Source: Gammaproteobacteria bacterium (GTDB lineage Bacteria > Pseudomonadota > Gammaproteobacteria > SZUA-152). From it: a DNA stretch of 51,485 bases. The position numbers and the translations under genes were made by a program. The DNA is taken from contig JAOUJW010000039.1 in NCBI GenBank assembly GCA_029882975.1, positions 1-51,485 on the forward strand. Reading direction: 5' to 3'. How positions within the stretch are numbered: the first letter of the stretch is position 1; each line of letters begins with the position of its first letter. Under the pieces are notes generated by a model. It worked only from the letters and a program-made list of their open reading frames with translations. It had not been told where the DNA came from and made no database searches. Positions 1-51,485 of the stretch are shown in pieces.

Positions 1-468
1 CTTGAGCATGCGGATGATTTCCAGTAGAGCCGTTGGCGCATTTCCGATTGCCACTATGGCTCGATTTAACTTGCCCAAGGAACGTGCTTTGCGCATGGCT
101 TGCACGGCACGAGTGGTGTTTTCCTGCTTGGCGGTGTCGATGACATCGTGGTCGGAAATATAGTGGTAGGTTTTACAGGAGAAATGTTCCAAACGCGGTT
201 TGGACAGACCCACGCAGATCATTTCCACATCGGCGACGATGGCGGCGCCGTTGGCAATGGCGTCCATACCGGCTTTAATGGCGTCGGGGTGAAACCGGGT
301 TAGGCCATTGAATTCAAAATCCGCCGTGGCGTGAATCATACGTCGCACAATTTGCCATTGTTCGTCTTCATACTGATGTGCACCGGCTTCCTGGTCCACA
401 ATGGCAAAGGAACTGTGTTCAATAGCCATTCCGGCTTGGGTCATTTGTTCGGTAACGGTATTGCTCAT
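1..468 (-). CDS. cobH: Precorrin-8X methylmutase (partial, 3' end outside window)
   Basis: Catalyses the C11-to-C12 methyl migration that turns precorrin-8X (or its cobalt form, CbiC) into hydrogenobyrinate or cobyrinate. Translation from ATG at 468 gives 156 codons reaching the window edge without a stop. The N-terminal half of the family is clear: the conserved R-M-I-H-A-T-A-D-F-E-F block has its His at residue 46, the position of the catalytic histidine, followed by the G-A-A-I-V-A-D-V-E-M-I segment and the A-I-G-N-A-P-T-A-L block. It is the last gene seen of the operon and starts 14 nt after the cbiX stop with a weak G/A-rich site. CobH and CbiC are the same family; the cobalt chelatase next door suggests that the cobalt-containing substrate is used here. 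Confidence 0.93.
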   Translation of the reverse strand, partial: MSNTVTEQMTQAGMAIEHSSFAIVDQEAGAHQYEDEQWQIVRRMIHATADFEFNGLTRFHPDAIKAGMDAIANGAAIVADVEMICVGLSKPRLEHFSCKTYHYISDHDVIDTAKQENTTRAVQAMRKARSLGKLNRAIVAIGNAPTALLEIIRMLK

Positions 469-482
469 GCCTAACCTCGCAC

Positions 483-1415
483 TTATTTTTGGTGTTCGTG
501 TTCGTGTTCGTGATGTTCGCGAATGTGGCTATGGTCATGACTATGGTCATGGTTGTGATGATCATGGTGATGATGCCCATGACCCTGCTCCTGAGCCAGT
601 TCGCGAAAAGCACAACCGTCGCATTCCATCATACCGCTTTCCTGGTGTGACACCGGGTCGTGAGCCTCCAAGACGCGATCACTTAATAAGCGGTAAATTT
701 CCTCTTCGAAACCAAAGTAACTTCCGCAGCTCATATGGATCTGAGGGTATTGTTGTTGTAACCGTGCCACTTGGCGTTGGATGCGTTCGATTAAAGTGCC
801 GGTAAACAAATAGTAAGGTAGAATGGCAATTTGAGTCAGTCCCAGCCGTTGTTGCTGTTTGACCACGGTTTCCAGACGCGGGTAGGTGATGCCGGTAAAG
901 GCGATATCCACTCGTTCGTGATCGCTCACCTCAAAGATCCAACGGGCCATTTTGGCAACTTCACCATTGGCAACCCGATCAGAGGAACCCCGCCCCAGCA
1001 AGATCACACCTGTGGATTTGGGGTCGGGCATGTCCATGGTCATCATGATGTTACGCAAATTGCGTTTGAGTATCGCCAGTATGGGCTCAGCTGCGCCTAA
1101 ATGACGGGCGTAGATGAATTCCACTTGCGGAAATTGTTTTCGAGCCCGGTCGATATACTGGGGAATTTCCATTTTCACGTGCCCTGCGGCATTGAGAATC
1201 AGGGGAACCACAATAACGCGGGCTGCAGACCGGGCGGCGAGTTCCAACCCGGTGTCCAGCAGAACCTCAGCAAATTCAATAAAACAAACCTGGATCTTCC
1301 AATGGGGATTTTTGCTGCGCCATTGTGTGGCGAACAGTTCGATCTCCCGGTTGCCCTCGGCATGGCGCGAGCCGTGGCCAACAAGCAAAACGGTCGTGTT
1401 CATTAAAGTACTCAT
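483..1415 (-). CDS. cbiX: Sirohydrochlorin cobaltochelatase, long Fe-S form (CbiXL)
   Basis: Inserts Co2+ into sirohydrochlorin, the committing step of early-cobalt (anaerobic-type) B12 synthesis. The 310-residue protein has two chelatase halves. The catalytic histidines are H14 in L-V-G-H-G-S-R and H79 in N-A-A-G-H-V-K-M. Residues 263-268 read M-E-C-D-G-C, matching the MXCXXC motif known to carry a 4Fe-4S centre in CbiXL. The last 42 residues hold 17 histidines alternating with Asp/Glu, a probable cobalt reservoir. The His codons form a run of short, nearly repeated hexamers at 490-580. ATG at 1415 gives MSTLM; a second ATG four codons later is also possible. It sits between cobM and cobH in the riboswitch-controlled operon. 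Confidence 0.95.
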   Translation of the reverse strand: MSTLMNTTVLLVGHGSRHAEGNREIELFATQWRSKNPHWKIQVCFIEFAEVLLDTGLELAARSAARVIVVPLILNAAGHVKMEIPQYIDRARKQFPQVEFIYARHLGAAEPILAILKRNLRNIMMTMDMPDPKSTGVILLGRGSSDRVANGEVAKMARWIFEVSDHERVDIAFTGITYPRLETVVKQQQRLGLTQIAILPYYLFTGTLIERIQRQVARLQQQYPQIHMSCGSYFGFEEEIYRLLSDRVLEAHDPVSHQESGMMECDGCAFRELAQEQGHGHHHHDHHNHDHSHDHSHIREHHEHEHEHQK

Positions 1416-1457
1416 GGGTATTCCTTATTACACTGGCATTGACATCAGCATTTACGA

Positions 1458-2270
1458 CTACACTTGCGCTTTGCGAAAGCGGTGGGTGAAGGTTTTGTCG
1501 TATAACTTGGATTTTTTTAAATCGCTATGATAGCGGGCACCCAAGGTGGGGCTGACAATAATCATGGCCTGGGAAACAATTTTCTCCTCCCGGCATTTTT
1601 CTTTTATTGTGGCTAAGGTGCCGCGAACGATTTTTTCTTCGCCGGGCCAACTGGCTTTGTGTACCACCAGTACCGGGCTGTCATCGTCCCAGCCGGCGGC
1701 AAGCAATTCGCTTTTGACTTTATTGAGTAAGGTAATGGACAAAAACAGGCACAGCGTACAATGGTGTTGTGCCAATTCCTGCAGTGATTCACCTTGCGGC
1801 ATGGGGGTTCGGCCCTCTACTCGGGTCAGTATGACGGTTTGGGTTACCTCCGGCAGTGTCAGGCTTTCCACTCCGGCAGCAGCAGAGGCCATGGCAGAGG
1901 AAACGCCGGGTACAACACCCACGGCAATACCTGCATCATCCAGGGGTTGCACCATTTCGATCAATGCCCCGTACAATCCGGGGTCGCCGGTTTGTAAACG
2001 CACCACAGAACGGCCGTTTTGTGCCTGTTGTATCAGCCATTGGTTGATGCTTTCCAAGTCCATACCTTTGGAGTCCTCAATGAGGCATTGCGGCTTGGCC
2101 CATTGGGTGGCGGCTTGGGAGACCAGGGAACCTGCGTAAAGTATGGCATCGGCTTCGCTGATAAGTTTCTGGCCTTTAATGGTGAGTAATTCCGGGTCAC
2201 CGGGTCCGGCACCTACAAACCAGACTTTACCCGGCATAACCGTAACGGATTTTTGTTTGGATTCACTCAT
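1458..2270 (-). CDS. cobM: Precorrin-4 / cobalt-precorrin-4 C11-methyltransferase
   Basis: SAM-dependent methyltransferase that methylates C11 of (cobalt-)precorrin-4. The 270 residues contain the tetrapyrrole methylase signature G-A-G-P-G-D-P-E-L-L-T at residues 20-30, the L-Y-A-G-S-L-V segment, the L-Q-T-G-D-P-G-L-Y-G block and the V-V-P-G-V-S-S-A-M-A-S-A-A-A block, all typical of CobM/CbiF. Its start overlaps the cobB stop by four bases, so translation is probably coupled. The short C-terminal basic extension (about 15 residues) is ordinary. CbiF and CobM cannot be told apart here, but the context with CbiX favours the cobalt substrate. Confidence 0.95.
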   Translation of the reverse strand: MSESKQKSVTVMPGKVWFVGAGPGDPELLTIKGQKLISEADAILYAGSLVSQAATQWAKPQCLIEDSKGMDLESINQWLIQQAQNGRSVVRLQTGDPGLYGALIEMVQPLDDAGIAVGVVPGVSSAMASAAAGVESLTLPEVTQTVILTRVEGRTPMPQGESLQELAQHHCTLCLFLSITLLNKVKSELLAAGWDDDSPVLVVHKASWPGEEKIVRGTLATIKEKCREEKIVSQAMIIVSPTLGARYHSDLKKSKLYDKTFTHRFRKAQV

Positions 2271-3616
2271 GATACGAACAACCTGGCACTGGCTTGCGGA
2301 TTGGATGGGAAATACAAATGCATATAAGAAGCGTGCAGGCGTTTGTCTCTGTATACGGCTTCTCCGCGCCCGTGTTGGCGTGAACTCTTGCTTTGGGTGA
2401 TGGGCTGCAGAGGGGTCTGCACACTGGAATGATGAAAAGTATGCCCGTGTAACAAGCCTTCAGGCAGTTCCACACTGTGCATACCCAGATTACTGAGTTT
2501 GTTCTGCATCACGGCATGGCCGGGTAGCAGTCCCACCATGGGCGCGCTTTGACCTTCCTGATCCGTCAGGCTTTGCAGTAAATACAACATGCCACCGCAC
2601 TCGGCGACTATGGGCTTGCCGTGTGCATGGTGGTGTTGAATGGATTCGTGCATCGACGTGTTGGCCGCCAAGGATTGTAGATGCAATTCCGGGTAGCCGC
2701 CGGGTAGGTACAAGGCATCGGCCTGGGGCAGACTTTGGTCTTCCAAAGGGGAAAAGTACAGTAATTTTGCACCCATGGATTCCAACAAGTTCAAATTAGC
2801 TCGGTATACAAAAGAAAACGCCCGGTCTTTAGCCACAGCGATGCGATAGCCGTTCAATTCTTTTGGTAACTCTGTTTTGGCGGCCGCTGCAAAATTTACC
2901 GCCTTGGGTTCATAATCGTATCCGGTTTGCGCTAAAGCCTGAGCTGCGGTTTCAATACGAGTGTGTAAATCGTCGATCTCCATGGCATGCAGTAGACCTA
3001 AATGACGACTGGGTAATTCCATATTAGGGTCGCGGGGAAGTGCGCCTAAGTAAGACACAGAGGGAGGCAGGCTTTCCGCCAGCATACTGCCATGGTTCAC
3101 GCTGGCAACTCGATTGGCAATGACGCCGGCAAAGGGCAAGCCGGGTCTATAGTGGGGCAAGGCATAAGCAATAGCGCCAAAAGTCTGCGCCATGGCCGTT
3201 GCGTCAATAACGGCGAGGACCGGAATATTAAACAGCTGAGCCAAATCCGCACTGGAAGACGTGCCGTCAAATAAGCCCATCACGCCTTCAATCAAAATAA
3301 GATCCGCTTGCCCGGCAGCATCATGCAGCAGTTGGCGGCAATGGCTTTCCCCTCCCATCCATAAATCCAGCTGATATACGGGGGCACCACTGGCTTGTTC
3401 CAAAATGGTAGGGTCCAGAAAATCCGGACCGGTTTTAAATACACGGACTTGTTTACCCCGACTGCGATAAAAAGCCGCTAAGGCGGCGGTCACCGTGGTT
3501 TTACCTTTACCGGAGGCCGGAGCGCTAATGAGTAAACCAGGACATTGATGGATGCTGCACTGATCTTCCTGCTCAATCACGGATCCTTTATCAATCACGA
3601 CCCCATTCTCAATCAC
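2267..3616 (-). CDS. cobB: Cobyrinic acid a,c-diamide synthase (CbiA/CobB)
   Basis: ATP- and glutamine-dependent amidation of the a and c side chains of the corrin ring. The 449 residues show an N-terminal P-loop (A-P-A-S-G-K-G-K-T-T, residues 32-41), the D-P-T-I-L-E segment after it, and a C-terminal class I glutamine amidotransferase domain with nucleophile C340 in A-E-C-G-G-M-L-Y-L, preceded by L-P-G-G-Y-P-E-L. The start is GTG at 3616, overlapping the cobO stop as GTGA; about 28 residues precede the first conserved strand, so a later start cannot be excluded. The length is normal for the family. Coupled to cobO upstream and cobM downstream by 4-nt overlaps. Confidence 0.95.
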   Translation of the reverse strand: MIENGVVIDKGSVIEQEDQCSIHQCPGLLISAPASGKGKTTVTAALAAFYRSRGKQVRVFKTGPDFLDPTILEQASGAPVYQLDLWMGGESHCRQLLHDAAGQADLILIEGVMGLFDGTSSSADLAQLFNIPVLAVIDATAMAQTFGAIAYALPHYRPGLPFAGVIANRVASVNHGSMLAESLPPSVSYLGALPRDPNMELPSRHLGLLHAMEIDDLHTRIETAAQALAQTGYDYEPKAVNFAAAAKTELPKELNGYRIAVAKDRAFSFVYRANLNLLESMGAKLLYFSPLEDQSLPQADALYLPGGYPELHLQSLAANTSMHESIQHHHAHGKPIVAECGGMLYLLQSLTDQEGQSAPMVGLLPGHAVMQNKLSNLGMHSVELPEGLLHGHTFHHSSVQTPLQPITQSKSSRQHGRGEAVYRDKRLHASYMHLYFPSNPQASARLFVS

Positions 3617-4239
3617 AGCTCAATGCCTTTTTGCGCCTTAATACCGGCTTTGAATGCATGTTTGGTATCTTGCATGTGGGTTACCGTATCGGCAAGTTGT
3701 ATCAACTCATCCTTTGCCGCACGACCGGTAACAATCACATGCTGCATTCGTGGTCGGCGTTGCAAAGTGTTAATAACGTCTGCCAAAGGCAGGTAATCAT
3801 GCTTTAAAATGATATTCAGTTCGTCCAGTACTACAAGGTCGTATGCTGCATTACTAAGATAAGTACCGGCGGTTTTCCAGGCTTGTACCGCCGCTTGCAT
3901 ATCGCGGACTTTGTCTTGTGTTTCCCAGGTAAAACCGGCGCCCATGACATGGTAGTCCACCTGTGGCAGTTGACTGAAAAACAATTGTTCCCCGGTGGCA
4001 GTGCGTGCTTTTCCAAATTGAATAATGGCCACTTTTAAACCGTGACCCAAGGCTCGCGCCACCATGCCGAATGCAGCACTGCTTTTACCTTTGCCGTTTC
4101 CGGTATGAACCAGCAGGACTCCACGTTCTTCGGTGGCGCGACTGATGCCGGCGTCCACCACTTCCTTTTTGCGTTGCATTCGTTGCACATGGCGGAGGTC
4201 GGACGGTTGGTCGGAATTACTACCGTTGTTGGAAGTCAT
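3613..4239 (-). CDS. cobO: Cob(I)yrinic acid a,c-diamide adenosyltransferase (CobO/BtuR type)
   Basis: Transfers the adenosyl group of ATP to Co(I) corrinoids. The P-loop G-N-G-K-G-K-S-S lies at residues 47-54, counting from the ATG at 4239, followed by the A-F-G-M-V-A-R-A-L-G-H-G helix and V-V-L-D-E-L-N of the Walker B region, all diagnostic of BtuR/CobO. An upstream in-frame start at 4299 exists but would add 20 residues lying inside cbtA; the ATG at 4239 gives the usual N-terminus for the family, about 208 residues in all. The start region contains a perfect 14-bp tandem duplication, described separately. It overlaps cobB by four bases. Confidence 0.93.
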   Translation of the reverse strand: MTSNNGSNSDQPSDLRHVQRMQRKKEVVDAGISRATEERGVLLVHTGNGKGKSSAAFGMVARALGHGLKVAIIQFGKARTATGEQLFFSQLPQVDYHVMGAGFTWETQDKVRDMQAAVQAWKTAGTYLSNAAYDLVVLDELNIILKHDYLPLADVINTLQRRPRMQHVIVTGRAAKDELIQLADTVTHMQDTKHAFKAGIKAQKGIEL

Positions 4240-4254
4240 GTGTTGGAAGTCATG
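4227..4254 (-). repeat. 14-bp tandem duplication at the cbtA/cobO junction with a 5-codon mini-ORF
   Basis: On the minus strand the unit CATGACTTCCAACA occurs twice back to back (4254-4241 and 4240-4227). The first copy's ATG (4253) overlaps the cbtA stop as ATGA and would encode M-T-S-N-T followed by TGA. That TGA overlaps the second copy's ATG (4239), the cobO start, again as ATGA. Without the duplication the cbtA stop would couple directly to cobO. Ribosomes may pass through a five-codon relay here. Confidence 0.85.
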
Positions 4255-4951
4255 AATCCGAAGAATATTTGGCGATGAAAAGACCGCTAAGGCTTCCAAG
4301 GATTAACCAGAAAAGGCCGTTGGCAATGGCTGCGGCCACAATAAAGTGCTCACTGAGTTGTTCTACGGCATTGGGTGTAACGTGTTCGGGGGTCGGGGCG
4401 CCAACGACATGAGGGCAAATCAGTAATAGCAGGCCAATGCCTTTAAACAGAGTCTTGCGAGTGAAAACCAGTAACGACAAGCCGAGTGCAGAAGAGACAA
4501 CAGTACTGATCCACCATATTTGTTGCATGTACAGATCGGCAGCAGCCGTGCCGGGGACTTTGGGTTTTAAACCTAACGAAGGTGCCACGAAGAACACAAA
4601 AAAGCCGGCTAAACCCCACAATAGCCCTATATGCCATCCTTTGTGTCCGGTCAGGGCGATACCACTGACCACCACCAGTGCAAATCCAATTCCCGCGAGT
4701 ATATTCGCGATTAACGTCAACAGTAGACGCAAATACGGTGGTTGTTCGTCTTCGTGTACATGAATGTGTGAATGGCGATGTGGAATACTGTCCAGTATCG
4801 GGGTTTCTTCCATATGCGTGGTTTCACTGCGATTTTCCAGCAGCTCAGCCTCCGCTATTAAAGGTGTCACTTGAATGCGTTGGATTCCGGTAAACAAAAT
4901 ACCGGCGACCGTGCCCGCCATCAAGGCAGCAATTAGGATGGATCGTATCAT
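4250..4951 (-). CDS. cbtA: Cobalt transporter subunit CbtA
   Basis: Membrane subunit of the CbtAB cobalt uptake system that commonly accompanies B12 riboswitches. The 233 residues contain five or so hydrophobic segments (about residues 3-22, 76-100, 105-125, 143-163, 170-185 and 208-228). A His-rich loop (H-R-H-S-H-I-H-V-H, residues 58-66) could bind metal. Family signatures are L-G-L-K-P-K-V-P-G and P-H-V-V-G-A-P. It is the second gene of the operon, after cbtB. The stop overlaps the start of the mini-ORF before cobO. Confidence 0.92.
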   Translation of the reverse strand: MIRSILIAALMAGTVAGILFTGIQRIQVTPLIAEAELLENRSETTHMEETPILDSIPHRHSHIHVHEDEQPPYLRLLLTLIANILAGIGFALVVVSGIALTGHKGWHIGLLWGLAGFFVFFVAPSLGLKPKVPGTAAADLYMQQIWWISTVVSSALGLSLLVFTRKTLFKGIGLLLLICPHVVGAPTPEHVTPNAVEQLSEHFIVAAAIANGLFWLILGSLSGLFIAKYSSDS

Positions 4952-4990
4952 GTTGGTGGCTTTTTTAATGTCAGTTCCTAATCGATAACT

Positions 4991-5173
4991 TTAGTGGCAC
5001 GGAAACGCCATAGTATGGCGGGTGTCATGGGCGGCGTTATGAATGGAGTCATTATTACCTTGGGCGAATCCGACACCAAACAATATCGTCAACCCCAAAA
5101 CCAGAGCGATGGCGCTAGATACGTATCGGGGTGACAAGGGTTTTGTTGAAATAGCAATGTCGGAAACATTCAT
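4991..5173 (-). CDS. cbtB: Cobalt transporter subunit CbtB
   Basis: Small single-pass partner of CbtA, 60 residues. One membrane helix lies at about residues 20-38. The C-terminal metal-binding signature H-D-T-R-H-T-M-A-F-P-C-H is the hallmark of CbtB. ATG at 5173 is preceded by GGGAGGAG about seven bases upstream, a strong ribosome binding site. First gene of the operon, 118 nt after the end of the riboswitch core. Confidence 0.92.
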   Translation of the reverse strand: MNVSDIAISTKPLSPRYVSSAIALVLGLTILFGVGFAQGNNDSIHNAAHDTRHTMAFPCH

Positions 5174-5289
5174 GTACTGATCTCCTCCCAGAGAATAATA
5201 ATTATCATAAAGTTATTGCGTTGCGGGTCGGGGGAGATGGCAGGTGTAATCTGTGCCGTCCTGGCAGTCCGCCCTCCGCAGTGCCATAA

Positions 5290-5485
5290 ACATTTCAGGT
5301 CGGTCTCCGGGCTCACGAGTGGTACAAAATACCGTGTACCAAATCTGCGCCTTCCCATGAAAATTTCACAGTGGCCCAATGCAGATCTTAACTCGCCTAC
5401 CGTTGCGGGGGCAGCGTCGGCTTGCGTTTGCGAAAGCTTACGTATTAATTACGTAAGTAGTCTCATCCATCAAAAACCTACGCTG
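5290..5485 (-). promoter_or_regulatory. Cobalamin (AdoCbl-type) riboswitch
   Basis: On the minus strand the conserved blocks occur in the right order. The 5' AGGT of P1 lies near 5478, then an arm with an 8-bp stem (5437-5457), then CCCCCGCAACGG near 5405, GGGCCACTG near 5375, GGGAAGGCGCAGATTTGG near 5345, and the B12 box AGCCCGGAGACCGACCT at about 5313-5297. The 3' ACCT can pair with the 5' AGGT to close P1. The element lies in the leader of cbtB and so should shut off the whole cbt-cob operon when cobalamin is plentiful. Whether control is by transcription or translation could not be decided; no clear T-rich terminator follows. Confidence 0.94.
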
Positions 5486-5594
5486 GGGCAGGCATAAACA
5501 ATAAACGTTATGGAACGATGGATACAAACTTACCGACTTTCCGTTTCAACCCTGAGTGAATAACACTTTTGGGTCACCTGAAACATGTGCAAGC

Positions 5595-5624
5595 AATATA
5601 GCACTGAGTTTCGGCAACGGTCAA
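5595..5624 (-). promoter_or_regulatory. Sigma70-like promoter of the cbt-cob operon
   Basis: On the minus strand TTGACC (5624-5619) is followed 18 bp later by TATATT (5600-5595). Transcription would start near 5588, giving a leader of about 415 nt that contains the whole riboswitch before cbtB. Confidence 0.55.
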
Positions 5625-5710
5625 TTAACTGCGTGTGAAATTTTCTTGGACGGGCAGTAAAAAATGATCAATAAATGACCACTTTGGTGCAGGTAGAATT
5701 TATGGGGATT

Positions 5711-8700
5711 TCAACGAACCAAACTTTTAATAGTTTGCAGCAATTCATCCACATTGATAGGCTTGGTTAAATAGGCGTCAAACCGCGTCAATTGCTGTTC
5801 TTCCAGGCATTGCTCCAGAAAACCACTTACGCCGACGATGGGTATATGTTTGGTATTGGAAAAGTTACGCAGAATTTCTGCGGCCTCTACTCCTGCCATA
5901 CCCGGTAGATCGATATCCATTAATATGATATCGGGCTGCTGCAATTGGGCAATTTCGATGCCTTTTTCTGCGGTCTCTGCGCAGACCAAATGACAGGCGG
6001 TGGTCTGGGCAAAGATTTCCTGCATCAGACGGCTATTGGCAGGGTTGTCTTCAATACATAATATATTCAGCGCCAACTCGTTTTCTGAAAAAGTTGCCTT
6101 GGCACCGATCGAGGCGGCAGGCAGTTCGCACCAGAATGTGCTGCCCTTTTGATATTCGCTGTCACAGCCGATGGAGCCTTGCATGAGTTCCACCATTTTT
6201 TTTGTGATGTTCAACCCGATCCCGGTTCCGTCGATATGTTCTACGGACAGGGTAATGCGTTGGAACGGTTCAAATATTTTTTCTTGATCAGCCATTTTTA
6301 TACCAATGCCGGTATCCTGTACCGAGATTCGAATAGCGGGCGGCGGGGTAATCTGGGATGGAGTCGTTGTGGATGTCGTTGTGGAAGACATAGGTGATGC
6401 CAAGCACTGGATGGATACCGTACCGCCTTCGCGGTTGTATTTAATGGCATTGGAAATGAGATTGATAAATACTTGTTTCAAGCGCTGTTGATCGGCGTAT
6501 ACATGACAGTCACAGTCTGAACCCAGGGGCGCTAAGGTAACACGGTGTTTTTCCGCTAAAGGTTTCAAGATCAACAAACAGCTGTCCAGCGTGTTTCTGA
6601 TGTTGACGGGCTTAATGGCGAGTTTCATTTCACCTGCATCGACCGTGGTAATGTCCAGTACATCATTGATCAGATGTAACAAGTGTTGGCCACCTTCCAT
6701 AATGTGTTGAACGCCTTCTTTTTGATCCTCTGTAAAGTTGTCGGTATTGATTTGCAACAACTGACCAAAACCGAGAATGGCATTTAATGGTGTGCGAAGC
6801 TCGTGGCTCATTCGCGCAAGAAAATGGGATTTGGCATGATTGGCAAATTCCGCTTCTTCCTTGGCAGCCAGAATCTGTGCTTGTGCCGTTTGCGATTCTG
6901 TTATGTCGGAAATGGTCCCTAAGATTCCAACCATATTTTTAGTATTGTCAATAATGGGGATGGCTCGACCGTGTACCCAGACCACATGGTCATTTTTGTG
7001 GAGAAAGCGATATTCCAGAGAAAACTCACCGCCAAGCTCGAGAAACCGTTCCCATTTGGCAAAGACTCGCTCCCGGTCATTGGGGTGCAATGCCTTAGTC
7101 CAGCCAAGTCCCAGTGCATCCTGCCGATGCAGGCCGGTTAATTGTTCCCATTTTTCATTAACAAATGTACAGGCACCGGTGGTGTCGGTTTGGAAAATTC
7201 CCACGGGCGCATGGGTAGACAGGGTTCTAAATCGATTCTCGCTTTCCATCAAAGCGCGTTGAGCGCGTTTTCTATCACTGATATCCCAGTTGTAAACAAT
7301 ATACCCAAGAAAACGGCCGCTTTCATCGCAGCGGGGAATGCCGGTCACCGCTATCCAGCCATAGTTACCATCGGCATTGAGCAGGCGAACTTCCCGGTCA
7401 AATCGTTGTTGGTGCTCATAAGCCCAGTTAAAATACCGCTCGGCGCTGTCCTTGTCTTCTAAATGTATGCTCTCCAGCCAACCGCCGCCGGCTAGTTTTT
7501 CCAGCCCACGGCCGGTGTATTCCAGCCAACGTTTATTAAACCAAATTGCGTTGAATTTTCGGTCTGTCATCCAAATCATGGCGGGTGCCTGGTCTGCTAA
7601 GAGCCGAAATCGGGCTTCACTTTCTCTTAGCGCCAGTTCATTTTGTTTACGATCAGAGATATCGCGACATACCACCACAAAATATTTCTTTCCTTCCTGT
7701 ATATAGGCGTTGCGCTTGATTTCCACCTCGGCAAAGGAGCCGTCTTTGCGTTGATGCCTCGCTGCAAACAGTGTTTCGCTATTCGATGCATTGGAGAAAA
7801 GATGGGAGACGACGTTGTCCCGTTCAATATCCGGATCAATATCAAAGATGGTGAGATTCCTCAATTCCTCGTGGCTGTAACCCAGACTGCTCAGTGTGTG
7901 TTGGTTACAATCTATAATGTGACCCGTATCATCGTGAATAAAAATGGAATCCGCAACGTTTTCACTGAGTATGTTGTAGCGTTGAGTCATCACGGAAAGT
8001 TCTTTGAGGTGTTGGTCCAAGCGTTGTTCCAGTTGTAAACGATTATGCTGTAGCGAGAGCTCAGTTTGTTTTACAACGGTAATGTCGTTGGCAACGCCGC
8101 ACAAAAGCTTCGATTGGGGAAACCCTGTAATGTTCCATTGTAACCAGCGGTAGGAGCCCGAACGGGTAAGAAAACGAGTGAAAATCGGAGTTGTGGTAAG
8201 GTTGTGATGTAAAAGGTAATCTATTTCACTTTGGAAGTTTTCTTTGTCTTCCGGGTGGATAAAATCCAGCAATGGTTTTGAAGTGAGTTCATCAGCATCG
8301 AAACCAAAAATGCTTTGCCAGGCCGGGTTCAGTTCCGTAAAAAAACCGGAATGATTAATTGTAAAACACAAACTGTTCGATAGTTGAAAATAGTCGTTCC
8401 AAGTTGTGCTTGGGTTTGCCGCGTAATCCACTGCGGTCTGGGGGACTTTATACGGGGTTGTTGGTGGAGAACATCGAATAACGCAATCAAAGGAGTACGC
8501 GGCATCACTTACCGGTTTAACGGAAATTCTTAAGGGTAGGTAACGATTGTTCTTGTGGCGCATTTCCAATTGGAGTTCCGCGCCATCTATCAGAGCTTGT
8601 TCGAGATGCTTCCGTTCGGCGGGTCTTACTAATTCAGCGATGGGTTGATTAGTAATGGATTCGGGCGTGTGGCCTAGAATTTGGGTAACGGTCGGGTCGA

Positions 8701-8851
8701 TTCCCTGGATGGTACCCCTTTGTAAAAAGATCAATCCTTCTTGATGAAATTCAGGATAAAGACTATAGGAATGGAATTTGGAGTCAATGGCGTCACCGGG
8801 TAGATTATCACCCGATTTTTCAAGGAGTCGATTCTTTACTACCTCATCCAT
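5711..8851 (-). CDS. Hybrid sensor histidine kinase with five PAS domains and a receiver domain
   Basis: Cytoplasmic sensor of 1046 residues with no membrane segment. Five PAS or PAS/PAC units follow each other at about residues 35-130, 150-270, 290-400, 410-530 and 535-655; the later ones end with the typical D-I-S-D-R-K PAC exit. The HisKA phosphoacceptor is H683 in S-H-E-L-R-T-P-L-N. The ATPase domain (about 785-905) has D-T-G-I-G-I and G-T-G-I-G-L. The C-terminal receiver has D979 in L-M-D-I-D-L-P-G, followed by V-G-V-S-G and a conserved K-P-I. No partner regulator, HPt protein or output gene is adjacent, so it is an orphan. Several PAS cores resemble redox or ligand sensors, but no flavin or haem ligand motif is evident. 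Confidence 0.92.
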   Translation of the reverse strand: MDEVVKNRLLEKSGDNLPGDAIDSKFHSYSLYPEFHQEGLIFLQRGTIQGIDPTVTQILGHTPESITNQPIAELVRPAERKHLEQALIDGAELQLEMRHKNNRYLPLRISVKPVSDAAYSFDCVIRCSPPTTPYKVPQTAVDYAANPSTTWNDYFQLSNSLCFTINHSGFFTELNPAWQSIFGFDADELTSKPLLDFIHPEDKENFQSEIDYLLHHNLTTTPIFTRFLTRSGSYRWLQWNITGFPQSKLLCGVANDITVVKQTELSLQHNRLQLEQRLDQHLKELSVMTQRYNILSENVADSIFIHDDTGHIIDCNQHTLSSLGYSHEELRNLTIFDIDPDIERDNVVSHLFSNASNSETLFAARHQRKDGSFAEVEIKRNAYIQEGKKYFVVVCRDISDRKQNELALRESEARFRLLADQAPAMIWMTDRKFNAIWFNKRWLEYTGRGLEKLAGGGWLESIHLEDKDSAERYFNWAYEHQQRFDREVRLLNADGNYGWIAVTGIPRCDESGRFLGYIVYNWDISDRKRAQRALMESENRFRTLSTHAPVGIFQTDTTGACTFVNEKWEQLTGLHRQDALGLGWTKALHPNDRERVFAKWERFLELGGEFSLEYRFLHKNDHVVWVHGRAIPIIDNTKNMVGILGTISDITESQTAQAQILAAKEEAEFANHAKSHFLARMSHELRTPLNAILGFGQLLQINTDNFTEDQKEGVQHIMEGGQHLLHLINDVLDITTVDAGEMKLAIKPVNIRNTLDSCLLILKPLAEKHRVTLAPLGSDCDCHVYADQQRLKQVFINLISNAIKYNREGGTVSIQCLASPMSSTTTSTTTPSQITPPPAIRISVQDTGIGIKMADQEKIFEPFQRITLSVEHIDGTGIGLNITKKMVELMQGSIGCDSEYQKGSTFWCELPAASIGAKATFSENELALNILCIEDNPANSRLMQEIFAQTTACHLVCAETAEKGIEIAQLQQPDIILMDIDLPGMAGVEAAEILRNFSNTKHIPIVGVSGFLEQCLEEQQLTRFDAYLTKPINVDELLQTIKSLVR

Positions 8852-9199
8852 TCGTATGCCTTTGGCGTCAAGTCCGAACTGAAGGGTAAATACATACTAT
8901 CGGACATGAGTATAGCTTAACCATGGATACAGACAGATTACATACGGGGAACAATTTCCGGCAAAATGTTATAAAAATGTAAAATATCGATTATTCTTTC
9001 AAAACGCACCACAGTAGTTCGGTGACAAAACCATAACGTGTACCACGGCTGGTAGGGTTAGTACCTTGGTAGTATATAATTTCTCCAAAAGTGCGCCTAA
9101 CATATTGAGTAAAGGAGTATTAAGGAACGGTGACAATTAAATCGTTGTTTACGATAAATACTGGGAATTGCAGAACTGTGAACGCTGTGGTGTATATGA
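8852..9199. other. Divergent intergenic region between the hybrid kinase and pldA
   Basis: 348 nt, AT-rich. A TATAAT hexamer lies at 9075-9080 on the plus strand, but no good -35 stands 16-18 bp upstream. A purine-rich AAAGGAG (9112-9118) and AAGGAA (9122-9127) precede a possible GTG-started leader ORF (9130-9207, 25 codons) whose stop overlaps the pldA start. On the minus strand AT-rich hexamers such as TATACT lie upstream of the kinase. Nothing firmer is visible. Confidence 0.4.
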
Positions 9200-10120
9200 A
9201 TGATTAGAACAATTCTTATTCTGATTCTACTGTTCGGTTCCACAGTAGCCGCAAGCGGTAATCATTACTCTGAGTCGACGGACTCAGCGACTTCATTGGA
9301 GCACATTAGGAATGTCTGCGGTGTCGAGCTGAGTCGTTGCGAATTGAGTGTCTATCGCGGCGATGAACTTGAAACCAGGCTCAACTCGGAAAAACAAACT
9401 GTTGTTTTACTGCCGGGTTCAAAGGTGGATTATTTCGTACCCTATAAGCAAAATTATATTGCTCTCGGAGCGAGAAACGATAACAGCACTATAGATCGTG
9501 ACGGCAAAATCCAGGTCAGTATGAAACACACTTTATATGACGATGGACAAGCTAAAAAGCTGTTTAAAGAAAAATTTTACATGGGGTACAGTTTTAAAAC
9601 AGTGTGGCGGGTTTGGGAGCCATCTTCTCCTTTTGAAGATCATAACTTCGACTTGGAATTGTTCTACTGTAGTGATGACGCCAATTGCGATAGCCTGAAT
9701 CAACAGCTCGCCGGTTTTCAACACCGCTACTATGTTGGATTGGAGCACGAATCTAACGGCAGGGACGGAACCGATTCGCGCAGTTGGAATCGAGGCTATT
9801 TCCGCTGGCTCACCTGGCAGGGAAGGCATGCTTATAGTGCAAAGCTTTGGTACGTTGGTCAACACGGAAAAAACAATGAGGATATCGAAGACTATCTGGG
9901 CTACAGTCAGCTCCAATACGATTACCGAGGCGACCATATTATTAGCGCAATGGCTAACGTGGGACCCAGGGGTAATGTTTTGCTGGATTGGGCTAAGAAA
10001 TCCGGAAAAACCGCGACGTTGCACTATTATGCACAGCTATTCGGCGGCTATGGAGAATCTTTGTTGTATTATAATGAAAAGCGTTATGCGTTTCGTATAG
10101 GGATCCGCCTCTATCAGTAA
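9200..10120 (+). CDS. pldA: Outer membrane phospholipase A (OMPLA, phospholipase A1)
   Basis: Calcium-dependent outer-membrane beta-barrel that hydrolyses phospholipids misplaced in the outer leaflet. The 306 residues begin with a signal peptide (hydrophobic residues 4-16, likely cut after V-A-A near residue 18). The catalytic block H-E-S-N-G-R with S-R-S-W-N-R supplies H183, S185 and N197, with the same spacing as E. coli H142, S144 and N156. W-Y-V-G-Q-H, the Y-L-G-Y-S-Q-L strand and a G-Y-G-E-S-L-L-Y-Y-N strand near the C-terminus also match the family. An extra N-terminal segment with a Cys pair (V-C-G-V-E-L-S-R-C) precedes the barrel. ATG 9200 has no good ribosome site and overlaps a possible leader ORF. 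It converges with the next gene with a 36-nt gap. Confidence 0.93.
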   Translation: MIRTILILILLFGSTVAASGNHYSESTDSATSLEHIRNVCGVELSRCELSVYRGDELETRLNSEKQTVVLLPGSKVDYFVPYKQNYIALGARNDNSTIDRDGKIQVSMKHTLYDDGQAKKLFKEKFYMGYSFKTVWRVWEPSSPFEDHNFDLELFYCSDDANCDSLNQQLAGFQHRYYVGLEHESNGRDGTDSRSWNRGYFRWLTWQGRHAYSAKLWYVGQHGKNNEDIEDYLGYSQLQYDYRGDHIISAMANVGPRGNVLLDWAKKSGKTATLHYYAQLFGGYGESLLYYNEKRYAFRIGIRLYQ

Positions 10121-10156
10121 TCCCTGACTTTCCTGGTTGCTGCAACTATAGTGGAT

Positions 10157-10573
10157 TTATACCTCAGGCGGGTTACTGCCACGCACCAGTTTTTTGCCCA
10201 GTACCAAAATAAGTAATCCATACACTAAGGTTGCTAAAATGACGATGGTGGCACCTATTATAGACACGGGCAGCAGGTAAGCACTGTCGCTGCCATCGGT
10301 GGCAATCAGATAAACCCATTCGTCCAGTGCCATACTAAGACCGGCACCGAAAACAAGAGCGGCCAAATCCAGGATTCTGTGGTTTCCCTGAATCACAATC
10401 AAAGGTAAACCGCTAACGGTAAGCAATAACAGGCCGGTAAATAAATGATGAATATTGTATTGGCCAATGTCCAGGTTTGTGCCGGGGAAATTATGCAAGA
10501 ATATTCTCATAATAACGAAAGTTGCAACCAGAGAAAGTAAGACCAAAACTCCACGTCTATGGTTAATACCCAT
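10157..10573 (-). CDS. Four-helix integral membrane protein of unknown function
   Basis: 138 residues with hydrophobic segments at about 8-26, 43-62, 68-90 and 103-127. An H-H-L-F-T-G motif opens the second helix and an A-L-D-E-W-V-Y-L segment ends the third; His-His and Asp-Glu within membrane helices could bind metal or protons. I recall small bacterial membrane proteins with a similar H-H...D-E layout but no assigned function. ATG at 10573 has an AGGAG-like site just upstream. It converges with pldA and has its own upstream space of 150 nt. Confidence 0.75.
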   Translation of the reverse strand: MGINHRRGVLVLLSLVATFVIMRIFLHNFPGTNLDIGQYNIHHLFTGLLLLTVSGLPLIVIQGNHRILDLAALVFGAGLSMALDEWVYLIATDGSDSAYLLPVSIIGATIVILATLVYGLLILVLGKKLVRGSNPPEV

Positions 10574-10722
10574 AAAATACTCCTGGAAACGGTAATGTGT
10601 TATATAGTGGCGACGCTATGTCGATACAGAAATACTATTTCTAATTCAATTTCTCCAAGGGGATTATAAAATTATGAAACAAAGTGTTACTCAGAGCAAC
10701 GTAATAGATTCGGAGGAACAGT

Positions 10723-11559
10723 TTAAAAATTGGAATGGTGATACAGCCAAGCGGTAAATTTGCCGCCGGTGGCTAAATTATAGATAGCCAGAGCCAACCA
10801 GACACCGGTCAACACCAGAGCGGTGACGCTGAAACCGGAGGCCTCCGCAAGCACTTCGCTCAGAACAAATGTAAAACAAATAAAGGGGACTAAGGGATGC
10901 CAGCTGAATCTTTGCATCGTGGTTAACGGTACGGTGTCGTTGGCGTTTTGAGTTTTGTGTGTATCAGAGGACCAGGAAACCCAATCAGCAATGGGGTATC
11001 CCAACATATATGTATTGACATCACGGTCAGGAAGGCGACGCTTGTCGGCTTCGCCGGTTAATTCCTCCACAGTAGGGCCGGGGGTGGCTATAACGCTGTT
11101 ATTCTCCTCGCTATAAACATCATTCAAACAAGTGATACACATAAAATCTTCAGCCGACTGTTCATTGGGTTCATCGAGAAAACCAAGGGAAGACTGCAAT
11201 TGTGTGAGCGCTTCCTCGTCTTGCCAGATAATTTCACTGACATCGATTTGGATATATTTGTCTGCCAATTCTTCCAAAAAAGCTTCCCAAGGCAGAAAGT
11301 ACTCGTCGATATTGTCAACAAACATTTCCAGAGAGCTGAGTCGGTCTCGGCAACGTGAAAGGGCTGAGGCAGCAGCAAGTGAAAAATAATACATTTCTTC
11401 TTCATCTTGTGACGCCTGCCTGTGCTTGAGGTCTCCCGGCTGCATGCAAGCCAGCCACAGTGCCGGAATAAAATAATTGGAGCCCAGTAGTTGCTCGGAA
11501 TCTGCGTTGTCCGGCGGGCAGTTTTGAGAGTTGCTATATAAATAGGCTCGGTTGGCCAT
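10723..11559 (-). CDS. Unknown protein with MANRAYLY N-terminus and C-terminal membrane segments
   Basis: 278 residues. The N-terminus M-A-N-R-A-Y-L-Y-S resembles that of a family of small uncharacterised proteins (DUF7822-like, from memory) of unknown role. Residues 1-150 look soluble and acidic. A C-T-I-T-C-L pair near residue 143 might bind metal. Two hydrophobic stretches near residues 220-240 and 245-262 suggest a C-terminal membrane hairpin. The start at 11559 has no strong upstream site. A 9-bp inverted repeat lies upstream, between this gene and the 11731-12459 gene. No function is proposed. Confidence 0.7.
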   Translation of the reverse strand: MANRAYLYSNSQNCPPDNADSEQLLGSNYFIPALWLACMQPGDLKHRQASQDEEEMYYFSLAAASALSRCRDRLSSLEMFVDNIDEYFLPWEAFLEELADKYIQIDVSEIIWQDEEALTQLQSSLGFLDEPNEQSAEDFMCITCLNDVYSEENNSVIATPGPTVEELTGEADKRRLPDRDVNTYMLGYPIADWVSWSSDTHKTQNANDTVPLTTMQRFSWHPLVPFICFTFVLSEVLAEASGFSVTALVLTGVWLALAIYNLATGGKFTAWLYHHSNF

Positions 11560-11642
11560 AATGTTTACCGGTAAACTAACTTCGAGCCATTATAGCGCTT
11601 AAGCCGGGAAAACAAAATAAAAGTGAAACCGGTAATCACTGA

Positions 11643-11672
11643 CCCGGGCTGGTATAGCCGATTCAGCCCGGG
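11643..11672. terminator. Strong hairpin between two minus-strand genes
   Basis: CCCGGGCTG (11643-11651) and CAGCCCGGG (11664-11672) form a perfect 9-bp stem with a 12-nt loop. It lies about 60 nt after the stop of the upstream gene. No T-run follows on the minus strand, so it is either a weak or factor-assisted terminator or an RNA-stabilising hairpin. Confidence 0.45.
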
Positions 11673-11730
11673 GTTTAAAGTTCAACACTTGTGGAAGGTG
11701 AGGGGGATACCAGCACACCACGTCAGTGAG

Positions 11731-12459
11731 TCATTCAGAGGCTGCCGGTTGGTTTTCGAGTAAGGCAATACCTTGCAAGTTTTTAAACACATACTCTATT
11801 AACTCGTTTCCCTGTTGTGCATCCAATTGATACAGCCTTTCGTCTTCCATAAACCTGGACAAATTAAACCGCTCATTGAAATCATAGTATTTGACTTCTT
11901 CTTTGAACTCCTGATAGATCTTTTGTCGTTTTTCCTGTAATTGCGCCTGCTTTACAGGATCAACGGCTAGCGTTTGTTGAGAATCCGCAAATTCCAGGGG
12001 ATAAGCATCCGGGTTGTATTCTTGTTGTTGCGCTTCCTGGTCAAGAAAGGCCTGAATATCGGCAGGAAGTGCATCTTGTTCCGGGTTTTTAAACACACTT
12101 GGTCCGATCGTGTTGTTGACTATGGCTGATGCATTATCGTTTGATTGTTCCTCCATACGGTTTGTTGGTTCTACCTGTTGATCGGGTTTGCTCACGCTTT
12201 GCTTTTGATTGCTTTGAAGAGAATTACGATGTTGAATTTCCCGTTCAAAGCCGCTAAGGGGTAAGGTTAAAGATTCGGATTCGGGTAGTACGGTTTGTGC
12301 TGAATTTGTAATACCCGCATCATGTATTGGTTTATATGTGACCGAATCGGTTTGTATTGCGCTTGCACTGACCGGTCGCGTCGGTTTGTCCGTTAACGAC
12401 ACGGCAACAGCAAGTGCAACCACGGATATTCCTGAGACAATAGAGACAAATTTATTCAT
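11731..12459 (-). CDS. Membrane-anchored or exported protein of unknown function
   Basis: 242 residues from ATG 12459, chosen because GGAGAGG stands five bases upstream; an in-frame ATG seven codons earlier has no such site. An N-terminal hydrophobic stretch (residues 3-22) is a signal anchor or uncleaved signal peptide. The rest is hydrophilic, rich in Gln, Asp and Glu, with a charged, probably helical C-terminal half (about residues 160-230). No known domain is recognised. It follows the jacalin-like lectin gene after a clear terminator, so it may be transcribed from its own promoter in the 70-nt gap or by readthrough. Confidence 0.7.
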   Translation of the reverse strand: MNKFVSIVSGISVVALAVAVSLTDKPTRPVSASAIQTDSVTYKPIHDAGITNSAQTVLPESESLTLPLSGFEREIQHRNSLQSNQKQSVSKPDQQVEPTNRMEEQSNDNASAIVNNTIGPSVFKNPEQDALPADIQAFLDQEAQQQEYNPDAYPLEFADSQQTLAVDPVKQAQLQEKRQKIYQEFKEEVKYYDFNERFNLSRFMEDERLYQLDAQQGNELIEYVFKNLQGIALLENQPAASE

Positions 12460-12510
12460 GACACCTCTCCTTGGTATCAACTAAAGGTTCTCAAAATAGA
12501 GAGTAAAGAA

Positions 12511-12533
12511 GGGCTGATACAAAGTATCAGCCC
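12511..12533 (-). terminator. Rho-independent-type terminator after the lectin gene
   Basis: GGGCTGATAC and GTATCAGCCC form a perfect 10-bp stem with a 3-nt loop, starting about 20 nt after the lectin stop. On the minus strand it is followed by TTCTTTACTC, an imperfect T-rich tail. It probably ends the lectin transcript. Confidence 0.75.
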
Positions 12534-12551
12534 TGGCGTTAAAAGATGGGT

Positions 12552-13100
12552 TTATTCCCAATATACGCCTAAAGCATCAACTAAGGCTCCGGACGCACCG
12601 GTTAGTCCGTCTAGGTTCATAGAGGCAAGATTGGGATTGGAATAACGGAAGTAGCGACTGCCGGCCGGTGTACTACCAAAGGAAAGGACACGACTAGTGG
12701 TGACAACGTACAGTTTTCTCACTACCTGAATACTTCCCCAGTCACCGTAGTATCCGGAAATGTAATTGATTTTTTCACCCGGTGCGAGAGAAATATTATA
12801 TAATGTTCCCCCTGAACCTCCTCTGTGAGGGGCGAATCTAAAGGCACCGGTCGAGGTGTTTCTGAAACACAATCGCACAGCATCAATTGCCGTTCCGTGA
12901 CGTACTTGAATCAGCTCAAGGACTTCGTTGGCTCCGGCCAGATCAGAGAAAGTAGATCCACCCGTACCCCCGGACGGACCTTGCCTGGCTGCGGAAAAAG
13001 CCGATTGAGACGTAATAGCCAACAGTGTAACGACACAGGCGACGCTGAGAGCTCTAATTTTCGGAAGAAAATTAGTAAAACGTTGATTGATAGACATCAT
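12552..13100 (-). CDS. Secreted jacalin-like lectin domain protein
   Basis: 182 residues. A basic N-region and hydrophobic segment (about 17-34) ending in S-A-F-S-A look like a signal peptide. The remainder matches the jacalin beta-prism pattern: G-P-S-G-G-T-G-G-S at the start, a strand with V-R-H-G-T-A-I-D-A-V-R-L, a G-G-S-G-G-T turn followed by L-A-P-G-E-K-I-N-Y-I-S-G, then L-Y-V-V-T-T, F-G-S-T-P-A-G, and a closing L-T-G-A-S-G-A-L-V-D-A-L-G-V-Y. A carbohydrate-binding role outside the cytoplasm is inferred. AGGAGG stands upstream of tandem ATGs at 13100 and 13097; the second has the better spacing. This near-perfect site suggests high expression. It lies 147 nt after the AAA+ operon and before a terminator. 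Confidence 0.8.
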   Translation of the reverse strand: MMSINQRFTNFLPKIRALSVACVVTLLAITSQSAFSAARQGPSGGTGGSTFSDLAGANEVLELIQVRHGTAIDAVRLCFRNTSTGAFRFAPHRGGSGGTLYNISLAPGEKINYISGYYGDWGSIQVVRKLYVVTTSRVLSFGSTPAGSRYFRYSNPNLASMNLDGLTGASGALVDALGVYWE

Positions 13101-13247
13101 TCATCCTCCTTGCGAATGGTTACCTAAGTTTAATTAGTTATTGAAGCAATATCCTTATTGCCAGAGTCAAGGTAGCACAACGCAATTTACACCCCCTTTA
13201 CAGAAATGGTGATGAATGCATCCGAAACGTGTTAAACCAAAAGGGAC

Positions 13248-14387
13248 TTAGGGTTTGGCGGAACTTGGTGGGGCCGGCTGTTTTGGAGTTTGAACGAATT
13301 TTTCAATGTAGGTCCGTTTCGCGGCTTTCAATAGTGCCACAATATCGTATTTAGCCACTAGAGCACTTTCAGCAGACATAGCACGTGCCAGATTGCTGAT
13401 GTCTCGGTTTTCCAACAGGCGTATATTGGAGCGCTGACTGTTGATCCATCCCAGATCAGAAAAGGTACCAAAACCACGGTTGATCTCATTGACGATAAAG
13501 GACTCGATGGTATTGCAAAGATAAAAGTCTTCTTGGCGATTGTCCCAATTGTTACCCGCCATAAAAGAGTAGCTATATCGTTGCGTGATGGCTTCGCTTT
13601 TTCCATCGGCATTTTCTTCCGGTTTGCTGACACGGTCATCATTATGTATGCGGTACAAAACCTGGCCAATGAGTTCCTTGTCACTGTCGATGATGCCGTT
13701 GCCATCTTTATCTAAATAGTATTTGTATAGCAAGTCATCACCATAGTGCAGAAAAAAGTCTTCAATTTCTATTTTAGCCACAACGCCTTGGCCATCTACG
13801 ATTTCATAGCCGCCGTTGTTGGTGTGTGAGAAAGGACGAACAATATTGGGAGCATCGCCGATTATGAGATTATTAAGCAGAAAATAGTTTCCCGGAAACA
13901 GGTCAATTAGTCGTTCGACACGAATGTGAACCAGTTCCTGATTCGTATTGTTGATGGCGAAATCACCTTGTTTACCGCTGTTACCGGGGCTGGGTTTAGT
14001 GCCATCGTCGCTATATAAAGGTGTTGTGAATTGCTGAACAACACTCGGGCGATTAAATAAAAAAGTTGAAGACTCTTGCGCCACATAATCCACAATACCG
14101 TCTTCATGACTGATGTAAATACTTTGGGTTTCCATAGAGTTTATGGTTTGCGCCAATTCTTGTACCAGTTTGAGGCGTTGCTCACCACTGAGTTTAGCCT
14201 GGCCGTGGTATTGGTCCACTAATTCAAAAAAATGCCGTTCCTTGCTTTGGTTTTTCGGAGTGTCTAAAAATTCATCCAGCGATGTCGCAGAACGAAACCG
14301 GGTGCCCCATAACACACCCAAGGGTTTGGATCGATACGTGATAAGTTTATTCACCAGTTTCTTATTACCTTCGGCATCGGCGATCAC
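13248..14387 (-). CDS. Extracytoplasmic part of a membrane-anchored protein (3' part of a frameshifted gene)
   Basis: 379 residues from the first ATG-type start, but the frame is open upstream to about 14519 and reads as continuous protein there (T-G-T-L-D-F-R-E-T-Y-A-E). It is therefore almost certainly the C-terminal part of the protein begun at 14995, with a one-base shift near 14519. The segment is hydrophilic and mixed alpha/beta. A calcium-loop-like D-K-D-G-N-G-I-I-D-S-D sits near residue 230. The C-terminus is helical and ends in a Pro-rich tail (P-K-Q-P-A-P-P). No enzyme motif is recognised. Last gene of the overlapping operon; the lectin gene follows after 147 nt. Confidence 0.75.
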   Translation of the reverse strand: MIADAEGNKKLVNKLITYRSKPLGVLWGTRFRSATSLDEFLDTPKNQSKERHFFELVDQYHGQAKLSGEQRLKLVQELAQTINSMETQSIYISHEDGIVDYVAQESSTFLFNRPSVVQQFTTPLYSDDGTKPSPGNSGKQGDFAINNTNQELVHIRVERLIDLFPGNYFLLNNLIIGDAPNIVRPFSHTNNGGYEIVDGQGVVAKIEIEDFFLHYGDDLLYKYYLDKDGNGIIDSDKELIGQVLYRIHNDDRVSKPEENADGKSEAITQRYSYSFMAGNNWDNRQEDFYLCNTIESFIVNEINRGFGTFSDLGWINSQRSNIRLLENRDISNLARAMSAESALVAKYDIVALLKAAKRTYIEKFVQTPKQPAPPSSAKP

Positions 14388-14455
14388 GTTTACCTCAAGG
14401 TTGTGGGCGCCGCGCTCCGGGATAATACGATAATTGATGAAACGATCGTTCTCAC

Positions 14456-14995
14456 CTAAAATTTCAGCATAGGTCTCACGAAAATCCAGGGTGCCGGTAA
14501 AACTAATGCGGCTTGTACCGGCTCCAGTTTGGTAACGGCATAGGCGATTCGGGTTTTGTCTTTATCTTCCAGTTGGTACTGACCGCCTTCATCGGTGGTT
14601 TCCAGTTTTTGAATACCCAAAATATCACCCAGTTTGGTGCCGTCACTGTTACCTTTTTGAATAATGGTGCGGGCGTCTCTATCCCAAAACCGATCTTGTC
14701 TGCCGATTTTCCCACGTGAAAACTGCACGGTCTCGTTGCATTGAAATAAAACGTGTCGTATAGGATAAGCCTGACGTTTTGTGAGATAATCCTCCATCAG
14801 GAACAGCAAAACAAAAAAACAGATGGTGAGTAGCAGCAATGCCAGCAGTACCAGTTTTTTACGCATGAGCAGAAACTGTAGCAGTTTTCGCATGGACGCT
14901 TTAAAACGATCACCTCGAGTAGCGTCCTTTGAGGGAATGTCATGGAGGTATTTGTCGTGAATTCGATTGACTATAGCAATAATAGATTCTGACAT
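14456..14995 (-). CDS. N-terminal membrane-anchor part of a frameshifted gene
   Basis: 179 residues, of which the last 18 or so are out of frame. About 45 cytoplasmic residues precede one strong membrane helix (about residues 47-67, rich in Leu), followed by an extracytoplasmic domain. Up to L-E-P (near residue 160) the sequence looks natural; after that it reads Q-A-A-L-V-L-P-A-P-W and stops at 14456, while the other frame continues as a sensible protein for another 420 residues. A single missing base in the CCGG run at 14518-14521 would restore one gene of about 584 residues. It starts one nucleotide after the preceding gene's stop, so it belongs to the same operon. Confidence 0.75.
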   Translation of the reverse strand: MSESIIAIVNRIHDKYLHDIPSKDATRGDRFKASMRKLLQFLLMRKKLVLLALLLLTICFFVLLFLMEDYLTKRQAYPIRHVLFQCNETVQFSRGKIGRQDRFWDRDARTIIQKGNSDGTKLGDILGIQKLETTDEGGQYQLEDKDKTRIAYAVTKLEPVQAALVLPAPWIFVRPMLKF

Positions 14996-14996
14996 T

Positions 14997-15872
14997 CTAC
15001 CGACCTTTGGTTAAATCGTCGAAGCGTTGACTGCGTTGTTCTTGTTCCTGGGCTTGTTGTTCTGACCTGTTTTTTTGGTAGCTTGCCAATTCTTCTGCAG
15101 TTTCAATGGCGGCATCGCTCATTTGCTTGGCGACTGCATTGATCTGTCGCAGAATTTTGGCTCCGTTTCGAGACAACTTAATTTGGTAATCCCATAGATC
15201 ATCGCTGTTGTCTGCATCCGCATTCAGAAGCGTTTGTAACAAAGCCGTATTGTGAACACACAGGGAGATGGTTTCTTCAATTTTTTGTGTTTCTCCGGTA
15301 TTCTCAGCGAACATCCAAAGATCCCTTATCCAACGCCCCAGTATAAAGCCGAAAAAGAGCAAGGGAATCTGGTAAAAATCTGCAATCAATAGGCTTAGCA
15401 GACCGGATTCCTCCGGAGAAGCGATATGTATACCAATTAAAAAATCGTAAGCCAGTTCCAATACAACACACAAAACGAAAAGCAGCGGTAGTGATAGATT
15501 GTTAATGATCTCGACGCCGGAAATATTCCTCAAAGCCATAGACAAGCGTTTGAAAGGATTCACGTCGGCACGGATAATCTTTTTGTTAATGAGATGTTCG
15601 CGTACTAACGTGATGGAGTCAGTCATTGTTTTGGAATCAATGGTTTTGGCGTCCGTGGTTTTGGAATCCGCGGTTTTGGAATCCGTGGTTTGGGAGTCAC
15701 CGAATTCTGAAATTGTCGTTTTCCCCGATTGATGATCCAAAATACGCTCGATGGCCAACAAGACTTCTCGGTTGTAGTCCCCCTGCCGCTGTCGACGTTT
15801 TCTCACGGCAAAGGTGTAATCGGCCAAACTCAGCACAACGCCTAGTAACAAACGCAACGTAATACCGCTCAC
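14997..15872 (-). CDS. Multi-pass membrane protein of the AAA+ operon, with TxDSK repeats
   Basis: 291 residues. Hydrophobic segments lie at about 4-20 (weak), 128-147, 158-172 and 173-188; the C-terminal third (200-291) is long, helical and charged with many Gln/Glu, so it is likely a cytoplasmic coiled coil. Residues about 57-80 are four imperfect copies of T-x-D-S-K, made by a 15-bp DNA repeat. The start ATG overlaps the preceding stop by four bases. No family was recognised; the layout of membrane helices followed by a coiled coil is vaguely like a scaffold or channel subunit, but there is no motif to support a transport role. Confidence 0.78.
   Translation of the reverse strand: MSGITLRLLLGVVLSLADYTFAVRKRRQRQGDYNREVLLAIERILDHQSGKTTISEFGDSQTTDSKTADSKTTDAKTIDSKTMTDSITLVREHLINKKIIRADVNPFKRLSMALRNISGVEIINNLSLPLLFVLCVVLELAYDFLIGIHIASPEESGLLSLLIADFYQIPLLFFGFILGRWIRDLWMFAENTGETQKIEETISLCVHNTALLQTLLNADADNSDDLWDYQIKLSRNGAKILRQINAVAKQMSDAAIETAEELASYQKNRSEQQAQEQEQRSQRFDDLTKGR
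15629..15703 (-). repeat. 15-bp in-frame minisatellite encoding T-x-D-S-K units
   Basis: Five units of 15 bp, TTTTGGAATCCGTGG on the plus strand with a few substitutions, at 15629, 15644, 15659, 15674 and a diverged one at 15689. Each adds five residues to the membrane protein, so gain or loss of a unit keeps the frame. Confidence 0.85.
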
Positions 15873-17176
15873 GAGGTTTGCTCCAGCAAGTTAACACAGT
15901 ATTGTTTGATGATTTCTTTGCTGAGTTGATCCAATTCTGAAAACTGTTCGCCCAACGCTTGTTTGTTAAATCTTAATCCGGCTGCGATATCGTACGGCCA
16001 CCAATGGCATAATAATTTTTCCAAGGCATGGAACGATGCCGTTGGCAGCTCCATCGGCGACAATATGCGCGCTTGTACCTCAGCGGGAATATTGATTAGA
16101 TTGTCGGTCTGATATTCCCTGTTGGCGTAAATTAACAACTCGTATATGGGTGGCATATCCGTTTGATGCTGACTGATCAGACGGTGTCGTTCCGGTTCGG
16201 ACAGATTGGAAACATTGTGCCCCTTGCTTAAAAGTAAGTAGTCTTCCAATTGACGGATTCTCTGCGGTATGAGATTGTAGTTAATCGTCGCCAGTGAGTT
16301 GTGCAATAAAAATAAGAGGGCCGTACTGGTATCGTCGATGTGGATATATTCCACGTTCTTTAAGGGGCGGGGAGTGTTGTCATTATTAAATATAATAACC
16401 GATTTGGGGCGGTTTCTATCATTTTCATGGGTGGAGCGGCGGCGTGCTTCGCCACGATTGAATTTGTTGACTGCATAAGGGTTACGTACCGGGTAAAACG
16501 ACGCATCCGGTAATGACCGGAACAAATATGTGCCACCGAAAAATTGTGTGTGGAAACACTCGATGTTGACTGTCACATCGATATCAGAAAAATTAAAGCT
16601 GCGGATATCTCCAACTTGCTCCACCAGTGTCAGCATATTCATCAAGTGTTCGGCTTGATTCTCTATTAATAATTCCGGATCCGAATGCAGTTCACTGACC
16701 ATGTTTTGCAACTGTTTGGCTTGCTCAAAAAAGGGGGTAGGGGTATCCAATTCTACGGTTACCCGGCTAATGAGTGCGCAGTCTTCCACACCCTGAAAAT
16801 GGGGTACGCCATCGTTGAGCTCGCCGTAAAGGCAGTCGATCCTGGTTACCGTGGAAATCACAGACAAATAGTTTTTATATACAAAATCAATAACGGCGTT
16901 GTCAAAAGAGAATTCATCATAGAGCAAGTCTGCTTTAGCCTGGTTAGGGGTGACAACAATGATGTAGCGGTGGGCGGCACTGTTTTGCAAATAGTTTGGT
17001 CCCAGTTCCGCGTTAATTTCCGGGGAAAACCCCCGCTTGTCAATGCAGAACTGTTTTAAAGCGGTTTCTTTGCCAATGAGTTTCTTCAGGGCATGGTTAT
17101 AAGAGTCTACCAGTTCCCCGTCTACTTGAATGAGTTTATAAGGAACAATATCTTCAAAGTGATGTGTAATAAACAT
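15869..17176 (-). CDS. Unknown cytoplasmic protein of the AAA+ operon
   Basis: 435 residues without signal peptide or membrane segment. An internal basic, low-complexity stretch near residue 245 (R-G-E-A-R-R-R-S-T-H-E-N-D-R) may be a flexible loop. The N-terminal 230 residues look alpha/beta, the C-terminal 150 helical. No domain is recognised. ATG 17176 lies 12 nt after the AAA+ ATPase stop, and the stop overlaps the start of the membrane protein by four bases, so its product probably works with the ATPase and the membrane components. Confidence 0.78.
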   Translation of the reverse strand: MFITHHFEDIVPYKLIQVDGELVDSYNHALKKLIGKETALKQFCIDKRGFSPEINAELGPNYLQNSAAHRYIIVVTPNQAKADLLYDEFSFDNAVIDFVYKNYLSVISTVTRIDCLYGELNDGVPHFQGVEDCALISRVTVELDTPTPFFEQAKQLQNMVSELHSDPELLIENQAEHLMNMLTLVEQVGDIRSFNFSDIDVTVNIECFHTQFFGGTYLFRSLPDASFYPVRNPYAVNKFNRGEARRRSTHENDRNRPKSVIIFNNDNTPRPLKNVEYIHIDDTSTALLFLLHNSLATINYNLIPQRIRQLEDYLLLSKGHNVSNLSEPERHRLISQHQTDMPPIYELLIYANREYQTDNLINIPAEVQARILSPMELPTASFHALEKLLCHWWPYDIAAGLRFNKQALGEQFSELDQLSKEIIKQYCVNLLEQTS

Positions 17177-17188
17177 TGAGTATCCAGG

Positions 17189-19147
17189 CTACTTGTCGGA
17201 TAAATACCGGCTCAGTTCGGTTTTTACTTTGTGCAGCTCAGAGACGGCGCTCCGCTGTGGCGGCGCACCCAATTGTTCGGTTTCCGATCTGTAATATTCC
17301 AGCTGTGCCTGGGTATCCCATTTCAGCGAATTTTTGCGCCGTACAATTTCTTCAACCGCTTCGGTTTGAGCATAGCGCTGTTCGGAGTCAAAATATCGCT
17401 GCGCCTCTTGAAACAGTACGTCCGGCGTGATGGGTTGGTACAAATCCCGCAACATAGCGACTTTATGATCGTAGGACTTGTTGAAATATACGTTTTTGTC
17501 GGTGAACCAGTCTTCCGGTATATCGAAACGGGCGCTGCGTTCCAGAATAGCATCCATGATAGCTTTGGTGGAGCGGCCGGTAATGAGTTCATTCTGTTGT
17601 TTTAATTCAAACATGAATTTTCCAAAATCGTGAATACTGGCTTTTTTGTATCGTCTGAGCTGTTCCGCCATATAACCTGCAACATCGTCACCAGTGTTAT
17701 TGCTTTGAGTTGCATTTTGGGTCGCAAAGGGTTCGTAGGCATTATCCATAGTAATCAATTTCTGCTTTAGCATTTTCTTGCCGACGATATGTAACATATC
17801 GGCGAAGTCCTCTGCGGTCACCGGACCGTCAACGAGAAGGCGATCGCTAAAGCGGTTACGCATAGCTGAATCCAGCCCGGTGGGTTTGTTCGATGCCGCG
17901 AAGTTGATGACGTTACCGCGCCGCACCGTAAATACACCGTCAAGGTACTGCATTATGATATTGTTAATATCGTTGTCTGCCCCTTGTGCGTCGCTACGGG
18001 TGGAAGTGAGTAGATCGATGTCGTCGAAAATCACTAAGGACAAACTTTGTGTATTGTGAGTCTGGTTTAGTTTCTCCAGCAATATCTTTCCGGTTTTTCC
18101 ATAAAACTCGTCTTTGATGGATTGATCCACGGTAATAATCTGATGTTGTCGACCCACTTGTTCACAGCGTTGGACCAGGCAAGTCATGGCCAGGCGAAAC
18201 AGGGAGGATTTGCCCGTACCGGGTGGGCCATCAAACAAGTTGGTCCAGGATAAACCGCCAAGTTCGAGAATGGGGTTGTGTTCCTGTTCCGGGTCATATA
18301 ACGCCAGTCGGTCTATGTAGCGCAGAATCTTGGTTTTTGCCAAGCGGTTGCCTACAATATCTTGAGCCTGAATGGGCTGAAACGAGGCAGTACTAACCTG
18401 AGCCACGGCTGCACTGGGCAGGCTGACATCTTCGTAACTCTCAAGCGCAACATAGCTGTCCATGATGCGAAATCGATAGCCCGATAAATGTTGGAGAAAA
18501 CCCCGATAAGTAGCAGATTGCTGTTTTGCAAGACCGACGTAGTGCGCGAATATATCCCGGCAATAGGCCGGAAACTCATTGCGGTTTTTAAATACACCAT
18601 ATTCTTTTTGATGCTTGATCAAATTAACCACAATGGGGGCCAAAAGACGCTTGATCAGCACTTCTTCCTGAATCTGGGTTTGCAGTTTTATCTGACATAA
18701 ATCCAATTTTTCGAATTCATCATCAATACCGGATTGGCTTAACAGTTCATCCAGTTTTTTGTGCGCATAAACAGATGCCGAAAAAGTTGCATAGTTGCCG
18801 CAAAATCCCCGCAACAAATCAATAGCCGGGTCTTTAGTGGCGTCGGGTGAGGCAATAATTTTTTGTTTCAGGTCGGTTTTATCCGCCAGCAATTTGTAGA
18901 CGCTTTTGAAAACCTGAAAACTTTCGCGCAGCGTAATATAAGTGCCGCGTTCTGTGTCATTCATGATGTATTTTTCTTCCGGATCCAAACCGGTGATCAG
19001 CTCGGGTAGCGCATGGGATTGGTTTTGATAAAAATAATCCACAAAAAGGCTTTCAACACTGTCCTTATGGACAGCGATTTCATCCGGGCCGATGTCGATG
19101 GGGTTATTCTGTGCTTTCAAACAAGCCTCCACGATCGCTGAGACCAA
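17189..19147 (-). CDS. AAA+ ATPase with long helical N-terminal domain
   Basis: 652 residues. The first 270 are helical and lack a known domain. The AAA+ module follows: Walker A G-P-P-G-T-G-K-S-S (K313), Walker B V-I-F-D-D-I-D (D375, D376), a sensor 1-like A-A-S-N-K-P-T-G-L-D, and R-N-R-F-S-D-R-L, which holds the likely arginine finger. This order is that of the FtsH/katanin/spastin (classical AAA) clade, suggesting a hexamer that remodels or unfolds a protein partner. There is no protease domain and no membrane helix. It overlaps the preceding gene by 44 nt and is the only enzyme recognised in the operon, so it is likely the motor of the system. Confidence 0.9.
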   Translation of the reverse strand: MVSAIVEACLKAQNNPIDIGPDEIAVHKDSVESLFVDYFYQNQSHALPELITGLDPEEKYIMNDTERGTYITLRESFQVFKSVYKLLADKTDLKQKIIASPDATKDPAIDLLRGFCGNYATFSASVYAHKKLDELLSQSGIDDEFEKLDLCQIKLQTQIQEEVLIKRLLAPIVVNLIKHQKEYGVFKNRNEFPAYCRDIFAHYVGLAKQQSATYRGFLQHLSGYRFRIMDSYVALESYEDVSLPSAAVAQVSTASFQPIQAQDIVGNRLAKTKILRYIDRLALYDPEQEHNPILELGGLSWTNLFDGPPGTGKSSLFRLAMTCLVQRCEQVGRQHQIITVDQSIKDEFYGKTGKILLEKLNQTHNTQSLSLVIFDDIDLLTSTRSDAQGADNDINNIIMQYLDGVFTVRRGNVINFAASNKPTGLDSAMRNRFSDRLLVDGPVTAEDFADMLHIVGKKMLKQKLITMDNAYEPFATQNATQSNNTGDDVAGYMAEQLRRYKKASIHDFGKFMFELKQQNELITGRSTKAIMDAILERSARFDIPEDWFTDKNVYFNKSYDHKVAMLRDLYQPITPDVLFQEAQRYFDSEQRYAQTEAVEEIVRRKNSLKWDTQAQLEYYRSETEQLGAPPQRSAVSELHKVKTELSRYLSDK

Positions 19148-20294
19148 ACATTTTTACATGCCTGTCTATTTTAATATTGTGATAGTGCGCTTTTTGAATC
19201 AAACGGTGCGGCAATATCATGAACGTTGGGGTAACCAGTGTTTTGGAAAAATGTCCTAAATGTCTGTCGCCGGATAACCAGGCTTTGATCCAGTTCTTCT
19301 TATTGCTGGATTCACCAATGCGATGAACGGAATACATTTTAAATGTCATTATGGAGTCGGTATCCGCTCCTTTGGAGAGCAATTCCTGTACGGCGTCCGG
19401 GTTTTCCGTAAAGCGGTTGTAAAACGGTCCCACGTCAATACGTTGAATTAAATGCACTTGAATTCCAAGAATGTCCTCTATGGTTTCCGCCATATAATCC
19501 AGCTCTCTGTCAATGGAGAGGTTAGTGCATTTTAAAAAGGCTTCTCGTAACTCCGAGAACAAGGTTGAGCCGTCGGGTGAGGCAGAAGGAAACTTAAAAT
19601 GCACTGCGTAAAAACGCGGGGTATTAAAGTTTTCTTCCAGTCTTTGTACGCAGACGACAAAGTGGTTGTCCTCTTCGTGGCCCAATTGTACCGGCTCTCC
19701 AAAGCGAATGCTGCTTAATTCCGGAATATTACGCAGTCCCGTGACAATATTCTTGGTCATTTTCGCTTCGACAATATCTGCAGGGAAAACACCGCGAAAA
19801 ATACTGAACAGGGCATCGTCCACCAGACGTTTATTGCTGACGTTTTCGTTACCATTGCTTAAGGCGGATTTACGTTCCTTGTTCAGGAAGTGCAAATCAC
19901 GAACGAAAAGGGGGAAGCCCGATTCCGTTGGGTCTATGGACAGATCGATACTTTCCCGATCAAGAAATTTGTCGCGTTGCATACGAGTGCGCAGAATGTC
20001 GGTGACGTCCAACAGAATTTTCAAAAAATCCTGCAGCTGCGCACGATTGTTAAAGGACTGAATCACGTCTTGTTGAAACAGCATCCACATATGCGCCAAC
20101 ATGGATTTCAATTCATTTAAGTGCAACAAACCATCATCCATCTCAAGGGTTTTAAAGTTTTTCCCCTTAATACTGGACATGGTGGAGCGTCCGGCCACTG
20201 AAATTTGGTCACTGTCGTGAATACGTTTCATAGTGCCGGACGATTCCTGTCGGTGCAAAACCACAAGGGGGCTAAGCTCACTCGCTGTCTCCAT
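19104..20294 (-). CDS. Unknown cytoplasmic protein of the AAA+ operon
   Basis: 396 residues, no signal peptide or membrane helix. The region 50-110 is helical, while 200-330 looks alpha/beta with hydrophobic strands (H-F-V-V-C-V-Q, R-F-Y-A-V-H-F-K-F). No known domain or catalytic motif is visible. The gene overlaps the coiled-coil gene by 17 nt and the ATPase gene by 44 nt, unusually deep overlaps that argue for conserved co-translation. It could be an adaptor or substrate of the ATPase; that is inference from position only. Confidence 0.78.
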   Translation of the reverse strand: METASELSPLVVLHRQESSGTMKRIHDSDQISVAGRSTMSSIKGKNFKTLEMDDGLLHLNELKSMLAHMWMLFQQDVIQSFNNRAQLQDFLKILLDVTDILRTRMQRDKFLDRESIDLSIDPTESGFPLFVRDLHFLNKERKSALSNGNENVSNKRLVDDALFSIFRGVFPADIVEAKMTKNIVTGLRNIPELSSIRFGEPVQLGHEEDNHFVVCVQRLEENFNTPRFYAVHFKFPSASPDGSTLFSELREAFLKCTNLSIDRELDYMAETIEDILGIQVHLIQRIDVGPFYNRFTENPDAVQELLSKGADTDSIMTFKMYSVHRIGESSNKKNWIKAWLSGDRHLGHFSKTLVTPTFMILPHRLIQKAHYHNIKIDRHVKMFGLSDRGGLFESTE

Positions 20295-21387
20295 AGCGTT
20301 CCTGCTGAGACATTTTGGCCTGCTGTCTTACTTTGTCGTAGCGTTCGTTGAAAGTTTTCATGGTATCTTCCATACGATTCATATAGCCACGCATAACTTG
20401 CTCATCAATCAGCTGAATTTCCGCTCGGGCCATGGTGGCATCACTGACGGACTGAGCCGATTGCGTAATGATGTCAATGGACTGATCCGTAGCCACATTG
20501 ACGGCTTTATCCAGAGATTCCATCCCCTTGGTGGTCATCATGATTTTCACCGCCTCCGGTGCGGCCATGTAGATATCGGTTACGTTATCGATCTTTTCCT
20601 TGATCATAGTGGCTTGAATACCCAGATCACGTACCATTTTTTCGAAGGCATCGCGAGACTGAATATTGCCTTGGTAAGCCTGTTGCGCCTGATTGTAAAT
20701 GGTCAGCACTTGGTCATGCTCGTTACGCACATTGGTTAATTGTTTGTACAGGTTTTCCTTTTCCTCCACCAGTTTGGCTTGTTCGGAAGCCTCAGCTTGG
20801 TTGTACTTGTTTTCCATTTCCGCATAGGCTTCGGTCAAGGCATCCAGTTTTTCCTTTAAGGCCGCTTCCTGTGGTTCGTACTCGGAAATTTTCGTAACAA
20901 TAATGTCTACATTGGTTTGCAAGCGGGCGTAACTGCTCAAAGCATCTTCGCGCACATTGATGATTTCATCATACAGTTGCTCACCGTAGTCAAGAATCAT
21001 TTTCAGGTTTTCCCGCGGACCTTGCTCCTTTAAACGGGTTACGCGCATTCGGTTGGCGCTATCGGTAGAGAACAAGCGCACCAGTTTTTCCCAGCCTCGG
21101 TAGTTCTTGCTCTCCGCGGCGAATTGAACGTATGCACCCAAACTGTCCGTAAGCCCAGTGGACAAATCGGCAATGGTGCCATTAAAGCTGCCGTATTGCT
21201 CCAAGCCTTGATCCAGTTTGGACAAGGTGCTATCAGCCGTTTTGAGGCCTTCCACGTTCATGCCCTGGTAAAGTTTCTCAGACTGTTCCAAACCCTGGTA
21301 AAGATCATTGGTGAGACTTTGACGCTGTTTGCGTAAGGACTCCAGTTTTTGGGATTTTTCCCGCAGCAGCTCCATATTTTCTTTCAT
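20278..21387 (-). CDS. Coiled-coil protein, first gene of the AAA+ operon
   Basis: 369 residues, rich in Glu, Lys, Gln and Leu, with long predicted coiled coils (about 1-35, 150-270 and 325-365) and no membrane segment or signal peptide. A short conserved-looking stretch around D-Y-G-E-Q-L-Y-D-E-I-I-N-V-R-E-D-A-L (residues 133-150) recalls the helical core of TelA-type proteins, but the similarity is too weak to assign. ATG 21387 has only a weak AAAGGT site. A sigma70-like promoter and a 16-bp palindrome lie about 50-90 nt upstream. Confidence 0.8.
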   Translation of the reverse strand: MKENMELLREKSQKLESLRKQRQSLTNDLYQGLEQSEKLYQGMNVEGLKTADSTLSKLDQGLEQYGSFNGTIADLSTGLTDSLGAYVQFAAESKNYRGWEKLVRLFSTDSANRMRVTRLKEQGPRENLKMILDYGEQLYDEIINVREDALSSYARLQTNVDIIVTKISEYEPQEAALKEKLDALTEAYAEMENKYNQAEASEQAKLVEEKENLYKQLTNVRNEHDQVLTIYNQAQQAYQGNIQSRDAFEKMVRDLGIQATMIKEKIDNVTDIYMAAPEAVKIMMTTKGMESLDKAVNVATDQSIDIITQSAQSVSDATMARAEIQLIDEQVMRGYMNRMEDTMKTFNERYDKVRQQAKMSQQERYGDSE

Positions 21388-21438
21388 GTTCTTGTTACCT
21401 TTATTGGTCTGTTAATGGTTTAAGCTGTGCAAAGCACC

Positions 21439-21454
21439 GTCTGTAAATACAGAC
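21439..21454. promoter_or_regulatory. 16-bp palindromic operator candidate
   Basis: GTCTGTAAATACAGAC is a 7+2+7 inverted repeat. It lies directly downstream of the -10 hexamer of the AAA+ operon promoter, where a repressor would block transcription start. It contains CTGT-N4-ACAG, so it is not a canonical LexA box (which needs N8). Confidence 0.5.
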
Positions 21455-21482
21455 ACATTAAACCATAAGTGGGGGTGGTCAA
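21455..21482 (-). promoter_or_regulatory. Sigma70-like promoter of the AAA+ operon
   Basis: On the minus strand TTGACC (21482-21477) and TAATGT (21460-21455) are separated by 16 bp, with the predicted start near 21448, inside the palindrome. Confidence 0.45.
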
Positions 21483-21579
21483 AAATAATTCAATTGTTAA
21501 CATTCACACGCTAAGAACTTGAACTTACAGGGCGAAATGTTGTCTCGGTGTTACATTATTGGCTATTTTTGGCCCATTG

Positions 21580-22239
21580 TCACCTAAGCCGGGCTTGGTT
21601 TCTCCAAACCAAAAACAACACAGCAAGGGATATAACACACCAAGCGCTAATCCAAACGATGGTGGGTACATGTGTGAGCTGTGCCAATTGAGCGGCATCG
21701 TTTTTTGTCGTACTTCCCAATAAAAATGTGGGTGCTCTAATGGCACTGACCATGACATAGATACCGGAAAATTCAATCAACACAGGAAAGATACGACCCA
21801 GGGTGAAATAGAAGGCGACAGACAAGATTGAGCAAATAACAATCAAAATAATCCAGCTGGTCGCATCGCGGGCCCACAGTAAACCGCTGATTCCGATGAG
21901 CACTGCCATGAGTAAAGCCATCCAATGGCTGACTGCACCTGTCATACGTGCACCCAGATATATTAAAGCCCCCCATAAAGCCGCTCCCAGGTAACCGGAA
22001 AAAGCAATCAGTGCGCCGCGACCGCCAATTGTATAACAGACTCCACTGCCGTCGAAATTCAACTCGATATTACGAATGCTGCCGCCACTGAGTATAGCCG
22101 CAATCCCATGTGAGATTTCATGGAAATAGGTTTCCAACCAGGAAAAGGGCCAGTGAAGCACCGGTACTTGAGACAAGCCAATGGCTCCTAGCACCAAAAG
22201 CAAAAAGGTGATATGCGGTTTCAGCGGAATTGCCGGCAT
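21580..22239 (-). CDS. M50B-like membrane zinc metallopeptidase
   Basis: About 219 residues from ATG 22239; an in-frame TTG two codons upstream is less likely. An H-E-I-S-H motif (HExxH) follows the first membrane segment, at about residue 42, with a G-G-S-I-R-N-I-E-L strand after it and six or so membrane helices, as in the PF13398 M50B-like family. A third zinc ligand was not located with certainty. Substrate unknown; related proteins have been linked to regulated intramembrane proteolysis or housekeeping. The start lies two bases after the stop of a short propeller-like ORF, so the two are co-transcribed. Downstream is the promoter of the AAA+ operon, on the same strand. Confidence 0.82.
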   Translation of the reverse strand: MPAIPLKPHITFLLLVLGAIGLSQVPVLHWPFSWLETYFHEISHGIAAILSGGSIRNIELNFDGSGVCYTIGGRGALIAFSGYLGAALWGALIYLGARMTGAVSHWMALLMAVLIGISGLLWARDATSWIILIVICSILSVAFYFTLGRIFPVLIEFSGIYVMVSAIRAPTFLLGSTTKNDAAQLAQLTHVPTIVWISAWCVISLAVLFLVWRNQARLR

Positions 22240-22241
22240 TA

Positions 22242-22493
22242 TCAAAATGCCGGTTGTATGACCACTCGACTGGTACCTGCCAGAAAAACAGTGCCACCAT
22301 CTGCGCTCAATAGCATCTTTGGATAACTGCCGGGAGTGGAAATAGCCACACCCGTTCCAATTTCAGGGAGGACGCTGTTAATATCCGGATTGCTCAGATC
22401 GTATTTTCTCAAGGTACTGCTGTCCAGTGCATAAAGGCTGTTGCCATCCAGGCTAAAGGCGACCGCTGTGGACGTAATGGGTAATCTTCCCAT
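22242..22493 (-). pseudogene. Beta-propeller fragment (probable remnant)
   Basis: 83 residues with two propeller-like blades (A-V-A-F-S-L-D-G-N-S-L-Y-A-L-D and M-L-L-S-A-D-G-G-T-V-F-L-A-G). This is far too short for a complete propeller and has no signal sequence. The frame is open upstream of its ATG and overlaps the end of the lipoprotein fragment that precedes it, so the two probably derive from one lipoprotein with a propeller that suffered a frameshift and an internal deletion. Confidence 0.5.
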
Positions 22494-22702
22494 CAGCGGT
22501 TGGCGTCGATAGGAGTTTCCACAAGGTTGCCGTTTGATGCTTGGCTGCTAACGCTAACGGCGGGGGTGGCAGCATCAAAAACCAAGGCTTGAGTCGATAC
22601 CGAAAACTGTTTGCCGGGCTCGCTGCTCTCATCGCCACCGCAAGCCGATAATAAAAATATAGGAATAAATAATAATGTATAAAAATACCTGCTCAGCATC
22701 AC
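22493..22702 (-). pseudogene. Lipoprotein N-terminus (probable remnant)
   Basis: 69 residues. A signal peptide ends in the lipobox L-L-S-A-C (Cys at about residue 21), followed by G-G-D-E-S-S and a short beta-rich segment. The stop overlaps the ATG of the propeller fragment as TGATG. It could be a real short lipoprotein, but the joined reading with the next frame suggests a broken gene. Confidence 0.5.
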
Positions 22703-22846
22703 AACTTTCCTTAAATATATAGTACCGGGAAAATAATCACCTTAGGTTCTATTTCCTTAGGTTCTGTATTACAGTGTAACGTGATGGTAAACGATCAGGG
22801 AGAGTAAAATCCAGGAAATATTCGAGGTCAGTTTTAGTTTAACTAC

Positions 22847-23314
22847 TTACTTATATGTTGACTGGCTTCTCTTTGTTATTAGCTGAACGGAGATATAAGC
22901 AGCTATGGTTCCCAGCGTGAGAGACAAGATGTCCAAAGGGTCGTAATAACCGGTCCCTAAGACATCTCGCATCATTCCGTTTCTGAGTACAGATGGGCTT
23001 TGGAGTATTTCTAAAATAGTTTCAATACATAACCACGTGATGCAAATAAGAAGTATGTTTTTACGATTTGGCTCCACCACTGCAGCGGAGTACAAAATAA
23101 ACGCATACACGTGGAAAAAACTGGGCAGATTACCGAAGAACCCTTGTACGGGAGTAATGTCGGTCAAGCCGATATGCAGTGCCGTTGGCAGGAATCGGGT
23201 GGAACCGGCCTCACGGGCCACCAGGTAAACGACGAGTCCAAGAGCAAGAGAAATGGATGCAAGTACGACAAGACGCACTTGGGGGGACGCTATAATTGGC
23301 CTGGCAATGTACAA
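22847..23314 (-). CDS. VanZ-like membrane protein
   Basis: 155 residues with four hydrophobic segments (about 12-32, 62-80, 86-104 and 125-146). The F-F-G-N-L-P-S-F-F-H-V-Y segment and the C-terminal Y-D-P-L-D-I-L-S-L-T-L-G-T segment fit the VanZ/YoaI-type layout, in which an acidic pair precedes the last helix. Function unknown; a role in envelope or lipid handling is only a family guess. The gene has its own 320-nt upstream region with a TATAAT at 23446-23451. Confidence 0.6.
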   Translation of the reverse strand: MYIARPIIASPQVRLVVLASISLALGLVVYLVAREAGSTRFLPTALHIGLTDITPVQGFFGNLPSFFHVYAFILYSAAVVEPNRKNILLICITWLCIETILEILQSPSVLRNGMMRDVLGTGYYDPLDILSLTLGTIAAYISVQLITKRSQSTYK

Positions 23315-23635
23315 CTCGTTTCTCCCTGCAACAAAGCTTGGAAATCAAGTAATGCATGGCCGCAATTAGACCAAGTCAAATTGCTGATGTACTTTTTTGT
23401 TTGTTGTATTTGCCTGTGTTTCTCGCAAGTTTAATCCACGGTCATATTATAATTCTTGCAGTTTACGTATAGTTTTCAAGTAAATAAAAGGGTTGGTGGA
23501 AAACAAAGTCAATAACAATGATATTTGACAAACTATTCTAAATAGCACAACCGCTGGTGTGGTTTAGGAATAAAAAACATCACAACTCGTTGTTAAATAT
23601 AGATAAATACAGGATTGTTCCGATTGGCCGATGTC
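23315..23635. other. Intergenic region between the diguanylate cyclase stop and the VanZ-like start
   Basis: 321 nt, AT-rich. On the minus strand TATAAT (23451-23446) could be a -10 for the VanZ-like gene, but no clear -35 is found at the right distance. No hairpin terminator with a T-run was seen after the cyclase. Confidence 0.35.
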
Positions 23636-25312
23636 TTACTTGGATTGAAATCCAATAGCAGTAACGTTGTTGTGCGTTAAACCGTCAGGATTATCGTCAA
23701 GCGTGGCTACACTCACCTTGTTTTTACCGCTGTGTTTGGCTTCATAGAGTGCTTTGTCTGCTGATTGTATTATCCACTCATCTGACATATAGCTTTCTAC
23801 TTTGGTAACCGTGATAACTCCTATGCTGATTGTGACTACAGTGGCAACATCGGATTTTTCATGAGGAATGGATAACGTGGATACCGCATTGCGAATGTTT
23901 TCGGCCACCATTTTTGCCCCTTCCTCGAAGGTTTCCGGTAAAATAACGGCAATTTCCTCGCCTCCGTATCGCGCCGGCAGATCGGCAGGTCGATTGGCAT
24001 TTTCCTTAAATACTCCTGCGACTAAGGCCAGACAATGATCACCTATAACATGGCCATACGTATCGTTGTATGCTTTAAAATTATCTATATCAGCAATGAG
24101 TAAAGACAGGGGAAATCCGGTTCTTTTTGCGCGTTTCAATTCCGAACGAAGATAATCGTTAAAAGCATGGCGGTTCGCAATTTTCATTACCGGGTCGTAT
24201 TTTGACAGTTTTTTCAATTGCAAATTGGTTTTAATCAGTTCTTGTTCGTATTGATTTCGTTTTTTTATCTCCTGGCTGAGACGCGTATTTATGCTCAGGA
24301 TACGCTTCCTGCTGGAACGTAACATAAATAGATAGCCTGATAAGCAAATCGACAGGAAAATGCCAAAAATGAACGGTACGGTCAATTCATAGAAATTTCT
24401 TGCTCCGTAACGACTCAAGTCGCTGGAAATGGTAACGTTCCATATCTGATTGGCGACTCGAATGTCCTCATTAAAAGAGTGCTGGTTAAAATTATTTGCT
24501 TCACCTTTTTTGTACATAGTGACTCTATCGTGTTTTTGAGACACCGATAGCGACACACCTCGTGCAAAATTTCCTAAAAAGGTTTTGTCGATGATATCGT
24601 CTATTCGTATCACGCACACAACCAACCCAAGTATTTGCGGGCTATCTATTTTCAACAAAGGCGAATACGTGTTCCTTTTTAAAACCGGTATAGCTGCCAG
24701 TACCGAATAGGATTCACTGTCTTCCTGGACTAAACGGACTCGAGTGGAAATAGTAAGAGCGTTTCTGGCAATCGTCTTTTCTATAAATTGTCTTCGGGAA
24801 TCACTTGAATTCAGGTCGAATCCCATGGCATTCGTATTTCCTGCCTGAGGATGTATAAAGGTCACAGGATAATAAAAGGGTCGCTTATTTGCCAAAATCA
24901 GGTTTCGGTTAGAGTCCATTTCGGTAATTTTGTAGCCAATAATATTTTTGGAAATTTTTTGTTCGTGCTTGTCACGGGTGGCTCCCCGTACCAATGGTAC
25001 CCATTCCCATGCTTTTACTTCCGGGTGCAAAGTTGAAAAGCTTTTGGTGTACTCTTGAAACTCCTCATATGTGACTTCTTCACTACTGTCATAAAAAGTG
25101 GACAGATAGTGTAAGGAATTAATGCTTTTGTTTATGTTGTTTGATAAGAGTACCAGTAACCGGGAAGCCTCCCAGTTAAATTCGCCCGTTGCCAAATCAC
25201 GATTGGACAAATATAAGCCCCAGCAAAACAGTAAAGTGATAACAATTCCGCTAACAGCAGTGGCAACAACAATTTTATCCTGAAGTGGATGAGTTGATTT
25301 AAGACTGATCAT
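23636..25312 (-). CDS. Diguanylate cyclase with periplasmic CHASE sensor
   Basis: 558 residues. Membrane helices at about 15-33 and 308-330 flank a periplasmic CHASE domain (W-E-W-V-P-L-V near residue 95 is typical). A short coiled coil leads to the GGDEF domain. The active-site loop is G-G-E-E-I (residues 450-454), an accepted variant of GG[D/E]EF. An allosteric I-site R-P-A-D starts nine residues upstream (R441), so product inhibition is probably kept. It makes c-di-GMP from two GTP in response to a small periplasmic ligand of unknown kind. It stands alone as a transcription unit, with no phosphodiesterase nearby. Confidence 0.93.
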   Translation of the reverse strand: MISLKSTHPLQDKIVVATAVSGIVITLLFCWGLYLSNRDLATGEFNWEASRLLVLLSNNINKSINSLHYLSTFYDSSEEVTYEEFQEYTKSFSTLHPEVKAWEWVPLVRGATRDKHEQKISKNIIGYKITEMDSNRNLILANKRPFYYPVTFIHPQAGNTNAMGFDLNSSDSRRQFIEKTIARNALTISTRVRLVQEDSESYSVLAAIPVLKRNTYSPLLKIDSPQILGLVVCVIRIDDIIDKTFLGNFARGVSLSVSQKHDRVTMYKKGEANNFNQHSFNEDIRVANQIWNVTISSDLSRYGARNFYELTVPFIFGIFLSICLSGYLFMLRSSRKRILSINTRLSQEIKKRNQYEQELIKTNLQLKKLSKYDPVMKIANRHAFNDYLRSELKRAKRTGFPLSLLIADIDNFKAYNDTYGHVIGDHCLALVAGVFKENANRPADLPARYGGEEIAVILPETFEEGAKMVAENIRNAVSTLSIPHEKSDVATVVTISIGVITVTKVESYMSDEWIIQSADKALYEAKHSGKNKVSVATLDDNPDGLTHNNVTAIGFQSK

Positions 25313-25845
25313 ACCTGTACTTTACGACAGCAATTGCACAAAATATAGAAGCCTCGGTAGGTTTTTTGTCACAATGTTGTGAAATTCACTACTTAAAATA
25401 GTGCTTTTAATCAATCTCTTACGTAATATTTCTGAGTGTCTACGTGTCCTGTCGTGATTATGAGTTGCGATTGGGGAAAAACCGAAATTGTGCCCCAGAA
25501 CGGTGCGAGTTTGAGTTCTTTGAAAGACTCCGTAGTTGAACTTAAGCGTTGCCGGTTCAATGGGTACCATTCCTAGTAAAAATACGTAGTAGCAAATCGA
25601 ATAGAGCAGTTGTCCATGTAAGTGGGAGTTTTAACGGAAACCGGGGGGGTGGCACTTTTGTATTTCTACCGGATTTAATCGTAACAACAATTTTTACAAT
25701 TGCGCAGCCGCTTATGTTACCTGTCACTCCTGTATAAGCCTTTCTATTTATTGAGTTTGTGGCCCTTCGTAAATTGCTCTCCAACTATCATATCCCGTAG
25801 CGTATCAATATTTCCCGTCCTTTGCCGTTAAAAAGCACACAGTAT
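25313..25845. other. Long intergenic region between divergent genes
   Basis: 533 nt between the cyclase start (minus) and the chemoreceptor-like start (plus). A small inverted repeat CACTA/TAGTG at 25387-25403 followed by CTTTT resembles a weak terminator on the plus strand. Around 25635-25655 a run of seven G within a G-rich patch stands out. Two short overlapping open frames in 25549-25784 on opposite strands show no ribosome site or protein-like composition. I see no known RNA gene; a decayed gene or an unannotated small RNA is possible. Confidence 0.35.
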
Positions 25846-26463
25846 ATGAATACAAACTCCGACAAATTTGACAATGATCTGGTTGCGCTAGCCAGTATCG
25901 CTGCCGTATTGCATAGCGTAAAACAAGTGGCATGGGGTGTATCTCTTGCGGCAAAAAACGCCATGGTGATATCTGCTCAGGCAGGGGACAAGGGGCGAGG
26001 ATTTCAACCCATCACCACGTTTATCGATGAAATTTCTCAAATAGCTATGGAAGGGGTCAATGAGATCAGTGACGCAGCCTTAATGTTGTCGAGAATCGCT
26101 GTTGAAAATCAACGTCAATATGATGCCTACCAACGTTTTTTAACGGTAAAAAGCCAAAGTCAGGATGCCAGATACATAGCTACCTTGGATGCGGCAATGA
26201 AGCGCGTGGAAAATAATATGTTACGTTCTATGGCGGAGTATAAAAAGGCCATGAGAGATTTGGTGTTCCGGCTGGAAGCCATGGACGAAAACATGCTGGC
26301 AGCGCGAGCGATCGCATCGGTTTCGCGCATTGTCACTGCCGATTCCGGTGAATACCGTTCCAAACTGGAGGTCGTGGCCAATAATTTGGAAACCGCTTCC
26401 GTGTACATAAAGGAAAAAGTTCTACACAGTTATCAGTGCTTAAGTATGGTGAGTAACCGTTAG
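25846..26463 (+). CDS. Short soluble chemoreceptor-tip-like protein
   Basis: 205 residues from ATG 25846; a TTG eight codons upstream is a weaker alternative. No membrane segment or sensor domain. Residues 33-64 match the signalling tip of methyl-accepting chemotaxis proteins: A-K-N-A-M-V-I-S-A-Q-A-G-D-K-G-R-G-F corresponds to the family's L-N-A-x-I-E-A-A-R-A-G-E-x-G-R-G-F. The rest is helical. Unlike a full receptor, only about 33 residues precede the tip, so the first long helix of the hairpin is missing; whether CheA/CheW can bind is open. It lies 22 nt before an ODP-type protein and is probably its partner. Confidence 0.72.
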   Translation: MNTNSDKFDNDLVALASIAAVLHSVKQVAWGVSLAAKNAMVISAQAGDKGRGFQPITTFIDEISQIAMEGVNEISDAALMLSRIAVENQRQYDAYQRFLTVKSQSQDARYIATLDAAMKRVENNMLRSMAEYKKAMRDLVFRLEAMDENMLAARAIASVSRIVTADSGEYRSKLEVVANNLETASVYIKEKVLHSYQCLSMVSNR

Positions 26464-26485
26464 GCCAACACAAAAGGGAATAGGG

Positions 26486-27223
26486 ATGCTATCCACAAAA
26501 TTATACGACCAAGGACATCAATGGATCATGTTCGGGCGAGATCCGTCGAAACCGGAAGCTATAATAGATACCAACCAATATATGGTGATAGCGGGTGAAC
26601 GTGCCTTGCTTATGGACCCCGGTGGTATAGAAGTATTTGCTCCCATGCTGGGTGCCATTCTACATCATGTGGATGTAGAGAAAATCACCGATTTGTTTGC
26701 ATCTCATCAAGACCCGGATATTATATCTTCATTGGGGTTGTGGGATCAGGCATTACCACACGCAGTGTTACACGCTCCCTGGTTATGGCAGGGGTTTCTA
26801 ACACATTTCGGTATGAACAATATCAACTACCGAGCGATTCCTGATGAAGGCGGTTCTCTGCAGCTGGGCTCGCTCACTCTCGAATTTATACCTGCACATT
26901 ATCTTCATGCCTCCGGTAACTTTCATGTTTATGACTCCGTCGCAAAAATACTAATGAGTGGCGACGTAGGCGCAGCACTGGAGCCGACGGGTGCCCCGGT
27001 ATTTGTTGAGGATTTTGACGAACACGTAAACAAAATGAAATTGTTTCATCAGCGATGGATGCCCTCAAACAGAGCTAAAAACGACTGGATAAAACGAGTT
27101 CGTCAATTGGACATAGAATACATGGCGCCACAGCACGGGCGAATATTTAAAGGCGACGACGTAAAACGGTTTCTCGATTGGTTTGAAAACCTCGAAGTGG
27201 GTACTGTGGTGTCGGCAGCATAA
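26486..27223 (+). CDS. ODP-type diiron protein (metallo-beta-lactamase fold)
   Basis: 245 residues. Metal ligands of the flavodiiron/ODP type are all present: H74, D76 and D78 in S-H-Q-D-P-D, H138 or H141 in P-A-H-Y-L-H-A-S-G-N, D160 in M-S-G-D-V-G, and H217 in A-P-Q-H-G. No flavodoxin domain follows, so it cannot reduce O2 by itself as a classical flavodiiron protein does; the stand-alone form is known as an oxygen-binding diiron protein. In Treponema denticola an ODP pairs with a soluble chemoreceptor as an O2/Fe sensor, and here the preceding gene is a chemoreceptor-tip-like protein 22 nt upstream. Sensing of oxygen or redox state is inferred. Confidence 0.85.
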   Translation: MLSTKLYDQGHQWIMFGRDPSKPEAIIDTNQYMVIAGERALLMDPGGIEVFAPMLGAILHHVDVEKITDLFASHQDPDIISSLGLWDQALPHAVLHAPWLWQGFLTHFGMNNINYRAIPDEGGSLQLGSLTLEFIPAHYLHASGNFHVYDSVAKILMSGDVGAALEPTGAPVFVEDFDEHVNKMKLFHQRWMPSNRAKNDWIKRVRQLDIEYMAPQHGRIFKGDDVKRFLDWFENLEVGTVVSAA

Positions 27224-27433
27224 ATCCATTCGAAAAATTAAAATCAAATCCGCGGTAGCTTTGCCCTTCTTTCCAACCAGTTGAACCATTTATGCTGCTC
27301 ATAATTTGGGTGGTAACGGGAGTGGTTCAATGGTGACTAATAATTATTACAAAAAATAAGAATAGTCTGTTTAAAAATAACCTGTGGCAATTGTTGATTC
27401 TTTATATATACTCATAACCTGGTAGTAACGGAC

Positions 27434-27452
27434 GATCAGGTTATGATCAGGT
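27434..27452. promoter_or_regulatory. Direct repeat GATCAGGT spaced by 11 bp, upstream of the secreted locus
   Basis: GATCAGGT occurs at 27434-27441 and 27445-27452, one helical turn apart. An inverted copy of AGGTTAT (ATAACCT, about 27414) lies upstream, and TATATA sequence is near 27400. This is the kind of arrangement a regulator binding on one face of DNA would use, placed 26 nt before the first gene of the locus. Confidence 0.35.
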
Positions 27453-27477
27453 GTAATGGATAAAACAGGAAGCGCGA

Positions 27478-28254
27478 ATGACTAGAATATTGGCCATTTT
27501 GCTATTAATCGAATGTGTACCACTGGTCCAAGCGGCGGATGATTGTTTGATGTCTGTGGACTCTTACAGGGCTCAATCAAAGAAAAGTGCATATCTAATC
27601 ATTGATACCAGATCAAAATTGGATTACAAAAAATATTGGATCTCGGGTTCAGTGAATTTCTCAAGCTATACCATCAAGACGAAAAATTATTTACGCGACA
27701 AGAAATTGGTATTGGTTAACGATGGAAAAAATGAAGAGTCATTGGTCAATCTCTGTCAGTCTTTGCGCAAACTTCAATTTAACGATATCCATGTGCTAAA
27801 AGGGGGACTCCCGGCCTGGCGCAAATCCTTTGGTGACATGGAAGGCGATAGAGTGGCGCAATTAGAGTTAAATACTGTTAGCGAAAAAGAGTTATACGCT
27901 ATACGGAACGACCCTAATTGGAAACTGGTGTCTACACAAAAACAAGCCGGTGCTTTCGCGTCCGTGACAGCGGCACAGGGTGGTAAGCTTTTGAAAAACG
28001 CGTTGTTTGTTAAACGTGAGCAAAAGCAAAAATCTTTCGTTAAAAACATACAACAGGCACTTGGAAAAGGATCGCAAGTCAACAACCTGGTGTTCACCAA
28101 CAAGCACGAATTCGAAAAAGCAGCTTCACTACCGTTAATGAAAAAATACAATATTTTCTACATGCAAAACAGCATGAGCAATTATGTTCGCTATTTGGGT
28201 CGATATGCTGGCGAACGAAAACTGGTCAGTAATAAACGCTCTCAATGCCAATAG
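27478..28254 (+). CDS. Exported rhodanese-like protein lacking the catalytic cysteine
   Basis: 258 residues. A signal peptide (residues 1-19, ending V-Q-A-A) is followed by a rhodanese domain at about 25-118: L-I-I-D-T-R-S, Y-W-I-S-G-S-V-N-F, and the closing V-L-K-G-G-L-P-A-W. The active-site loop reads L-V-N-D-G-K-N-E-E where a sulfurtransferase has a Cys, so the domain is probably non-catalytic. Residues 125-258 form a second region that looks like a diverged repeat of the same fold. ACAGGAAG stands upstream of ATG 27478. First gene of the secreted locus; the next gene starts 12 nt after its stop. Confidence 0.82.
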   Translation: MTRILAILLLIECVPLVQAADDCLMSVDSYRAQSKKSAYLIIDTRSKLDYKKYWISGSVNFSSYTIKTKNYLRDKKLVLVNDGKNEESLVNLCQSLRKLQFNDIHVLKGGLPAWRKSFGDMEGDRVAQLELNTVSEKELYAIRNDPNWKLVSTQKQAGAFASVTAAQGGKLLKNALFVKREQKQKSFVKNIQQALGKGSQVNNLVFTNKHEFEKAASLPLMKKYNIFYMQNSMSNYVRYLGRYAGERKLVSNKRSQCQ

Positions 28255-28266
28255 CAGGGATTAAGT

Positions 28267-29163
28267 ATGTTGGGTAACAAAACAATCACCGTGTCAATAG
28301 CTATCGTGGCTTTGCTAGCTGTGTCCGCAAGTTTTTTGTACAACAAGCATACGGAAAAAAACCCATACACTATAAAGAGAAACATTCGCTATAGTTTTAC
28401 CTTGCAAAATACCAGCACTCAAATCATCCAAAATGCTGAATTCTGGGCGTACGCACCGGTGAAGCAAACCTCATGGCAAAAAAGCGGAGTGATAGAAGCA
28501 TCACACCCTTATGAACTACAACAAGACGAATTGGGAAACCAGATATTGCATTTTTCCTTTGATAAATTACCCCCGTTTGCCACTGAAATCATCAACATAA
28601 AAGCGGATGTGTTATTTTCGACTCAAGCAAACAAGACAGATGAAAACCATTTAGAACGATTCTTGGCAGAAGAATCCTTCATGGAAATTAGTTCGCCCAA
28701 CATAAAGCAATTGGCGCTACAAATAAAACAAGCAAAGCAACAGCACACAGCGGAAAAAACCTTCAATTGGGTGGCTAACAACATCAAGTACGCGGGCTAC
28801 ATCAAAGACGAAAGAGGGGCCTTATACGCAATGAAGTCGCGCCAGGGCGATTGTACCGAATACATGTATTTAAACACGGCGTTGCTTCGAGCCAACCAAA
28901 TCCCATCGCGAGGCATCGGCGGATACGTTTATAGCGAAGACCGAATCCTCAAGCCCACGGACTATCACAATTGGTCGGAAGCCTATCTTGAAAACGCCTG
29001 GCGCATCATAGATCCGCAAAATAAAAAATACATGACTAACCAATCTCACTATATCGCGATGCGAATAGTCGGCCATACCAGCACTAAAAACCGTTCATCG
29101 CCGTTGAGTAATTCGCAACGCTTTGCGTTCGTAGGTGAAGGCTTATCGGTGAGAATGAATTGA
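28267..29163 (+). CDS. Transglutaminase-like protein with intact catalytic triad
   Basis: 298 residues. An N-terminal signal anchor (about 5-25) is followed by a beta-rich domain (35-120) and a transglutaminase-like core. The triad is C196 in R-Q-G-D-C-T-E, H234 in D-Y-H-N-W and D249 in W-R-I-I-D. The enzyme would face the periplasm or outside and could crosslink, or cleave, peptide or protein chains. It lies 12 nt after the rhodanese-like gene. The paralogue that follows shares the N-terminal beta domain but has lost two of the three catalytic residues. Confidence 0.87.
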   Translation: MLGNKTITVSIAIVALLAVSASFLYNKHTEKNPYTIKRNIRYSFTLQNTSTQIIQNAEFWAYAPVKQTSWQKSGVIEASHPYELQQDELGNQILHFSFDKLPPFATEIINIKADVLFSTQANKTDENHLERFLAEESFMEISSPNIKQLALQIKQAKQQHTAEKTFNWVANNIKYAGYIKDERGALYAMKSRQGDCTEYMYLNTALLRANQIPSRGIGGYVYSEDRILKPTDYHNWSEAYLENAWRIIDPQNKKYMTNQSHYIAMRIVGHTSTKNRSSPLSNSQRFAFVGEGLSVRMN

Positions 29164-29541
29164 AGCGTTTGTCTGAGTTTAAACTTTAACCTTTTTGAAT
29201 AAACCCCACGCAAGTTTTAATCGAGTTGCAATCTTTCTAAAATAAATTTATTTAACAATGTAGACACATTTGGATTATCTGCTATATTCTCTAAAATTAA
29301 GTGCATCACTATGAGTCGGAAATCCGTACTTGCTCTCCTCGTAGACTTAATTCGCAACAAGAAAATGTAAAAACAAATAATAGCGTAGTTATTGGTTGGG
29401 GAGGAACCATTGCATGTCCAGTCTATTGATCACGTAGCAATTCCCAGTTAGTCCCATTGTTCGTATTGAATAAACGCCGAGCGCTGTTTATAGGTTTTGC
29501 TGTGCCAAAATAATGATATAGGTGTATAGGGGATAAGGAAA
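29164..29541. other. Intergenic region between the two transglutaminase-like genes
   Basis: 378 nt, strongly AT-rich. No convincing gene, RNA or terminator; short open frames such as 29311-29370 (19 codons) have no ribosome site. A TTGCAA with AT-rich sequence 16 bp downstream near 29230 might be a promoter for the second transglutaminase-like gene. A GGAGGAA patch at 29402 is followed by an ATG but only seven codons. Confidence 0.35.
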
Positions 29542-30630
29542 GTGTTGTCAGCAACCAATTCGCAACTTCCAAAGCAGATAAGTCGAAAAATCATATTTAT
29601 TGTTTTGCTTGCAATATTTAGTCTCATTGCAGTGTTTTCGATAGTAGAAAAAGAATTAGTCACTCATTTCGATGCTCGGAAGTACAAGGGAGAACAAGGT
29701 CACTATCCTATTAGTAAAACTATTGAGTATTCTCTGGGGGTAACAAACCAAACTTCCAGAGTGTTGAAAAATGGAGAGGCTAGATTGCATTTGCTGGTAG
29801 GTAGGAGTGCTTTCCAAAAAGTTGAAGATCTTCGTGTGGATGTTAAGCATCCTGCTATAGTGGAAAAGCGTATTTTATTCGATGGCTACGGAAACCGAAC
29901 GCTTTTTCTTAAACTAAAGAATTTTCAAAACGATGAATCGCTGAAAGTGCATGTTAGGGCTGAAGTCTCATTTTCAAACACACCTAACTATGACCCCCCA
30001 GACTATCAGTCTCTCAAAAGATACGAAATGATTCTTGGTCCTCAAGTAGAGAGCGTTTTATCTACGCAGAAATCCAGTAAGCCCCACGGGGAAGTAATGC
30101 CTGGGAAAGCTCAAAACTTTCATCGGTTATTGTCTTGGTTCAAAAATATAGACAAGGAAAACTTGCAGGATATCATGGGTAGATTGAACGACGAGTCCGG
30201 CAATAAAATTCCAAAAGCGCCTATACGTAGAAAAATAGGCAATAAACCTGATATAGATCACGACTTAATAAAAAGAAATCTAGCACTTTCAGCGCTGTTG
30301 AGTGCCGCAAAAATACCAGCGAGAACGGTTTTGGGTACGGTTTTGAAAGGCAGGAATGAGAATATTACAAAAATCAATGTTTGGGTGGAATACTTCGATG
30401 AGGAACGATGGCATGTATTGGACGAGGAAACCTATGAGCCTATCTCGGAGCCATCGAACTATTTCGCACTTCGGATATTGGATCCTCGAAAACACTTAAG
30501 TTTAATAAGCGAAGAATTTGGGTTGTACGAATTGGCAGGCTTAAGGTCAATACCATTTCGAGGAAAAATAGTGGTTCCTCAATCGGGATACGAATCGGAA
30601 GAAACGAATTCAAATGAAAAAATATCTTAG
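29542..30630 (+). CDS. Transglutaminase-like paralogue with degenerate active site
   Basis: 362 residues. An N-terminal membrane helix (about 16-35) is followed by a beta domain matching that of the preceding paralogue (I-E-Y-S-L-G-V-T-N-Q-T-S-R compared with I-R-Y-S-F-T-L-Q-N-T-S-T). In the transglutaminase region, A-L-L-S-A-A-K-I-P-A-R aligns with A-L-L-R-A-N-Q-I-P-S-R of the active protein. By that alignment the Cys position holds Leu, the His is replaced by Asn (I-N-V-W), and only the Asp (H-V-L-D) remains. It is probably a binding or structural protein, perhaps a regulator of its active sister. Start is GTG 29542 or TTG 29545; the GGATAAGGAAA site suits the latter slightly better. Confidence 0.8.
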   Translation: MLSATNSQLPKQISRKIIFIVLLAIFSLIAVFSIVEKELVTHFDARKYKGEQGHYPISKTIEYSLGVTNQTSRVLKNGEARLHLLVGRSAFQKVEDLRVDVKHPAIVEKRILFDGYGNRTLFLKLKNFQNDESLKVHVRAEVSFSNTPNYDPPDYQSLKRYEMILGPQVESVLSTQKSSKPHGEVMPGKAQNFHRLLSWFKNIDKENLQDIMGRLNDESGNKIPKAPIRRKIGNKPDIDHDLIKRNLALSALLSAAKIPARTVLGTVLKGRNENITKINVWVEYFDEERWHVLDEETYEPISEPSNYFALRILDPRKHLSLISEEFGLYELAGLRSIPFRGKIVVPQSGYESEETNSNEKIS

Positions 30631-30645
30631 GAATTGGTGGTCCAT

Positions 30646-33600
30646 GTGAAAATAAAACACATATTCGACACAATAAAGTACTCTTTGCTATTGATGTGCA
30701 CTGTAGTTAAGTTAAGTGTAGTTTCCTTAATGCTCAGCCTGACCTGGTCATCACTCGCCTACGCCGTGGTAGAAACGCACTCTGGGGAAATCAGTATCGA
30801 TACGACTTGGTCAAAAACCGGTGTGGAAGCGCACTGGGTTACGAGCACAGTGACCGTGCCTGCGGGAGTGACATTAACCATAGAAGCCGGAGCGGTTGTC
30901 AAATTTAGTGTTAGTGCTAGATTAGATGTATATGGTGTTCTGAATGCGGTCGGTATCGCGGATACCGATCCGATTGTGTTTACATCATATCGCGATGATT
31001 CGGTAGGAGGAGATACCAATGCCGATGGCTCTAGTGTAGGTCAATTAGGTGATTGGAGTGGTATCAATTTGCACTTAGCCGGGTCTACCCTATCTCGGTT
31101 TGAAAATAATATTTTCCAATATAGTGGCGAAGGTTTGTATGTAAACAAGTCCGACAGTTCAATTGTTAATAACATTTTCAATTATAACGGATACGCTTTA
31201 TACATTCTTGATGCATCCCCGGTAGTGAATAATAATACATTGGCGGATAACAGGGATGCATTGGTTATAGACGATAGCCTGGGCGTACAAAATATAACCC
31301 TTAGTGGTAACTCGGTCCTAAGAAACGAGTACGGCATCGTACTGTGGGGGTCAACAGCTCTCATCGAAAACAATACAATTTCGGACAATACTGCCTGGGG
31401 TTTGTTCTATGATAGTTGGTATGCGGCTCCGGTTATCAAGAATAACATAATAACGGGTAATCTTTATCCTACCTACCTGCCTGCAAGTGCAGTTCCCAAC
31501 GCTGTGGATGGAAACACACTCATACCGAATACGAATAACGGCTTGTGGATTCGAGGGAATGACCGAGCCACAAATCTAAACCTGGATGTAATTTCATCGG
31601 TGGATGCGACACTAAACACCTATCACGTGAAAGGTGAATTAACCATGGCCAGTGGTAGCACTTTGTCTATTGGTAATGGCGTGATCATGAAATTCGATCC
31701 CAATTCCGGGCTGAACATAGACGGTACGTTAAGCGCTTTAGGAACAGCGAGTGAGCCGGTGGTCTTTACATCCGTAAAAGATGATCGTTACGGGGGAGAT
31801 TTTAATAACGATGGGAATTCAAGTATACCGAATTCCGGAGATTGGGGTTCATTATCTTTCAGTGATACTTCAACCGCTAATGTCATCGAAAATGCAATTA
31901 TTAGATACGGTGGGGGGCTAAACGAAAGCAACCTGTATTCCTATTACGGCCCTTTGATTTTGCGGAATAGTGCGGTGTCTTTTTCCAGCGGGCATGGTCT
32001 AAACAGTTTCGGTGCCAACGTTACATTGCAAAACAATGAAGTGTTCGCGAATGCTTGGGATGGATTGCATTTTGAAGACTCCGGTACCTCTAGTGTAACT
32101 GGGGGAAGAATCTATGCCAATCTCCAGAACGGTATCAGTGTAAGTGGCGTCGCAAGCTTTAGTATCAGCAATTCTGAGATTCTTGGAAATTCCTTGTATG
32201 GCGTTATTAATACAACCAGCCCCGTCGTGGGAACCGTTGCTACCGCAAATTGGTGGGGAGATGTTAGTGGGGCGGGAGGTGCTTTATCGGGCCAGGGTGA
32301 CAAGGTAAGTAACAATGTTGATGCCGGAGCGCCATTGGGTACGGGTTCATCCATTAGTTACTTTAATGCCGGCGAAAATGCTTCTTTAGGGATTGCCGCG
32401 CCAGTAGTGGTTCGGGGAAGCCCGTTTTCGGGTGCAAGTCCTGCAACCAGCGGTTTGTTGGATCTTGAATCGGTGCAATTAAGCTATCCGTCTTTGGATG
32501 TTAATAAACGCTACGACATATTTCTTACTTACTTGAATCCCGCAGAGCCGACCTATCAATACTCTACAAGCGGATCTGGAGTGCTGATTCATGACAGCGT
32601 ATACGTTGACAATACCAATCCACAAGTACACCGTTTTCCCCTTGTGGTTCAAGCATACGCCTCCGGGACCATGGGCCTTACGATAAATTCGGATGCGGAC
32701 AAAAGCGCTGCTGTGTCGCAGGTGTGGCTGATAGAATCTTTATCTGCGGGCGATACTGTTGCGCCCGTCAGTACAATTGCCATTCCGACGAATGGAACAT
32801 CCTTAAATCCCGGGGGTAGCGTCGTCACAATCAGCGGAAATTCGACCGATGATCTGGGTGGTAGTGGGATTGTCGGTGTACAACTAGGAATCAATGATGG
32901 TATATCAACGCAGTGGTACAAAGCAGCCTTGCAGAGTGACGGTACGTGGACATTTGACTGGACTGTTACAAGCGATGGTGACTACACTTTGTATGCCAGC
33001 GCGATTGATAATGAGGGGAATCGAGAAAATTCATCGAGCGGAATTAATGTTTCCATTGATACGATGCTTCCAAGTCAAGCTACCGCATTGTACGCATACG
33101 ACAAACCGCAGGATTCGGGTGGTGTTATAGAACTGTTCTGGACTTTGTCTCCTGATGACGGGGAAGGTTCAAACGACGTGGTCTCTTATGAAGTGCAACG
33201 GCGTACCGAAACTGGTTCTTTTGGGGTTGTAGGTACTGTCGCAAATGGAATAAGTAGCTATTCAGACACGACAACGATCAACAGCGAATCTTATTATTAC
33301 AAGATTATCGTTTTGGACCAGGCGGGTAACCGGTCAGCGGATTCTGTAGCCTATGGCCCGGTAGTCGCCTTAGATAACACTATCAGCGATACCGTACCGC
33401 CAGAGGACGTTACGGCATTGACAGCAGAGGCCGGGAATCAATCGGCCTACCTCAGTTGGACAGCAAGTGTGGATTCTTCCTTGGATTTAGTTCAACAACT
33501 TTTAGATGTCTCCATTGATGGGGGAGTTACCTGGGGTCAAAATCAACCTGATTACAACGACGGGGGTTCGATTCCGCTAAATAAAATCAGCACGAACCAA

Positions 33601-36600
33601 CTGGTACAAAATTTAACAAATGGGCAAAACTATACATTTCGAGTCCGTGTCAAGGATTCCGCTTCACCGGCAAACGTAAGCGCAGGTGTTTCCAGCGGTG
33701 CAGTTATACCAAGCGAAACAGCTTCCATCGCGGTACCTACCACGATTAGCGAAAATACGACTTGGCATTCGGGTGTGTATTACATTGCCTTGCCAACGAC
33801 AGTAAACACCGGTGCTACGTTGACCCTGGAAGCCGGTACGATTATAAAGTTTGCGGCAGGAGCCACCCTGAATGTGCTTGGAAACCTTCAGTCCATGGGT
33901 GAGCAAAGTAATCCAGTGGTATTAACCGCATATGCAGATGACTCTTATGGAGGAGACACCAACGGTGACGGGACTGGAAGTGTAGCCAGCCCTGGTGATT
34001 GGGGTTACTTAAAGTTAGGTTCGGGTAATCATCTTTTGAGACATACAATCGTACGTTTTGGAGGTGGCGTAGATACGAGCCGAATGGTAATGAAAGACGA
34101 GTGGTTATGCAATAGTGAAACATATTCAGCCAATGTTATCGCTGATTTATCAAATCTCGTTATAGATGGCGGTAAAATCGAATATAGTGGTTCACATGGT
34201 CTGTTTCTACATTCTGGAGAAACTAGCATAGATAGAGCGTCAATTATCAATAACTCAAAAAATGGAATATATTCGTCGGCTTATGCGTTTGAAGATTGGG
34301 ATTGGGGTTTATGTTTTTTGGGAAGTATCAATTATTTGAACTTAACAAGAAGCGCGGTGACGGACAATCAAGGTAATGGTATCGAGCAGTTACAGAGTTC
34401 GTTAGGAATCAATGGAAATACTATTCAAAGTAATGGTGGATATGGAATAAATCGAGTCAGTGGTACGTCACCCTATTCACCAAAGAATAATACTATTACC
34501 AATAATGATGTGGCTCTTAGGGTGCCAGTTGATGACTTTCCGGACGAAACCAATACCTTAACGCCAAACACCAAAAAATTTATTGAACTGACTTATGGCT
34601 ATTCTAAAAATCAACATTGGCCCGTTTGGGGGAGAGGTACGAACGATGCGATAGGAACATACTTAATATCCGGTAATGTTATGGTTCCTGCGTTAAGTAC
34701 CCTATCTGTGGAATCCGGGGTGATTTTGAAGTTTGCACAAGGTGTAAATCTTAGGGTTGATGGTGCTTTGGATGCGGTTGGTAAGAGTGAAGAAAAAATA
34801 GTTTTCACCTCGGACAGAGACGACAGTATCGGAGGGGATACCAATGGTGATAGCAATGCAACCGCACCGTTTAGTGGGTATTGGGCAGGACTGACTTTTT
34901 CCGCTTCAACTATAGATTTTTTAACCAAACTAACTAATGTCAACATAAATTATGCGGGAGGAACTGGTTCTCAAGCCATAACCATTCTGTCCAATATTAC
35001 GTTGGAGCAATCCGAAGTTTCCAACAGCAGGGGTGCTGGAATAACGGTTAGTAGCGGTACACCGGTAATTCGGGAAAACAAGATATGGGGTAATGAAAGC
35101 GTCGGTATTAAAGTACTCAATACCGGTGTCGCTCCCTATATTGAGTCAAATCAGATAACTGAAAATATTGTGGATGGTATTAATATTTCATACGATGCAG
35201 TTCCTCAGCTGTATAAAAATCAGTTACTGGCCAATACCGGATTCGGGATTAATAATAGTGGGATAAATACCATAGATGCTACGGAGCACTGGTGGGGTGA
35301 TACTGATGGTACTGGTCCTTACCATGTAACCAATAACATATCGGGTACAGGTAATGAAGTCAGCGATAATGTGGTGTTTTCCCCATATCGTCCCATTGCG
35401 GCTGCGGAATACCTTTATACCAATCTGCAAGCGCCGGAAAGCACAAGCGCTGGTACATTGCCGGTAGCGGTGCTTGTACAGGGAACTGTTTCCAATGAAT
35501 GGGACAGCCTAAATCTTTCACCGAACCGTACAATGGCGTGGCATACCAACGCAGTAGTAATGGATATATCCGGACTAAACCCGGCAAAAAGATACGCCAT
35601 AAGAGTGTCCTATTTTAATGGTGACGCACAGGACTACTACCAAAGTCTTACGGACGGTTCCGGAAACACTTTACACAACAGCATGCGCCTGCCTATTACG
35701 CCAACGCAATATCAGTTTTTACCTGCGCCGGATCTGTATCAAAGCGGCGGTATGCAACTTCGTTTTGTAAATGATAACCCCGGGACCCAACCTAGAGCGG
35801 TAGTCTCACAAGTCATGATTTTGGAGCATATTACGGATTTCGCTCCGCCCACACTTCAGTCAATAGGTTTTAATGACGTGGATGGTAGCGGTACCTTAAC
35901 AATAGGCGACGAATACCATTTTCAATTCTCCAAGGTGATGGATAAAACTCAATTGCCGGATGGGGGTGCTGATGCAGATTTCAGTTTGTCGCCAAGCGGC
36001 GCAAGTTATGGTTCGCCAAACAGCATACGTTGGAGCCCGGATGAGACAAAAGCCATTGTAACGCTGGTTTCCGGATTTAGCGTGTCCGGGACAGAAGCAG
36101 TGACGCTATCGAACATAACGGACAGAATGGGGAACGCAGCAACCGGAGACCATAGCTTGAGCACCACAGACACGGTAGAGCCTCAGATAGTTGCTTTAAG
36201 TTTCACGGACACAGACAGCAGCAGCACGGTTAGCATAGGGGATTCCTATACCTTTACTTTTAGTGAATCCATGAATTCGGCCGTCGCAATAAATCCGAAT
36301 TCCGATTTGTCTCCGGACGGGAAGATATACGGATATTCAAGTGCTGCCAGTTGGAACATCGATAGCACTACTTTAACGGTCACCCTCTCAGACGGCTTTA
36401 CAATTAGCGGATCGGAAAAAGTAATGCCAAGTGCGGCTTTGGTTGATGCGGCTGGAAATGCAGTCAGCAATTTCATTTATCTCGAATCTAACGATCTATT
36501 CAGACTCACCAATGTACTATATGCCCCGGAAATCAATTATGTCTCTAGCAGCCCGATAACCTTGCAAGGTACAAGACCCCAAAATACTTCTGTTTGGGTG

Positions 36601-39600
36601 AACGGTGTGGAAAAAGTATCGCTGGGTACCAATGACTGGAGTGTTCCCATTGATCTTGTGGAGGGGGAGCAATCATTTGCAGTTACTGCGAAAAACAATG
36701 AAAGCGTGGATATAAGTACCGTTAGTATCGTTGTGGTACTGGATACGGCAGCTCCGGTGATCCTATCTTCCGTACCGGCGGATGGTGATTATGCGTCAAC
36801 GGTTGGATCCATTGAGGTGAACGTTACCGAAACCGGCAGCGGAATTGATTTGAATACATCCAACATATCTGTCACCAAAGACGGCATTACCGTGAACGGG
36901 GCCTGGCTCTGGGATGATGTCAACGGTAAAGTGACATTTGTTCCGGGCGTTACCCTTGCCGAAGGGGCGTACCAAGTTAATGGGCAGTTGAAAGACCGCT
37001 CAGGATTATCGTCCACTCCAATCACTATTGGGTTTGTCTACGACAAAACATCTCCACCAGCACCGAGCATAGACACTTATCCGTCCGCGACGAATCAAAA
37101 CCCACTCACTATTAGTGGTGCAAAAGAGGCAAATGCAGCTTTGTGGTTGAACGGTGTTGAAGTCGTGGGGCATACCGCAGTAACAACATGGTCCATTGAC
37201 TATACACTCAATAGCGGAGATAACAATCTGATCTTTACAGCGAAGGATCAAGCCGCCAATACCAGTGCGCAGAAATTGGCATCGGTTCGATTTGACAATG
37301 TTGCTCCCTCGGCACTCCTGGCCACCGAACTGCAAGTGAGTTCCACTCAAAACGGCACCGTAGCGCATCTGGATTGGAGTGCGTATAACGAAATAGTTAA
37401 CGGAGGAGACATTCAGGAATATGCCATCTACCGCGAAAGCGCGGCATTCAGCGATGTGAGCTTGCTTACACCGGTCGCCAGCAATGGAGCCGGAGTAAAA
37501 ACTTACGATGTCGCCGGTTTAACCAAAGGGTCTACCTATTACTTCGCGGTGGTCCCGGTGGACAACGTCAGCAACCGGATTGCCACGGTCAACGCAGTGA
37601 TGGCCATTGCCGAAGACATTGTACCACCTGAAGATGTCACGAACCTGGCAACCGCTTCAACAACGGACAGTTTGACTATCAGTTGGAATCATTCAGTCAA
37701 TACCGCTGGGGATCTTAATGGCTATAAGCTTTACATTAATGCCGATCCCGCCATAAACATTGCCGCAGCTCAAAACAGCTATACCAAGTCCGCATTAACG
37801 TCAGCCACGGCATATACCATTCGAGTAACTGCACTGGATACCAATAACAATGAAAGCCCCGGAGTCACCATGACGGGAGTCACCTTGTTGGATAATCCGG
37901 TATTAGGTGCGACGGATGCTCAAAACAATCGTATCGGATTGAGTTGGACCCAAAGTGCGCCCACCAATTTGGTGAAGGAATATGCTGTGTACGTGTCCAA
38001 TTCGGATTTTACAACAGTAACAGGACAACCGGCGGTAACAGTGGCTGCTACGGAAACTTCAGCAACGGTTGCCGGTTTGAGCAATGGCAGTAATTACTAT
38101 TTCGCCGTAACTGCCATTAATCTATCCGGCGGGGAACAAAAATCAGTGACCACCGTGAGCGCCACGCCTACTGCCGATAGCGTGGGCCCCGACATAGCCG
38201 CAGTACAATACAACGGTAGCGCATTAGTGAATAACGCAACACTGGCCGTGTCTGGTACGATCAGTGCCAGTGTCAGCGACGCCAGCGGTATCAGTAAAGT
38301 GGATTTTGTCTGGGACGGCGCTGTTATCCATACCGATGTTGATGGAAGTGACGGTTACAGCGCCGCTATGGACTTAATAGGCATTGCTGACGGTGTACAC
38401 ACTTTGGATGTGATCGCAGTGGATACTTCAAACAATAGCAGCCAGCTAGCCGCACCTTTGTCGCTGAATGTCGCACTGGCCGCACCCGCAGCGCCTGTCA
38501 TTAGTGCGCCGCTTAGTAGCACCACCATCAACAATCTGCAAATAAATGTAGAAGGCGATGCGCCCAAGTCGACTCAAGTGCAACTGTACAACAACAGCAT
38601 CGCTTTCGGCACACCGGTGACTGTTGATGCCTTGGGTCGTTTCAATGCATCGGTGGACTTGAGTGAAGGCAGCAACAGTATCACAGCCACGTCCAGCTAC
38701 CTGGACGGACGCGGAGGTAACAGCAGCGCCAGTACGGCAGTGTTGGTCACCGTGGACGCCAGCATTCCGGACGCACCCGGCGGATTCCAAGTGGCATCCC
38801 GTGAAGGTGGCGAAATCAAGCTGAGCTGGAATCAGTCACTGGATAATAAAGTGGCAGGATATAATGTTTATCGCGCTACCGTGCCATTCACTGATCCGGT
38901 ACAGGCAACCAAAGCCAACAATGTGCAGATTACGGCAACAAGCTATACCGATCTGCCGCCTGTCGATGGGGTTTATTACTACAGTGTGGTGGCCGTGAAT
39001 GCGCTGGGCACCAACAGCAGCCTGTCCACGCAACTGAATGCGGCTTCCGACAGTACGCCACCGCGGGCTGTGAACATCGAATACAATCCGCAGGGCAATT
39101 ACGATGCAGTTAATAACCGCATGGCGCCGGGTGAAGTACTGGTGAACCTGACGGTTTCCGAGCCACTATTAACCACGCCGTTCCTCAGTATCGCTACCGG
39201 TGGCGCGCCACTCACCGTCAACCTGACGCGGGTGACCGATACCCAATACGCAGGCAGCTTTACCATCACCGACGCCACCATCAGCGGCGATGCTTTTGCC
39301 TTGTTCTCCGCGAGGGACAGCATTGGCAACCGCGGTACGCAAGTGGATGCGGGGGCTAATCTGAAAATTGATACAGACGGGCCCGTGGTGACGGTATTGG
39401 AAGTCTCTCCGGCTGAGCCCATCAAGACCGAATCGGCCACGCCGAGCGTGATTAACTTCACCATGACTCTGGATGAGCCCGTGGCGAATGCAGGCGCAAT
39501 ACAGGTGTCTTACTTGTTGTCCGGAGCCGGTCGAGTCGCTACCGATATCACCACATCCATGACTCAAACCGGCCCGCTGAGTTGGTGGGGCAGTTTTACG

Positions 39601-42600
39601 CTACCGTTTGATGCCGGTCAGGTGGACCCGGAAAGCCTGAGTTTCGTTTACTCCGGCACGGATGACCTGACCAATACGGGGTCGACCATACTGGGTGCTA
39701 ACGCATTCCAAGTGTACCAAGGAACGCTACCGCCACTGGATATTCCCGCGGGCTTGAGCGCTACGGCACAACCCGGTGGCCAGGTGAGTTTGAGTTGGAA
39801 TGCGGTCGAAGGAGCATCCGAGTATCAAATCTATCGTCAGGCACCGGGGGACACCGGACTATTTGCTTACCAACGCAGCACCACACTGGCTTATACGGAT
39901 AATACTTTGTTGGATGGGCAGTACATCTATACGGTAGCCAGTGTTCGCGCTGCCAATGGCGAGGAAGGGATCAGCGCGCAAAGTGCCTCAGTAATGGTAA
40001 GCACCGATTCGGTGGTGCCGGGTGCGCCGGTGCTGCAACCCCTGAGCCTGGTGGGTTCCGGGGTGAGTATTAGTTGGACGGCTCCCGTGGGTGAAACCGG
40101 TCTGATCTACAACGTCTATCGCAGTAGCACAACAACGCTACCGGCGGTGCCGCTCCTCACCGGTATTACAGAATTAAGCGTGGTGGACACCGCTCCCAAT
40201 ACCAATGAACGCTACTACGCCGTGACAGCCGTCGACAGTGCCGGTAATGAATCCGTTCCATCTGCGGTCCTGTATCAAAATGTCGAACTGTTACCCGTTG
40301 CCACATTGCAAGTGGTACAAACCGATACCCAACTACCGCAGATTAGTTGGAGTCACAACAGCGCCACCATCTCCGGCTACAACTTTTATATAGGCGCAAG
40401 CGGCACGCCAATTAACGGTGCGTTGCTGACAGCAACGTCTTATGAAGACACGGGCTATGTTAACGATACACGTGTCTACACCGTGGTTGCCGTGGACAAC
40501 ACCAGCGCTCAAAGTGTGGGACGCACCGTGGTTCTGCCCAAACTGGATTTGCAACGCGATACCAATAGGCAGGTGTTGCGCGGTGTTCACAACCTGCTGA
40601 CGTATCAGGTCAGTAATTTGTCCACCTACAACCTGGATAATGTACGTGTCACCGTAACAGTATCCAGTCCGGATAAATCAGTCAGCTACAGCCATAGCTC
40701 ACCCACGTTCTCACTGGCTGCCAGTGCCACTAGCAATGTGGTAGTCACTGTGGGCGGCCACAGCGATCTACCGGACATCAGCGATTTGAGTAGCAGCGTG
40801 GAAATTACATCCGCCAACGGTGAATCCGTCACCATTCAACGTAACGAACAGATTTTGGTGGGGGACAATGCACTGGTGGTCAGCCTGGCCACGCAGGATA
40901 TGCTGCGCGGCGGCAACGGTAAAGTTCGATTCACCCTGGAGAATAGCAGTGAAGTGGAGACCGAAATCCTCATGGCACTGGGCAGCAACCCCTCCAACGA
41001 GGTTCGTTTCAAACTGCTGGATGGGGATGGCAACGTGCTCTCCAGCGCTGCGGCATTACAAAACCTGGGCAGCAGCATTGTACAACTGGCCAGCGGAAAG
41101 GTGGTGGCGCGTATCGGTCCGACCGCCACATTTACGTCCGACTGGTTTGATTTACCGGTGCCCGCCAATGCCCCCGACAACGCAACAGTACAACTGGAAA
41201 TAGACAAGTATCACTACCACTTAGGCAAGACCGATCAAATCAGTATCAACGGTACTCAACGCCAACGCAGCACCCCGATTGTCAATACCGATTACTACGG
41301 AACGGTCGATGCTGTTACCCCGGAAAACTCCTACGGCGATCAGGACGTGGTAATTACCGGTCAGGCCATAGATAGAATCAGCACTTTGGCTGTTAATGCC
41401 GTACCGATGAAACTGGTTATCGCCAACGGTGGTTTCGAAAGAGCCTACGATCTGGTAACCAACGGTACAGGAAGCTTCAGCTATACCTTCAAACCACTGG
41501 CCGGTGAATCCGGGATTTATAAAGTGTCCGTAATTCATCCTGATGTGGTGGACCGACCGGAACAAGGACAGTTTGTGATTAATCGTGTCGGTTTCTCACC
41601 CATCAACTTTAATGTGAATCTCCCCATTAACTACGATCAGGCATTGGCCGTACGAGCCAAGGCCGGTCCCGGCGACAGCACTGTGCAGGAGTTACGCTTG
41701 GTTTACGAAGCGGCGGATCAAACCGGTGGTGTGTTCCCTACCGGGGTAACAGTGACGCCGGGTGCCGAGATTCAAGTCAGTGCCAACCAAGCCGCAAACC
41801 TGAATTTCACCCTTAGAGGGTCTGCAATCGGAGGTGGTAGCCTGGCGATGAAAGTGGTCCGCGTTCTACGTGACGGCCTGGGTGTGGAAACCGGCACGGA
41901 GTTGATGCAGAACATCTCCGTTAATTACAACTTTTCAGAAGCCAGTCCGGCACTATTTATAGAGCCCAGCCTGCTTGAGTCCGGTTTGGCACAAACCGCG
42001 ATAGTGAACGAAACCATTACCTTGAGAAACCAGGGTTTGGCGGCTCTTGAAAACATTAATTTAGTATTGCTCAATGACAATGGTAGCCCCGCGCCCAATT
42101 GGGTAAGCATCAACACTTCAGCGCAACCCGGTTCACTGGCTGTCGGTGCGAGCCTGGCTGTGGGTCTATCGGCACAAACCAACGGCACCGCAGAAGGAAC
42201 CTACTCATTCAAACTGCGCATCAGCGCCAGTAACTATCCTTCCCAGGATGTGCCGGTGGTATTTCATGTTACCCAAGCAGGTGAAGGTGGTGTGCTGTTT
42301 AAAGTGACGGATATTTTTACCAACGCTGATAATTCCAATGGCGTCAACGCAGCCCGTATCTTTATGCAAAATGAGTTGGTGAGTGCCCAAACCTACGATG
42401 GTTATACCAACACTCTGGGTGAATTGGACTTGTTGAACGTAGTTGCCGGTAAGTACAAATTCAGAGTAACTGCCGCAAATCATCAGGAAGTGATAGGTCG
42501 ACTTTCTATCAAGGCGGGAGTAACTGCCAGCCAGGCTGTATTTTTGGATTATAACCTGGTGACAGTGGAATGGTCCGTGACGGAAATCACCTTGCAGGAC

Positions 42601-43236
42601 AGCTACGAGATTACGCTGAACGCCACCTATCAAACTGACGTGCCCGCTGCGGTGGTGGTTGCCGAACCCAGCAGTATTTCCCTACCGGAAATGCCCACCG
42701 GAGACGTGTTTAACGGAGAATTCACCTTAAGTAACTACGGTTCAATTAGAGCAAACAATCTTCAGATTAATTTGCCGCCAAGTGATGACTATTTCCGCTT
42801 TGAACTCATGCAAGGGCTTCCCGATAGCTTGGAGGCCAAGTCGTCTATTACCGTGGCCTATAGGGTTACCTCGCTTAAAGCTTTAGACCCGGCTTATGAT
42901 GCCACCGCATCGGGAGGAGGGTGCGCTGTCTATAACGCCTGTATCACCTCAAACTATAACTACGAATGTGCCAACGGCACGGTGACTGATGGAAGCTCAA
43001 ATTATTGCGCCATTCACAGTTACGGAGAATGTACGGTTAGCAGCGGCACATCGGGCGGAACGACCAGTGGTGGCACGGGCGGCCTTAACTTCTCCGGGCC
43101 CAGCGGCGGTACGGTGGGCACGTATACTTCGAGCGCCGATACCATATCCGGTGCCCAATGTGCGCCGCGCTCTAAATTCTGCCCACTGTGCGAGGCTAAG
43201 AAAGTTCTTAAAGGTTTAACGGGAGGTGGTGAATAA
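30646..43236 (+). CDS. Giant secreted beta-helix / Ig / Fn3 protein with Cys-rich tail
   Basis: About 4196 residues from GTG 30646, chosen because GGTGG lies five bases upstream and the next residues form a signal peptide (cut after A-Y-A, residue 40); TTG 30634 is an alternative. Layout by DNA position: parallel beta-helix block A with a beta-sandwich domain (30770-32760); Ig and two Fn3-like domains (32760-33710); beta-helix block B with a second copy of the sandwich (33755-35850); two tandem domains starting G-D-E-Y-x-F and G-D-S-Y-x-F (35850-36490); Ig-like domains (36530-37330); about ten Fn3/Ig units (37340-40540); a conserved region with a carboxypeptidase-regulatory-like fold (40545-42900); and a tail with eight Cys (42920-43190). 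From memory, the conserved C-terminal region occurs in proteins encoded beside RHS genes. The stop overlaps the next ATG as TAATG. A role in adhesion or in presenting the RHS protein is inferred. Confidence 0.9.
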   Translation: MKIKHIFDTIKYSLLLMCTVVKLSVVSLMLSLTWSSLAYAVVETHSGEISIDTTWSKTGVEAHWVTSTVTVPAGVTLTIEAGAVVKFSVSARLDVYGVLNAVGIADTDPIVFTSYRDDSVGGDTNADGSSVGQLGDWSGINLHLAGSTLSRFENNIFQYSGEGLYVNKSDSSIVNNIFNYNGYALYILDASPVVNNNTLADNRDALVIDDSLGVQNITLSGNSVLRNEYGIVLWGSTALIENNTISDNTAWGLFYDSWYAAPVIKNNIITGNLYPTYLPASAVPNAVDGNTLIPNTNNGLWIRGNDRATNLNLDVISSVDATLNTYHVKGELTMASGSTLSIGNGVIMKFDPNSGLNIDGTLSALGTASEPVVFTSVKDDRYGGDFNNDGNSSIPNSGDWGSLSFSDTSTANVIENAIIRYGGGLNESNLYSYYGPLILRNSAVSFSSGHGLNSFGANVTLQNNEVFANAWDGLHFEDSGTSSVTGGRIYANLQNGISVSGVASFSISNSEILGNSLYGVINTTSPVVGTVATANWWGDVSGAGGALSGQGDKVSNNVDAGAPLGTGSSISYFNAGENASLGIAAPVVVRGSPFSGASPATSGLLDLESVQLSYPSLDVNKRYDIFLTYLNPAEPTYQYSTSGSGVLIHDSVYVDNTNPQVHRFPLVVQAYASGTMGLTINSDADKSAAVSQVWLIESLSAGDTVAPVSTIAIPTNGTSLNPGGSVVTISGNSTDDLGGSGIVGVQLGINDGISTQWYKAALQSDGTWTFDWTVTSDGDYTLYASAIDNEGNRENSSSGINVSIDTMLPSQATALYAYDKPQDSGGVIELFWTLSPDDGEGSNDVVSYEVQRRTETGSFGVVGTVANGISSYSDTTTINSESYYYKIIVLDQAGNRSADSVAYGPVVALDNTISDTVPPEDVTALTAEAGNQSAYLSWTASVDSSLDLVQQLLDVSIDGGVTWGQNQPDYNDGGSIPLNKISTNQLVQNLTNGQNYTFRVRVKDSASPANVSAGVSSGAVIPSETASIAVPTTISENTTWHSGVYYIALPTTVNTGATLTLEAGTIIKFAAGATLNVLGNLQSMGEQSNPVVLTAYADDSYGGDTNGDGTGSVASPGDWGYLKLGSGNHLLRHTIVRFGGGVDTSRMVMKDEWLCNSETYSANVIADLSNLVIDGGKIEYSGSHGLFLHSGETSIDRASIINNSKNGIYSSAYAFEDWDWGLCFLGSINYLNLTRSAVTDNQGNGIEQLQSSLGINGNTIQSNGGYGINRVSGTSPYSPKNNTITNNDVALRVPVDDFPDETNTLTPNTKKFIELTYGYSKNQHWPVWGRGTNDAIGTYLISGNVMVPALSTLSVESGVILKFAQGVNLRVDGALDAVGKSEEKIVFTSDRDDSIGGDTNGDSNATAPFSGYWAGLTFSASTIDFLTKLTNVNINYAGGTGSQAITILSNITLEQSEVSNSRGAGITVSSGTPVIRENKIWGNESVGIKVLNTGVAPYIESNQITENIVDGINISYDAVPQLYKNQLLANTGFGINNSGINTIDATEHWWGDTDGTGPYHVTNNISGTGNEVSDNVVFSPYRPIAAAEYLYTNLQAPESTSAGTLPVAVLVQGTVSNEWDSLNLSPNRTMAWHTNAVVMDISGLNPAKRYAIRVSYFNGDAQDYYQSLTDGSGNTLHNSMRLPITPTQYQFLPAPDLYQSGGMQLRFVNDNPGTQPRAVVSQVMILEHITDFAPPTLQSIGFNDVDGSGTLTIGDEYHFQFSKVMDKTQLPDGGADADFSLSPSGASYGSPNSIRWSPDETKAIVTLVSGFSVSGTEAVTLSNITDRMGNAATGDHSLSTTDTVEPQIVALSFTDTDSSSTVSIGDSYTFTFSESMNSAVAINPNSDLSPDGKIYGYSSAASWNIDSTTLTVTLSDGFTISGSEKVMPSAALVDAAGNAVSNFIYLESNDLFRLTNVLYAPEINYVSSSPITLQGTRPQNTSVWVNGVEKVSLGTNDWSVPIDLVEGEQSFAVTAKNNESVDISTVSIVVVLDTAAPVILSSVPADGDYASTVGSIEVNVTETGSGIDLNTSNISVTKDGITVNGAWLWDDVNGKVTFVPGVTLAEGAYQVNGQLKDRSGLSSTPITIGFVYDKTSPPAPSIDTYPSATNQNPLTISGAKEANAALWLNGVEVVGHTAVTTWSIDYTLNSGDNNLIFTAKDQAANTSAQKLASVRFDNVAPSALLATELQVSSTQNGTVAHLDWSAYNEIVNGGDIQEYAIYRESAAFSDVSLLTPVASNGAGVKTYDVAGLTKGSTYYFAVVPVDNVSNRIATVNAVMAIAEDIVPPEDVTNLATASTTDSLTISWNHSVNTAGDLNGYKLYINADPAINIAAAQNSYTKSALTSATAYTIRVTALDTNNNESPGVTMTGVTLLDNPVLGATDAQNNRIGLSWTQSAPTNLVKEYAVYVSNSDFTTVTGQPAVTVAATETSATVAGLSNGSNYYFAVTAINLSGGEQKSVTTVSATPTADSVGPDIAAVQYNGSALVNNATLAVSGTISASVSDASGISKVDFVWDGAVIHTDVDGSDGYSAAMDLIGIADGVHTLDVIAVDTSNNSSQLAAPLSLNVALAAPAAPVISAPLSSTTINNLQINVEGDAPKSTQVQLYNNSIAFGTPVTVDALGRFNASVDLSEGSNSITATSSYLDGRGGNSSASTAVLVTVDASIPDAPGGFQVASREGGEIKLSWNQSLDNKVAGYNVYRATVPFTDPVQATKANNVQITATSYTDLPPVDGVYYYSVVAVNALGTNSSLSTQLNAASDSTPPRAVNIEYNPQGNYDAVNNRMAPGEVLVNLTVSEPLLTTPFLSIATGGAPLTVNLTRVTDTQYAGSFTITDATISGDAFALFSARDSIGNRGTQVDAGANLKIDTDGPVVTVLEVSPAEPIKTESATPSVINFTMTLDEPVANAGAIQVSYLLSGAGRVATDITTSMTQTGPLSWWGSFTLPFDAGQVDPESLSFVYSGTDDLTNTGSTILGANAFQVYQGTLPPLDIPAGLSATAQPGGQVSLSWNAVEGASEYQIYRQAPGDTGLFAYQRSTTLAYTDNTLLDGQYIYTVASVRAANGEEGISAQSASVMVSTDSVVPGAPVLQPLSLVGSGVSISWTAPVGETGLIYNVYRSSTTTLPAVPLLTGITELSVVDTAPNTNERYYAVTAVDSAGNESVPSAVLYQNVELLPVATLQVVQTDTQLPQISWSHNSATISGYNFYIGASGTPINGALLTATSYEDTGYVNDTRVYTVVAVDNTSAQSVGRTVVLPKLDLQRDTNRQVLRGVHNLLTYQVSNLSTYNLDNVRVTVTVSSPDKSVSYSHSSPTFSLAASATSNVVVTVGGHSDLPDISDLSSSVEITSANGESVTIQRNEQILVGDNALVVSLATQDMLRGGNGKVRFTLENSSEVETEILMALGSNPSNEVRFKLLDGDGNVLSSAAALQNLGSSIVQLASGKVVARIGPTATFTSDWFDLPVPANAPDNATVQLEIDKYHYHLGKTDQISINGTQRQRSTPIVNTDYYGTVDAVTPENSYGDQDVVITGQAIDRISTLAVNAVPMKLVIANGGFERAYDLVTNGTGSFSYTFKPLAGESGIYKVSVIHPDVVDRPEQGQFVINRVGFSPINFNVNLPINYDQALAVRAKAGPGDSTVQELRLVYEAADQTGGVFPTGVTVTPGAEIQVSANQAANLNFTLRGSAIGGGSLAMKVVRVLRDGLGVETGTELMQNISVNYNFSEASPALFIEPSLLESGLAQTAIVNETITLRNQGLAALENINLVLLNDNGSPAPNWVSINTSAQPGSLAVGASLAVGLSAQTNGTAEGTYSFKLRISASNYPSQDVPVVFHVTQAGEGGVLFKVTDIFTNADNSNGVNAARIFMQNELVSAQTYDGYTNTLGELDLLNVVAGKYKFRVTAANHQEVIGRLSIKAGVTASQAVFLDYNLVTVEWSVTEITLQDSYEITLNATYQTDVPAAVVVAEPSSISLPEMPTGDVFNGEFTLSNYGSIRANNLQINLPPSDDYFRFELMQGLPDSLEAKSSITVAYRVTSLKALDPAYDATASGGGCAVYNACITSNYNYECANGTVTDGSSNYCAIHSYGECTVSSGTSGGTTSGGTGGLNFSGPSGGTVGTYTSSADTISGAQCAPRSKFCPLCEAKKVLKGLTGGGE
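30770..32760 (+). repeat. Beta-helix block A of the giant protein (coding duplication)
   Basis: Contains two copies of a module that begins with a beta-helix cap (L-T-I-E-A-G-A-V-V-K-F, then V-x-G-V-L-x-A, then D-D-S-V-G-G-D-T-N-A-D-G), near 30840-31030 and 31640-31830, then coils with N-N-x-I ladders, and ends in a beta-sandwich (R-Y-D-I-F-L-T-Y-L-N). The whole arrangement recurs at 33755-35850. Confidence 0.75.
33755..35850 (+). repeat. Beta-helix block B of the giant protein (coding duplication)
   Basis: Second copy of block A. The caps recur near 33810-33990 (L-T-L-E-A-G-T-I-I-K-F, D-D-S-Y-G-G-D-T-N-G-D-G) and 34690-34860 (L-S-V-E-S-G-V-I-L-K-F, D-D-S-I-G-G-D-T-N-G-D), and the sandwich recurs as R-Y-A-I-R-V-S-Y-F-N at about 35590. 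Similarity is clear in protein but diverged in DNA, so the duplication is old. Confidence 0.75.
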
Positions 43237-46200
43237 TGTTCATCCGATGCAATCAATCGAAGCGATCATCCCACCTGCCCGTCGTTTTGGCACTGTTGGG
43301 TTTGTTGGTGCTACCGGCACAAGCCATGGCCGAAGCCGTATGTGCGGTGGTGAAAATAGAAATCAAACAGGAATTAACTCTGGAGCGCCAGGCTTTTGAA
43401 GCGGTCATGCGTATCAACAACGGCTTGGAAAACGCATCACTGACAAATGTAAATATCGATGTGCTTTTCACCGACGAAACCGGACAGGCAGTACTGGCTT
43501 CCAGTGATCCCAACGCAGTGGATGCGCCCGGAGCCGATGTGAAATTTTTCCTGGCTGCGCCGGATTTCCTAAATATTGATGCCATAGACGGCACAGGGTG
43601 GGTAGCACCGGCAAGTACGGCGGAAATTCGCTGGACCATCATACCCACCGTGGACGCGGGTGGTACCTTACCCAGCGGAGTACTGTACTTTGTAGGTGCT
43701 ACGTTAAGTTATGATCTTGCGGGTGAAACCAAAGTGACCAACGTAACCCCCGACTCCATTTACGTCAAACCTTTACCCGTATTGGCCTTGGATTATTTTC
43801 TCCCCAGGGATGTTTATGCGGATGATCCGTTTACCACAGAGGTGGAAGCGTCCGAGCCTTTCAGTCTGGGTGTACGTGTTAAGAATACCGGTGCAGCGGC
43901 GGCCAACAATGTAAAAATCGATTCGGCACAACCTGCCATTGTTGATAACGATCTAGGCCTGGCTATCAAGTTTCAGATTCTCAACAGCCAAGTGGACGAA
44001 CGAGCAGTTGCCAACTCACTATTATTGGATTTCGGCAGTATAGAATCCAACCGCGCATCCAACGGGCGGTGGAATATGATCACAACATTGTCAGGCAAGT
44101 TTACGGATTTTACCGCGAACATAGCCCATGCGGACGAGCTGGGTGGAGCACTCACGTCGCTCATACCCGAATCCGCGATACATACCCGGCAATTGGTGCG
44201 CGATGTTTTGGTAGATTTGCCGGGCAGAGATTTAGTGCGGGATTACCTGGCTTTGGACATATTCAATCCGGCCGTAAGCGATGTGCCGGTATTGACCGTG
44301 TACGAATCCACAGGATTGGACACGGCGGTAGTAAACCAGTCCGCGTCCGTCACTCTGACTCCCAACGGCACAGACGGCACTTACGACTACCAAACCCTGT
44401 CCACGCCCTTAACCAGCGGTTTCATGTACGTGCAGTTGGTGGATCCGTATGGCGGCACAAGACCCATTGCCTTTGCATTACGCAATGACGGTAAAAACAT
44501 CCCTAAGGACAATGTGTGGCTTTCCAAGACCTTTGATTCCGGTACGCTGACCTGGAGTTATTTTATAAACTTATTTGACGCCACCAGTTCGTCCAACACC
44601 TATTCCATTGCTTTTGCGGCACTGCCGCAACCGCCGGTGCTGACAGTGGCTACCAATGTGGTGACCTTTGAAACCAATCCCACCACCATTCCCGCCAGTG
44701 CTACCGACCCCGATGGCACCACACCGGCACTCAGTGTTGAGTCATTACCCGGTGGCGCCAGTTTTACCGATCATGCCAATGGTACGGGGGATCTCAACTG
44801 GACACCGGCAGTAGGGCAAGCGGGTATATACAATGTGATGTTTGTTGCATCCGATGGCCTGCGTAACACACGAACAGCGGTTGCCATTACCGTAAACCCG
44901 GCCTGGGACACGGACGGCGACGGTATGGATGACGATTGGGAGCGGGAGCACTTCGGTGATTTAAGCCGCGACGGTACGGGTGATTTCGACGGCGACGGCA
45001 TTTCCGACCTGGAAGAATACCTGTCCGGATTCAACCCAACCCTGATACCGCCCACTTCGCCTTCCGGATTTTCCGGTGCTCCTGGCAATGCAGAAATCAC
45101 GTTAAGCTGGTTCACCGACCCGACCGCGAGTTACAACTTATATTGGTCCAACACTCCTGGGGTGACTAAAAACAGCAATCTCATAGCAGGTGTTGCCAGC
45201 CCTTATGTGCACACCGCTCTACTCAACGATCAAACTTACTACTACGCCATCAGTGCAGTAGGAGCGGGTGGGGAATCCGCCCTATCGGTGGAGCTCAGCG
45301 TTACCACCGGCCTGCGCAAATGGGACGGTCCCGCACTGCTGGAATCCGACAACAGTAACGACGCCCTAAACAATCATACCGCCTTCAACGCCCAAGGCAG
45401 TGGTGTGGTCGTATGGCAACACTGGGACGGAGCGCTTTACAACATCTCCGCACGACACTACAGCACATCCGGTGGCTGGTCTGCTGCCGCGGCCTTGATT
45501 GAAACAGACAACAGCGGCGACGCGGTCAACCCCAAAGTGGCCATGGACGCCAACGGCAACGCCATGGCCGTGTGGCGACACCACGACGGTCTTCGCTACA
45601 ACCTGGTGGCAGCCCGATACCTGTCCGGTATCTGGCAAGCAGTCACCCCACTGGAAATCAACGACTACGACGCCTTCGAGCCTCATATCGTCAGTGATAC
45701 CAACGGTAACTTTATCGCCCTGTGGAGCCACAGCGATGCGACGAGCACAGACCCCAACGAAGTCTGGTCCAGCCGTTTTGACAGCAGCACCGGCCTGTGG
45801 TCCACTGCGGTCAAAGTGGAAAACAACGCCACCATGTACGCACTAAGTACCGGCATAGCCGCCAACACCGACGGCAGCGCCACCGCTGTGTGGGTGCAAA
45901 GCAACGACGCCAGCAACTATGAAATCTGGGTCAATCAATTTGATCCAATCGCCGGATGGAGCACTGCGCAACAAATCCGCGCTTCCGTCACCGGTGACGC
46001 CACTCAGCCCATCGTACAAGCCCGAGTGGCCACGGACGGCAACGGCAACGCCACGGTTGTGTGGTTTGAAAACGACACCCTGCGAACCAACATCTGGGCC
46101 CGCCATTACAACGGTACCTGGGGAACGGCAGCACTAATCGAAACCAATGACACCGGCCCGGCCTACGCACCGCATATCAGCATGAACGCCAATGGCGACG

Positions 46201-49200
46201 CCATCGCTGTATGGCAACACGTCAACGGTACCAACACGCTTTGGTCCAACCAATATCAAACCGGTGTTTGGGGCACAGCGCAACAAGTGGACAGCGGCAG
46301 CACCACGTCATCTCAACCGCAAGTAGCCTTGGACAACAATGGCGGTGCACTGGCCGTATGGCAACAAACGGATGTTGCCGGTGAAAACCTCTGGTCGGCT
46401 CGCCTGAGCGGTGGCAGTTGGAACGCCGTAGAAATCATCGACACGGAAAACACCGGCGACGCTCTGGGCGCGCAACTGGCCATGAACAGCAACGGCGACG
46501 CCGTCCTGTCCTGGCACCAGTACAACGGTACCGTGTCCAATGTCTGGGGTAACCACTACAAGATTGGCAACGCCGGTATACCCAACATCGCACCGGTAGC
46601 CCATGCAGGAACCGACCAAAGCGTCAGCGAAACCGACCTCAGTGTCAGCCTTGACGCTACCACCTCAATGGATCAGGACGGCTCCATCACCGCCTATAGC
46701 TGGACCCAAACGGCAGGCCCTGCCGTCACGCTGACGGGTGCCGCGACTGCCACCGCAAGCTTTGCACCGGTTGCCGTGTACCAGGACACTGTGCTGACGT
46801 TCCAAATAAGCATCACCGACGATGACGCGGCAATATCCACAGCCACAATGAACGTCACCCTGCTCAACACCAACCCGGACGACGACGGCGACGGTATAGA
46901 CGATGCTTGGGAAATGCAATATTTCGGTAACCTGAATCAAAACGGCTCCGCCGATGGTGATTTGGACGGCTTCACCGATTTGCAGGAATACCAACAACAA
47001 ACCAATCCCACATTGGCCACTCCAAATGCGCCAACGGATCTACAAAGCACGCCTAATGAAAACCAGGTCGGGTTGCAATGGAGTCCGGTTGCCGGGGCGA
47101 CTTCATATAACTTGTATTGGAGTACGTCGCCAGATGTTAATAAAACGAATGCCACAAAAGTTAGCAATGTGAGTAGTCCCCATGTGCAAACAGGATTGAT
47201 AAACGGAGCCACGTATTACTACCGGATCACGGCAGCAGGCAGCGACGAGTCGGTCGTCTCCAGTGAAGTGAGTTCAACGCCAAGCTGGTTGGCGTGGAAA
47301 CAACCCACAACACTTAATTCAGGAAATGACTTAAATTCCAGTTTCAACGCAAGACTGGATTTTAATGATAATGGGTTCGGTATTGCTGCTTGGGTACAAG
47401 ACGATACCAGTGGATCTCCCACAGTATATGTTAGTCAATATACGCCAGGCAGTGGATGGGGTACCGCGCTGGATCTAACCCCTGTCGACACCGCTTCAGG
47501 GTATGTAGATGTTGGTATTGATAATCAAAACAACGCGATTGTAGTGTGGACCCAAATTGGGAGCGGAATGGTCAATATTTATAGCAAACGCTATACATCG
47601 GCAACGCAATGGGGGGTTGCCGAAGAGTTAAACAATGAAGTCGCCGGGGACTATGTTCAACACATTGAACTAGAAATGGTTGCAAACGGGTCAGCTTTTG
47701 TAACTTGGAATGTGAGCAATAGCGGAAACCAAAGTCAATGGGCACGGCGATACGACAGCGTATCCGGATGGGGTGCAGTACAGAGCGTGGACGATGGTAT
47801 CGGTAACAGTTATTTTGCTTCGTTGGCAGTTGGTAATAATGGCGATGCGGTTTTGGTCTGGCGTAATGTGCAATCGGGCCTGTATAGCGTGTGGAACAAG
47901 CGTTATCAAGAAGGAAGCGGGTGGAGTGTGTCACAAGCATTAGTTACGGGAAATGCAACTACAGTTTATACGTGGCCGAACGTAGCTATGGATAATAACG
48001 GTGTTGCGGTTGCTGTTTGGAATGAGGTGGACATTACTATTCCAACGCAGCACACTTATCGAGTCTGGTCAAGTCACTATAGCCCTGGTACGGGATGGAA
48101 TGCAGAGCAACTCTTGGACAACAACGCGACGGGAACAGCAGCGTTCAGACCGATGGTGGCTATAAATAACAACGGTACAGTGGCGGCTACCTGGTTGCAA
48201 GCAGACGTTGACAGTTCCGGTTCTATCGTTGAATCCGCCGAGGATATAAAAGTTGCAATCTATGAAACTGCAACAGGGTGGGGAAGTGTGTCAACCATCG
48301 GCAACAACTATTTACCCATTTATGGATGGGCCAGAAATATTGTGTTGGATTCCTTTGGAAACATCACACTTACATGGCAAGAGGCGTTACGCAATCTATG
48401 GGGGTTACATTATGTGGCGGGTAAAGGCTGGAATCAGAAAACTCTATTGAATAAAAACCCCACCAAGGCGTACAACAGCCCGCGACCTCACGATTTGGTT
48501 TTGCAGCCCAATGGTAAAGCTGTCGCAATGTATTTGGATAAATGGGGCTCACCCCAAGTCAGTAATAGCGACTTGTTTGACGCACCGTCAACGGCTGATG
48601 CAGGAACAGATCAGCAGGCTTATGCAAACGATACGCTTAGTTTAAACGGGTCTTTATCCAGCGGACCTATATCCGCTTATCATTGGCGTCACTATTATAG
48701 CTTGGTAGATGATGCCGGTCTGTCCAGCGCAGATCAAATTACCGGCAATTTTACCGTACCGCAGATAACCGCGGGGACGGAGTTTCTTTTTGCTTTGATA
48801 ACAACCAGTGTCCAAGGCGCGTTGGCAACTGATGTTACAAAAGTGACTGTTTTGGAATCGGATAGCGACAATGACGGGCTACACGATCAATGGGAACTTA
48901 ACAATTTTGGCAACTTGGGGTATGAAGCTGCAATGGACCCGGATTTGGACGGAGTGAGTAACTATGATGAATATAGTAGTGGTACTGATCCCAATACGCC
49001 CAACGCGCCAACTGCTCCAGCTGTTGTTCATACCGCAGGGGCAGACACCGCCGTTAAAGTTGCCTGGTCGGGTTCCGGAGGTGCAAGCAGTTATAATCTG
49101 TATTGGGCAACCACTCCAGGAGTGACCAAAGCCACAGGTAACAAGATTACAGGTGTTAGCAGCACTTTTAACCATACAGGTCTAACTGGTGGCAGTACAT

Positions 49201-50498
49201 ATTATTATGTTGTAACTGCGGTTAATGGGTATGGAGAATCGTCGGATTCCGTAGAGTCCAGCGCAACCACGGGTACCAAAGCGTGGGCCACATCCACTTT
49301 AGAGCTAAATGTAGATACCGCAACGGAACCCCGGGTCGCTGTCAGTGACAACGGCAGTGCTATGACGGTTTGGCAGCAACTCAACGGCGGTTCAGACTAT
49401 TTTTGGGCCAACCCATATGACAAGACTATAGGCTGGAATGGTGCCAGTACATTAACCAGCGCAGTAGGGCCAAGACAGATGCAAATGGATCCATGGGGTA
49501 ACACATTGGTGGCGATAAATATGCTAGCGGGGTACATCTATTCTTGGAATTTTAATGGAACTGCATGGACGCCAAAGCAAATATACAATCCTGTGGCAGG
49601 GCATAACTTTTTTAGAGATATCAGCCTGGATATGAATAACCAAGGCGAGGCTATTCTTGCGGCAATAACAACGGACAACGTACTGGTTTCGTTCCGGTTT
49701 GTTAACAGCGCCTGGATGGTAAGCCCCATAACCGGATATCTTGATACTGCTACCGTAGCAACAGCTGCCCCACCTGTGTCTCAATCCGTCACAATAGATA
49801 ATAATGGCAATTCCATCGTCATCTGGACCCAATCCGACGGACTACGAACCAACGTCTGGGCCAGCCGTTATTCCAACTTGAAATACGCTTGGGATACACC
49901 GGTCCTGATAGAAACCACCGACCTGGGTGATGCCACCAATCCCTCCATTAAGATGGATGCTAACGGTAACGCCATCGCCATTTGGCAACAATCCGATGGC
50001 AGCGTAAACAGCCTATGGTCAAACCGCTACGTCAACGGTTCCGGTTGGGGTACCGCGCAATTAGTGGAGTCCTCAGCAGAGGAAAGTCAAAATCCCAAAT
50101 TAGGTATCGATTTGAACGGCGACGCCGTTGTTGTTTGGGAGCAGGGCGCACCGGTCAACGCCATTGGCACCAACCGCTTTAGCGCTACCGGTGGCTGGGC
50201 TGCATCCGGCACCATACCACTGGCAGGCGGCACCAGCGCACCCAACAGCCCCACTTTAGGCGTGTCACCAAGTGGAGATGCTTGGTTAAGTTATATCGCC
50301 AGTAAATCCGGGAAGACCTACGTTCGCGCCAACACCTTCACCCCTGCAAGCGGGTGGGGTGCCATGCAAACACTCAATAGCAACGGCAACTCCAACAGCA
50401 ACCCCGATATTGCCGTGAACGCAAAAGGCGAAGCATTCCTCGTCTATGAAGAATGGGACGGCGTACGCAACAACATTATTTCGCAAGTACGCAAATAA
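43236..50498 (+). CDS. Giant secreted protein with triplicated TSP3-Fn3-beta-propeller unit
   Basis: 2420 residues. Signal peptide ends A-M-A-E-A (about residue 33). The next 320 residues form a conserved domain opening V-K-I-E-I-K-Q-E-L-T-L-E-R-Q, which I recall from proteins encoded beside RHS genes. A cadherin-like Ig domain follows (44630-44900). Three units then repeat: a calcium-binding TSP3-like segment (D-x-D-G-D-G with W-E and F-G-x-L), an Fn3 domain (S-Y-N-L-Y-W), and a propeller of about eight blades with consensus D-x-N-G-N-A-x-A-V-W. Units start near 44900, 46870 and 48860; the first two are followed by PKD-like domains. ATG 43236 overlaps the previous stop by one base, with GGGAGG upstream, so translation is coupled. 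Surface binding or structural role inferred. Confidence 0.9.
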   Translation: MFIRCNQSKRSSHLPVVLALLGLLVLPAQAMAEAVCAVVKIEIKQELTLERQAFEAVMRINNGLENASLTNVNIDVLFTDETGQAVLASSDPNAVDAPGADVKFFLAAPDFLNIDAIDGTGWVAPASTAEIRWTIIPTVDAGGTLPSGVLYFVGATLSYDLAGETKVTNVTPDSIYVKPLPVLALDYFLPRDVYADDPFTTEVEASEPFSLGVRVKNTGAAAANNVKIDSAQPAIVDNDLGLAIKFQILNSQVDERAVANSLLLDFGSIESNRASNGRWNMITTLSGKFTDFTANIAHADELGGALTSLIPESAIHTRQLVRDVLVDLPGRDLVRDYLALDIFNPAVSDVPVLTVYESTGLDTAVVNQSASVTLTPNGTDGTYDYQTLSTPLTSGFMYVQLVDPYGGTRPIAFALRNDGKNIPKDNVWLSKTFDSGTLTWSYFINLFDATSSSNTYSIAFAALPQPPVLTVATNVVTFETNPTTIPASATDPDGTTPALSVESLPGGASFTDHANGTGDLNWTPAVGQAGIYNVMFVASDGLRNTRTAVAITVNPAWDTDGDGMDDDWEREHFGDLSRDGTGDFDGDGISDLEEYLSGFNPTLIPPTSPSGFSGAPGNAEITLSWFTDPTASYNLYWSNTPGVTKNSNLIAGVASPYVHTALLNDQTYYYAISAVGAGGESALSVELSVTTGLRKWDGPALLESDNSNDALNNHTAFNAQGSGVVVWQHWDGALYNISARHYSTSGGWSAAAALIETDNSGDAVNPKVAMDANGNAMAVWRHHDGLRYNLVAARYLSGIWQAVTPLEINDYDAFEPHIVSDTNGNFIALWSHSDATSTDPNEVWSSRFDSSTGLWSTAVKVENNATMYALSTGIAANTDGSATAVWVQSNDASNYEIWVNQFDPIAGWSTAQQIRASVTGDATQPIVQARVATDGNGNATVVWFENDTLRTNIWARHYNGTWGTAALIETNDTGPAYAPHISMNANGDAIAVWQHVNGTNTLWSNQYQTGVWGTAQQVDSGSTTSSQPQVALDNNGGALAVWQQTDVAGENLWSARLSGGSWNAVEIIDTENTGDALGAQLAMNSNGDAVLSWHQYNGTVSNVWGNHYKIGNAGIPNIAPVAHAGTDQSVSETDLSVSLDATTSMDQDGSITAYSWTQTAGPAVTLTGAATATASFAPVAVYQDTVLTFQISITDDDAAISTATMNVTLLNTNPDDDGDGIDDAWEMQYFGNLNQNGSADGDLDGFTDLQEYQQQTNPTLATPNAPTDLQSTPNENQVGLQWSPVAGATSYNLYWSTSPDVNKTNATKVSNVSSPHVQTGLINGATYYYRITAAGSDESVVSSEVSSTPSWLAWKQPTTLNSGNDLNSSFNARLDFNDNGFGIAAWVQDDTSGSPTVYVSQYTPGSGWGTALDLTPVDTASGYVDVGIDNQNNAIVVWTQIGSGMVNIYSKRYTSATQWGVAEELNNEVAGDYVQHIELEMVANGSAFVTWNVSNSGNQSQWARRYDSVSGWGAVQSVDDGIGNSYFASLAVGNNGDAVLVWRNVQSGLYSVWNKRYQEGSGWSVSQALVTGNATTVYTWPNVAMDNNGVAVAVWNEVDITIPTQHTYRVWSSHYSPGTGWNAEQLLDNNATGTAAFRPMVAINNNGTVAATWLQADVDSSGSIVESAEDIKVAIYETATGWGSVSTIGNNYLPIYGWARNIVLDSFGNITLTWQEALRNLWGLHYVAGKGWNQKTLLNKNPTKAYNSPRPHDLVLQPNGKAVAMYLDKWGSPQVSNSDLFDAPSTADAGTDQQAYANDTLSLNGSLSSGPISAYHWRHYYSLVDDAGLSSADQITGNFTVPQITAGTEFLFALITTSVQGALATDVTKVTVLESDSDNDGLHDQWELNNFGNLGYEAAMDPDLDGVSNYDEYSSGTDPNTPNAPTAPAVVHTAGADTAVKVAWSGSGGASSYNLYWATTPGVTKATGNKITGVSSTFNHTGLTGGSTYYYVVTAVNGYGESSDSVESSATTGTKAWATSTLELNVDTATEPRVAVSDNGSAMTVWQQLNGGSDYFWANPYDKTIGWNGASTLTSAVGPRQMQMDPWGNTLVAINMLAGYIYSWNFNGTAWTPKQIYNPVAGHNFFRDISLDMNNQGEAILAAITTDNVLVSFRFVNSAWMVSPITGYLDTATVATAAPPVSQSVTIDNNGNSIVIWTQSDGLRTNVWASRYSNLKYAWDTPVLIETTDLGDATNPSIKMDANGNAIAIWQQSDGSVNSLWSNRYVNGSGWGTAQLVESSAEESQNPKLGIDLNGDAVVVWEQGAPVNAIGTNRFSATGGWAASGTIPLAGGTSAPNSPTLGVSPSGDAWLSYIASKSGKTYVRANTFTPASGWGAMQTLNSNGNSNSNPDIAVNAKGEAFLVYEEWDGVRNNIISQVRK
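44900..46590 (+). repeat. TSP3-Fn3-propeller unit 1
   Basis: TSP3-like segment 44905-45060 (D-D-D-W-E-R-E-H-F-G-D-L), Fn3 45060-45315, and a propeller of eight blades to 46590. G+C-rich throughout: hand count of 46021-46080 gives 38 of 60 G or C. Followed by a PKD-like domain at 46590-46870. Confidence 0.8.
46870..48580 (+). repeat. TSP3-Fn3-propeller unit 2
   Basis: TSP3-like segment (D-D-A-W-E-M-Q-Y-F-G-N-L), Fn3 from about 47030, propeller of about eight blades from 47285. Composition falls soon after 47030 from G+C-rich to A+T-richer. A degenerate PKD-like domain follows at 48590-48855. Confidence 0.8.
48860..50495 (+). repeat. TSP3-Fn3-propeller unit 3
   Basis: TSP3-like segment (H-D-Q-W-E-L-N-N-F-G-N-L), Fn3 49010-49280, propeller from 49285 to the end of the protein. 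The first half is A+T-richer (23 of 60 G or C in 49501-49560); from about 49790 the sequence becomes G+C-rich again and resembles unit 1 blades. Confidence 0.8.
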
Positions 50499-50525
50499 CG
50501 ATTAGACCAAAACCAGGACATCGCA

Positions 50526-51485
50526 ATGCGACATTTGATAAAAACAATCACTCTAAATTTCCAGGCCTTGCTGCTACTGGGGCTGCTCTGCCAACCGGCC
50601 GTGGCGGACGTGGAACTGCCCCGGGGCGAATACCACGAAACCACCACCGACCTGCAAGTGAAAGTCCTGGGCGGGGCCATCAAACTGCAACGCACCTGGT
50701 ACGGTGGTCGCTGGCACTTCAGCCGCCCCTGGAATCCGCTGGTCTTTGAAATCAGCACCCTGGATGCCAGCGTCAAAAGCATTACTCTCAATGACGATGT
50801 CTACACCCGCAGCGCCGACGGCAACACCTACATTTTTGACGAACGCCACACCATCAGCGTCACCGCCGGCGGCTACCGTTACCAGGACCGCGACGCCAAC
50901 TGGGTGGAATACGACAACACCGGCAAGCCCACCCGTTACGGTGACCGGCGCAACCTTTATGTACACTTTATCTACGACCCGGTCATCACCAACCGTCTCA
51001 TCGGCGTATCCGACCACAACAGCGCCCAAGTCCTGTGGATCGAATACAACACAGACAATCAACTCATCAGCGCCCGCGATCACCTGGACCCGGTCCAGTC
51101 CCGACAGGTCACCTATAACTACACCGGCGACTACCTCACCCAGGTCATCGACGTACTGGGCAATGCCTGGCTCTACAGCTACACCGACACCATCGCCTCC
51201 CAGCAAAAAACCATCACCCACGCCGATCCCACCGTCCCGGCCGCTACCTACGGCTACACCCCCAACGTCAGCCGCACTACATTACTGAGCACTAAAACCG
51301 ACCCCGATGGGCGTATCACCACCATCGGCTACGACGTCGCCAAACGCGCCGCCTCGGTCAAACGCGCCGACGCCAGCGGCATCAACTATATATACGACTA
51401 CGACAAAACCAAAAAACAATACTACACCCGCCGCACCTACAGCAGCGGCAAAATCCTGGAACACTGGTACGACAGCGAAGGGGAA
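50526..51485 (+). CDS. RHS/YD-repeat protein (partial, 5' part)
   Basis: 320 codons from ATG 50526 to the window edge with no stop. A signal peptide of 27 residues ends A-V-A. The mature N-terminus V-E-L-P-R-G-E-Y-H-E-T-T-T-D-L is followed by R-T-W-Y-G-G-R-W, as in RHS family proteins, and YD-type repeats begin (L-I-G-V-S-D-H, Y-N-Y-T-G-D-Y-L-T-Q-V-I-D-V-L-G-N, I-G-Y-D-V-A-K-R). AGGA lies seven bases upstream, 27 nt after the stop of the second giant gene. RHS proteins form a beta-cage shell and usually end in a variable toxin or effector domain; that end, and any immunity gene, lies beyond the window. Exported by a signal peptide rather than by a PAAR or VgrG link. Confidence 0.9.
   Translation, partial: MRHLIKTITLNFQALLLLGLLCQPAVADVELPRGEYHETTTDLQVKVLGGAIKLQRTWYGGRWHFSRPWNPLVFEISTLDASVKSITLNDDVYTRSADGNTYIFDERHTISVTAGGYRYQDRDANWVEYDNTGKPTRYGDRRNLYVHFIYDPVITNRLIGVSDHNSAQVLWIEYNTDNQLISARDHLDPVQSRQVTYNYTGDYLTQVIDVLGNAWLYSYTDTIASQQKTITHADPTVPAATYGYTPNVSRTTLLSTKTDPDGRITTIGYDVAKRAASVKRADASGINYIYDYDKTKKQYYTRRTYSSGKILEHWYDSEGE

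Follow-up and report, generated by a model that had tools for sequence, protein, structure and literature searches.

Gene layout of the window

The window, the whole 51,485-nucleotide stretch of DNA that was analysed, carries six successive minus-strand genes arranged as an operon, in which neighbours overlap by 17, 44 and 4 nt or stand 12 and 1 nt apart (Table 1). The ORF table confirmed these six genes and their spacing as an earlier note on this DNA had described them. The operon is real, and its conserved heart consists of four genes, not six: cc, unkA, a AAA+ ATPase and a DUF6638 gene, here called the cassette. Conservation beyond chance was detected only for these first four window genes. 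All four window proteins were recovered by profiles built without the window copies, and a hydropathy scan predicted no membrane helix in any of them.

Table 1. Features of the operon and of the region downstream of it, in window coordinates.
Feature	Position	Strand	Basis
cc, all-helical coiled-coil protein, 369 aa, cassette gene 1	20278..21387	-	profile, AF2 model
unkA, 396 aa, unknown kind, cassette gene 2	19104..20294	-	profile from 44 relatives
Classical-clade AAA+ ATPase, 652 aa	17189..19147	-	Pfam AAA, profile
DUF6638 protein, 435 aa, cassette gene 4	15869..17176	-	Pfam PF20343
Fifth gene: membrane protein with two predicted helices, in the place of DUF1523/DUF2333 in relatives	14997..15872	-	hydropathy
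Sixth gene: front portion of what looks like a longer, single-pass membrane protein with a broken frame	14456..14995	-	hydropathy, sequence
Continuation of the broken-frame protein in the other frame, predicted soluble	13248..14519	-	open frame 13251-14561
Jacalin-like lectin with N-terminal signal-like segment; neighbour outside the conserved unit	12552..13100	-	Pfam Jacalin
Terminator-like hairpin after the lectin gene	12510..12534	-	perfect 11-bp stem and T-rich tail

No library that we searched gives a name to the cc-unkA-AAA-DUF6638 set, in agreement with the earlier note, whose author knew of no named system with these parts. The literature searched, which left most subscription journals and bioRxiv outside its scope, has no mention of DUF6638 and yielded nothing on a AAA+ protein with a coiled-coil partner in Rhodobacteraceae or on a jumbo phage with a AAA+ protein. 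The cassette is apparently an undescribed bacterial machine.

Conservation of the cassette

The order cc, unkA, AAA, DUF6638 on a single strand is kept in 72 of the 80 loci fetched from relatives. The remainder comprise two loci with split ORFs, three cut by contig ends, two in which DUF6638 is absent from the fetched flank (L081 and L084) and one with AAA alone (L068). Carriers are mostly Rhodobacterales and Rhizobiales, with Vibrio among them as well, and nearly all have one cassette copy per genome. That the four core genes form one unit is well supported. The proposal of a AAA+ motor with undescribed partners, in an order kept apart from the flanks, is borne out by these loci; profile searches showed this co-occurrence for four genes, however, and not for the six proposed.

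Presence of the ATPase is patchy: one family has matches in 63 of the 149 genomes searched and another in 71 of 121; some of the absences may be misses, because only part of the first-look candidates was scored (up to 3, 8 or 10 per genome, depending on the search). Of 72,556 plasmid records, 10 gave cassette matches; these are all non-mobilizable by their typing and 0.88-4.6 Mb in size. In some loci, endonuclease-like ORFs and ORFs that we take to be toxin-antitoxin-like lie between AAA and DUF6638.

Relatives of an M50B gene that lies upstream in the window occur in 8 of the 23 other genomes of its own family. In the four such regions fetched, no other window gene was found nearby except for a generic match to a GGDEF protein (3 of 4). 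These four regions thus offer no empty site for comparison with that of the window.

The ATPase

The third gene encodes a protein with a single Pfam AAA match (E 1.4e-14), preceded by a large uncharacterised N-terminal region, and was found by the profile built without the window at E 2e-71. Its best PDB matches are AFG2, CDC48/VCP and Rpt, with VPS4 ranking lower. The Walker A motif, GxPGTGK[TS], is kept in 35 of 35 aligned sequences. Sensor-1 N420 and, in the arginine-finger region, R430, R432 and R436 are likewise invariant (35/35). The pore loop reads Y-Q-G-K in 34 sequences and F-Y-G-K in the window, and aligns to FYGET of AFG2. Walker B is D-D in all 35, so that the position of the catalytic Glu in hhhhDE is held by Asp. 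With aspartate here, hydrolysis may be slow, or the protein may play a structural part. The ATPase retains most of the residues of a ring that hydrolyses ATP and threads its substrate, with Asp replacing the catalytic Glu. The earlier assignment to the classical clade is thus upheld by Walker A, sensor-1, the pore loop and overall similarity, but not by the Walker B glutamate. Because this residue is missing, we class the protein as a variant member of the clade, placed there through its similarity to CDC48, AFG2 and Rpt.

unkA and DUF6638

The second protein, unkA, was found by a profile of 44 relatives made without the window copy (E 1.3e-8; next window ORF 0.09). Aligned with 10 relatives, it shows 15-18% identity and 16 invariant columns. 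A phmmer search from the window copy alone reached a Vibrio protein at best (E 9e-4); on the larger ORF set, an iterative search from it detected nothing at E 1e-3. Neither Pfam nor the PDB gave a match for unkA.

The fourth protein, listed earlier as unknown, proved to match DUF6638 (PF20343) in its N-terminal half (residues 15-231, E 1.8e-29, 103.3 bits against a curated cut-off of 27). The profile made without the window detects it (E 6.4e-49) and reaches the C-terminal half too. An AF2 model of a relative (L108; pLDDT 85.6, pTM 0.80) gave no detected fold match. An hhalign probability of 0.1 led us to reject the idea that unkA and DUF6638 are paralogues.

The coiled-coil protein

Profiles found relatives of cc in all 18 neighbour loci examined, and the profile built without the window found the window copy at E 7.4e-12. 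The AF2 model of cc is an all-helical rod (pLDDT 73.7, pTM 0.57), and its fold matches are helical bundles. Foldseek ranked ClyA/AhlB-type alpha-pore-forming toxins best (E 2e-3, probability 1.00, TM ~0.4), with nothing at E 0.001 or below. In VIA, AhlC, SmhB and AhlB scored Z ~12-13, below syntaxins, Sso1, STAT3 and a designed protein at Z 13-15 (up to 14.9), a ranking common for helical bundles. We therefore do not claim that cc is a pore-forming toxin; in contrast to those toxins, it has no predicted membrane helix.

Twenty cc members gave no match to the Snf7 or PspA_IM30 Pfam models at E 0.01. ESCRT-III and PspA were absent among the 50 matches listed in each cc fold search, which, with a model of pTM 0.57, excludes nothing. 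The appearance of the cc sequence had suggested a relation to TelA/KlaA (PF05816), which is, like cc, a soluble helical protein of similar size; this relation was rejected on hhalign probabilities of 3.2 and 0.9 and the lack of a match in 20 members. Of 21 TelA-bearing genomes, 8 also carry the cassette, at another place.

Membrane genes in the fifth place

A membrane-anchored gene lies just downstream of DUF6638 in 75 of 76 loci with DUF6638 (DUF1523 in 39, DUF2333 in 36), and the 76th locus ends at a contig edge. A membrane layer adjacent to the ATPase genes, as proposed earlier, is therefore found in relatives too. In Vibrio, mfd lies directly downstream and no membrane gene is present there. 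DUF2333 and DUF1523 were rejected as one family (hhalign 0.4). Both are commoner than the ATPase: DUF1523 occurs in 130 of 149 genomes, against 63 for the ATPase, and DUF2333 in 94 of 121, against 71. This contradicts our initial expectation that all five genes form an obligatory unit. Thus, one membrane family can stand in for the other and both survive where the cassette is missing, so that the partnership is one of position only. In a T6SS strain, duf2333 lies within the hcp3 locus, according to a passage in PMC5256989.

The window itself has two membrane genes in this place, without detected relatives, and no match to the DUF1523 or DUF2333 profiles. The fifth gene had been called multi-pass; it does encode a membrane protein, but a simple hydropathy scan predicts only two helices. 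The sixth was described as a membrane-anchored exoplasmic protein. One membrane helix is indeed predicted, at residues 48-66, but the ORF looks like the front of a longer gene, and one that is probably frameshifted, because the other frame, open from 14561 to 13251, continues the protein as a soluble one with no membrane helix. The break may be a real lesion or an assembly error, and the product of the continuation is presumably outside the inner membrane. An ORF at 13248-14387 is missing from the gene list of the earlier note.

That the window membrane proteins are divergent forms of DUF2333 or DUF1523 was rejected on three hhalign comparisons, of low power because single sequences were used: the fifth protein against DUF2333 and the continuation against DUF2333 and against DUF1523 each gave 0.1. 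Neither of these two pieces has a match in the plasmid collection. Among the 18 neighbour loci, no relatives of the window membrane genes or of the lectin were found, and neither the six-gene set as such nor the lectin as a part of it is supported.

Inheritance and signs of transfer

Regions were fetched from 20 hand-picked genomes (12 + 8) in which DUF1523 or DUF2333 is present and an ATPase match absent. In all 20, DUF1523 or DUF2333 stands without AAA, unkA or DUF6638 nearby; one of the regions, L145, spans a contig of just 3,489 bases and is hence weak evidence of absence. A lone cc-like ORF occurs in L162, the sole such case. In one alphaproteobacterial family, 30 of 34 loci with the cassette have the same gene upstream of cc; in 5 of 8 loci without it, that gene adjoins DUF2333 directly. 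The cassette sits at a shared site in this family. All four genes share their inheritance and form a block that, in the sampled genomes, is either present or absent.

Locus L025 comes from a genome in the same class as the window. All four of its cassette proteins are nearest to the alphaproteobacterial locus L029, which fits transfer as a block; its DUF1523 is nearest to L094, not L029. A 359-kb IMG/VR phage contig carries DUF2333-cc-unkA-AAA-DUF6638, with DUF2333 at full length. Because DUF2333 stands on the other side of the set here, its link to the cassette is not mere synteny. The window DUF6638 and cc had no match in 50,697 phage records, a search of limited sensitivity because these copies are divergent.

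Gene trees of every second alphaproteobacterial locus (45) agree with pooled r 0.97-0.99, values that the split into two clades inflates. With each clade taken alone (its first 40 names), agreement is 0.80-0.97 among cassette genes and 0.69-0.88 for the fifth gene; the ranges overlap, with AAA-DUF2333 (0.88) above unkA-AAA (0.86). In each of the two clades the closest agreement is between unkA and DUF6638 (r 0.91 and 0.97). As controls, six flank ORFs were set against the cassette genes in one clade. Two sense-looking transporter ORFs gave 0.62-0.80, a third long ORF, which may hold a transporter ATPase, 0.84-0.91, and antisense ORFs 0.79-0.88 in one case (20 loci) and 0.05-0.35 in two. These controls overlap the cassette values, so tree agreement hardly separates the cassette, and only unkA-DUF6638 (0.97) stands above them.

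A proposed machine and its alternatives

For classical AAA+ rings of the Vps4/Cdc48 kind, few bacterial partner systems are known to have been characterised. Tentatively, and with nearly as much belief as doubt, we propose that the cassette encodes one ATP-driven, membrane-docked machine for remodelling or disassembly, analogous to Vps4 or Cdc48 with their adaptors. In the mechanism that we infer, the ATPase would form a hexamer, and unkA and DUF6638 would serve as adaptor or receptor, delivering a substrate or membrane protein to the ring. For cc we envisage a polymeric or scaffolding role at the inner membrane, where the ring would build it up, take it apart or recycle it, in the way that Vps4 works on ESCRT-III and NSF on SNAREs. 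Docking would fall to the membrane neighbour, whose place other membrane proteins may have taken in the window lineage. A trans-envelope arrangement is possible.

ESCRT-III/Vps4 and the bacterial PspA-AAA+ systems, in the part of PMC11237479 that treats them, likewise have a classical AAA+ protein beside a long-helix protein and membrane neighbours. In contrast to the PspA-AAA+ systems as that part presents them, no MIT, winged-helix, ABC-transporter or OmpA partner was found in the cassette, and cc has no Snf7/PspA Pfam match. The Vps4/classical AAA+ section of the same paper does not name unkA or DUF6638; PMC11188069 is among the papers found on Vps4/AAA gene neighbourhoods. It seems rather unlikely to us, but worth stating, that the cassette encodes an ATP-driven membrane remodeller on an ESCRT-like plan, with a classical AAA+ ring, a helical polymer, two adaptors, one of them lacking any detected fold match, and a membrane dock, but without detectable sequence kinship to ESCRT-III or PspA, that many alphaproteobacteria retain it and that a jumbo phage acquired the whole set, dock included. 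Were this true, the phage-borne set would perhaps remodel or protect the host envelope. The cassette offers a simple four-gene set with natural presence/absence pairs and one protein without a detected fold match.

The closest solved AAA cores, those of Cdc48/VCP, AFG2 and 26S Rpt, share the pore-loop aromatic and arginine positions with the cassette ATPase, which differs from them in its one AAA match, its N-terminal region and its D-D Walker B. These matches suit an unfoldase or chaperone of the Cdc48/Afg2 type that works in the cytoplasm on soluble complexes, helped by two adaptors and regulated by the coiled-coil protein, with the membrane gene a mere neighbour. So do the core proteins without membrane helices, the Vibrio cassettes without a membrane gene directly downstream, and the persistence of DUF1523 and DUF2333 elsewhere. 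We consider such an unfoldase somewhat unlikely, given how constantly DUF1523 or DUF2333 follows DUF6638 and that the phage contig holds DUF2333 with the set in a different order. A trans-envelope export machine formed by all six genes and the lectin is very improbable: it would explain the overlapping genes, the membrane genes in fifth position and the secreted-looking lectin, but the membrane genes and lectin were not found in the 18 neighbour loci, two of the three membrane pieces lack a plasmid match and one membrane gene is frameshifted. We give almost no credence to chance neighbours without joint function, for which the low sequence identity of the window copies speaks and nothing beyond, against the kept order, the block presence and absence in sampled regions and the phage-borne copy.

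Defence, an option of the earlier note, would make the set an anti-phage system of motor, sensor and rod-like effector, which we regard as improbable. The patchy presence and phage contig argue faintly for it, as do the toxin-antitoxin-like and endonuclease-like ORFs in some loci, the Foldseek likeness of cc to pore-forming toxins, and weak PADLOC similarities of the ATPase (IetA, TRIP13, LmuB) and cc (2TM effector and DruC, E 0.0046 each). Against this, the PADLOC matches reflect a generic AAA core and coiled-coil stretches (cc at E 0.0046 or worse), and none was obtained for unkA, DUF6638 or the membrane genes. Compared with the IetAS/TRIP13 ATPases, the match is a weak one of the AAA core, no IetS or other partner model matches the neighbours, and cc is only weakly similar to 2TM effector, DruC and LmuB. 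The near-constant single copy, the shared site in one family, the few and non-mobilizable plasmid carriers and the phage-record search, within its sensitivity, also oppose defence; the sole phage carrier found has the whole set beside a full-length DUF2333.

Transcript end and lectin

The hairpin after the lectin gene is a possible transcript end, a weak assignment because the region has 9 such sites against 10.1 expected in shuffles. The lectin itself is as the earlier note had described it, jacalin-like and secreted-looking: it matches Pfam Jacalin at E 1.5e-19 over residues 41-180 (profile positions 2-136 of 136), behind an N-terminal hydrophobic stretch.

The conserved unit is four genes

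The cassette consists of genes for a coiled-coil protein (cc), a protein of unknown kind (unkA), an AAA+ ATPase and a DUF6638 protein (Pfam PF20343). The earlier note had proposed a six-gene AAA+ operon with a secreted lectin. Its overlaps and gaps between the operon genes agree with our ORF table, and an unnamed AAA+ operon is indeed present, but its borders shrink to a four-gene core. The fifth position is variable and is taken in the window by membrane genes; the lectin, which did not hold up as part of the set, is a neighbour.

Genes of the operon region in transcription order
Gene	Positions	Strand	Remark
cc	20278-21387	-	first
unkA	19104-20294	-	second
AAA+ ATPase	17189-19147	-	third; Pfam AAA
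DUF6638 protein	15869-17176	-	fourth; Pfam PF20343
Two-helix membrane protein	14997-15872	-	fifth; predicted helices
Single-pass membrane protein	14456-14995	-	sixth; reading frame looks broken
Jacalin-like lectin	12552-13100	-	last

In a search for DUF6638, the family turned up in 1 of 96 sampled relatives (the window's own genome), in 20 of 299 genomes sampled from the phylum and in 10 of 72,556 plasmid records; 50,697 phage records gave no match. The same neighbour genes surround it in annotated loci of Vibrio and Sinorhizobium. Iterative profiles from the window proteins detected cc, AAA and DUF6638 in 18/18 neighbour loci, while the unkA profile found no relative there at E 1e-3; in an alignment, the protein occupying the unkA position in relatives shares 15–18% identity and 16 invariant columns with window unkA. 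New profiles, made from relatives only and leaving out the window, were then run against the 265 window ORFs. Each recovered the window gene at its own position (cc, E 7.4e-12; unkA, E 1.3e-8; AAA, E 2e-71; DUF6638, E 6.4e-49), with the next best ORF at E 0.04 or worse for each profile. We consider this reverse check the decisive one.

Scanning a genome collection with an ATPase profile gave at least 492 relatives among 591 candidate stretches, of which the 80 best were retained (titles mostly Rhodobacterales and Rhizobiales). The order cc, unkA, AAA, DUF6638 on one strand was found in 72 of these 80. The cassette has split ORFs in two others (L091, L109) and is truncated by contig ends in three (L054, L093, L101); two lack DUF6638 in the fetched flank (L081, L084), and one has AAA without the other cassette genes (L068). 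Within the window's class, with at most three candidates scored per genome, the ATPase occurs in 2 of 369 sampled genomes, its own and G142; within its order, in 1 of 24.

In most relatives the cassette adjoins one of two membrane gene families

Among 76 loci with DUF6638, the next gene downstream is DUF1523 in 39 and DUF2333 in 36, with a contig edge in one. One or two membrane helices are predicted in each of the four members scanned, and no relationship was detected between DUF1523 and DUF2333. A further 19 loci have DUF1523 (11) or DUF2333 (6); both are absent from the window and from a Vibrio locus (L022), and in Vibrio mfd comes after the cassette. In the window, the frame of the single-pass protein ends at 14456, and a second frame is open between 14561 and 13251 and encodes a soluble continuation; the gene looks broken, by a lesion or an assembly error.

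The four genes are gained and lost as a block

In two alphaproteobacterial families, the ATPase is less frequent than the membrane gene: 63 versus 130 (DUF1523) of 149 genomes in f116, and 71 versus 94 (DUF2333) of 121 in f112, probably the Rhizobiaceae. From genomes in which the ATPase search gave no match, we hand-picked 20 regions, 12 around DUF1523 and 8 around DUF2333. AAA, unkA and DUF6638 were absent from all 20, one of which spans just 3.5 kb. One gene lies upstream of cc in 30/34 module-positive f112 loci, and this same gene directly adjoins DUF2333 in five of the eight module-negative regions (L156, L158, L159, L160, L163). A different upstream flank gene adjoins DUF2333 in L161, and L157 looks rearranged. 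In L162 a solitary cc-like ORF (10816-11946, E 3e-12) sits between the cc-upstream gene and DUF2333, immediately next to the latter, with no other cassette gene nearby, either a remnant or an independent use of cc. The module-negative regions and the shared f112 site thus indicate that the four genes are gained or lost together, with the membrane gene retained. The case for empty sites is weaker in f116, where upstream flank genes lie near DUF1523 in some of the 12 regions, because these flanks are common to at most 16 of 39 loci. A roaming defence island would be another account of such patchiness; the ATPase is nearly always single copy in carrier genomes of both families, and this together with the shared site counts against it.

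The block may also move between lineages. All four proteins of L025, the G142 locus, are closest to one alphaproteobacterial locus (L029), and its DUF1523 protein is closest to L094, not L029. Compared clade by clade, the cassette genes show tree distances that agree at r 0.80–0.97, compared with 0.69–0.88 for the fifth gene against cassette genes and 0.62–0.91 for flank controls (three sense-strand ORFs, one clade). Since the controls reach 0.91, only the unkA-DUF6638 pair stands out (highest agreement, r 0.91 and 0.97 in two clades), hinting that these two proteins may contact each other.

The whole five-gene set also occurs on one strand of a 359,044-base IMG/VR contig classed as viral (IMGVR_UViG_3300035698_035310, 125597-147522), with matches to cc (E 9e-128), unkA (2e-112), AAA (5e-241), DUF6638 (6e-100) and full-length DUF2333 (8e-91). 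Neighbouring genes encode an HNH endonuclease, the exonuclease subunit of a DNA polymerase, a peptide deformylase and a protease ATPase from a phage family. One Rz-like spanin match nearby is weak (E 1e-4), and another protein, which we take to be DnaJ-like, has its strongest match in phrog_14336, of unknown function. Judged from these 21.9 kb, we read the contig as a jumbo phage. DUF2333 lies ahead of the cassette here, not behind it; given this altered order, a functional link with DUF2333 is likelier than an inherited neighbourhood alone. A second IMG/VR contig (UViG_2643221551_000002) ends within a weakly cc-like 439-aa ORF (L181, 9620-10939; E 2e-10) that matched no Pfam family at E 0.001.

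The set matches no named system

At Pfam cut-offs, AAA and DUF6638 are the sole named families among the four proteins, and NCBIfam matches of the four L025 proteins and window cc and ATPase fell far below cut-offs. The PADLOC matches were weak and generic, for the ATPase to IetA, TRIP13 and LmuB and for cc to a 2TM effector and DruC (both at E 0.0046); unkA and DUF6638 matched nothing. The literature searched contained no paper with the term 'DUF6638' and no description of the four-gene set. Conceptually, Vps4 with Snf7/PspA comes closest; the gene sets described in the Vps4 section of PMC11237479 differ from the cassette. The cassette is an AAA+ operon without a name.

A candidate mechanism at the inner membrane

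By PDB sequence search, the ATPase core is closest to AFG2, CDC48/VCP and Rpt, with VPS4 ranking lower. All 35 aligned members retain Walker A, the pore-loop aromatic-x-G-K, the sensor-1 Asn and three arginines. The Walker B catalytic Glu position is Asp in all 35, window included, and the resulting D-D motif suggests that hydrolysis may be slow or gated. The cc model (pLDDT 73.7, pTM 0.57; residues 275-333 unreliable) consists of long helices, the longest confident ones at 124-197 and 200-275 (each ∼110 Å by length), and its fold matches are helical bundles. DUF6638 was modelled for a relative (L108; pLDDT 85.6, pTM 0.80); searched undivided, its best Foldseek matches had E 0.85 (PDB) and 0.5 (BFVD), and its best VIA Z was 5.0; one of its domains may still have a known fold. 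Neither unkA nor DUF6638 had a PDB sequence match at E 5, and no membrane helix was predicted in any of the four window proteins.

The best supported mechanism would be a cytoplasmic AAA+ ring that works at the inner membrane, beside DUF1523 or DUF2333, together with a helical rod and two adaptors of its own. Its basis is co-inheritance, the motor residues, the predicted helical rod and the membrane neighbour. From these we infer an ATPase hexamer, binding among the four proteins, docking, and remodelling or disassembly of cc.

Other features of the loci

More than 400 bases are inserted between AAA and DUF6638 in 39 of the 76 loci, and this gap looks like an insertion hot spot. Among the ORFs that recur in the inserts are what we take to be a RelE-like toxin, in 10 loci, a DUF559-like endonuclease, in 9, and an antitoxin-like protein, in 4. 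On Sinorhizobium meliloti pSymB (L023), the endonuclease is annotated 'endonuclease domain-containing protein', and the insert includes the IS4-like transposase ISRm16 (10579-11742). Of 120 sampled genomes, 21 have TelA (PF05816) genes, and the cassette is present in 8 of these 21; no TelA gene was found in the window's genome.

In the window, an M50B-type peptidase gene (21580-22245) lies 192 nt upstream of cc; 8 of 23 other genomes of the window's family have relatives of it, none with an ATPase match. A perfect 11-bp terminator-like hairpin lies 3' of the lectin gene (12534-12510), but the region has no more such sites than expected by chance. Past the lectin are two more minus-strand ORFs (10723-11559 and 11731-12480), which have no match in a Pfam scan and for which two membrane helices and one, respectively, are predicted, and a plus-strand gene for a phospholipase A1 family protein (9200-10120). 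A pair of giant ORFs, of 4200 and 2420 aa, spans 30634-50498 with one base in common at 43236; they carry beta-helix, fn3, Ig-like, PKD-like and TSP3 repeats and probably encode giant surface or secreted proteins.
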